Below are positions 1-32,253 of a DNA stretch of 32,253 nt, one piece after another (the stretch's first letter is position 1; the number at the start of each line of letters is the position of its first letter). The stretch lies in assembly GCA_016932095.1 (NCBI GenBank), contig JAFGDN010000076.1:1-32253 (forward strand), written 5' to 3'. Below the pieces are notes generated by a model. It was not told the DNA's origin and searched no databases. It worked only from the letters and a program-made list of their open reading frames with translations. Source of the DNA: Sedimentisphaerales bacterium. Lineage in GTDB: Bacteria; Planctomycetota; Phycisphaerae; Sedimentisphaerales; Anaerobacaceae. The position numbers and the translations under genes were made by a program.

Positions 1-398
1 AACACGCTTTGAATCCTTAGAAATCCATCAACCGAATGAACGGCGTTGATTGACCGGCCAGTCGCCTGAATGCAGTAATTTCCGCTTGCCTCGGAGACCG
101 TATAATCAAAAGAAGCGTTGCAGCCGGCTAAAGTGACATTAGAGGCGGCTGGGAGAATTGAGTTGTCCCAGGGTTTGACTTTGAGCTTCTGGTTCATATG
201 AAAAACGGCGTCTGCAATCGCAGCATCAGCCGCCAATCGTGCCGTAATTTCGTCGCCGGCGCGAATACCCAGCATCCGGGAATGAAAAGCCAGAGCCAGC
301 AGGCCGGTTCCGACGATGGCGCATATCAGGCATATCAGAAGGACTATGCCCATCAAACTGCCTTTCATTCGCGTTTTTTGGGGGGTTGCCTTCGGCAT
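1..398 (-). CDS. PilX-like pilus assembly protein, second tandem copy (partial, 3' end outside window)
   Basis: Reading from an ATG at 396-398 on the minus strand gives an open frame running off the window edge (about 132 residues seen). It starts with a short basic leader, a membrane helix at about residues 14-38, then a region that closely matches the N-terminal third of the next gene upstream (420-1616). The shared pieces include FHMNQK, KVKPWDNS, CNASFDYTVS, QATGRS and VDGFLRIQSV. It is therefore a tandem paralogue, probably a PilX/GspK-like minor component of a type IV pilus or pseudopilus. Its start lies 21 bp after the stop of the first copy, so the two are probably cotranscribed. The C-terminal domain cannot be judged from this window. 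Confidence 0.75.
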   Translation of the reverse strand, partial: MPKATPQKTRMKGSLMGIVLLICLICAIVGTGLLALAFHSRMLGIRAGDEITARLAADAAIADAVFHMNQKLKVKPWDNSILPAASNVTLAGCNASFDYTVSEASGNYCIQATGRSINAVHSVDGFLRIQSV

Positions 399-419
399 AA
401 CGGAAGTCCTTAACGCGGT

Positions 420-1616
420 TTAATGCTCCGCCCACCTGTGAACGACGAACCTGACGGCCTCGTCGTTGACGGTCCTGTCTCTCAAAGCGGCGTCGTAATA
501 AAAAATGCCGCCGTTTTTGAGGCCGATATTTTGTCCGATGACGGAGCCATAGGCAGCGACAGAGTTATCCATATCTACAGAAGCATTGGGAGCAAATAAG
601 GTCCCGTAAAAAACGTTGCCATTTTTAAGCCTGATATTCGCACAAGAATCGAGACCATACAGAGTGAACCGCTTAGCATCGGCGGTCAAATTGTTAATTC
701 CGGCGCCGTTTTTTCCTTCTAAATCACCGGCAAGATATATTGTCAGAGCGGCGTCATTATCAGTATCACCCGAACCGCCTATAATAATACCGGCAGAATT
801 GCCGAGGTCGATACTTTCGGTGATGTAAAGAGAAACCGGCTCTGTAATTGTAATCGTCTCACTGTTTCCCAAATCAATGTTATCATACTTTCCTGAGGTG
901 CTGATAGTCGTTGTGTTTTTGATATCACCCCCGGAGGGCATCGAGACCAGCCAGGCGGGCACGACAATGGGCGTTAATACGGCTCTGTAGAACATCGCGT
1001 AGGTACGGCCTTCAATATTCTCGATTCCGTTTATTACATCGAGGGGGTCGCCTCCAACGCCGACGACCACGTCTCCTTTAACGTTCGAACCGTTCTTAAG
1101 GATTATGGCGCCGTTGTTTGTGCTGTTTGTCCCGACCTGTAAAGGACTATCGCCCGGCTGATTATTTATCCAGTCAATCGTGGCGCTATTTTTAAGCTCA
1201 ATCGCATCCCTGGCAAAAAGTGCGTAATCGAACACGCTTTGAATCCTTAGAAATCCATCAACTGCGTGAACGACTTTGGCTGACCGGCCGGTCGCCTGAA
1301 CGATGTAATCGCCGCCGGCTTGCGAGACCGTATAATCAAAACTTGCGTTACAGCCCGGTAAACTGACGTTAGAGGCGGACGGCAGCGTGGAGTTGTCCCA
1401 GGGTTTGACTTTGATCTTCTGGTTCATATGAAAAACGGCGTCTGCAAGCGCAGCATCGGCGGCGCAACGAGCAGCGATGGCGGTGCTTGACCGAATCGCC
1501 ATCATTCGACCGTGGAAGCCAAGGCATAGAATGCCGATGCCCACAATCGACATTACGATTACAATAATCAATATCACGACCATTATCGAACCGTGTTTTT
1601 TGTTTCTGTTATTCAT
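420..1616 (-). CDS. PilX-like pilus assembly protein with beta-repeat C-terminal domain
   Basis: 398 residues. A basic leader is followed by one membrane helix (about residues 11-35) and a PilX-like N-terminal region. From about residue 130 to 385 there is a repetitive Asn/Gly-rich section with recurring LKNG/LKNS/LGNS steps, as in right-handed beta-helix or bactofilin-like surface domains (inference). The layout matches pilus assembly PilX N-terminal proteins known from Planctomycetota. It sits 11 bp downstream of a PilW-like prepilin gene and just upstream of its own paralogue, in a five-gene minus-strand run. The likely role is a minor, surface-exposed pilus component; the exact partner is unknown. 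It lacks a clear GFxxxE prepilin box, unlike its two upstream neighbours. Confidence 0.7.
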   Translation of the reverse strand: MNNRNKKHGSIMVVILIIVIVMSIVGIGILCLGFHGRMMAIRSSTAIAARCAADAALADAVFHMNQKIKVKPWDNSTLPSASNVSLPGCNASFDYTVSQAGGDYIVQATGRSAKVVHAVDGFLRIQSVFDYALFARDAIELKNSATIDWINNQPGDSPLQVGTNSTNNGAIILKNGSNVKGDVVVGVGGDPLDVINGIENIEGRTYAMFYRAVLTPIVVPAWLVSMPSGGDIKNTTTISTSGKYDNIDLGNSETITITEPVSLYITESIDLGNSAGIIIGGSGDTDNDAALTIYLAGDLEGKNGAGINNLTADAKRFTLYGLDSCANIRLKNGNVFYGTLFAPNASVDMDNSVAAYGSVIGQNIGLKNGGIFYYDAALRDRTVNDEAVRFVVHRWAEH

Positions 1617-1627
1617 ATTTCCCCCGC

Positions 1628-2164
1628 TTAGTTATGCATCACTGCGGACGTAACAGTGGTCAGCTCTTGTGAACCATTATTCAGGGTCAATATCATTTGC
1701 AATGAACGTCCGGTTTGCTTAAAGGTGCAGGCGGTAACGTTTCTACAAGCGGTTCTGTTATCGAGTGTTTCCTGTATTCCGCCGGATAGAATCCTGCCGT
1801 ATTCGACATACAAATTGCCGTCCTGGTAGTAAAAATAGCTATACTGGTCGGGCTCCAAAGAGTTGCTGTCGGCGTAATAACGAACCTCGACTCCCTGTGC
1901 ATCCGCATCCAGAACCGGCTGATAACAGTTCGACTTTCGCACCATAGAGTCGAACATCCTTTTGGCAACGTGGCCATCGGTAACAACGTCGGAGTAGATA
2001 CGCTTGTACATTTGCGTAAAACCACGATGACTGTCGGACAGAGCAATTCCAACGCCTAAAAGCGCAGTTACACCAATAATCGAGGCCAGTATCAGCTCTA
2101 TAGTAGAGAGGCCTTTATTGCTTTGTGTCCTTTTCTTACGGTTTTTTTGGATTATCGTTAACAT
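1628..2164 (-). CDS. PilW-like prepilin
   Basis: 178 residues from the ATG at 2162-2164. The basic leader KNRKKRTQSNKG ends in a prepilin peptidase site, G18 followed by LSTIE with Glu at mature position +5, and then a hydrophobic helix. This is the class III signal of type IV pilins and pseudopilins. The downstream sequence is a variable pilin head. I chose 2164 because a purine-rich GAGAG lies 8 bases upstream. An in-frame ATG at 2182, 4 bp past the stop of the upstream gene, would add six residues and is also possible. PilW-like by position and length, not by a diagnostic motif. Confidence 0.7.
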   Translation of the reverse strand: MLTIIQKNRKKRTQSNKGLSTIELILASIIGVTALLGVGIALSDSHRGFTQMYKRIYSDVVTDGHVAKRMFDSMVRKSNCYQPVLDADAQGVEVRYYADSNSLEPDQYSYFYYQDGNLYVEYGRILSGGIQETLDNRTACRNVTACTFKQTGRSLQMILTLNNGSQELTTVTSAVMHN

Positions 2165-2186
2165 AATGGTTTCTCTCGCCATTTGG

Positions 2187-2684
2187 CTAATTCGGATTTT
2201 CAATATAAGTTGTGAGCCCATACGATTTATCGGCGCTGGCAAAATCGCTGGTTTGCATACCGTCCTGGTCCCAGCACACGATAACGTTTATAATTCTGAG
2301 CTCCGAATCGATGTCAAAATACGACAGCGTTGAATAATAATCGCTGCCTTCGAGTACAATTTTGTAAGTGCCGATGATATTAAAATTGAGCGGAGCGGGC
2401 GGGCCAATATAAGCGGAGATATCCAGGTCGGGGCTGAATGCATTTTCGGGATTAAAGGTAATATCACCGCCTACGCCGCTCCAGCCCTCGCAGAGTAATA
2501 ATGCTATTCGGGAAGCGGTTGTTTGCAAATCGGCCCTTCTGGCGTTGAGGGCGGCGTTATAACGGAACCCGGAAGTTCCGAGCACAACAATAAGGAGCAT
2601 TGCAATTGCAAGCATCACTTCAATAATCGTGAAGGCCTTTTTAGGCGCAATCGGTCCGTATTTCATTGCTGCACACATATCCAT
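2187..2684 (-). CDS. PilV/GspI-like prepilin
   Basis: 165 residues from ATG 2682-2684. The sequence PKKAFTIIEVML carries a prepilin cleavage site with Ala instead of the usual Gly at -1, Phe at +1 and Glu at +5, followed by a hydrophobic helix. This identifies a type IV pilin-like or type II secretion pseudopilin precursor, exported and processed by PilD. The start is uncertain: in-frame ATGs exist at 2732, 2684, 2678 and 2666, none with a strong Shine-Dalgarno. The gene ends 22 bp before the chosen start of the PilW-like gene, and the four pilin-type genes form one transcription unit. Confidence 0.65.
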   Translation of the reverse strand: MDMCAAMKYGPIAPKKAFTIIEVMLAIAMLLIVVLGTSGFRYNAALNARRADLQTTASRIALLLCEGWSGVGGDITFNPENAFSPDLDISAYIGPPAPLNFNIIGTYKIVLEGSDYYSTLSYFDIDSELRIINVIVCWDQDGMQTSDFASADKSYGLTTYIENPN

Positions 2685-2837
2685 CCAACATTTATCATTA
2701 TAGGACCCGGAAATCGCTACAAACCGGGGCACACCCCCATACTGGCCTTTAATAAAGTATAAAAACTAAACCAAGATTACTGTGTCGAAAATCAAGTTGA
2801 TATAACAGATTATCTCAGCTTAAAGTTCGGTTCATAT

Positions 2838-4217
2838 TCATCGATGTTTTCTATGACCAAATAAATCGGCTAATTGCCGGGCGATTTGAGACCGCCTGAT
2901 TTTTCGACGTATCATCTTTAGCTCCTGATGGTCGCCGACGAATTTAACGCCCCGCTCGATAACGGCTGTTGCGTCTGCCAGCCGGTGCATCGAGAGGTTC
3001 ACAGTCGCCGAGTCACGAATCGCAAGGACGTGTTGCGGATTTATATCCAACGCCTGATTGAAGAACTCGGCGGCGTCTTCGAGACGTCCGTTCATTGCGT
3101 TGGCCAGCCCCATATAATAATACGCATCGGCGTTGCGGGAATCGATGTCGAGCGCCCTGAGCAGGCAATTGATGGTATAATCGAGCGCGTCAGGGGAACT
3201 GAAACGCCGGTCGGCAAAAATTGCCAGGAACATCGACGCCATCGACACAAGCACATCGGCATCGTCGCCGGCAAACTTCATTTCCGAGGCCAGATAGGTT
3301 TTTGCGTCTTCTGTGTTGCCCCTGGCCAGCGCCAACTGTGCAAGCCGATAGCGCGGGCCGGGCAGGCCCGACTCTCTTTCCATTGCCCGATTGAAAAGGT
3401 CAGCGGCCTTTTTATGGTCGTTGCTGTTTAACGCAATTTCGCCGAGATAAAACAGGGCTATCGCCATATTAGGCCTTAATTCCAGCGCCCTGTGGAATTT
3501 TTCTTTCGCGGATTCAATGTCGCCCCTCTCAATAAGGAACAATCCGAAATCGATAATGACGTCCATGTCGCCGGCGTTTTGTCGCAGCTCCCTGAGGAAA
3601 TGCTGGCGCGACCGCTCGATTTCATTTTCAGCCCAGAGCGCCTGGGCGATATGGTAGTTAATCTGCGGGTGCGACGGCTCAATCTCGGCGGTTTTCATCC
3701 AGCAGCGGATGGCTTTTTTATATTCGCCGCGGGCAAACAAGCTGTTGCCGATATTGTAATAGCACAGGGCACAATCAGGATTTATCTGCTGCGCCAGATA
3801 GAACATCTGTTCGGCCTGCTCGTGAAGGCCCATTTCCGTATATGTTATAATCCTGTTGCAGTAGCTTGGCTCGAAGTTCGAATCGAGCTCCTGAACTTTT
3901 TCGAAGGTCGAAATTGCGAGGTCATACTGGCCCAGCCGGGTATAATCAACCGCCAGCGAGTTCAGTATCTCCAGGTCGCAGGGATTCATCGCTAACGCGG
4001 ATTCGTATTCAGCGACGGCTTCCTCGAATTTGCTCAAACTGTCCAGCGCAAGCGCCTTGTTAAAATGGAGCGTGCTGCTGGCCGGGTTTATCTCGAGGGC
4101 ATCATTCAGTTCGGCGATGGCCTGGGATATCTTGCCGTCCTCATAGAGTTCGAACGCTTTTTGCGCCTTCTGCTCACTGTTGTCGTATGAGCTGTATGGC
4201 GTTTCGTCAAAAACCAT
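2838..4217 (-). CDS. Tetratricopeptide-repeat protein
   Basis: 459 residues of nearly uninterrupted TPR units; signatures such as the A-x-x-x-L-x-x-N-P step and the YYNIGN and YYYMGLANA helices recur roughly every 34 residues (about ten repeats). TPR superhelices are protein-binding scaffolds; in this context it may serve the pilus genes 105 bp downstream (inference). The open frame continues upstream to a TTG at 4391, but that extension reads straight through a palindromic intergenic repeat at 4239-4296, so I start at ATG 4215-4217. A start at ATG 4328 cannot be excluded; it would put repeat-encoded residues at the N-terminus. Confidence 0.75.
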   Translation of the reverse strand: MVFDETPYSSYDNSEQKAQKAFELYEDGKISQAIAELNDALEINPASSTLHFNKALALDSLSKFEEAVAEYESALAMNPCDLEILNSLAVDYTRLGQYDLAISTFEKVQELDSNFEPSYCNRIITYTEMGLHEQAEQMFYLAQQINPDCALCYYNIGNSLFARGEYKKAIRCWMKTAEIEPSHPQINYHIAQALWAENEIERSRQHFLRELRQNAGDMDVIIDFGLFLIERGDIESAKEKFHRALELRPNMAIALFYLGEIALNSNDHKKAADLFNRAMERESGLPGPRYRLAQLALARGNTEDAKTYLASEMKFAGDDADVLVSMASMFLAIFADRRFSSPDALDYTINCLLRALDIDSRNADAYYYMGLANAMNGRLEDAAEFFNQALDINPQHVLAIRDSATVNLSMHRLADATAVIERGVKFVGDHQELKMIRRKIRRSQIARQLADLFGHRKHR

Positions 4218-4238
4218 ATAATCATCTTGCTCCACAAC

Positions 4239-4296
4239 TGTAGGGCAGGGTTTGCCCCACCGCCGAAGCGGTCTGGCGGAAAAACCCCGCCCTGCA
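4239..4296. repeat. 58-bp palindromic intergenic repeat
   Basis: Outer arms 4239-4253 and 4282-4296 are inverted copies with two mismatches (tgtagggcagggttt against aaaccccgccctgca). Inner arms ccgcc and ggcgg complete a cruciform. A related short block (cagggcaaaccccgccctac) occurs at 9580-9599. It lies between the likely start of the TPR gene and its promoter region. Confidence 0.6.
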
Positions 4297-4503
4297 AAGC
4301 GAACCACGGGCCGATATGTATCATCCATCGTGGTTATCGCCAGTCGGATACAGTGAGTTAAGTGATTTCTTTGCCGGCTGAACCCTAACAAAAAAGCGGA
4401 AATATTGCTGGATAAAGCAACCGTAACATCTTATATTTGAACAGGTTAGGTTTTTATATGCTTCCCAGGTAAAAACAGATTAAGTTTGGGGCGGGTGTTT
4501 TTA

Positions 4504-4532
4504 TGGAAAGTATGGTACCAGGGTCTTATAAT
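4504..4532 (+). promoter_or_regulatory. Possible sigma70-type promoter of the ribH-nusB-parA run
   Basis: A -10 box TATAAT at 4527-4532 is preceded, 17 bp upstream, by TGGAAA at 4504-4509 (4 of 6 to TTGACA). It would give a leader of about 140 nt ahead of ribH. I see no FMN riboswitch core in the leader. Confidence 0.35.
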
Positions 4533-4572
4533 GTTATGAGGCGGCTTGAACCGAAAAGATGTCGGGACAAAT

Positions 4573-4648
4573 GATAAACGTCGAACATTCAACGTTCAAT
4601 GTTTGAGTTTGGACGTTAATTCGTGTGTCCTTGTGTCTTCGTAGTGAA
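4573..4648. repeat. Degenerate intergenic repeats upstream of ribH
   Basis: 4573-4605 carries imperfect copies of a caacgttcaat-like unit (gaacattcaacgttcaatg). 4620-4648 carries the inverse of the 'accaagacacaaagccacgaag' repeat seen at 10089-10116. Confidence 0.45.
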
Positions 4649-4676
4649 AATTACGCAGTTGTTTGGAGAATCACTA

Positions 4677-5138
4677 ATGAAAGAAATCAAAGGTCAGCTT
4701 GCGGCGGGAAAGGGAAATTACGCCATTGTTGTCAGCAGGTTCAATGAGTTCATAACCGCCCGGTTGTTAGCCGGCGCGACGGATTGCCTCAAGCGGCACG
4801 GGGCGGGCGATGAGCAGATGACGGCCGTATGGGTGCCAGGCGCCTGCGAAATTGTTCCGGTTGCCAAGAAACTGGCGCAAAGCGGGAAGTTTGCCGCTGT
4901 GATTTGCATCGGCGCCGTGATAAAAGGCCAGACGCAGCATTACGAGGCGGTAATCAACCAGGTAACGCGCGGAATCGGCCAGATAAACTATGACTCGAAG
5001 ACGCCCGCTGTCTTCGGGGTGCTGACGTGCGAAACGCTCGAAGAGGCCGTTGACAGGGCCGGCGCCAAAAAAGGCAACGCCGGCGCCGACGCCGCGATGA
5101 CGGCTATGGAAATGGCCAGCGTAATGGAACAGATTTGA
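4677..5138 (+). CDS. ribH: 6,7-dimethyl-8-ribityllumazine synthase
   Basis: 153 residues, the normal family length. Lumazine synthase condenses 5-amino-6-ribitylamino-uracil with 3,4-dihydroxybutanone phosphate in riboflavin synthesis, as an icosahedral or pentameric cytosolic complex. Visible hallmarks: the substrate loop VSRFNEFI (residues 19-26), VPGACEIVP (53-61) and GAVIKGQTQHYE (79-90) with the catalytic His88. ATG 4677 is preceded by GGAG eight bases upstream; the longer frame from 4623 reads through a repeat and is rejected. It is followed by nusB, a conserved ribH-nusB order. The next riboflavin enzyme, ribE, is 21 kb away in this window. Confidence 0.95.
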   Translation: MKEIKGQLAAGKGNYAIVVSRFNEFITARLLAGATDCLKRHGAGDEQMTAVWVPGACEIVPVAKKLAQSGKFAAVICIGAVIKGQTQHYEAVINQVTRGIGQINYDSKTPAVFGVLTCETLEEAVDRAGAKKGNAGADAAMTAMEMASVMEQI

Positions 5139-5234
5139 TAAATCGTTAAACGGTTGCGGTTTGCGCTGGCTCGTATCGGTTGCGCCCGGCGTAAAGCGTT
5201 TTGAATGCAGCCGATAAACGATGGACGAGTAAAA

Positions 5235-5663
5235 ATGGACCCGAGGACAAAGGCCCGTCAGCTTGTAATGCAGGCGCTTTTTCAGCTCGACGTGCAGGGC
5301 TCTGCACTAATGGCTGAATTGAACGATTTTTTTATTGAGAACGCCCCGGAAGACGTTGTTCGCAAGCTCGCGTCTGAGTGGACCAGAGGCGCGTGGGACA
5401 ATGTTTCGGCCTGCGATGAGCTCATAGCGAACGCTGCGATAAAGTGGAAGCTGTCGCGGCTGTCAATGGTCGATAAGAGCATCCTTCGGCTGGCGGTTTA
5501 CCAGTTGAAGTTTTGCCCCGATATGCCGCCGAAGGTCGCCATAAACGAGGCCATTGAGCTTGCGAAAAGATTCGGCACCGACAAGTCACCGGCGTTCGTC
5601 AACGGGGTGCTCGACGGGGTATTGCGAAAGCTGCAATCCGAAAAAAAGAACGAGGAAAAGTGA
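5235..5663 (+). CDS. nusB: Transcription antitermination factor NusB
   Basis: 142 residues. NusB with NusE binds boxA in rRNA leaders and assembles the antitermination complex. The N-terminal pattern RTKARQLVMQALFQLDVQG and the C-terminal block PPKVAINEAIELAKRFGTDKS followed by FVNGVLDGVLRKL are the classic NusB signatures. I start at ATG 5235 (MDPRTKAR), with a GGACGAG purine stretch upstream; an ATG at 5205 would add ten residues without ribosome-binding support. The stop overlaps the parA start (TGATG), which suggests translational coupling. Confidence 0.92.
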   Translation: MDPRTKARQLVMQALFQLDVQGSALMAELNDFFIENAPEDVVRKLASEWTRGAWDNVSACDELIANAAIKWKLSRLSMVDKSILRLAVYQLKFCPDMPPKVAINEAIELAKRFGTDKSPAFVNGVLDGVLRKLQSEKKNEEK

Positions 5664-6631
5664 TGAGGAAGATTGCGGTCTTAAACCAGAAAGGAGGCGT
5701 GGGGAAGACCACCACCGTGGTCAATACCGCCGCGGCCCTGGCAGTCGCCGGTAGTCGCGTCCTTGTCATTGACCTTGACCCGCAGGGGCACCTGACCACG
5801 CACTTGGGCGTCAATCCCGACCAGGTTCAAAACGGCTCATACAAGGTGCTTACGCAATCGGCGTCCGTGGAGGCGGAAATTATGCTTGTCAGGCCGAACC
5901 TGTGGCTGCTGCCCGCCAATATAGACCTTGTCGGCGCTGAAACCGAGCTTGTAAGCGTTGTCGGCAGGGAAACAATTTTGCGAGAGGCGCTTGTCGCGCT
6001 CGATGACAAGCTGGACTATATCATAATTGACTGTGCCCCGTCGCTGGGGTTGTTGAATTTGAATGCCATGGCGGCGGCCGACGAGATTTTGATACCGCTT
6101 CAGCCGCATTTCCTCGCCTTGCAGGGGCTGGGCAAATTGCTTCAAACGGTAGCCCTTGTAAATAAGCGAATCAATCCCGCCCTGAAAGTCAAATGGGTCC
6201 TGCTTTGTATGTTTGAGAGCAGGGCGTCGCTGCCCAACGAGGTCAAGGCCGATATAGAGCAGTTCCTTTCAAACGCCCGCAACACGGACTGCGCCTGGTC
6301 GCAGGCCGAGATTCTCCCCGTCAGCGTCCGGCGGAATATCACGCTGGCCGAAGCCCCCAGCTATGGCCAGACAATTTTCGAATATGACCCGTCCTGCAAC
6401 GGCGCAGCCGACTACCTTAAGGTCGCTCAATTGATAGCCACCGAGAACAAAGGGAATATTTTAGCCACAGAGGTTTTAGCCACAGAGGACACCCCCGCCA
6501 ACAACTTGCGGGGGCAGGCAGAGGTCACAGAGATTAAAAATAAAGCGCCGATAGAAATTGTTGAGATACCGCCGGCGCAACCGGCACAGACACCAACTGA
6601 CAATACCGAAATTAAAGAAACGACTGTATAA
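5663..6631 (+). CDS. ParA/Soj-family ATPase with a repeat-derived C-terminal tail
   Basis: 322 residues. ParA-type P-loop ATPases position chromosomes, plasmids or protein complexes. Seen: the deviant Walker A KGGVGKTTT near the N-terminus, DLDPQGHLT, and the Walker B-like IIIDCAPSLGLLNLN. The catalytic body ends near residue 260. The remaining tail (ATEVLATEDT ... EVTEIKNKAP) is encoded by two 'ttagccacagagg' repeat units, one interrupted by a 27-bp mini-hairpin that keeps the frame, followed by a Pro/Thr-rich end. No parB or parS is visible. ATG 5663 has AGGA seven bases upstream; a GTG at 5660 is also in frame. Its stop overlaps the next ATG by one base. Confidence 0.88.
   Translation: MRKIAVLNQKGGVGKTTTVVNTAAALAVAGSRVLVIDLDPQGHLTTHLGVNPDQVQNGSYKVLTQSASVEAEIMLVRPNLWLLPANIDLVGAETELVSVVGRETILREALVALDDKLDYIIIDCAPSLGLLNLNAMAAADEILIPLQPHFLALQGLGKLLQTVALVNKRINPALKVKWVLLCMFESRASLPNEVKADIEQFLSNARNTDCAWSQAEILPVSVRRNITLAEAPSYGQTIFEYDPSCNGAADYLKVAQLIATENKGNILATEVLATEDTPANNLRGQAEVTEIKNKAPIEIVEIPPAQPAQTPTDNTEIKETTV
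6467..6540. repeat. 'agccacagagg' repeats with inserted 27-bp mini-hairpin, inside parA
   Basis: Two adjacent 'ttttagccacagagg' units lie at 6468-6490. The second is split by 6493-6519 (arms ccccgc and gcgggg, then gcaggc), after which the host repeat resumes as agaggtcacagag. The same architecture recurs at 31873-31930. Confidence 0.65.
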
Positions 6632-6930
6632 TGGTCGTAACTATGGGTTTTGAGCAAATAACAGCAAAAAGAGAAGACATCCTGAAAATCGCCTCGCGTT
6701 ACGGGGCAAGAAAGGTGCGTGTATTCGGCTCAATCGTCAGGGGCGAGGACCGGCCTGACACCGACGTTGATTTTCTTGTTGAGCTTGAAGAAGGCAGGTC
6801 GCTTATGGATTTAGGCGGCCTGTTGATGGATTTGCAGAAACTCTTAGGCCGAAACGTTGACATCGTTACCGAAAAGGGTTTGCACTGGTATATCAAAGAC
6901 CGCGTCCTCCAAGAGGCAAAGCCAATATGA
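6631..6930 (+). CDS. MNT-type minimal nucleotidyltransferase (orphan MntA-like)
   Basis: 99 residues. The motif GS-x10-DxD is complete (Gly33-Ser34, Asp45, Asp47) and followed by FLVEL, as in MNT-domain antitoxins that AMPylate a HEPN toxin partner. The ATG at 6631 overlaps the parA stop; a second ATG at 6643 is possible. The stop overlaps a new ATG (ATGA, 6927-6930), the usual junction to a HEPN gene, but that frame (MKGLHLLDSY...) ends after 25 codons at the edge of an AT-rich RM unit. The toxin partner thus appears lost, possibly when the RM unit arrived (inference). Confidence 0.8.
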   Translation: MVVTMGFEQITAKREDILKIASRYGARKVRVFGSIVRGEDRPDTDVDFLVELEEGRSLMDLGGLLMDLQKLLGRNVDIVTEKGLHWYIKDRVLQEAKPI

Positions 6931-6945
6931 AAGGACTGCACCTAC

Positions 6946-6973
6946 TTGACAGCTATATGAGTTTTGTTATTCT
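6946..6973 (+). promoter_or_regulatory. Likely promoter of RM unit 1
   Basis: TTGACA at 6946-6951, a 16-bp spacer and TATTCT at 6968-6973. It sits 65 bp before the methyltransferase start and inside the short HEPN-like remnant frame. Confidence 0.5.
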
Positions 6974-7038
6974 CCTTTTGGTCCAGAGCCGATGGTTAAT
7001 ATAATCCAAGAACTAAACATTGTTGGAGATAGTTGGCA

Positions 7039-8913
7039 ATGGCAAGTTCGGGTAGAAACATAAGCACTTCTAATGGATTGAATAGGCGGATAGCACTGCA
7101 CTTGTTAGATAGGTATGCTATGGAGGCCATTGAGGGCGGAATAGTGCAAGCATACCTTAAATCAAGAGGTATCCACGTATCAAGAAACAAACTTATTCTT
7201 TCGCTCATAGAAAAATGCCCGCCAAAGACGGCTATAGAAATTAGCCTGTATCTAAAAGAGAATGAGGTTAAACTCGACTTAGGTCATATTGAGAAAATTT
7301 TCGAAATACTGATCTCTCCTGCTGAAAGAAAAGTGAACGGAGCATATTATACGCCGAATTTCTTGGTAGATTACATAATACACACCATTATTCGTGGCAA
7401 CGTCAAAATATGTGACCCAGCATGTGGGAGCGGTGCATTCTTGGTAGCGGCCACTAAAAAGCTTGCTCGCTTAACGCATCAGCCGATAAGTCATATCCTT
7501 GCCAAAAATATATTCGGATGCGACATATTGGAGTCTAGCGTGAGAAGGTGTAAGTTGATTCTTTCATTGCTCGCGGTAGAAAATGCATGTGACCAGCCCA
7601 ATATGCAGATAAATATTGAATGCGCAGATGCGCTCTCTCTGGATTGGCGATTTCGATATCCAGCGGTCTTCAAAAGTGGCGGGTTCGATGCCGTTGTAGG
7701 GAATCCACCGTATGTCCGTACAAAAAACTTACCTGAGGATGTCCGTGAAAGAATCCATGCTAAATGGACGTCGGCTCGTTCTGGAAATGTCGATCTATTC
7801 ATACCTTTCGTGGAACTTGGTATTAGCCTCATTAATGAGCAAGGATTGGTGGGTTATGTGTTACCTAATGGTTTTACGAACTCTTTTGCAGCTCGGGATT
7901 TAAGGCGCTTTTTACAAACAGGTACATATGTCAAGGAACTTATAGACTTTAATCATCTACAATTGTTCAACGATGCTACCACCTATGTTGCCGTTGGACT
8001 ATTTAACAAATCGAGTAAGGAAACATTTGATTACGCTCTAATTCACAGCTTAAAGGCCACCAAAGATTTGGCACTCGCAAAACGCGAACGCATTACTTTC
8101 ACTTCGCTTGAACCGGAAGGATGGAAGTTGCTGCCTCACAAGGACCTCATCAACGTGAGAAGAATTGAAAGTGCTGGTCCGCCTTTGGGCGAGATAGCAG
8201 ATATAAAAACCGGCATAGCAACTCTAAGGAATGACTTATATGTAATCAGCGATGTTGTTGAAAATGGTTTGTTTTTTCTCAAAGTTCATAATGGCAAAGA
8301 ATACAGAATAGAAAAAACCATCACGAAACCATGCATACACGCAGGAACGGCCAAGACAACCGAGCAAGTTGATAGCGATCCTCGCAGGATAATATTCCCA
8401 TACCATCAAATAAATGGTAATTACGATATTGTCCCCGAAAAAAGTTTGCGACAAGATTATCCTGAATGTTACAGGTATCTCTTATCAATAAGACACGAGT
8501 TGGAGGAAAGGGACAAAGGTAATAAGCATTATGAAACTTGGTATGCATACGGGAGAACACAAGGATTAGACCCAGTATCAAACCGGAAAATAGTCGTTCC
8601 GACTATTAGCAATAGCCCACGTTTCGTTATAACTAATAAATATGAAGCCCTAATATATGCCGGTTATGGCATATATTTCAAAGGAGATTTAGATGTTCTA
8701 GCAAAAGTACTCAATTCAAAAGTCATGTGGTATTATATCAGCAGGACAAGTAAGAGGTATTCTAGTGGTTACATGTCACTTGCTAAGAACTTTATAAAAA
8801 ATTTCTCAGTTCCTGAGTTTGAACCTGATGAGTTAATTTATATTAAAGAAGCTAAGCCGAACGACCGCGAGGCATTTCTGATGGAAAAGTATGGAGTATT
8901 CGTATGCCTATAG
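7039..8913 (+). CDS. N6-adenine DNA methyltransferase, Eco57I/TaqI-like
   Basis: 624 residues. It transfers a methyl group from S-adenosylmethionine to adenine in DNA. Motif I DPACGSGAF (about residues 126-134) and motif IV NPPY (222-225) are in the gamma/Taq order for N6-adenine enzymes. The C-terminal third (from about 370, PLGEIADIKTGIATLRNDLYV) resembles a TaqI-like target-recognition domain. No nuclease motif is evident within it, so it is more likely a separate methyltransferase than a fused type IIG enzyme. ATG 7039 is chosen over TTG 7033; GGAG lies ten bases upstream. It overlaps the next gene by 10 bp. Codon use is AT-rich compared with the neighbours, consistent with horizontal transfer. 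Confidence 0.9.
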   Translation: MASSGRNISTSNGLNRRIALHLLDRYAMEAIEGGIVQAYLKSRGIHVSRNKLILSLIEKCPPKTAIEISLYLKENEVKLDLGHIEKIFEILISPAERKVNGAYYTPNFLVDYIIHTIIRGNVKICDPACGSGAFLVAATKKLARLTHQPISHILAKNIFGCDILESSVRRCKLILSLLAVENACDQPNMQINIECADALSLDWRFRYPAVFKSGGFDAVVGNPPYVRTKNLPEDVRERIHAKWTSARSGNVDLFIPFVELGISLINEQGLVGYVLPNGFTNSFAARDLRRFLQTGTYVKELIDFNHLQLFNDATTYVAVGLFNKSSKETFDYALIHSLKATKDLALAKRERITFTSLEPEGWKLLPHKDLINVRRIESAGPPLGEIADIKTGIATLRNDLYVISDVVENGLFFLKVHNGKEYRIEKTITKPCIHAGTAKTTEQVDSDPRRIIFPYHQINGNYDIVPEKSLRQDYPECYRYLLSIRHELEERDKGNKHYETWYAYGRTQGLDPVSNRKIVVPTISNSPRFVITNKYEALIYAGYGIYFKGDLDVLAKVLNSKVMWYYISRTSKRYSSGYMSLAKNFIKNFSVPEFEPDELIYIKEAKPNDREAFLMEKYGVFVCL

Positions 8914-9569
8914 ACCGTAAGGACCTCCAAAACACTCTTATAGAAATGAAACGATTGTATGAATCCGACCCCAAGAAAGCTGTTCGGAGTCAAGAAATGA
9001 TCAAATTATTGCACGATTTCTCTGTGCAAGAATTAAAACGGCTTGGTATTTCCGAAAAAGAGGTCACAATAAGAACTGAGGCAAGGATATTTGGTTCGCA
9101 TAAGCCGAAGGAAGTAGATGTAGCTGTGATTCATCCTCAAGCCGGACCGCTTATTGTTATATCCCTGAGAAGTCAAATGAGCTCAATCGAAAAAAACTTT
9201 GCTAATTACTATGAGGGTATAATAGGAGATGTTATTAGTCTGCATGGAAAGTATCCTGACTTGGTAATAGGTCAAATATACCTTCTTCCAAAAAGGACAA
9301 TAATAAAGGACAAGAACGGTCATACGCGTAAGGAGTCACACGATCTTGAGAAAAAAGAACCGCTCTTTCTCCGAATCGCTAATCGTAAAAATGGGACAGA
9401 CAGAATGGATAAGTATGAACATGTGGCATTCTTGGCAGTAGATTTTTTGAAAAACCCACCCGAAGTTCTGGATATTCCGAAAGACCCAATCCTTCGAATA
9501 GAAGATTTCTACGACAAGCTACTTGCAACTTACCAAGAAAGAAATCCATTCTTGGATATCTTGGAGTAG
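8904..9569 (+). CDS. Putative restriction endonuclease partner of RM unit 1
   Basis: 221 residues, overlapping the methyltransferase end by 10 bp. Seen: KEVDVAVIHP (Asp72) and the strand PLIVISLRSQMSS (about residues 82-94), followed by KNFANYYEGIIGDV and LVIGQIYLLP. This fits a PD-(D/E)xK-type fold in which the usual ExK strand is replaced by an S-L-R-S-Q form that I recall from other restriction endonucleases (memory, not checked). Position and overlap are the main evidence that it is the cognate nuclease. Recognition sequence unknown. Confidence 0.65.
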   Translation: MPIDRKDLQNTLIEMKRLYESDPKKAVRSQEMIKLLHDFSVQELKRLGISEKEVTIRTEARIFGSHKPKEVDVAVIHPQAGPLIVISLRSQMSSIEKNFANYYEGIIGDVISLHGKYPDLVIGQIYLLPKRTIIKDKNGHTRKESHDLEKKEPLFLRIANRKNGTDRMDKYEHVAFLAVDFLKNPPEVLDIPKDPILRIEDFYDKLLATYQERNPFLDILE

Positions 9570-9577
9570 TAAATTTA

Positions 9578-9616
9578 GCAGGGCAAACCCCGCCCTACCT
9601 ATCTGATAACTCGGGG
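9578..9616. repeat. GC-rich palindromic repeat fragment after RM unit 1
   Basis: gcagggcaaaccccgccct at 9579-9597 shares its core with the 4239-4296 palindrome. It lies where the AT-rich island returns to host-like composition. Confidence 0.45.
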
Positions 9617-9633
9617 GCAAATCGGTAAAACTT

Positions 9634-10122
9634 ATGGTCAAGCGAAGCGCGGGGCTATTGATGTATCGGGAACGCGGGGGGGCAATCGAGGTGTTGCTTG
9701 TTCATCCTGGAGGGCCGTTCTGGGCGAAAAAGGATGAAGGCGCGTGGTCGATACCCAAGGGGGAATACTCAGCAGAAGAAGAACCACTGGAGGCCGCCAA
9801 ACGGGAATTCAAAGAGGAGACCGGATTAAACGCCGAGGGAGATTTTAAGCCATTAAAACCCGTTATTCAGCCGAGCGGTAAAGAAGTAACCGCCTGGGCA
9901 TTCGAGGGCGATTGCGACCCGGCAGAATGCAAAAGCAATACCTTTTCGATGGAGTGGCCGCCGCACTCCGGCAGGCAGCAGGAGTTTCCAGAAGCCGACC
10001 TCGCCGGCTGGTTTACGCTCGAAGAGGCAAAGAAAAAAATCCTCAAAGGACAAATCCCGTTATTGGAAGAGCTCGAGCAGCAAATCCTTACCACCAAGAC
10101 ACAAAGCCACGAAGTGAAGTAA
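9634..10122 (+). CDS. Nudix hydrolase with a repeat-derived C-terminus
   Basis: 162 residues. Nudix enzymes hydrolyse nucleoside diphosphates linked to other moieties. The Nudix box is complete: Gly43, Glu49, Arg57-Glu58, Glu61-Glu62, Gly64 (GX5EX7REUXEEXGU). The region with GAWSIPKGE and EWPPHSGRQQEFPE resembles the NTP pyrophosphohydrolases and AP4A hydrolase-like group found next to DNA-repair genes (substrate unproven). The last ten or so residues (TTKTQSHEVK) are encoded by the interspersed 'accaagacacaaagccacgaag' repeat, so the native end was probably shorter. It has its own start with no clear Shine-Dalgarno. Confidence 0.88.
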   Translation: MVKRSAGLLMYRERGGAIEVLLVHPGGPFWAKKDEGAWSIPKGEYSAEEEPLEAAKREFKEETGLNAEGDFKPLKPVIQPSGKEVTAWAFEGDCDPAECKSNTFSMEWPPHSGRQQEFPEADLAGWFTLEEAKKKILKGQIPLLEELEQQILTTKTQSHEVK

Positions 10123-10166
10123 CAAGTTAAAAGTAAAAAGTAAAAAATCTGTGTAATCTGTGGTTT
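10089..10166. repeat. Two interspersed repeats after the Nudix gene
   Basis: 10089-10116 is 'accaccaagacacaaagccacgaag', inverse of the copy at 4620-4648. 10144-10166 is the inverse of 'accacagattacacagatt', also at 30655 and 31873. Between them is an A-rich aagtaaaaagtaaaaa run. Confidence 0.55.
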
Positions 10167-10174
10167 GCTTGTAG

Positions 10175-10235
10175 TTATATCAAATGCTTCGGATTTTGCA
10201 AAAGCTCTGCGATTTTTGTAAGGAATTTGGCGGCG
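10175..10235. repeat. Direct repeat, left copy (orphan 3' end of acyltransferase gene)
   Basis: This 61-bp block matches 10901-10961 at 51 of 61 positions, with the first 21 bases identical. On the minus strand it still encodes AKFLTKIAELLQNPKHLI and a stop, almost the same as the true C-terminus of the acyltransferase at 10901. The HEPN/MNT pair lies exactly between the two copies. Confidence 0.8.
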
Positions 10236-10240
10236 AGGTT

Positions 10241-10594
10241 TCACTGTTTATGAAGTTCTCGGAGGATTATTAGAAGACGGTCTTTCAGGGGCGCTAATTT
10301 GGTCTCGATTACGTTCCAGACGGTCACGGGATTCAGAGCGTCGTAGCCATGAACAAGAACGTGTCTGAATCCGATGATGTTTGTATAATCGGGAATCTGT
10401 TCGGCAATATCAGGGCGGGCATCATCTAATTGCATCAGGGCTTCTCCGATAATTTGCAGCTCCCGCTCCACGGCTGAGCGAAACGCACGGTCTTCGCGAT
10501 AATCGTCAACCGTTCTGCCTTTTGTAAACTCAAGCAGGAATTCACAGGAGCTAATCATATCATGAAGATATTTTTGAGGGCTATGATGTTGCAT
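10241..10594 (-). CDS. HEPN-domain toxin (DUF86/HepT-like)
   Basis: 117 residues. HepT-type HEPN proteins are ribonucleases kept inactive by a cognate MNT enzyme that AMPylates the Tyr of the RX4HXY motif. That motif is intact here: Arg77, His82, Tyr84 (RHVLVHGY). The helices around SAVERELQIIGEALMQL are typical of DUF86. I start at ATG 10592-10594 (MQHHSPQKYL); the open frame continues upstream to 10723 only as the shadow of the antitoxin. It overlaps the MNT gene by 14 bp in the usual antitoxin-toxin order on the minus strand. Likely a two-gene toxin-antitoxin or anti-phage module. Confidence 0.85.
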   Translation of the reverse strand: MQHHSPQKYLHDMISSCEFLLEFTKGRTVDDYREDRAFRSAVERELQIIGEALMQLDDARPDIAEQIPDYTNIIGFRHVLVHGYDALNPVTVWNVIETKLAPLKDRLLIILRELHKQ

Positions 10595-10889
10595 AAATGG
10601 GCCTCTTTGTGGCATCGACTTCTTTAATGAAATAAGGGTTGCGAAGTCCGCCGGATTCGACGAGGTCAACGTGCCGGCCGAATAGCTTTTCAAGCGAACG
10701 AAGGAATTCGAAGTAATTGTCAAATCGTCGGGGGTTTACCTGCTCGTCAAATTCGACAAGCAAATCAACGTCGCTGGACTCTGTCGTCTGACCCATGGCA
10801 GCAGAACCGAATATATCCAGACGCCTGACGTGAAACCTTTGGCACAAATCCTTCAAGTCCTCGTTATATGTCTCGATAGAAAACCCCAT
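10581..10889 (-). CDS. MNT-domain antitoxin (MntA-like nucleotidyltransferase)
   Basis: 102 residues. GS-x10-DxD is complete (Gly28-Ser29, Asp40, Asp42; GSAAMGQTTESSDVD), followed by LLVEF. In characterised pairs this enzyme AMPylates and neutralises the HEPN toxin. It lies directly upstream of the HEPN gene and overlaps it by 14 bp. It begins 12 bp after the stop of the acyltransferase gene, inside a segment bracketed by duplicated acyltransferase 3' ends, so it reads as a mobile cassette inserted at the end of that gene. It is only distantly similar to the orphan MNT at 6631. Confidence 0.87.
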   Translation of the reverse strand: MGFSIETYNEDLKDLCQRFHVRRLDIFGSAAMGQTTESSDVDLLVEFDEQVNPRRFDNYFEFLRSLEKLFGRHVDLVESGGLRNPYFIKEVDATKRPIYATS

Positions 10890-10900
10890 AATGAGCCGAA

Positions 10901-10961
10901 TTATATCAAATGCTTCGGATTCTGCAACAGTTCTGCGATACGGGCTAAGAATTTGGCGGCG
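10901..10961. repeat. Direct repeat, right copy (3' end of acyltransferase gene)
   Basis: Partner of 10175-10235 (84% identity). Here the block is the in-frame 3' end of the acyltransferase. Distance between repeat starts is 726 bp. Confidence 0.8.
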
Positions 10962-11611
10962 TAGGGGTCGGGGACAACACGGGCGTCAACAGCTATCGTT
11001 AAGTCGGTGATTTTGCGGATAATGATTTTCCCGTCAATCGGCACAGCGGTTCGCAGGGTGTTGCCAACGGCTAATATCGTCGTCGCGGGAGGCGGGACGA
11101 TTCCGATAAATGAATCGATACCGTAAACGCCTAAGTTGCTTAAACCAATCGTCTCGCCTGTGATTTCATCGAGAGTCAATTTATTGCTGCGGGCCTTGTC
11201 GGTAAGCTCTTTTTCGAGAACGGCAATCTCGGCAAGCGTTTTTTTGTCGGCCTCCTTAATAACCGGCACAACCAAACCCTGCGGGGCGCTAATGGCAAAG
11301 CCGACGTTTATCTCGTCGGCGATTATTATCGAGTCGCCCTGCGGTGAGCTTGTCGAATCCGCGTCTAATGAGCCGACCATTAGAGGGAATTCTTTGACCG
11401 CAAGACCGAGGGCCTTGATATAGAATGCGTTGGACGTGATTTTAACGCCTAATTGCTTTTTGAGCTCGTGGCGGCTGTCCATAAGTTCGGTCGTGTCGGC
11501 CTCAATACCCATATAGTAACAGGGTTTGGTCCGCTTGCTTTCGAGCATCCTTTGGCCGATGAGCTTTTGAATCCTCGTCAATGGTATTCGGTTCTCAGTT
11601 CTAATAGTCAT
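10901..11611 (-). CDS. E2-like 2-oxoacid dehydrogenase acyltransferase domain without lipoyl domain, catalytic His lost
   Basis: 236 residues covering only the catalytic (chloramphenicol-acetyltransferase-like) domain of dihydrolipoyl acyltransferases: RIQKLIGQRMLESKRTKPCYY at the N-terminus, then GLVVPVIKEADKKTL, GETIGLSNLGVYGIDSF and PPPATTILAVG. No lipoyl or E1/E3-binding domain is present, and no E1 or E3 gene is near. The active-site DHRVVDG is replaced by Asp209-Ala-Arg-Val-Val-Pro-Asp215, so the catalytic His and the following DG are gone; normal acyl transfer is unlikely. It may be structural or may bind acyl-CoA. Its last 61 bp are duplicated at 10175-10235, beyond the HEPN/MNT cassette. 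Confidence 0.85.
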   Translation of the reverse strand: MTIRTENRIPLTRIQKLIGQRMLESKRTKPCYYMGIEADTTELMDSRHELKKQLGVKITSNAFYIKALGLAVKEFPLMVGSLDADSTSSPQGDSIIIADEINVGFAISAPQGLVVPVIKEADKKTLAEIAVLEKELTDKARSNKLTLDEITGETIGLSNLGVYGIDSFIGIVPPPATTILAVGNTLRTAVPIDGKIIIRKITDLTIAVDARVVPDPYAAKFLARIAELLQNPKHLI

Positions 11612-11618
11612 ATCAGCC

Positions 11619-11656
11619 GCTCATTATCAATCATCAATCATCAATTATCAATGATT
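11619..11656. repeat. Heptamer tandem/inverted repeat
   Basis: Repeats of atcaatc / atcaatt (tcattatcaatcatcaatca...), ending in atgattga, which can pair with tcaatcat. It separates the divergent acyltransferase and pilT-like genes. Confidence 0.5.
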
Positions 11657-11686
11657 GAAATACTTCGTTCGGGATAAATTCTGTGA

Positions 11687-11692
11687 TATAAT
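11687..11692 (+). promoter_or_regulatory. Probable -10 box of the pilT-like operon
   Basis: TATAAT at 11687-11692, 40 bp before the start codon; the -35 region (TTCGTT) is weak. A strong AGGAGG lies at 11721-11726. Confidence 0.4.
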
Positions 11693-11731
11693 GATAAAAG
11701 CCCGTAGAATTAAGCTCAATAGGAGGCAAAT

Positions 11732-12880
11732 ATGGCTGAAGGATACGTAGTTACGACCAAGGCATACACCACCGAGAATATGGGAACGCTCAGCATTTAT
11801 GATTTGCTTTACTATTTCGAGAAAAAAGGCGCGATGCGGGTATCCGACCTTCACATCAAGGTCGGTATGCCGCCTGCGTATCGAATCGACGGTGACATAA
11901 CTTATCTCAAAGGCCCGCCCATAACGGCCGACGTCGCCCAGAAGCTCATATTCCCGATTCTCAGCGACGAACATCTCCAAAAGTTCCAGAAAGAGGACGA
12001 CATCGATTGCTCATACCGCATGGGAACGCTGCAGTTCCGTATAAATGTCTTTCACGAAAATGACGGTATAAGCGCAGCGATTCGGGCGCTGTCGCTGGAT
12101 ATTCCAAAAGCCGAATCAATCGGCTTTCCCAACAACGTCTGGGAGGATATCGTCGAGTGTAAGCAGGGGCTTGTCCTTTTGACTGGCATTACCGGGGCGG
12201 GCAAATCAACGACTATCGCGTCATTGATAGGCCGTATAAGCGAGAAAAAGGCCTGCCGGATTATCACGCTCGAAGACCCAATCGAATACCTTCTGCCAAA
12301 TAATCATTGTATGATTTCGCAGCGGGAGGTCGGCAGGGACGTAAAATCATTCAACTCAGGCCTTCGGGCGATGCTGCGGGAAGACCCCGACGTGATAATC
12401 GTCGGTGAGATGCGAGACCCCGAGACCATATCAATGACCCTTATGGCCGCCGAAACGGGACACCTGGTTTTTTCGACCCTGCATACAAGGGACGCGACCG
12501 GAACGATTACGCGGGTGCTTGATTACTTCCCGTCGAGCAGGCAAAACGAGGTCCGCAACCAGCTTTCGCTGGGTCTTGTGTATATAATTTGCCAGAAGCT
12601 CATACCGCGAAAGGACGGCACCGGCCGAATCGCCGCGATGGAAATCCTCAACAATAATTACGCCTGCGCGAACCTTATAAGGGTTGGTAAAATCGAGCAG
12701 ATTTACTCGCAGCTTCAGACCAAGACACGTCTGATACCCGATGAAAAAATGACGACGCTCGAAAGACACCTCGCTACGCTGGTAAAGCAGGATAAAATCG
12801 ACCTGCTCGAAGCAAAGAAGTGGGCCAACGACCTTAAATCTTTTGTGGACGAAATGCAGGCCGGCCGCAAACAGCAATGA
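11732..12880 (+). CDS. PilT/PilU-type twitching motility ATPase
   Basis: 382 residues. PilT-type hexameric ATPases power pilus retraction at the inner membrane. Visible: SDLHIKVG (38-45), Walker A GITGAGKST (152-160), the Asp box ITLEDPIEY, Walker B VIIVGEMRD (221-229) and the His box GHLVFSTLHT. The length is slightly above the ~345-370 of classic PilT, with a short N-terminal extension and a 30-residue C-terminal helical tail. An AGGAGG five bases before ATG 11732 settles the start. Its stop overlaps the next gene (ATGA). A second, diverged PilT gene converges on this operon from the other side (13794-14888). Confidence 0.92.
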   Translation: MAEGYVVTTKAYTTENMGTLSIYDLLYYFEKKGAMRVSDLHIKVGMPPAYRIDGDITYLKGPPITADVAQKLIFPILSDEHLQKFQKEDDIDCSYRMGTLQFRINVFHENDGISAAIRALSLDIPKAESIGFPNNVWEDIVECKQGLVLLTGITGAGKSTTIASLIGRISEKKACRIITLEDPIEYLLPNNHCMISQREVGRDVKSFNSGLRAMLREDPDVIIVGEMRDPETISMTLMAAETGHLVFSTLHTRDATGTITRVLDYFPSSRQNEVRNQLSLGLVYIICQKLIPRKDGTGRIAAMEILNNNYACANLIRVGKIEQIYSQLQTKTRLIPDEKMTTLERHLATLVKQDKIDLLEAKKWANDLKSFVDEMQAGRKQQ

Positions 12881-13779
12881 CGATACAGTTCAAATGCCCC
12901 AAATGCGGTTCGCTGATTGCCTTTGCCGACAGGCACGCGGGCAAACCGGCGAAGTGCCTGACCTGCGGACAAAAACTGATAATACCCCAAAAAAGCGAGC
13001 AGGCCCCGCAAACAATCGAGCCGCCGCAGGAGCCCGAAGCGCCGCTGACGGGTTTTTACCGAGCAGTGTTTTTTGAAAGCTGGAAAATCTTTTTCGACAG
13101 GGACAATTTGACCGGGCTTGTTTTTGTAGCCGCGGCGGTGTGTTTCAAGTTTTTCACGGCGGGCTCCTGCTGCCTGGGTTTGTTTGTGTATCTTGCCGCC
13201 TGGGGTTACCTGTTCGGATTTTATCTGAAGATTATTTGCGAGACCGCTTTGGGCAATGATAAATTTCCTGAAATCGATGTTGGAACGGGCATAGATTTTG
13301 CGTGGTATATGTTAAAGCCGATTCTCGTTTTCGGGGCAACGTTGTTTGTCGTGGAGTTGCCGTTTTATGCTGCTGCGTGGCTATTCGGCAGAGGCGATGC
13401 AACGCTGCAAAGTTTGCGGCAGCGAGGCGATATGACTGACTGGTTTCTGATTTCTTTGTTCGCCGCCGGCCTGATTTTGTTTCCGCTGGCGATTTTGAAG
13501 GTCTCAATGATGGAAGAAATAACCTCACTGCTGGAATTAAAACGCTTCTTTACTCCGGTCATTCGGGCGTTTTTCCCGTATTTGACGGTTGTTGCCATAC
13601 TTGCCCTTGCCTGCTATATGGAGACCGTAACAGAGCAATATGCGCCTATGGCAAGGGAGACGGCAGGAACAATCACGGGCAAGCTGTCTATGAACCTGCT
13701 TGAACAGGTCGTCGCGATTATCTCGATGCGGACGATAGGGCTTTTTTACAGGCACTTCGGCTGTTTTTTCGGTTATTGA
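12877..13779 (+). CDS. Zinc-ribbon multi-pass membrane protein
   Basis: 300 residues. Four cysteines (7, 10, 27, 30) form an N-terminal zinc ribbon of the kind common in planctomycete proteins (FKCPKCGSLIAF...KCLTCGQKL). After a Pro/Glu linker come about five hydrophobic segments (around 75-100, 104-125, 150-172, 190-210, 230-250) and a cytosolic-looking end, similar in layout to DUF4013-type membrane proteins (not certain). The start overlaps the stop of the PilT-like gene by 4 bp, implying coupled translation and perhaps a role with the pilus motor. Function unknown. Confidence 0.7.
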   Translation: MTIQFKCPKCGSLIAFADRHAGKPAKCLTCGQKLIIPQKSEQAPQTIEPPQEPEAPLTGFYRAVFFESWKIFFDRDNLTGLVFVAAAVCFKFFTAGSCCLGLFVYLAAWGYLFGFYLKIICETALGNDKFPEIDVGTGIDFAWYMLKPILVFGATLFVVELPFYAAAWLFGRGDATLQSLRQRGDMTDWFLISLFAAGLILFPLAILKVSMMEEITSLLELKRFFTPVIRAFFPYLTVVAILALACYMETVTEQYAPMARETAGTITGKLSMNLLEQVVAIISMRTIGLFYRHFGCFFGY

Positions 13780-13793
13780 GATTGCCTGGTTTT

Positions 13794-14888
13794 TTAAGAC
13801 GGCTCGTTGTGACGCTCTGTCTGGTTGTGAATTCTCTTTCTCATCTCGCCCGGGTCGTGAGAGTAATTGACGGCCGAATCGTAGGTTATTTCTCCCGCCT
13901 CGTATAGTTCTAAAAGGGAGTCCTCCATCAGGTGCATACCGGTCTTTCGCCCCATTTGAATAACATTGATTAAAAGGTGCAGCTCATGGTCGCGTATATG
14001 CCTCCTTGCCGCGTGATTCATAATCAATAGTTCCGTCGCGATAATCCGGCATTTTCTGTCGGCCGATGGAATAAGCCGCTGGGCAATGACCCCCTGAAGC
14101 GAGCTGGCCAACTGGGCAAAAATCTGCGGCTGCTGATTTTCCGGAAATATCGAGACGATGCGTTCGACCGTCTGAAGGGTGTTGGGCGTATGGCAGGTAG
14201 CGATGACCAGGTGTCCCGTCTCGGCGGCGACAAGGGCCGTGGCGGTTGTGTCCATATCCCTCATCTCGCCGATACAGATAACGTCCGGGTCCTGGCGAAG
14301 GACGTGGATTAGGGCGCTGCCGAACGACTTTACGTCGGTGTATAACTCCTGCTGGATGATGATGGCCTTCTTGGGCCTGTGAACGTATTCGACAGGATCC
14401 TCAATGGCGATGATTTTACACCGCCTTTCGCTGTTAATCAGGTCAATCATATAGTTCATCGTCGTTGTCTTGCCCGTGCCCGTGGGCCCCGTTATCAAAA
14501 CAAGGCCGCTGGACAGCCGCGTGAAATCCTCGAGCTGTTCGGGAAGCCGAAGCTCGGCACGCGTTTTAATGTGGTCCATAACGGGCCTGATGGCCATCTC
14601 GGGATTGCTTACGCGGTAATAAACCGAGATGCGGAACCGCCCCAGCTTGTCGTCAAATACCGAGCAGCATATCTGCCATTCGCGTTCAAAAACTTTTACC
14701 TGTTCTTCATTAAGCAGGTCGTAACAGAGTCGTTTGGTGTCTTCCCTCGTAAGCGGGGGCATATTAGTCAGCATAATTTCGCCGCCTATCCTGAACAATG
14801 GCGGCAATCCCGCTACGATATGAATGTCAGATGCGTTTTCCTGCCTGGCCGCCGCAAGTATGCGTTGAATCTCACCGGATACAACCAT
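13794..14888 (-). CDS. pilT: PilT-type pilus retraction ATPase
   Basis: 364 residues. Seen: ASDIHIVAG (19-27), Walker A GPTGTGKTTT (134-143), the Asp box IAIEDPVEYVHRP, Walker B VICIGEMRD (203-211) and the His box GHLVIATCHT. It is closer to canonical PilT than the paralogue at 11732. It is the last gene of the long minus-strand operon, 3 bp after the TPR gene, and converges on the zinc-ribbon membrane gene with only 14 bp between the stops. No obvious terminator is visible in that gap. Confidence 0.92.
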   Translation of the reverse strand: MVVSGEIQRILAAARQENASDIHIVAGLPPLFRIGGEIMLTNMPPLTREDTKRLCYDLLNEEQVKVFEREWQICCSVFDDKLGRFRISVYYRVSNPEMAIRPVMDHIKTRAELRLPEQLEDFTRLSSGLVLITGPTGTGKTTTMNYMIDLINSERRCKIIAIEDPVEYVHRPKKAIIIQQELYTDVKSFGSALIHVLRQDPDVICIGEMRDMDTTATALVAAETGHLVIATCHTPNTLQTVERIVSIFPENQQPQIFAQLASSLQGVIAQRLIPSADRKCRIIATELLIMNHAARRHIRDHELHLLINVIQMGRKTGMHLMEDSLLELYEAGEITYDSAVNYSHDPGEMRKRIHNQTERHNEPS

Positions 14889-14891
14889 AGT

Positions 14892-15656
14892 TTATCTTCC
14901 AAAAAATTTACTGAAAAATCCTCTCGCGTTGAATTTTTTTAACGCCTCATCCGCCGCGGCCCAGTCGGGGCGCAGCTTCAGGGCCTGCTCAAAACTGGCT
15001 TTTGCTTCGGGCCTGCCTAATCCCGCCTGGCAGCATCCAAGCTCATACCAGGCAAGAGCCGATTTAGGCAGCTCATCGACGAGTGTTCGCAGGAATTGCA
15101 TTGCAAAGGCGTAGTCGCCGTTTTGATTGAGCAGCCGGCCCGCCTGCAAACGAATTATCAAACCTTCCTCGCCGCAGGCCGCCGACACGGCCTTGCTGAT
15201 ACAATTCTGGGCTATGCTGCTTTTGCGACTGAGCATCACCTCCGCCCGTGCCAGCCAGACCCTCGCGGTAACGTTTTCCTTGGTTATCGATTCGTCGGAA
15301 TATGCGATTGCCTTTTCCATTCTTCCGTCGCGTGCGCAGGCAACCGCCTTTGCCGATAAAAGCTCCGGATGCTCTGGGAACATCTCGAGCGCCTTATCGA
15401 CCCATACGGCCGCTTCCTTGTATTCACCTAATTCGATAAGCATCTGCACCTGCCCGAGCCAGCCGGGATAAAAAACGCTGTTTTGCTCCAGCGCACGCGA
15501 ATAATTCCGCAACGCCACCTCAAAATCGCCCGCAAGCCAGTATCGAAGTGCCTGCTTGTGGAAATACTCTGCATCCCGAATATCTTCCCCGGCCGGTGTT
15601 TTTGCAGACCTCTCATCGCGTTTGTCGCCAAATTCAAGATTTGAAAATCTCATCAT
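14892..15656 (-). CDS. TPR protein of the Ycf46-like operon
   Basis: 254 residues. Degenerate TPR units (AEYFHKQALRYWLAGDFEVAL, ALEMFPEHPELLSAKAVA, ASFEQALKLRPDWAAADEAL) fill most of the protein; no signal peptide. ATG 15654-15656 is favoured because GAGGA lies seven bases upstream and it overlaps the preceding stop (ATGATG). An upstream ATG at 15698 would lie inside the previous gene. Position between the pseudo-signal-peptidase and pilT suggests a scaffold role in the same envelope system (inference). Confidence 0.75.
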   Translation of the reverse strand: MMRFSNLEFGDKRDERSAKTPAGEDIRDAEYFHKQALRYWLAGDFEVALRNYSRALEQNSVFYPGWLGQVQMLIELGEYKEAAVWVDKALEMFPEHPELLSAKAVACARDGRMEKAIAYSDESITKENVTARVWLARAEVMLSRKSSIAQNCISKAVSAACGEEGLIIRLQAGRLLNQNGDYAFAMQFLRTLVDELPKSALAWYELGCCQAGLGRPEAKASFEQALKLRPDWAAADEALKKFNARGFFSKFFGR

Positions 15657-16693
15657 TGCGCCGTCCTCAGGAAACCTCGCCTGCCGAGAGGCAGCCATCG
15701 CATAACTGCCTTTGCCTGTATTTCTGATACACCCACTAATAAAGCACGTTCGACAAGCTCTGTGTTCATAACCGCGTTGCCTCGAATCACAACATTATAA
15801 TCGTCGCTGATAAAATATGTATCGTTTGGAACCTGAACGGGTTTTATTTTGCCGGTTATCCATTCGGGAACAGGGATTTGGTTACTATCTATCGGCTGAC
15901 CATTGACGATAAAAGCGCGACCGGCAATAAGGATTGTATCGCCTGAAAATCCGACTATCTGGCCTGCCATAATCGGCCCATTTCTGATTACTGGTCCGCT
16001 GCCGCCTCTTATGACATTCCCTGCCCGAACCAGAACGAAATCGCCTCGATTTAAATTAGCCGGCTGTGATAAACTGCGCCTGCCCAGGAGCAAATCACCG
16101 TTTTGAACGTTCTGAAAGGGTATCGCCAGATTAGAATGACCGAAGACAAATTCACTGAAAATGGTGCTTCGAATACCCCAGTAGGCAAACCCTATGGCTG
16201 CCAGCAGGATTGTCAGCGTTCCGAATTTCCTCGCGGTTTCGACTATCTCCCTTAACAGGGTGTGCTGAAAGGCAATCCAGCCGTGAAGTCCGACCGCAAT
16301 ACCGAGTAATAAAAGCCCCATATTACCGCCGTAAAGAGATATCCCGGCGAGCAGGGCTAAAAACCAGCCGAGAACAAACCAGCGAACTTCGCGAAATCTG
16401 CCGTCAATATAATGCGCAAGTCCCGGGACTATCGACAATATAAGGCCGACAAATGTTTCTTTGGACATTATCCTCATAAAAGCCGGCACTTTCACTTTAG
16501 GCCTCGGAAGCTCCTCGGGTGCGACGCTGTGAAGACGAAACCAGCGTAAAAGGGAACGTAAAGGCCTCTTCCAGGGGGGCATTCTCGGCGGGTGAATATC
16601 AACGACGACGCCTGCGCCGCCCAGAACGGAACCGCACTTAAAACACCGGCTTTCGCCGGGAATGTTCTCAAACTGGCATCGCTGGCATCGCAT
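15653..16693 (-). CDS. Zinc-ribbon membrane protein with degenerate signal-peptidase-I-like (S26) domain
   Basis: 346 residues. The N-terminus has a four-Cys zinc ribbon (Cys3, 6, 17, 20). Three or more membrane helices follow (about 78-150 and 160-180). The C-terminal half resembles S26 signal peptidases in order: NGDLLLG, RGDFVLVRA, QIVGFSGD, FIVNGQPID and YFISDDYN, matching the family's boxes C, D and E. The Ser of box B is not at its place (NLAIP) and the Lys of box D is replaced (AGQIVG instead of KRxVG), so it is probably a non-catalytic pseudo-protease. It starts 10 bp after the DUF2997 gene. Function unknown; the similarity is my reading and needs a profile search. Confidence 0.65.
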   Translation of the reverse strand: MRCQRCQFENIPGESRCFKCGSVLGGAGVVVDIHPPRMPPWKRPLRSLLRWFRLHSVAPEELPRPKVKVPAFMRIMSKETFVGLILSIVPGLAHYIDGRFREVRWFVLGWFLALLAGISLYGGNMGLLLLGIAVGLHGWIAFQHTLLREIVETARKFGTLTILLAAIGFAYWGIRSTIFSEFVFGHSNLAIPFQNVQNGDLLLGRRSLSQPANLNRGDFVLVRAGNVIRGGSGPVIRNGPIMAGQIVGFSGDTILIAGRAFIVNGQPIDSNQIPVPEWITGKIKPVQVPNDTYFISDDYNVVIRGNAVMNTELVERALLVGVSEIQAKAVMRWLPLGRRGFLRTAQ

Positions 16694-16703
16694 CCCGGAC
16701 CTG

Positions 16704-16913
16704 CTACTCGTCGTTCAGTTGCTGGTGAAGGTCGATTTTCGATTTGACTTCCGGCTCGTAGTATTCGCTTGTCAGCTTCTGCTCCCTGACCGAGCCGACA
16801 ATCTTACTGAGCCACTTGGCATATTCGAGGCATCCCTTGCCTTTGACTCCCTTGATGTGCACTTTAACCTCGCCGGTTTTTGAAATCACTATTTCGACAT
16901 CGTGTTGTGCCAT
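16704..16913 (-). CDS. DUF2997 protein
   Basis: 69 residues: EIVISKTGEVKVHIKGVKGKGCLEYAKWL is the DUF2997 pattern (E-I-x-I-x-x-x-G-x-V and a C-x-x-x-x-K step). DUF2997 proteins are small partners encoded with DUF1257 and Ycf46-like AAA ATPases; their biochemical role is not established. It lies 4 bp after the DUF1257 gene. Confidence 0.8.
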   Translation of the reverse strand: MAQHDVEIVISKTGEVKVHIKGVKGKGCLEYAKWLSKIVGSVREQKLTSEYYEPEVKSKIDLHQQLNDE

Positions 16914-16917
16914 TTGT

Positions 16918-17394
16918 TTAATCCACCCAACGCCTTACGTTTATTCGTATGCTCTGGTCTTCCATAACTTCTTCGTTGACCGTTTGGAACCCTTTGTTCT
17001 TCAGCTCCGTGGCGACGCGGTTGTAAACGAAACACTGCGCCATCTTCTGTGCAAACTGTTCGGCAATCTGTTTAAGCTCCGCCTTTGTTTTGCCTTTGCC
17101 TTTGGCGCAGACCTTGCACCGGCCTCGTTCGTCCCGGCTGACGCTAAGCTCGATATCGCCTTTTGTGACGACAATTTCCTTCTCTTTGGCGAGGTTTTGA
17201 GCGACGACTTCGCTCTTGGCAAGCTCCACCTCAACTGTCTGCTCTGTTGCCTGCGTCTGCTGGGCAATATCAATATCCTGCTTAACGCTCTGCTTGACCA
17301 CAAGCCCCAGCGCAGACGCGGCCCCCGCGACTGCGGCGACAATCGTAGGCCAACCGGCAACTATAGCGGGCGTCAGGATTACTACTGCACTCAT
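16918..17394 (-). CDS. DUF1257 (Ycf35-like) protein with hydrophobic N-terminus
   Basis: 158 residues. The C-terminal part (KAELKQIAEQFAQKMAQCFVYNRVATELKNKGFQ and an ending SIRINVRRWVD) fits the DUF1257/Ycf35 family, whose members end in a conserved I-x-L-x-V-x-x-x. The first 33 residues are hydrophobic, a possible membrane anchor not usual in the family. RCKVCAKGKGK supplies one Cys pair. AAGGAG lies upstream of ATG 17394. It sits between the AAA ATPase (31 bp upstream) and DUF2997, the typical order of this conserved trio. Confidence 0.75.
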   Translation of the reverse strand: MSAVVILTPAIVAGWPTIVAAVAGAASALGLVVKQSVKQDIDIAQQTQATEQTVEVELAKSEVVAQNLAKEKEIVVTKGDIELSVSRDERGRCKVCAKGKGKTKAELKQIAEQFAQKMAQCFVYNRVATELKNKGFQTVNEEVMEDQSIRINVRRWVD

Positions 17395-17425
17395 ATCCGG
17401 CTCCTTAACCTTTTTTCATATTGTC

Positions 17426-19039
17426 TTATATTTCGAGCTTGCGCTTGTCGGCCCCGGGTTCGGCGGCTATCGCGTCGCTGGTTGCCCGCCTTGCCCGTCC
17501 TTCAGCCCATTTGCGCAAACCATCCACTTCCTCGCTCATCGTCTTTGAAAGCGGCACCGTCTGGCCGATGCTTTCTAACAGTCGCTGGGTCGTTATCGGC
17601 TGTTTTTCATAGAAGGCGTCGAACATCGAGCTGATTATCGCCTCCTCAATTTCAGCGCCGCTATAGCCCGAACAGGCACGTGCAAGGGCGTCCATATCGA
17701 ATGACGCCGGGTCGATTCGCCGTTTCTTCAAATGAATGTCGAGTATCGCCCTTCGCTCCACAAACGCCGGCAAATCAACGAAGAAAATCTCGTCGAATCG
17801 CCCTTTTCTCAGAAGTTCAGGCGGCAGCATTGAAACGTCGTTGGCTGTTGCGACAACAAAAACGGGCTTGTTTTTTTCAGATAACCACGTCAGGAACGCC
17901 CCGAATACGCGGGCGGAAGTTCCGCTGTCAGTGCTTGCGCCGCTGCCGCGTGAGCCGCGGAAGGCCTTGTCAATCTCGTCAATCCAGAACACAACCGGCG
18001 CCACCGATTCGGCTACCTTGATTGCCCTGCGAATATTCTGCTCAGATGAACCTACCAGCGAGCCGAATACCTTCCCTACGTCAAACCGCAAAAGAGGCAG
18101 TTTCCAGGTGTTGCTGATTGTTTTGGCCATTAAGCTTTTTCCACACCCCTGCACACCCAGCAGTAATACCCCCTTGGGGGCCGGAAGTCCGAATTGCCGC
18201 GCCTGGTCGGTAAACGCCACGGAACGCTTAAGAAGCCAGCTTTTAAGGGCATCGAGTCCCCCGACTGATGACAGGTCTTCCTCGGCGTCGTAATATTCCA
18301 AAAGACCGCTTTTGCGGATAATCTGACGCTTCTCGTTGTAAATAACATCCAAACTCTTTTCACCTAAGCTGCGATGCTCAACCAGCGTTTTTGCCAGGAC
18401 GTTTTCCGCCTCGACGAGGGTAAGCCCAAGAAGGGCGTGCACGATTTGCTCCCGCGTATGGTTGTCTATGGCTACGTTTAATTTGGGATTTCCCTTGACC
18501 TCGTCGATGATTCTTGTCACAAGCGCAGCGAATTCCTTTTCTCCCGGCAAATCGAAATCCACTACCGTCAGGTCTTTCTCAAGCTCCGCCGGCAGCTCAA
18601 ATATGGGGCTTGCGATTATAATGGTTTTATATGTGTTCTGCATCGTTGAGGAGACCTCGCGAAGCCGGCGGATGACCGCCATATTCTGCCCCTTGAGGAA
18701 CGGGTGAAAATCCTTGAAAACGTAAAGGGCCGGCTCAACGTGCTCAATAACGTTATCCAGCGCAACCAGAGGGTCCTGTGTGGCAGTATCCCTGTGCTTC
18801 TGGGATTGAACCTGTGTCCCGGCAGGCACAAGACCCGTCGTAACAGACCACTCGAATACCCCTTTACCCAGGCGTGAGCCGATTTTCATTACGTGCCTGA
18901 GAAGCCGTTGCTCCTCCCAGGTAATCACGTAAACAAGCGGATACCTGGCGCGAATAAGGACCTCAATTTCGCTCATTTTCTTAGCGGCTGCCTCGTCATC
19001 GGGCCGGCCTTTCGGCTGCGTTTCTTTAGGTTCGGGCAT
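17426..19039 (-). CDS. Ycf46-like AAA+ ATPase
   Basis: 537 residues. The N-terminal half (about 22-240) is the Ycf46-specific region ([32 protein letters not shown]); the AAA+ core follows with Walker A GVQGCGKS (295-302), Walker B FWIDEID (351-357), the sensor-1 ATAND and Arg-finger segment [16 protein letters not shown]. Ycf46 homologues in cyanobacteria and plastids have roles linked to photosynthesis or carbon response; here there is no photosynthesis, so the target is unknown. ATG 19037-19039 (MPEPKE) is preceded by GAGGG; the longer frame to 19165 duplicates the coding of the small upstream gene. It overlaps that gene by 14 bp. Confidence 0.88.
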
Positions 19040-19202
19040 TTTTTTTATCCCTCGTTTTGGGCGGTAAAAGTGTATTTTCAGGGTCAAGCTCGCCTGCGAT
19101 TGCCAAAAGCTCGTCGTCAGGCGCAAGCAATGCGACCCTGCCGTCCGCCAGGACGCGTATTTCAAAGTCGCCGCATTTTCGCCTGTATCGTTGCTTCTTC
19201 AT
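19026..19202 (-). CDS. Small conserved-context protein, 58 residues
   Basis: ATG at 19200-19202 overlaps the radical SAM stop (ATGA) and the frame ends in TAA at 19026-19028, overlapping the AAA gene start by 14 bp. The product starts MKKQRYRRKC, carries a GDFEIRVLADGRVALLAP strand pattern and ends in a charged tail with DKKNART. Coupling on both sides and host-like codon use argue that it is real. I do not recognise the family; it may be a small adaptor of the AAA ATPase (inference). Confidence 0.65.
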   Translation of the reverse strand: MKKQRYRRKCGDFEIRVLADGRVALLAPDDELLAIAGELDPENTLLPPKTRDKKNART

Positions 19203-20029
19203 CGTATCAGCGTAAGACCTTTTTCCTCTGCCAAATGCTCAGCTTGTTCAAGCTCATCCGGCTGCAAATATCTCAACGGCGCCTCCCCGTCCTGTGCCGG
19301 CGGCACGTAATTTCCTCTCAAGCTCACCTTCACGCTCGGCAGTTCAGCCGACAGCCAGTTCAGAATCGGCCTGACGCAACAGTCAAAATGGCCCGGCAGC
19401 AACAAATGCCGGACAATTACGTCGCAATTCTGCGAGGCATTGATAATGTTTCGTTTCACTATTTCCATATAATCCTCGCAGCCGAGCAGCCGGCGGGCAC
19501 AGTCGTTGTTGCCGCATTTGGTGTCGGCAAGGCAGATATCCATAAGGCCAGTCATAAGTTCATCGACTATATCATTATAATACATATTCGAGTTCCAAAC
19601 CACCAAAGTTGAAGCATCAAGCCGGCCCAGCAGTTCGAGAATGCCGGGTATGCTGACCGCCGGCTCGCCGCCCAGAAGGTTAAGGTTTTTGGCGCCGCTG
19701 CTTTTACGTCTTTTTATTGAGGCGATGAGCCGCTCTAAATCCATTATTTCCGCCGATTCGGGCTGCTCGTTCCATTCGGCCACTGAGCAAAACTCACATC
19801 TTAAATTGCAGCCGGCAAAATAAACCTGGTGCGAAGGGTTTAATTCCTTCTCTTCGCCCCAGTGCAGCACATCACGGTAGCACCTGACGCTTGAGTCGAG
19901 TTTGCAATATCCTTTTTGTCCCGAAACCCGGTCAACACCGCAGTTTCGCGGACAAAGCTGACAGTGCCGTATCGCCTTTCTGGCGAGTTCTGCCCGCCGG
20001 GGGACTTGAATATGGGCCGCCGGATTCAT
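19199..20029 (-). CDS. Radical SAM protein, PflX-like (COG1313)
   Basis: 276 residues. The radical SAM cluster motif CNLRCEFC (Cys74, 78, 81) binds the 4Fe-4S cluster that cleaves S-adenosylmethionine. Upstream cysteines CQLCPRNCGVDR and GYCKL (residues 23-42) are typical of the PflX/AmmeMemoRadiSam-like group annotated as pyruvate formate-lyase activating enzyme homologues. LLGGEPAVSIPGILELL matches the GGEP motif. No glycyl-radical enzyme is nearby, so its substrate is unknown. It follows the pseudo-rhomboid by 4 bp and overlaps the 58-aa gene. Confidence 0.87.
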   Translation of the reverse strand: MNPAAHIQVPRRAELARKAIRHCQLCPRNCGVDRVSGQKGYCKLDSSVRCYRDVLHWGEEKELNPSHQVYFAGCNLRCEFCSVAEWNEQPESAEIMDLERLIASIKRRKSSGAKNLNLLGGEPAVSIPGILELLGRLDASTLVVWNSNMYYNDIVDELMTGLMDICLADTKCGNNDCARRLLGCEDYMEIVKRNIINASQNCDVIVRHLLLPGHFDCCVRPILNWLSAELPSVKVSLRGNYVPPAQDGEAPLRYLQPDELEQAEHLAEEKGLTLIR

Positions 20030-20033
20030 AATT

Positions 20034-20699
20034 TCAATCTATATCAACAAAGCTTCCCGGTTTATATCTGTTCGGCAGGTTATTTTTGACAGACGCGCTG
20101 ATTCGCCATCTCAGCTTGACGTAAAGATACGCCACAAGCGCACCCGATACCCAAATCCACGTTATTGGCTGCGGTATTCCGAGAACAATCCCGATAACGA
20201 TAAGCCCCCACGTAATATACTGAGCTTCCACCGCCCAGAACAAGGCAAGAACTCTCCTTTTCCTGTGAAGCAATCCGAATACCGCGATTAAGCCGTATGC
20301 GCAGGAATCCGACCCCAGGCCGATATAGTTTTTACCGAGTAACGCGCTGATGGAAATCCATATAATTCCGCAAACAATGCAAACAACCAGCCAGAGCAAA
20401 ATGAACGAGCCGGTTCGCCATTCACGCTCGACGGCGCTGCCTATGAACAAAATCAGCAAACCGTCTAAAATCAGCGTTACAGTGCACGTGTTAAAAAACG
20501 GGTAGGTTACCAGTTGCCATATCCTGCCGCGCAAAATACCCTGGAGGGATAACGCAAGATAATTGAACGTAAAACCAAGCGCGTAGTGAAGCAGCGTCCA
20601 GCCGGCAACGAGCAAAACGAGGATGATGGTGACCGCGGGGGTAAAAAGCTTTTTGGGTGACGGCAGCGCCCACTCGATGCGTATTTCGTCTTCCGCCAT
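20034..20699 (-). CDS. Rhomboid-like membrane protein lacking catalytic Ser and His (pseudo-rhomboid)
   Basis: 221 residues with about six membrane helices. The frame of the rhomboid fold is visible: GRIWQLVTYPFFN (WR motif region), GSAVEREW, then GLGSDSCAYGLI where active enzymes have GxSGxxYGL, and WIWVSGALVAYL where they have AHLGGALAGFL. Aligned this way the catalytic Ser is Asp and the catalytic His is Trp; the HxxxN helix also lacks His and Asn. It is therefore probably an inactive rhomboid relative that binds or escorts membrane proteins, as iRhoms and derlins do (inference). First gene of the operon; GGAAGG lies upstream of ATG 20699. Confidence 0.75.
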   Translation of the reverse strand: MAEDEIRIEWALPSPKKLFTPAVTIILVLLVAGWTLLHYALGFTFNYLALSLQGILRGRIWQLVTYPFFNTCTVTLILDGLLILFIGSAVEREWRTGSFILLWLVVCIVCGIIWISISALLGKNYIGLGSDSCAYGLIAVFGLLHRKRRVLALFWAVEAQYITWGLIVIGIVLGIPQPITWIWVSGALVAYLYVKLRWRISASVKNNLPNRYKPGSFVDID

Positions 20700-20746
20700 A
20701 TTCGGTTTCCTTCCTTTTTTACCGGATTTCCTGACGTTATGCTTTC

Positions 20747-20776
20747 AGTATAGCTTTAACGACCGGAAAATGCCAA
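20747..20776 (-). promoter_or_regulatory. Promoter of the nine-gene Ycf46-like operon
   Basis: On the minus strand TTGGCA (20771-20776), an 18-bp spacer and TATACT (20747-20752), each five of six to consensus, about 50 bp before the pseudo-rhomboid start. Confidence 0.6.
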
Positions 20777-20777
20777 G

Positions 20778-20812
20778 AAAAAAGGGCCTTACGCACATCT
20801 GCGCACGGGCCC
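20778..20812 (-). terminator. Rho-independent terminator upstream of the operon promoter
   Basis: Minus-strand hairpin with GGGCC/GGCCC base and TGCGCA/TGCGTA upper stem (20784-20812), followed by six T. It abuts the -35 box and would insulate the operon from transcription coming from the ThyA side. Confidence 0.65.
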
Positions 20813-20849
20813 CAACTCGGAAAGAAACTTATATGGTTTTTCAAAATTT

Positions 20850-20881
20850 CACCTTCGCACCGGGGCGAAAGTGTTTTTTTT
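20850..20881 (+). terminator. Rho-independent terminator-like hairpin facing an empty plus strand
   Basis: CAC-C-TTCGC, loop, GCGAA-A-GTG (20850-20873) followed by eight T. No plus-strand gene precedes it, so it may end a small RNA or be a fossil. Confidence 0.5.
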
Positions 20882-20884
20882 CGT

Positions 20885-21092
20885 GTCCCTGGGTGCTGCT
20901 CGCCTCGCTTCGCTGGCGACGCGGGTTATCGTCTTTCTCAGCTACCGAGGGACGATATACTGAGCAGTTTTTTACCGGACTGCCTGTCCCCAGCACTATT
21001 TTGAGCAACCGGCACTATTACTATCATCGGCTTCGTTCGGGTAAACAAGCCGCCGATAACCATAACAGTTAATTGCTCAAAATAGTGCTGGG
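20885..21092. other. Structured non-coding segment: two long hairpins, one with a perfect 20-bp inverted repeat
   Basis: Arms 20885-20898 and 20939-20953 pair over about 14 bp with one bulge, enclosing a smaller cgcc/ggcg hairpin. Arms 20989-21008 and 21073-21092 are perfect inverted copies (20 of 20), enclosing another hairpin (atcggctt / aagccgccgat). Open frames across it look like noise. The rest of the 474-bp gap 20700-21173 holds the promoter and terminators listed separately. Confidence 0.6.
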
Positions 21093-21173
21093 CGGCTGAA
21101 TCCACTTTATAGCCCAGTCAATTAAACTATAAAATGAAAACAGGTGTTTGCCAAATTGAGGTAATGGCAGTAG

Positions 21174-22052
21174 TTATCCCTTTGCTTTGGCGAACCAGTC
21201 GGGGTCCTTGGCCAGCTTTTCACGTGTCTCCCGTGTCATCATCTCAAATACCGGATGAGTGCTTTCCCAGGCGCGTTTGGTGAAGGGGCTTAACCGCATT
21301 TTTCCTATTTCACGTGAAACGTCGTTGAAGTAGCTGCCGTAAATGTGCAGTGAGTCGCTTATGTCAACGTATCTGCCGACGGCGACGTTTTTTTTGATGT
21401 TCTGCGAAATCTTTTCGGCTATGGTCCTTTGCAGGTCGGTCAGCGCATAAACGTTCATAAACCACGCCTTGTATAAATCCCTGCTGCGCCAGTGGGTATT
21501 CATATTAAGCACAAATCCTGAGGCGCCATCGCTTATGAGTCGGCACCATATCCTTTGCAGGCAGGGCGGGTCGTCGGTGGCCGGGTCTGCCGTCGGCATC
21601 CAGGTGAGCGCCTGCGCCCTTCGGGTATGCGTAACCTTCGACAGGGCGTCAATGATGTATTGTATCTGGTTGACTTTTTTGAAGGGCTTTTTGGTATTCG
21701 GGTTCCTGATATCCTCGACGGGCGAGTATCCGAACAGCCGTTCGTGATAGGTATAGGTCCATTTTCCCGCCGCAGGGTCAATCCAGTGGTCGTGAATCCC
21801 GTCAATCACCTCCTGCCGGTATGATTCAAGCTCCACAGGCCCGCCGGGGAAATTTTTGTGAATCCTCGGCTCAGCAAAGGGATTAGTTATCGTTACCATA
21901 ACCGTCGCGTCTTTGCTCGGCGGGTCCCCCGGCCGGTCATACTGGGTCTTTATATCTAATCCGTTGTCCCAAACCGCCAGCACCGCCTTTTCCCACGCCT
22001 CCGGCAGACAACCAGCCGTGAGCGCTATCACCGGAAAATTTCCGTCTTTCAT
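21174..22052 (-). CDS. Thymidylate synthase-family protein (ThyA or pyrimidine hydroxymethylase-like)
   Basis: 292 residues. The nucleotide-binding Arg pair (Arg144-Arg145 in THTRRAQALTW), the catalytic-Cys motif PPC (162-164 in ADPATDDPPCLQRIWCR), MNTHWRSRDLYKAWFMNVYALTDLQ and SDSLHIYGSY follow the order of ThyA-family motifs. The family methylates dUMP or, in some branches, hydroxymethylates dCMP or dUMP. The divergence from bacterial ThyA is large, so the exact substrate is open. AAGGAG precedes ATG 22052. Codon use is GC-rich like the host, unlike the AT-rich RM genes immediately upstream (19 bp), so it is probably resident rather than part of the RM unit. Confidence 0.8.
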   Translation of the reverse strand: MKDGNFPVIALTAGCLPEAWEKAVLAVWDNGLDIKTQYDRPGDPPSKDATVMVTITNPFAEPRIHKNFPGGPVELESYRQEVIDGIHDHWIDPAAGKWTYTYHERLFGYSPVEDIRNPNTKKPFKKVNQIQYIIDALSKVTHTRRAQALTWMPTADPATDDPPCLQRIWCRLISDGASGFVLNMNTHWRSRDLYKAWFMNVYALTDLQRTIAEKISQNIKKNVAVGRYVDISDSLHIYGSYFNDVSREIGKMRLSPFTKRAWESTHPVFEMMTRETREKLAKDPDWFAKAKG

Positions 22053-22071
22053 ACTTTCTCCTTAAAAGCGA

Positions 22072-22902
22072 TTACAACTTGGGTGCCTGTTCAGAAGGCG
22101 GTTCTATGCCGAGGAATTCTCTATAAATTCTTTCACGATATCCCTTGCCAATTTCATTTACCGCTTCAATAAAAGATTGATAGGTTCCTAAACCGCCGAT
22201 TTTCTCCCAGAATTCGTTACCGATAAGGATTACCTCATCATGTTTCATATCAAACCATCTTGCAGGAAATTTCCAGTCATAATCCTCTCGTCGTTTATAA
22301 GGATTATAAGGCAAAGCGTAATAAGCAGCATCAACTTGCAAGGGTTCCATGCTATAGAGTTTCAATATCTTTTCTTTACTAACTTTGGTTTGGTCGCTGT
22401 TGGGAAGTGGCGCTTTAAGTTCAAAAGCATATTTTTTCTTATTCTTTGTATCCTCGGCATAAACATCGCATATTACTGTAACGGGTATTTTATTTCCCCC
22501 GCCTCGTAGAACGTAATCTAATTCTTTTTTCCAATTTGGCCGGATTCTTTCATCCCCCTTTTTCCCATGCTCCAAACTATTTAAAATCTCAGTTATTCTC
22601 CTAAGCCGTTCAGCCCGCACAACACCATTTATTTCATACCCTTGCCTCCCTAATCCTAATCCCTCCGTAGCAGCAACTACAGCAAGTTTCTCCCACACAC
22701 TACCAAATGGGGTAACAAATCTTCTTTCAAAATGAGCACCTTTAAATATCTCGTCGGGAACGAGCATGGCATAAAGTGGTTTCGCAGCGTGATGCTCATC
22801 CTTTTTAAAGGGGTCGGTTATGAGCACTTTATTCATAACCCTATCCATCATTTCTTTAATAACGGCCTGTATCGCAGATTTCATTCGAGCAGAATTTGGC
22901 AT
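22072..22902 (-). CDS. TdeIII-family type II restriction endonuclease
   Basis: 276 residues. The pattern VPDEIFKGAHFERRFVTPFG near residues 50-70, YAFELKAPLPNSDQTKVSKEK with the catalytic ExK (Glu-Leu-Lys), and YYALPYNPYKRREDY then VLIGNEFWEKIGG match TdeIII-type nucleases as I remember them. Such enzymes cut unmethylated DNA; TdeIII-like specificity (GGNCC) is only a guess. ATG 22902 follows AAGGAGG at nine bases; the TTG at 22908 is too close to it. It is 19 bp after the methyltransferase gene, in the same operon. AT-rich codon use. Confidence 0.8.
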   Translation of the reverse strand: MPNSARMKSAIQAVIKEMMDRVMNKVLITDPFKKDEHHAAKPLYAMLVPDEIFKGAHFERRFVTPFGSVWEKLAVVAATEGLGLGRQGYEINGVVRAERLRRITEILNSLEHGKKGDERIRPNWKKELDYVLRGGGNKIPVTVICDVYAEDTKNKKKYAFELKAPLPNSDQTKVSKEKILKLYSMEPLQVDAAYYALPYNPYKRREDYDWKFPARWFDMKHDEVILIGNEFWEKIGGLGTYQSFIEAVNEIGKGYRERIYREFLGIEPPSEQAPKL

Positions 22903-22921
22903 TAACAAAATCCTCCTTTAC

Positions 22922-24160
22922 TTAAGGTTTTCTCCAAATAAAAACGGATTCAAAAAATTCACCTGCTCGCCGACCTGTACGTCGATTGACATGACGTTGG
23001 ATTACTCCCTCGACTGTAACATTAAGGATTTCAGCAATCCCGCTATATAAATCAGAACGGTCATGAGCTACAATAATGAGATGTCGGCCTGATGGCATAG
23101 AGTCAATCGCTCTTTTGAATACCGTTGCAATATCCCGCTTATAATCCTCTTTCGCTTTAGGACTCCTACCTTTACGAAAAGACCCAATTTCATTAGAGGC
23201 ATTTTCAGGCATCCCTAATAAATGGTAACTGTAAGCATGTTGTTCATGATAATCAATCAATCCAACATACGGGGGACTGCTAATAACGCCATGTATGGGA
23301 GGAATATCTGCATTGCGACTATCTACGTTGTAAACATTAACAAAAGCATCTGTCCGTAATTTTGCAAACTGACCGATTCGTTCTAAGGTGTCGATACTGT
23401 ATCTGTAAAGAAATTTATAGGCTTCTTCAGTCGGGGAGCATGTTCTTGAATGTTTATAACACCAATATGGTTCTGTTTGGGGGTGCTTTGGAAAATCTAA
23501 ATCAAAATGAGTGGTAAGCCGGGCTGATCTTGCAGAACGAGATAGTATTACACGATGTAAATCTCCATATTCATATTCACCGGTATTAATGAGGTCTCTA
23601 TACGTCAATAATTCAAATAAGGTTTGTGGAGCAAACCACTTATTAAGATAAGAATCTTCAGTATGAACTTTGTTTTCATGGTGTTGAGAATTTTTTTCAA
23701 ATAGTGACTCACTCGATTTGTATGAATGTGTTGTCTTTCTGACTTTTTGAAGAATGTCCATAACTTCTTTATGGGCTTTGGCTAAGTCGTACTTGGCAGT
23801 TTTGACTTTGCAAAGTAGAACATTGAAGGCCGAAATATCATATCCAATTGAATTGATTCCAAGCTCATTTGCCTGGATTAAAGTTGTTCCTGAACCAACG
23901 AATGGATCAAGGATAGTTTCGCCTTTTTTGAAGTACTTTCGAAGGAATATTTCAACAAGTTGAGGTATAAATTTCCCTAAGTATGGATGAAGACGGTGAA
24001 CATGTTTAGTTCTTTGCGCCTCTGGCAAATCTCTCTCTCGCCAATTTAGATTTAAGCTTTCTAAAGGCGTGTTGTGTTTTACCTCGCTCGGAACAGTCGG
24101 TATATTGCTGTCGTCAGAGTATAGCGTTACACGCTTTTCCGTATTTGTTAACATAACCAT
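22922..24160 (-). CDS. DNA methyltransferase of RM unit 2
   Basis: 412 residues. Motif I LDPFVGSGTTL (about 84-94) and catalytic motif SSPPYVG (294-300) place it among amino-methyltransferases; SPPY favours N4-cytosine (inference). The preceding HVHRLHPYLGKFIPQL also occurs in a related form in the methyltransferase at 26708. ATG 24158-24160 has GAGGA eight bases upstream; a TTG at 24175 overlapping the previous stop would add five residues. It lies between the zinc-cysteine gene and the TdeIII-like nuclease and should protect against the latter. Confidence 0.85.
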   Translation of the reverse strand: MVMLTNTEKRVTLYSDDSNIPTVPSEVKHNTPLESLNLNWRERDLPEAQRTKHVHRLHPYLGKFIPQLVEIFLRKYFKKGETILDPFVGSGTTLIQANELGINSIGYDISAFNVLLCKVKTAKYDLAKAHKEVMDILQKVRKTTHSYKSSESLFEKNSQHHENKVHTEDSYLNKWFAPQTLFELLTYRDLINTGEYEYGDLHRVILSRSARSARLTTHFDLDFPKHPQTEPYWCYKHSRTCSPTEEAYKFLYRYSIDTLERIGQFAKLRTDAFVNVYNVDSRNADIPPIHGVISSPPYVGLIDYHEQHAYSYHLLGMPENASNEIGSFRKGRSPKAKEDYKRDIATVFKRAIDSMPSGRHLIIVAHDRSDLYSGIAEILNVTVEGVIQRHVNRRTGRRAGEFFESVFIWRKP

Positions 24161-24171
24161 CAAATGATTCC

Positions 24172-25290
24172 TCAACAGTTTTTTTCTTTTTGGTTTCTTT
24201 CTTCATTAAGTGCATCAATGATAGATGCTGTTGGATACCATACTTTGAAATGTTCGTTCAATCTATTTTTTTTAATTAATATTTTTACGGTTTTTTCTTT
24301 TGCTACGCATCGATAATGATATCGCCGATTACCCTTTGTTAATTTGGGGATTTTGCCAAAAAAGATTATATCTTGACATCGGCCTTTATTGAAATACTTA
24401 CAGTTTTTACATTTAAAAGGATTTGGCTTCGAAATCCCTTCTGAGTAAGTTTTTATAACTTGATCACAGTACGTAATCCATTGCTGGCATTTAGGACATC
24501 TGAAAGGTTGATCATTATCAAGTTCTGCGGTTATAGTGGGTATCGAAGTTGTTGTGATGAAATTGGTGTTTTGACCTTCTTTTAAAGAACCAACCTCGAT
24601 CCCAAAAATGCGACCATCATTTTTAAGCACAAGAAAATCCGGAGGAGCGATGAGTCCCCCTTTGGTAATCAATCTTTGATGAAGAAGTAGTGGTATCACA
24701 AAACCAAATCTGCAGTGGATTAAATAAAGATAAATTAGAAATTCGATTGCTAGCCCCCTGGATTTGGGGAGAATCGAATCCATGATTTTGTAAAATTCTG
24801 TCCCTTTCTTATCCCATATTATGGGGCCGTTGTAAGCTTTCAACTGTTTTATTTTGGTTTTTTGCTCATCGTCCTCAAAAAAATTCGGTATCCTATGAGA
24901 TAAAAGCGCATTGAGAAGCCCTTTTCTAAGCTTTGGGTCAACGGATATATTTTCTTGAAGAAGCAATTTATTCGAAATCCTCATAACGATTTCTATAAAA
25001 GCTTTCCGATGAACATCCGAGGCTTTTAAGACATAGAAACCACGACCAAACACAGTATAAGTCAGCAAATCTGCGAGGGTCATTCCTCGGTGAAAGCGAT
25101 TCCCTTTTCCAAGGTGGCCGTCTTTTCTGCCGCCAGCATAAAGCTCCCGGGCGAATTCATCATAGAATCGTCCAAGTTTCTCAAGTCTTTCTTCATTTCG
25201 CGCGTATGCAGGAACCTTTTTAATAAAGAAATTCTCTATTGTCTTTAAGTGCGTTACTGCTTGAGCTAATCTGTCAAGAACCTTCTTCAT
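24172..25290 (-). CDS. Unassigned RM-unit protein: degenerate PD-(D/E)xK-like core with six cysteines
   Basis: 372 residues, not recognised. PPDFLVLKNDGRIFGIEVG (residues 216-234) looks like a PD-(D/E)xK nuclease core with Asp218 and Glu232 but Gly where Lys is expected. It is followed by cysteines at 265, 268, 275, 294, 297 and 305, likely one or two zinc sites. The N-terminal 200 residues are helical and Lys/Arg-rich. It is the first large gene of RM unit 2, upstream of the methyltransferase, whose start region it touches. It could be a second nuclease subunit, a nicking enzyme (Vsr-like role) or a specificity factor. AT-rich. A GGGA eight bases before ATG 25290 supports the start. Confidence 0.6.
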   Translation of the reverse strand: MKKVLDRLAQAVTHLKTIENFFIKKVPAYARNEERLEKLGRFYDEFARELYAGGRKDGHLGKGNRFHRGMTLADLLTYTVFGRGFYVLKASDVHRKAFIEIVMRISNKLLLQENISVDPKLRKGLLNALLSHRIPNFFEDDEQKTKIKQLKAYNGPIIWDKKGTEFYKIMDSILPKSRGLAIEFLIYLYLIHCRFGFVIPLLLHQRLITKGGLIAPPDFLVLKNDGRIFGIEVGSLKEGQNTNFITTTSIPTITAELDNDQPFRCPKCQQWITYCDQVIKTYSEGISKPNPFKCKNCKYFNKGRCQDIIFFGKIPKLTKGNRRYHYRCVAKEKTVKILIKKNRLNEHFKVWYPTASIIDALNEERNQKEKNC

Positions 25291-25448
25291 TAATGGTTCC
25301 CTGAAAATACAACCTTCAAATCAAATAAACCCATGTTCTGCAAGAGAATTTTTATTAACATCGCAGTAAATCCTCCCATATTAACCGACGCTAACGGTTT
25401 TCTTATTGCCTGACTATCCTTCGATTTGGATCTAGACATCCTTGTCAT
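25290..25448 (-). CDS. Possible small leader protein of RM unit 2 (52 residues)
   Basis: A frame from ATG 25446-25448 (or 25437-25439) to TAA at 25290-25292 starts MTRMSRSKSKDSQ and ends VVFSGNH. Its stop overlaps the next start by one base (TAATG), the kind of coupling seen for RM controller genes. It is basic at the N-terminus but shows no clear helix-turn-helix. It could also be chance or a remnant. Confidence 0.35.
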   Translation of the reverse strand: MTRMSRSKSKDSQAIRKPLASVNMGGFTAMLIKILLQNMGLFDLKVVFSGNH

Positions 25449-25489
25449 ATTTTACGAATTTACGCCAATATTATCAATCAAAGTCGCAC

Positions 25490-25960
25490 TTATTTTGTAG
25501 GCCCGTCAATTTCTTCCTGGGTTATGTGGTATCGTTCCCACTCGTTTTGCGGGACCTCGCCTAACATACGCCTGGCCTTGTAATCGAATTCGCTGCCGGG
25601 ATACCTTTCAATGAGCTGCCGGCAATAATCGACCATTTCCCTATAACCCACCCCCGGCAGGCGAGCCATTTTGCGGGAGGCAATCGCCATCTCAAATAAC
25701 TGCTCGGCGCCCGCCTGTTGTTCTTCTGTAAGCTCCTTAAACTTTATCGTCGGCTGTTCCAGTTGTTGGGGCTGAGTTGAGGCCGGCGTTACATTCGGTT
25801 CGGTGCGCAGCCGCTTGTCGTCCTCTCGCCACGTATCGCCTATTGTCTTTTCCTGCGGTGCCGGTTGCTGCGGCTTTGGTCCCTTAAAATAGTTTATCCC
25901 AGCAACAACCGCCACTACCGCTACAATGATAATAACCACTTTTACCCAAAAGTTATCCAT
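25490..25960 (-). CDS. Membrane-anchored protein with TPR-like C-terminus
   Basis: 156 residues. One N-terminal membrane helix (about residues 6-23, VVIIIVAVVAVVAG) serves as an anchor. A Pro/Gln-rich linker follows, then a helical domain (about 80-145: AEQLFEMAIASRKMA, MVDYCRQLIERYPGSEFDYKARRML) like outer-membrane-lipoprotein or YfiO-type TPR pieces. GC-rich, host-like. It stands alone between RM unit 2 and the divergent ribE; no function can be assigned. Confidence 0.65.
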   Translation of the reverse strand: MDNFWVKVVIIIVAVVAVVAGINYFKGPKPQQPAPQEKTIGDTWREDDKRLRTEPNVTPASTQPQQLEQPTIKFKELTEEQQAGAEQLFEMAIASRKMARLPGVGYREMVDYCRQLIERYPGSEFDYKARRMLGEVPQNEWERYHITQEEIDGPTK

Positions 25961-26047
25961 AAGGCCATACCCCTTTCTCGCAACGATTGATTATTCGCAG
26001 CCGATTTCTTACAATAGTAAGTCTAAAACGCAAAAAGTCAATTGCCT

Positions 26048-26689
26048 ATGTTCACGGGAATAATACAACAGGTTTGTCAGGTTAAGCCGTTTTCGACAAC
26101 GGCTGGGGGGGCGGTATTGACTGTCGATTTACAACGGCTCGCTCAGCAGGTCAAAATCGGCGACAGTATCTCAATCAACGGCGTATGCCTGACCTTGTCT
26201 AAACTGGCGGGTTCAGCGGCGGGCTTTGATTTAAGCGGCGAAACCCTAAGTAAAACCACCCTCGGAAAGCTCACCGCCGACTCGAAAGTCAACGTCGAGC
26301 TTGCTATGCGGGCTGACGACCGGTTCGGCGGCCATTTCGTATTAGGCCACGTTGATGGTATCGCGACAATCCAAAAAATCGAAAAAAAAGGCGATTTTTC
26401 AGTCATTACCTTCAAGGCGTCAAAAGACCTCCTCGAACAGATGGTGTTGAAGGGTTCCGTTGCCGTTGACGGTATATCACTGACTATAGCTGAGATTGAT
26501 ACTGATGGCTTTACCGTCGTGTTGATACCTCAGACGCTTAAAGAAACAACGCTGGGTGCAGCCGGAATTAGTCAAAAAGTCAACATCGAAACTGATATAA
26601 TAATGAAAGCCGTGAAAAAGCACCTTGATGGCCTCGGCCTTGCGAAGGAAAACCTAACTATTGATAAATTAAAAGAAATGGGCTTTTAA
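26048..26689 (+). CDS. ribE: Riboflavin synthase alpha subunit
   Basis: 213 residues, the usual length. It dismutates two 6,7-dimethyl-8-ribityllumazine molecules into riboflavin, the step after ribH (4677). It shows the two-fold barrel repeat: MFTGIIQQV at the start, GDSISINGVCLTL (about 36-48), HFVLGHVDG, then the second copy KGSVAVDGISLTIAEI and LIPQTLKETTLG. ATG 26048 is the conserved start; a TTG six bases upstream gives a longer frame without support. The next gene belongs to RM unit 3, 18 bp on. Confidence 0.95.
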   Translation: MFTGIIQQVCQVKPFSTTAGGAVLTVDLQRLAQQVKIGDSISINGVCLTLSKLAGSAAGFDLSGETLSKTTLGKLTADSKVNVELAMRADDRFGGHFVLGHVDGIATIQKIEKKGDFSVITFKASKDLLEQMVLKGSVAVDGISLTIAEIDTDGFTVVLIPQTLKETTLGAAGISQKVNIETDIIMKAVKKHLDGLGLAKENLTIDKLKEMGF

Positions 26690-26707
26690 GATTTCTGACG
26701 TTAGTTT

Positions 26708-27856
26708 ATGGCAGTAAACATAAAAACGAACGATAAAACGCAAAAACCACTGTTTGAGGAGATTGACTTTATCGGCTACGACAAGGCGATAATTCTCAAT
26801 AAACCAAAGCTTCTTGAAATGATAAATGCAGCTGGTAATGAGGTGTCCTTATCGGCGTTGCGAGAGAAAATTTTCACATTAAGAGGTCAACTGTCAACTA
26901 TCAAAACTGATAGAGAGGGTCTGCTCAACATTGGAATAAATGGCGATACAATCCAGATAAACCAAAAGTACTTGTTCGGAGAACTAAAGCAAATTGTTGA
27001 AGCGCAAACGTTGGACCGAAGCAAGTATTATCTGCATCGCCTCGCCAAAGCCGTAGCCGAACAAAAGACCAACAAAATCAACGACCTTAACCTCAACAGG
27101 TGGAAAGAATATGATGATATTCTTACCGACAGCTTGTGGGTTCTCGATAAAAGAGATAGTTCCGGCGTGCACAAGGCCGACTATTGGGGCAATTTCATCC
27201 CTCAGATACCAAACCAAATGATGAAAAGATACACCAAAAAAGGTGAATGGGTCCTTGATACTTTTGCCGGCTGCGGCACAACCCTAATCGAGGCACAGCG
27301 TCTTGGCAGAAATTGCGTTGGTATTGAGCTGCAACCAAATGTAGTAAAAACCGCCAACGACCTAATTTGGTCGGAACTAAACCGCTTTAATACTACCAAT
27401 GAAGTAATTAAAGCCGATAGCGCCAATATCGATTACGAAAAACTACTTCAGAAATACAGGCAAAATTCAGTGCAGTTACTAATTATGCATCCGCCTTATT
27501 TCGATATTATCAAATTCAGCGACGACCCGCGCGATTTGTCCAATGCAAAGACCGTCAACGACTTCCTTGCAATGATGGGCCAAATTGTTCGTAAGGCGTC
27601 TGCAGTTCTTGATAAGGGGCGATACTTTGCCCTGGTAATTGGTGACAAATACAGCAAGGGCGAGTGGATACCTCTTGGCTTTTTGACGATGCAGGAGGTT
27701 CTAAAATGCGGTTTTACATTGAAAAGCATCATCGTTAAGAATTTCGAGGAAACGCTCGGCAAACGCAATCAAAAAGACCTTTGGCGATATCGTGCCCTCG
27801 TCGGCGGCTTCTATATCTTCAAACACGAATACATATTTCTTTTTAAGAGAAAGTAA
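26708..27856 (+). CDS. DNA methyltransferase of RM unit 3
   Basis: 382 residues. Motif I LDTFAGCGTTL (183-193) and catalytic motif HPPYFD (261-266) identify an S-adenosylmethionine-dependent DNA amino-methyltransferase. The N-terminal 120 residues may hold a target-recognition region. The block WGNFIPQIPNQMMKRYTKKGEWVLD resembles the corresponding part of the methyltransferase at 22922, so the two share a subfamily despite different operons. The likely cognate nuclease begins 7 bp downstream. Confidence 0.85.
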   Translation: MAVNIKTNDKTQKPLFEEIDFIGYDKAIILNKPKLLEMINAAGNEVSLSALREKIFTLRGQLSTIKTDREGLLNIGINGDTIQINQKYLFGELKQIVEAQTLDRSKYYLHRLAKAVAEQKTNKINDLNLNRWKEYDDILTDSLWVLDKRDSSGVHKADYWGNFIPQIPNQMMKRYTKKGEWVLDTFAGCGTTLIEAQRLGRNCVGIELQPNVVKTANDLIWSELNRFNTTNEVIKADSANIDYEKLLQKYRQNSVQLLIMHPPYFDIIKFSDDPRDLSNAKTVNDFLAMMGQIVRKASAVLDKGRYFALVIGDKYSKGEWIPLGFLTMQEVLKCGFTLKSIIVKNFEETLGKRNQKDLWRYRALVGGFYIFKHEYIFLFKRK

Positions 27857-27863
27857 TATAACG

Positions 27864-28697
27864 ATGCCTTTGTTAAGCAATAAAGAAGTTCTAAGGTTAA
27901 AACTGGAGTCCGTCCCCGCCGACCTTCTGAAGGAGCTTGCCACGATTAAAGAATTGCCCGGACGGAAAAAGGGCGAGATTGTGAAAAGTCTCGCCGCCTT
28001 ACCCTTCAACCAAGATGAATTAGACAAGTTCATTAGAGAACGGTATGCGAAAAAAGTCCAAGAACGTCAGAAAACCATTCCTGATGATATTTTATTAAAC
28101 GAACTCCACAAGGTTCAAAGTTTTCAATGGGGAGTTGTTCAGGGACAACTTGATAATAAAATTCAGGTGCAATACGTGAGAAAATATTACAAATATGATA
28201 TTCTTCTTCAACGCGTAAAAGATGAACTTTTCGATTCAGTTCGGGATTATGTTATCTGCACTTGGTACAATCATTGGACAACCGTTATAATTGAAGACCT
28301 CATCAGCACGCATCCAAAAGTTGTCCCGACTCTAAACAATCTTAAAGGAGTCGATATATTTTTTGATGGGCAGCCTTTCGACCTTAAAATTACTTATTTG
28401 CCTTCTGGGTATGACGGCGGGTGCAACACATCTTCTGACTTAAAGAAGCTCGCGGTATGGCTCTACGAAAATCAGGGGGACCAAAGGTTCGGCTCAGATA
28501 ATAGAATGTTTGTTGTGGTGCATGACCGCCAAAACAGGGAAGACAGTTGGAAAATCAAAAAAGACATTAACTTTATCAAGGCCAGCATCGATAAATTTTT
28601 CAAAGAAGAAAAAGTTTCTTCTGATGATGAGGTGGTTTTCACTTTCAAGAAGAACACATATACAGCTCTGAGTAAAATTCTGTTTATAGCGAAATAA
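27864..28697 (+). CDS. Putative restriction endonuclease of RM unit 3
   Basis: 277 residues from ATG 27864; the longer frame from 27792 overlaps the methyltransferase. A PD-(D/E)xK-like core is visible: GVDIFFDGQPFDLKITY with Asp164 and Asp173-x-Lys175, after a helical N-terminal half containing a Lys-rich GRKKGEIVKSL segment. C-terminal FVVVHDRQN and DEVVFTFK strands fit a nuclease fold. Position directly after a methyltransferase is the main evidence. Family not recognised. Confidence 0.65.
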   Translation: MPLLSNKEVLRLKLESVPADLLKELATIKELPGRKKGEIVKSLAALPFNQDELDKFIRERYAKKVQERQKTIPDDILLNELHKVQSFQWGVVQGQLDNKIQVQYVRKYYKYDILLQRVKDELFDSVRDYVICTWYNHWTTVIIEDLISTHPKVVPTLNNLKGVDIFFDGQPFDLKITYLPSGYDGGCNTSSDLKKLAVWLYENQGDQRFGSDNRMFVVVHDRQNREDSWKIKKDINFIKASIDKFFKEEKVSSDDEVVFTFKKNTYTALSKILFIAK

Positions 28698-28725
28698 CGC
28701 CATAAACAATCGTATAGTTACAAGA

Positions 28726-29793
28726 ATGGGCAATAATACAAATCACAACTCGATAAACGACCAGCCGGTAATCGGCATCACAATGGGCGACCCGGCGGGC
28801 ATCGGCCCGGAAGTCGTGGTTAAGGCCCTCGCCGATACTGCCATAAGGCGCTGTGCTAAGTTTGTCGTGTTTGGGATGGATGAGCAGCTTCGATACACCG
28901 CCGACAAGGCGGAAATCGAGCCGTTCTGGGGCAGGCATCAGCACGAGAAAATCAGCAGGGACTACCCGCACAAGGTTGTGGTCGCCGACTATGATGAGTT
29001 TTCAGTGCCGCCCTGGGTGCGTGAGCCGACGCAGGTCGCCGGTCAGGCGTCGCTGAAGTTTTGCGCTGACGCTATCGACGCTGCGAGGCGGGGTATAATT
29101 GACGCGGTAGTAACTGCGCCGATAAACAAGACAAGCTGGAAATTGGCCGGTGCGCCCTGGCCGGGGCATACCGAGATGTTCGCCAAATTATGCAAATCGC
29201 GGCGAAAGGCGATGATGTTCGTCGCGGGGCCGCTGCGCGTGGCGCTGGCGACGATTCATCTGGCGTTATTTGACGTGCGTCACAAATTCACCATTGGCTG
29301 TGTCTTTGAGCCGCTCGATTTGCTCAATACTGCGCTGAAAGAATACTTCGATATTGAAACCCCCAAAATCGGCGTCGCCGCCCTAAATCCGCACGCCGGT
29401 GAAAACGGGCAATTCGGCGACGAAGAGCAGCGAATCATATCACCCGCAATCCTGATGGCGCAGGAACAGGGTATCGATTGCTTCGGGCCGATACCAGCCG
29501 ACACGCTGTTTTTACGGGCGGTTAACGGCGAGTTCGACGGCGTTATCGCTATGTATCACGATCAAGGAATGATTCCGGTGAAGCTGTTGGCCTTCGACAA
29601 GGCGGTCAACGTTACAATCGGCATTCCCATAATCCGCACCTCGCCCGCACACGGCACGGCTTTCGACATCGCGGGCAAAAATACCGCCGACCCGTCGAGT
29701 ATGATGGAAGCCATAGCTACCGCCGTCAAAATGGTAAACTCGAAAAAGACACGAAAGGCCGTCAAAATAAAAGCCGCCGCCGATGCAGAGTAA
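28726..29793 (+). CDS. pdxA: 4-hydroxythreonine-4-phosphate dehydrogenase
   Basis: 355 residues. PdxA oxidises 4-phosphohydroxy-threonine in pyridoxal phosphate synthesis, using NAD and a divalent metal. Seen: IGITMGDPAGIGPEVV near the N-terminus, VTAPINKTSWKLAG, PGHTEMFA, GPIPADTLF, the metal/phosphate motif MYHDQGMIPVKLLAF and RTSPAHGTAFDIAG. About 20 residues extend beyond the usual N-terminus. No pdxJ is near. It overlaps rsmA by 11 bp, the classic pdxA-rsmA pairing. Confidence 0.94.
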   Translation: MGNNTNHNSINDQPVIGITMGDPAGIGPEVVVKALADTAIRRCAKFVVFGMDEQLRYTADKAEIEPFWGRHQHEKISRDYPHKVVVADYDEFSVPPWVREPTQVAGQASLKFCADAIDAARRGIIDAVVTAPINKTSWKLAGAPWPGHTEMFAKLCKSRRKAMMFVAGPLRVALATIHLALFDVRHKFTIGCVFEPLDLLNTALKEYFDIETPKIGVAALNPHAGENGQFGDEEQRIISPAILMAQEQGIDCFGPIPADTLFLRAVNGEFDGVIAMYHDQGMIPVKLLAFDKAVNVTIGIPIIRTSPAHGTAFDIAGKNTADPSSMMEAIATAVKMVNSKKTRKAVKIKAAADAE

Positions 29794-30655
29794 ACGCCAG
29801 ATTGAGCAGTTGCTTTCCTCGTCGGGCGTCAGGCCCAACAAGCGGTTTGGCCAGCACTTCCTCATCGACCTTAACCTGATGCGCCTGCTTATCGACTCAG
29901 CCGACATTCGAAAAAACGACGTTGTTCTCGAAGTCGGCTGCGCCACCGGCTCACTGACCGAGGCGATTACCGAAAAAGCCGGTTTTTGCGTCGCGGTTGA
30001 AATCGACGCCGTCCTTGCCCAGATTGCCAAAACGCAGCTCGCCGACAGGCCTAATCTTGAAATTATCGCAGCCGATTGTTTAAAAAATAAATTTGAAATC
30101 AATCCCGTCGTAATTGACGCGCTGAGCTGTGCCCGTAGCGAGCACAAAGGTCGTCTGCTACTTATTGCCAACCTGCCTTACGCCGCCGGAACGCCTCTTA
30201 TGCTCAATCTCATAACGGGAAAGCTCATCGCAGACGCTATGTTTGTAACAGTTCAAAAAGAAGTCGCTGACCGAATGATGGCAATCACGGGCACAAAGGA
30301 TTACGGAATCCTCAGCATACTCCTTTCGGCCACAGGCGACGTTAAGCATATCAGGACTTTGAAACCGACGGTGTTTTGGCCCAAGCCGCAGGTCAATTCC
30401 GCGATGATAAGCTACATCAGAAACGCCGAAAAAATCAGGCAAATCAAAAGCATCGAAACGCTTAGCGCCATCACAGGCGGTCTTCTGCAGCACCGCAGAA
30501 AAATGCTCAAAGCCGGCTGCAAACTAATCACCGGAAAACTTGGAAAGATTGACAACTGGCCTGAAATTTTCGCTAAATGCAGAATCGACCCCAACAACAG
30601 ACCCGACCAGCTTAAGCCTGAGCAATTTGTATGCCTTGCCAACCTGTGCGCTTAA
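29783..30655 (+). CDS. rsmA: 16S rRNA dimethyladenosine transferase
   Basis: 290 residues. RsmA (KsgA) dimethylates two adjacent adenosines in helix 45 of 16S rRNA. Seen: PNKRFGQHFLID at the N-terminus, motif I VLEVGCATGSLTEAI (a Gly-Pro-Gly to Gly-Cys-Ala variant), VAVEIDA and the catalytic motif IV NLPYAAGTPL, then VQKEVADRM and FWPKPQVNSAMI. The start overlaps pdxA. The stop codon TAA coincides with the first bases of the interspersed 'taaccacagattacacag' repeat. Confidence 0.94.
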   Translation: MQSKRQIEQLLSSSGVRPNKRFGQHFLIDLNLMRLLIDSADIRKNDVVLEVGCATGSLTEAITEKAGFCVAVEIDAVLAQIAKTQLADRPNLEIIAADCLKNKFEINPVVIDALSCARSEHKGRLLLIANLPYAAGTPLMLNLITGKLIADAMFVTVQKEVADRMMAITGTKDYGILSILLSATGDVKHIRTLKPTVFWPKPQVNSAMISYIRNAEKIRQIKSIETLSAITGGLLQHRRKMLKAGCKLITGKLGKIDNWPEIFAKCRIDPNNRPDQLKPEQFVCLANLCA

Positions 30656-30690
30656 CCACAGATTACACAGATTTCACAGATTATTTTTGT
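30653..30690. repeat. 'accacagattacacagatttcacagatt' repeat after rsmA
   Basis: An uninterrupted copy of the repeat whose interrupted form is at 31873-31930 and whose inverse is at 10144-10166. It supplies the rsmA stop codon. Confidence 0.6.
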
Positions 30691-30786
30691 AATTAGCCCG
30701 CCGTTTCACGGTGGGTAGAATCTAAAGCTAATAATCACAAGGGCTTATGACGGGAAAATAATTTTCGGAAAATTGTTAGAATTGTA

Positions 30787-30814
30787 TTGACTTACAGTTT
30801 TTATTTGGTATAAT
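30787..30814 (+). promoter_or_regulatory. Strong sigma70-type promoter
   Basis: TTGACT (30787-30792), a 16-bp spacer and a perfect TATAAT (30809-30814). Directly downstream is a hairpin array and no ORF until 31161. Confidence 0.65.
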
Positions 30815-30820
30815 TCAAAC

Positions 30821-30920
30821 TTGCATCGGCTGGCGGTGGGTCGGCCGGGCAGATAGCGCAGAAGCGCAAGATATGACCCAGAAGGGCAAGGGAGGGGCAG
30901 AAGCCCCAGGAAGTGTGGAG
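30821..30920 (+). ncRNA. Candidate structured small RNA with four hairpins, three of them with AGAA loops
   Basis: Starting about 7 nt after the -10 box: hairpin 1 CGGCTG/CGGCCG (30826-30846); hairpin 2 GCGC-AGAA-GCGC (30856-30867); hairpin 3 CCC-AGAA-GGG (30877-30886); hairpin 4 GGGGC-AGAA-GCCCC (30894-30907). Purine-rich linkers (caag, aaggga, aggaag) join them. Stop codons interrupt all long reading frames. No known riboswitch or RNA family was recognised; the downstream neighbour is an HNH/AP2 gene. The rest of the 505-bp gap 30656-31160 is repeats, plus the leader hairpins of the HNH gene. Confidence 0.5.
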
Positions 30921-30925
30921 ATAGA

Positions 30926-31085
30926 AATCCGAAATACTAAACACTAAATCCTAAACAAATTCAAATTACTAAAATCCCAAATTACAAACCCCGACAGGTC
31001 GAGGTCGCCGATGTTTTGCGGCATTTGGTCATTAGGGTTTGGTTATTGTTTAGAGATTAGGATTTGGAATTTAGGATTTCTAAAC
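30926..31085. repeat. AT-rich 'ctaaatcctaaac' repeat with inverted counterpart
   Basis: Left arm 30926-30990 (aaatactaaacactaaatcc) and right arm 31026-31085 (gattaggatttggaatttag) are imperfect inverted relatives around a short GC-rich centre. Confidence 0.5.
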
Positions 31086-31112
31086 GAAATGGATTCCCTG
31101 ATGCAAAGCCAA

Positions 31113-31147
31113 CGGAGCGGGCTCTCGGGAATCTGCGCTGCGCTCCG
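31113..31147 (+). promoter_or_regulatory. Leader hairpin next to the HNH gene ribosome-binding site
   Basis: CGGAGCG (31113-31119) pairs with CGCTCCG (31141-31147), which runs into the GAGGAG Shine-Dalgarno. An alternative pairing attccc (31093-31098) with gggaat (31127-31132) would disrupt it, so it could modulate translation. Confidence 0.35.
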
Positions 31148-31160
31148 AGGAGAAAGGGTT

Positions 31161-31784
31161 ATGTCTGCGTATTTGAATATAAGGATATCAATTCCAGAGT
31201 GGTTAGACAAAATCTGCGCGTGGCCGCTGATGCGGTATCGCAAGCTGAAATATGGCTATACTTTCCGACGGATTTACATTGATGACGGAAAATACGCGAT
31301 TGTGGATGAGCAGGATTATTATACTTACTGTAAATACAAATGGATTCTGTCGGGGTATGGAAATAACTGGTATGCAGTCGGCTCGATGAAAATAGATTCC
31401 AAAAGAACCAAGTTAGTTGCTTTACACAGGTTAATTATGAATGCGCCTAAGGGGATTCTGGTTGACCATCAAAACGGCAACGGATTAGACAACCTCAGGG
31501 TGAATCTGCGCCTGGCGACTTATTCTCAAAATAACATTAACAGGCCCAAAAAGGCAAATACCTCTTCGAAATATCGGGGCGTTTGTTTTGAAAAGAGCTG
31601 CCAGGAATGGGGGGTCTTTATACGTGTGAATGGTAAACAGAAGCGAATAGGCAGGTTCAAAAACGAAATCGAGGCCGCTCGCGCCTACGACCGTGCGGCT
31701 CTGAAGTATCATGGCGAGTTTGCTCGGCTGAATTTCCCAAGAGAAGATTACATTAACGAAACTTGTCCGACGATTTCAAAGTAG
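31161..31784 (+). CDS. HNH endonuclease-like protein with AP2 DNA-binding domain
   Basis: 207 residues. HNH core: ALHRLIM (His89) and VDHQNGNGLDN (His103, Asn105, Asn111), followed by NLRLATYSQNN; this is the HNH_3 type of homing endonuclease. The AP2 domain spans about residues 125-175: SSKYRGVCFEK, WGVFIRVNGKQKRIGRF and EAARAYDRAALKYHGEFARLNFP. The N-terminal 60 residues are of unknown type. Such stand-alone HNH/AP2 genes are selfish DNA elements, often multicopy in Planctomycetota. ATG 31161 follows GAGGAGAAAGGG; the open frame from 31011 runs through repeats and is rejected. Confidence 0.87.
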   Translation: MSAYLNIRISIPEWLDKICAWPLMRYRKLKYGYTFRRIYIDDGKYAIVDEQDYYTYCKYKWILSGYGNNWYAVGSMKIDSKRTKLVALHRLIMNAPKGILVDHQNGNGLDNLRVNLRLATYSQNNINRPKKANTSSKYRGVCFEKSCQEWGVFIRVNGKQKRIGRFKNEIEAARAYDRAALKYHGEFARLNFPREDYINETCPTISK

Positions 31785-31792
31785 AATATTTT

Positions 31793-31829
31793 ACCCCCCC
31801 AATCTCTTGAGGTTGGGGGGGTCTTTTTT
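31793..31829 (+). terminator. Strong rho-independent terminator after the HNH/AP2 gene
   Basis: Stem of ACCCCCCCAA (31793-31802) with TTGGGGGGGT (31813-31822) and inner CTC/GAG, then a T-rich tract with six T. Confidence 0.85.
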
Positions 31830-31857
31830 GTCATTCCTGCAAACGCAGGAATCCAGT
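31830..31857. repeat. 'attcctgc...gcaggaat' palindromic repeat
   Basis: ATTCCTGC (31833-31840) and GCAGGAAT (31845-31852) form a short perfect palindrome of the widely dispersed REP/dRS3-like kind. Confidence 0.55.
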
Positions 31858-31872
31858 CGCAGTTAATTTCTT

Positions 31873-32046
31873 AACCACAGATTACACCCCCGACTACAAC
31901 ATTCGAGGGCAGGCAGATTTCACAAATTTTATAGCCGCAAACCCCGGCCTACAGCTTGCCGGGGCAGGAAGGCACAAAAGGAAAAAGGTTTTATTTGCCA
32001 CAGAGGCCTCGTATTTTTTAGCCACGGAGGACACAGAGAAAATTTA
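31873..32046. repeat. Compound repeat block with two mini-hairpin insertions
   Basis: The 'accacagattacac agatttcaca' repeat is split by a 27-bp hairpin (31888-31914). A second repeat ('agccgcaaaggcacaaaagg' when joined) is split by a 28-bp relative (31942-31969). Uninterrupted 'tttgccacagagg' (31995-32008) and 'agccacggaggacacagag' (32020-32038) units follow. No gene in 31785-32220. Confidence 0.65.
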
Positions 32047-32168
32047 ATCACTATGATGTCGCAGGTTCCATGGAGCATTCCATTCTAACCACCGAAAAGA
32101 TTCGCAATTCTTAGTTAACGTGGTAATTTTATCTTGTTGAAAACCGATTTCTCTAAGTAAACTTAATT

Positions 32169-32253
32169 TGAGCTGACCCCCAAAAACTGTGCCATTGCGG
32201 AATAGAGGGTATCCGATAAGATGAGTCGGTATTTAGTGAAAGGATACCCAAAT
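32169..32253 (+). mobile_element. Possible left end of an insertion sequence (cut by window edge)
   Basis: tgagctgacccccaaaaact at 32169-32188 resembles the ends of IS3-family elements. An ATG at 32221 (MSRYLVKGYPN, open to the edge) could begin a transposase, though I cannot identify it from 11 residues. An 8-bp inverted repeat gggtatcc (32207-32214) / ggataccc (32242-32249) surrounds it. Confidence 0.3.

What the first reader, a model, noticed from the sequence alone, without database searches (positions are those of the whole stretch)
13794..20699. Nine-gene operon coupling a Ycf46/DUF1257/DUF2997 module to membrane pseudo-proteases, radical SAM and PilT
Genes overlap or lie a few bp apart (largest gap 31 bp) behind one good promoter and an insulating terminator. 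The AAA+ trio is known as a conserved but functionally unexplained module. Here it travels with a PflX-like radical SAM enzyme, a 58-aa protein, two membrane proteins resembling proteases without catalytic residues, a TPR protein and a pilus motor. This may be an undescribed envelope protein-remodelling or pilus-linked machine.
Basis: partly seen in the sequence, partly recalled or inferred. Interest (0 to 1): 0.75.

Follow-up and report, generated by a model that had tools for sequence, protein, structure and literature searches.

The report
Conserved AAA–PilT membrane operon with tag
A block of nine genes keeps the same order across very distant planctomycete bacteria; it probably encodes one machine that joins a protein-remodelling ATPase of unknown purpose (also found in photosynthetic microbes) to its own pilus-type motor, and one of its proteins begins with a short tag that may be how the ATPase recognises partners.

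Summary
The order rhomboid-like, radical SAM, 58-aa protein, AAA, DUF1257, DUF2997, signal-peptidase-like, TPR, PilT is exact in 12 other genomes of the same order (one contig ends before PilT). The core radical SAM–AAA–DUF1257–DUF2997–S26–TPR–PilT recurs in other Planctomycetota families wherever contigs allow (one exception). The operon's PilTs form one clade (99/97) apart from the other PilTs of the same genomes. Three congeners lack all nine genes cleanly, so it is a discrete accessory cassette. The S26-like protein has the signal-peptidase fold without catalytic Ser/Lys; its closest solved relative by shape is SipA, a pseudo-peptidase needed for streptococcal pilus assembly. New here: every operon TPR protein starts with RFxxLE (25/25), unique in each genome, and neighbours of this AAA in other phyla carry the same motif at their ends, in unrelated folds; a held-out Planctomycetota set agrees, viruses do not. 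Best reading: a Ycf46-type remodelling ATPase recruited by the RFxxLE tag of the TPR adaptor to a dedicated PilT and a pseudo-protease membrane scaffold. Binding and function remain inferred.

The parts
20034..20699 (-). Rhomboid-like membrane protein (pseudo-protease), 221 aa, C-terminal tail GSFVDID
   Evidence: TIGR03902 21.9 bits, below cut-off. Active-site His replaced in all Phycisphaerae copies and Ser in most; intact GASG/AHVGG in L156. Tail F-x-D-x-D/E conserved.
19199..20029 (-). Radical SAM enzyme, PflX/PflA-like, 276 aa
   Evidence: PF04055 44.1 bits over cut-off. CxxxCxxC in all 19 aligned, with further N-terminal Cys in nearly all.
19026..19202 (-). 58-aa protein, predicted hairpin-helix, invariant G11 E14 R16 L18 G21 P28 D29
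   Evidence: Conserved in 12 loci; distant copies upstream of AAA in L154, L155, L177; similar to DUF2997 and DUF1257 middle against controls.
17426..19042 (-). Ycf46-type AAA ATPase, 538 aa
   Evidence: PF00004 101 bits. Walker [27 protein letters not shown] kept in all aligned loci. 47-49% identical full length to cyanobacterial proteins.
16918..17394 (-). DUF1257 (Ycf35) protein with a strongly hydrophobic N-terminal segment, 158 aa
   Evidence: PF06868 24.1 bits against 22.2, C-terminal 42 residues only; alignment A2; model mean pLDDT 62.6.
16704..16913 (-). DUF2997 protein, 69 aa, invariant C28
   Evidence: PF11211 52.1 bits against 24.1; alignment A4.
15653..16693 (-). Zn-ribbon plus membrane helices plus signal-peptidase-I-like domain without catalytic residues, 346 aa
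   Evidence: Model pLDDT 82.2; Foldseek to SPase I, highest TM by target SipA 4n31 0.63; no Ser/Lys in any relative that has the region; C3 C6 C17 C20 invariant.
14892..15656 (-). TPR protein beginning MMRFSNLEF (RFxxLE tag); start corrected from 15698
   Evidence: TPR_16 55.3 bits; RFxxLE in 25/25 operon TPR proteins; the only M-x-RFxxLEF start in this genome; start.
15633..15650 (-). Codons of the RFxxLE tag (RFSNLE)
   Evidence: Pattern match ATGATGAGATTTTCAAATCTTGAATTT at 15630-15656; M, M, then RFSNLE, then F.
13794..14888 (-). Dedicated PilT-family ATPase, 364 aa
   Evidence: TIGR01420 382.7 bits over 319.1; operon PilTs one clade, 99/97 support.
20772..20830 (-). Terminator-like hairpin of the upstream gene, insulating the operon
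   Evidence: MFE -24.5, z -3.75, followed by UUUUUU.
20747..20776 (-). Promoter-like site TTGGCA-18-TATACT
   Evidence: 10 of 12 matches; a consensus match only.

Best explanation
The nine genes encode one dedicated membrane-associated machine. A Ycf46-type (p97-like) AAA ring, assisted by the small proteins DUF1257, DUF2997 and the 58-aa protein, is brought to its target by the RFxxLE tag at the N-terminus of the TPR protein. The TPR protein bridges it to a dedicated PilT-type motor and to a membrane scaffold made of two proteases that have lost catalysis: a Zn-ribbon S26 protein that binds but does not cut, as SipA does, and a rhomboid-like protein. ATP hydrolysis by the AAA would remodel or recycle the PilT-coupled assembly or its membrane clients; the radical SAM enzyme would modify one component. 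Shown: the unit and its conserved order, the dedicated PilT clade, loss of catalytic residues, signal-peptidase fold, conserved ATPase motifs, and the tag's conservation, uniqueness and recurrence. Inferred: tag-AAA binding, TPR bridging, the pilus or envelope target, and the radical SAM role.
For: Exact order in 12 other genomes of the order (L144's contig ends before PilT) and the core in other Planctomycetota families. PilT clade 25/25, 99/97, excluding other PilTs of the same genomes. Distance matrices of seven proteins correlate 0.70-0.94. Clean absence in three congeners. S26 model resembles SPase I and SipA; SipA lacks Ser/Lys and is essential for pilus assembly (PMC4049620). RFxxLE in 25/25 TPR proteins beside a variable linker, unique per genome. 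In other phyla 18 terminal hits near AAA against 0-6 for 23 permuted motifs, in NHL, SNF2, Zn-ribbon and contractile-injection-linked proteins. Held-out Planctomycetota AAA loci: 4 C-terminal hits against at most 1. [quoted passage not shown]
Against: No PilB, PilC or pilin gene is in the operon, so the pilus link rests on PilT alone. The RFxxLE motif is not enriched beside this AAA in viral contigs, and the C-terminal cases are largely one homologous family. No interaction was computed or measured. DUF1257 model confidence is low. The matrix correlations include shared organismal ancestry. The p58 and rhomboid genes are missing or unrecognised in most loci outside the order. L180 carries DUF1257-DUF2997-S26 without recognised TPR and PilT.
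Confidence: 0.45

Rival explanations
1. Envelope protein quality control or insertion, unrelated to pili: the AAA extracts or remodels membrane proteins presented by the pseudo-proteases, and the PilT-type ATPase has been recruited as a second motor.
For: No other pilus gene in the operon; pseudo-proteases often bind clients (general knowledge); a ycf46 mutant affects an extracellular enzyme in Synechocystis.
Against: The PilT scores as true PilT/PilU (TIGR01420) and the genome holds several two-domain PilC/GspF-type proteins.
Confidence: 0.22
2. Type IV pilus accessory operon: PilT is a retraction motor for one of the cell's pilus systems and the other genes tune its assembly.
For: PilT family match over cut-off; pilin-like genes on the same contig (420-2732); about 14 T2SSE-type ATPases in the genome.
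Against: The operon PilT is not linked to PilB/PilC; congeners lacking the operon have the neighbouring second PilT.
Confidence: 0.15
3. Peptide maturation system: the radical SAM enzyme modifies the 58-aa protein, and AAA and membrane proteins export it.
For: Radical SAM and 58-aa genes overlap and are adjacent.
Against: Most conserved residues of the 58-aa protein lie in a predicted hairpin-helix like DUF2997, there is no leader-like region, and the core operon occurs without a recognisable 58-aa gene. The radical SAM protein resembles activases more than peptide maturases.
Confidence: 0.08
4. Anti-phage defence system: an accessory cassette at a variable site close to restriction-modification genes.
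For: Patchy distribution (15 of 392 genomes), insertion at a variable site, type II restriction genes at 22072-24175.
Against: PADLOC gives only generic AAA (IetA), radical SAM (viperin) and T2SSE (mad8) cross-matches; the AAA module is widespread in cyanobacteria; the restriction genes are a separate block of lower G+C (0.38 against 0.52).
Confidence: 0.07
5. Coincidental adjacency of unrelated genes.
Against: Conserved order across the phylum, PilT clade, unit-wise absence in congeners.
Confidence: 0.01

Closest known systems
Cyanobacterial DUF2997-ycf35(DUF1257)-fed7 cluster and Ycf46 (PMC4284462, PMC7496141)
   Same: AAA of the same full-length family, with DUF1257 and DUF2997
   Different: Cyanobacteria pair DUF1257/DUF2997 with a ferredoxin; here they sit with radical SAM, two pseudo-proteases, TPR and PilT, and DUF1257 has a hydrophobic N-terminus
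SipA, pseudo-signal peptidase of Streptococcus pyogenes pili (PMC4049620, PDB 4n31)
   Same: Signal-peptidase fold without catalytic Ser/Lys, Gly common at the Lys position, coded with a pilus-type system
   Different: SipA serves sortase-built pili; our protein adds a Zn-ribbon and several membrane helices; sequence similarity is weak (E 7e-4)
Type IV pilus retraction motor PilT/PilU (TIGR01420)
   Same: Family match above cut-off
   Different: A separate clade that travels with the AAA module, not with pilB/pilC
Cdc48/p97-type AAA remodelling ATPases
   Same: AAA module is closest to Cdc48/p97 in the PDB; adaptors recruit p97 to clients through short motifs (established knowledge)
   Different: One recognisable AAA module, small bacterial partners, and an RFxxLE tag not matched to any p97 motif I know
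Contractile-injection-type clusters of spirochaetes (L095)
   Same: Contain a close relative of this AAA with DUF2997 and an RFxxLE-ended protein
   Different: Tail sheath and other tail genes in place of PilT and TPR

Membership tests
Ycf46-type AAA ATPase | Full-length similarity to the cyanobacterial protein | tested here: inconclusive
   47-49% identity over residues 25-522 with cyanobacterial loci; that these are the protein named Ycf46 rests on length and literature, not on an annotation I read.
Ycf46-type AAA ATPase | Active AAA motifs (Walker A/B, sensor 1, Arg finger) | tested here: met
   Conserved in all aligned operon loci.
DUF1257 (PF06868) | Score over curated cut-off | tested here: met
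   24.1 against 22.2 bits, C-terminal part only.
DUF2997 (PF11211) | Score over curated cut-off | tested here: met
   52.1 against 24.1 bits, whole profile.
Signal peptidase I (S26) | Signal-peptidase fold | tested here: met
   Model pLDDT 82; Foldseek E 1.6e-5, probability 1.00.
Signal peptidase I (S26) | Catalytic Ser and Lys | tested here: not met
   No Lys at the general-base position in any sequence that has the region, and no Ser at the nucleophile position by motif alignment.
Rhomboid protease | Catalytic Ser-His dyad | tested here: not met
   His replaced by W/Y/D in all members of the order and in L177; Ser absent in most.
PilT/PilU (TIGR01420) | Score over curated cut-off | tested here: met
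   382.7 against 319.1 bits.
Type IV pilus system | PilB, PilC, pilins and secretin in the same cluster | tested here: not met
   None among the nine genes; PilC-like and PilB-like genes exist elsewhere in the genome.
Radical SAM superfamily | CxxxCxxC cluster motif and family score | tested here: met
   CNLRCEFC; PF04055 44.1 bits.
IetAS anti-phage system | IetA with its partner IetS | tested here: not met
   Only AAA-domain cross-match to IetA; no partner match among the operon proteins scanned.
SipA-like pseudo-peptidase chaperone | Binds a client needed for pilus assembly | not testable with these tools
   Fold and loss of catalysis match; function needs experiment.

The most novel reading that the evidence does not exclude
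RFxxLE (often followed by F/I/L and an acidic residue) is a general docking tag for Ycf46-class AAA ATPases, placed at the N- or C-terminus of otherwise unrelated partner proteins in several bacterial phyla; in Planctomycetota it plugs the ATPase into a PilT-driven membrane machine.
Probability: 0.55. Interest if true: 0.85.

Novelty: new variant of a known kind. Interest (0 to 1): 0.72.

Why it matters
Ycf46, Ycf35 (DUF1257) and DUF2997 are conserved from red-algal plastids and cyanobacteria to many bacteria, with no agreed biochemical role. This operon gives them a fixed set of partners, including a motor and two membrane proteins with recognisable folds, and a short motif that can be tested by changing a few residues. 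If RFxxLE is the docking tag, the partners of this ATPase in other organisms can be read from genome sequence, which would make a long-standing question about its role directly testable.

Tried and rejected
Local adjacency: rejected. Defence island: PADLOC gave generic cross-matches only. DUF1257 fold search: no significant match (E at best 0.04, model pLDDT 62.6). An iterated DUF1257 profile drifted onto out-of-frame alanine-rich ORFs inside the AAA gene, so its hits near +1100 were discarded. RFxxLE in viral loci: 3 terminal hits, no better than permuted motifs. A control motif RL..EF seemed as frequent until most of its hits proved to lie inside the AAA gene; with those excluded it falls to 3. 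58-aa homology to small ORFs in Omnitrophota is suggestive only (E 5e-4 for a single pair; not found at E<1 by profile search). The Chloroflexota survey with the S26 profile was not accepted by the tool.
Full report
Anatomy. Nine minus-strand genes fill 13794-20699: rhomboid-like (20034-20699), radical SAM (19199-20029), 58 aa (19026-19202), AAA (17426-19042), DUF1257 (16918-17394), DUF2997 (16704-16913), S26-like (15653-16693), TPR (14892-15656) and PilT (13794-14888). The TPR start is best placed at 15656, giving an ATGA overlap and a protein beginning MMRFSNLEF. A terminator-like hairpin with U6 separates the operon from the gene upstream, and a promoter-like site precedes the first gene. 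Family assignments are from Pfam and NCBIfam.

Conservation. I fetched AAA relatives from whole genomes and from GTDB species contigs and mapped the window's proteins on them. The order rhomboid-radical SAM-p58-AAA-DUF1257-DUF2997-S26-TPR-PilT is found in 12 loci of the order other than the window, or 11 to 12 genomes (L062, L063, L064, L142-L149; L065 is the same contig as L148, and L176 is the same as L063, so these are counted once; some unnamed G genomes could coincide with named MAGs). In L063 the DUF1257 gene is doubled, and in L144 the contig ends after TPR. A profile of the S26-like protein finds 15 of 392 Planctomycetota genomes. Outside the order nearly all of these have S26 between DUF2997 and TPR, then PilT, and, where the contig reaches, radical SAM and AAA upstream (L153-L155, L177-L179, L181-L185). 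L180 is an exception: DUF1257-DUF2997-S26 without recognised TPR or PilT. A Chloroflexi MAG has AAA-DUF1257-TPR-DUF2997-S26-PilT (L070).

A unit. The 25 operon PilTs form one clade (99/97; 99% of bootstrap trees) that excludes the other PilT-type ATPases of the same genomes. Pairwise distance matrices of radical SAM, AAA, DUF1257, DUF2997, S26, TPR and PilT correlate at 0.70-0.94; part of this is shared organismal history. Three congeners, all at least 91% complete, have the genes on both sides of the operon (homologues of 21174-22052 and of 12877-13779) within about 0.4 to 3 kb of each other and none of the nine genes between them. The restriction-type genes at 22072-25290 are a separate difference with lower G+C (0.38 against 0.52).

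Pseudo-proteases. The S26-like protein has an N-terminal four-Cys Zn-ribbon, membrane helices and a signal-peptidase-like domain. Its AlphaFold model (pLDDT 82) matches SPase I structures; the highest TM-score by target length is SipA of S. pyogenes (4n31, 0.63). SipA has lost Ser and Lys (Asp and Gly instead) and is essential for pilus assembly (PMC4049620). None of the relatives has Lys at the general-base position or Ser at the nucleophile position (L185 lacks the region in this alignment). The rhomboid-like protein has lost the His in every member of the order and the Ser in most, whereas L156, from another part of the phylum, keeps GASG and AHVGG beside the same radical SAM and AAA. This suggests that an active ancestor in the same operon lost catalysis. 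Its C-terminus F-x-D-x-D/E is conserved.

Small proteins. The 58-aa profile matches DUF2997 (E 3.7e-4, probability 36%) and the middle of DUF1257 (E 8.2e-4, 24%), while two control profiles give 0.26 and 0.28. These are single-pair values and modest probabilities, so common ancestry is suggested, not shown. Weak p58 matches stand upstream of AAA in L154, L155 and L177.

The tag. All 25 distinct operon TPR proteins carry R-F-x-x-L-E at the very N-terminus, each of the four residues invariant, followed mostly by F, then a variable linker. The DNA pattern for M-x-RFxxLEF has a true match once in 13 of 14 operon-bearing genomes, always at this gene; one extra match in G016 reads Ser in place of Arg; G108 has no match, its protein being read from a GTG start. 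In 14 family members that gave no operon-type AAA there is no true match: the single pattern match reads Phe in place of Leu. In AAA loci of other phyla, terminal RFxxLE occurs 18 times (8 C-terminal, 10 N-terminal), while the 23 permuted motifs reach 0-6 (a few of the 18 are probably chance, e.g. L108 and L126). It lies on unrelated proteins: NHL propellers (L074, L075), SNF2-type helicases (L083, L091, L094, L139), Zn-ribbon membrane proteins with two copies (L072, L073, and L105, which overlaps the AAA frame and is outside the count of 18), a family ending RFKxLE[FLM] in Myxococcota, Spirochaetes and Planctomycetota, one member inside a cluster with a phage-type tail sheath (L095), and once the C-terminus of the AAA itself (L109). 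In a held-out set of Planctomycetota AAA loci the motif gives 4 C-terminal hits against at most 1 for any permutation; one of the 4, L041, is the same place as L160, so 3 are new. In viral loci it is not enriched; a single Firecracker phage protein ends RFSQLEH. The common neighbour of these proteins is the AAA; DUF2997 was not recognised beside several of them, so the AAA is the likeliest docking partner. This is inference.

Mechanism. The AAA keeps its ATPase motifs and its AAA module is closest in the PDB to Cdc48/p97. I therefore propose a remodelling ATPase recruited by the RFxxLE tag of the TPR protein to a dedicated PilT motor, with the pseudo-proteases as client-binding membrane scaffold and the three small proteins as AAA cofactors. 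The radical SAM role is open. [quoted passage not shown] In cyanobacteria DUF2997 and DUF1257 travel with the ferredoxin Fed7 (PMC4284462).

Known or new. I found no paper in the held library that describes this operon or the motif; subscription papers are missing from it. The AAA/DUF1257/DUF2997 module itself is known as a conserved unit of unknown function, so I call this a new variant of a known kind, with the docking tag as the more novel claim.

Limits.

Noticed in passing
window 420-2732: Three adjacent minus-strand ORFs with prepilin-like hydrophobic N-termini (e.g. KKAFTIIEVMLAIAML), probably minor pilin-like proteins, on the same contig as the operon.
   Followed up: no
window 11732-13779: A second PilT-type ATPase and a Zn-ribbon membrane protein, convergent with the operon; both are kept in congeners that lack the operon.
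   Followed up: partly
window 22072-25290, 7033-9569, 26708-28697: Several restriction-modification-type genes around the operon; the 22072-25290 block has G+C 0.38 and is absent between the same neighbours in congeners.
   Followed up: partly
L157 (G000 contig C70): A second, 38%-identical AAA in the same genome, of a clade common in the family; a small single-span membrane protein is encoded upstream of it.
   Followed up: partly
L095 3144-11267; L133: In spirochaete MAGs a close relative of this AAA and DUF2997 lie in a contractile-injection-like cluster (Phage_sheath_1 hit in L095) whose 139-aa member ends DRFSNLEL; the related protein in L133 ends GGRFKNLEL.
   Followed up: partly
L187 (Firecracker), L186, L188: Related AAA proteins in Corndogvirus mycobacteriophages, Rhizobium phages and a streptococcal satellite phage; function unknown.
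   Followed up: partly
L156 1445-2293: Rhomboid-like protein with an apparently intact Ser/His active site in the same operon context, a possible ancestral state.
   Followed up: partly
L063 5025-6002 (also L176): Tandem duplication of the DUF1257 gene within the operon.
   Followed up: no
window 16918-17394: The first 30 residues of this DUF1257 protein are very hydrophobic (MSxVxILTPxIIxSWPxIxAAVAGAAxALG), unlike the polar start MSHFxTxKTxI of other DUF1257 proteins.
   Followed up: no
L086, L114, L116, L136: In Myxococcota the AAA-DUF1257-DUF2997 genes often follow a large protein with an FHA-like N-terminus (cluster c10).
   Followed up: no
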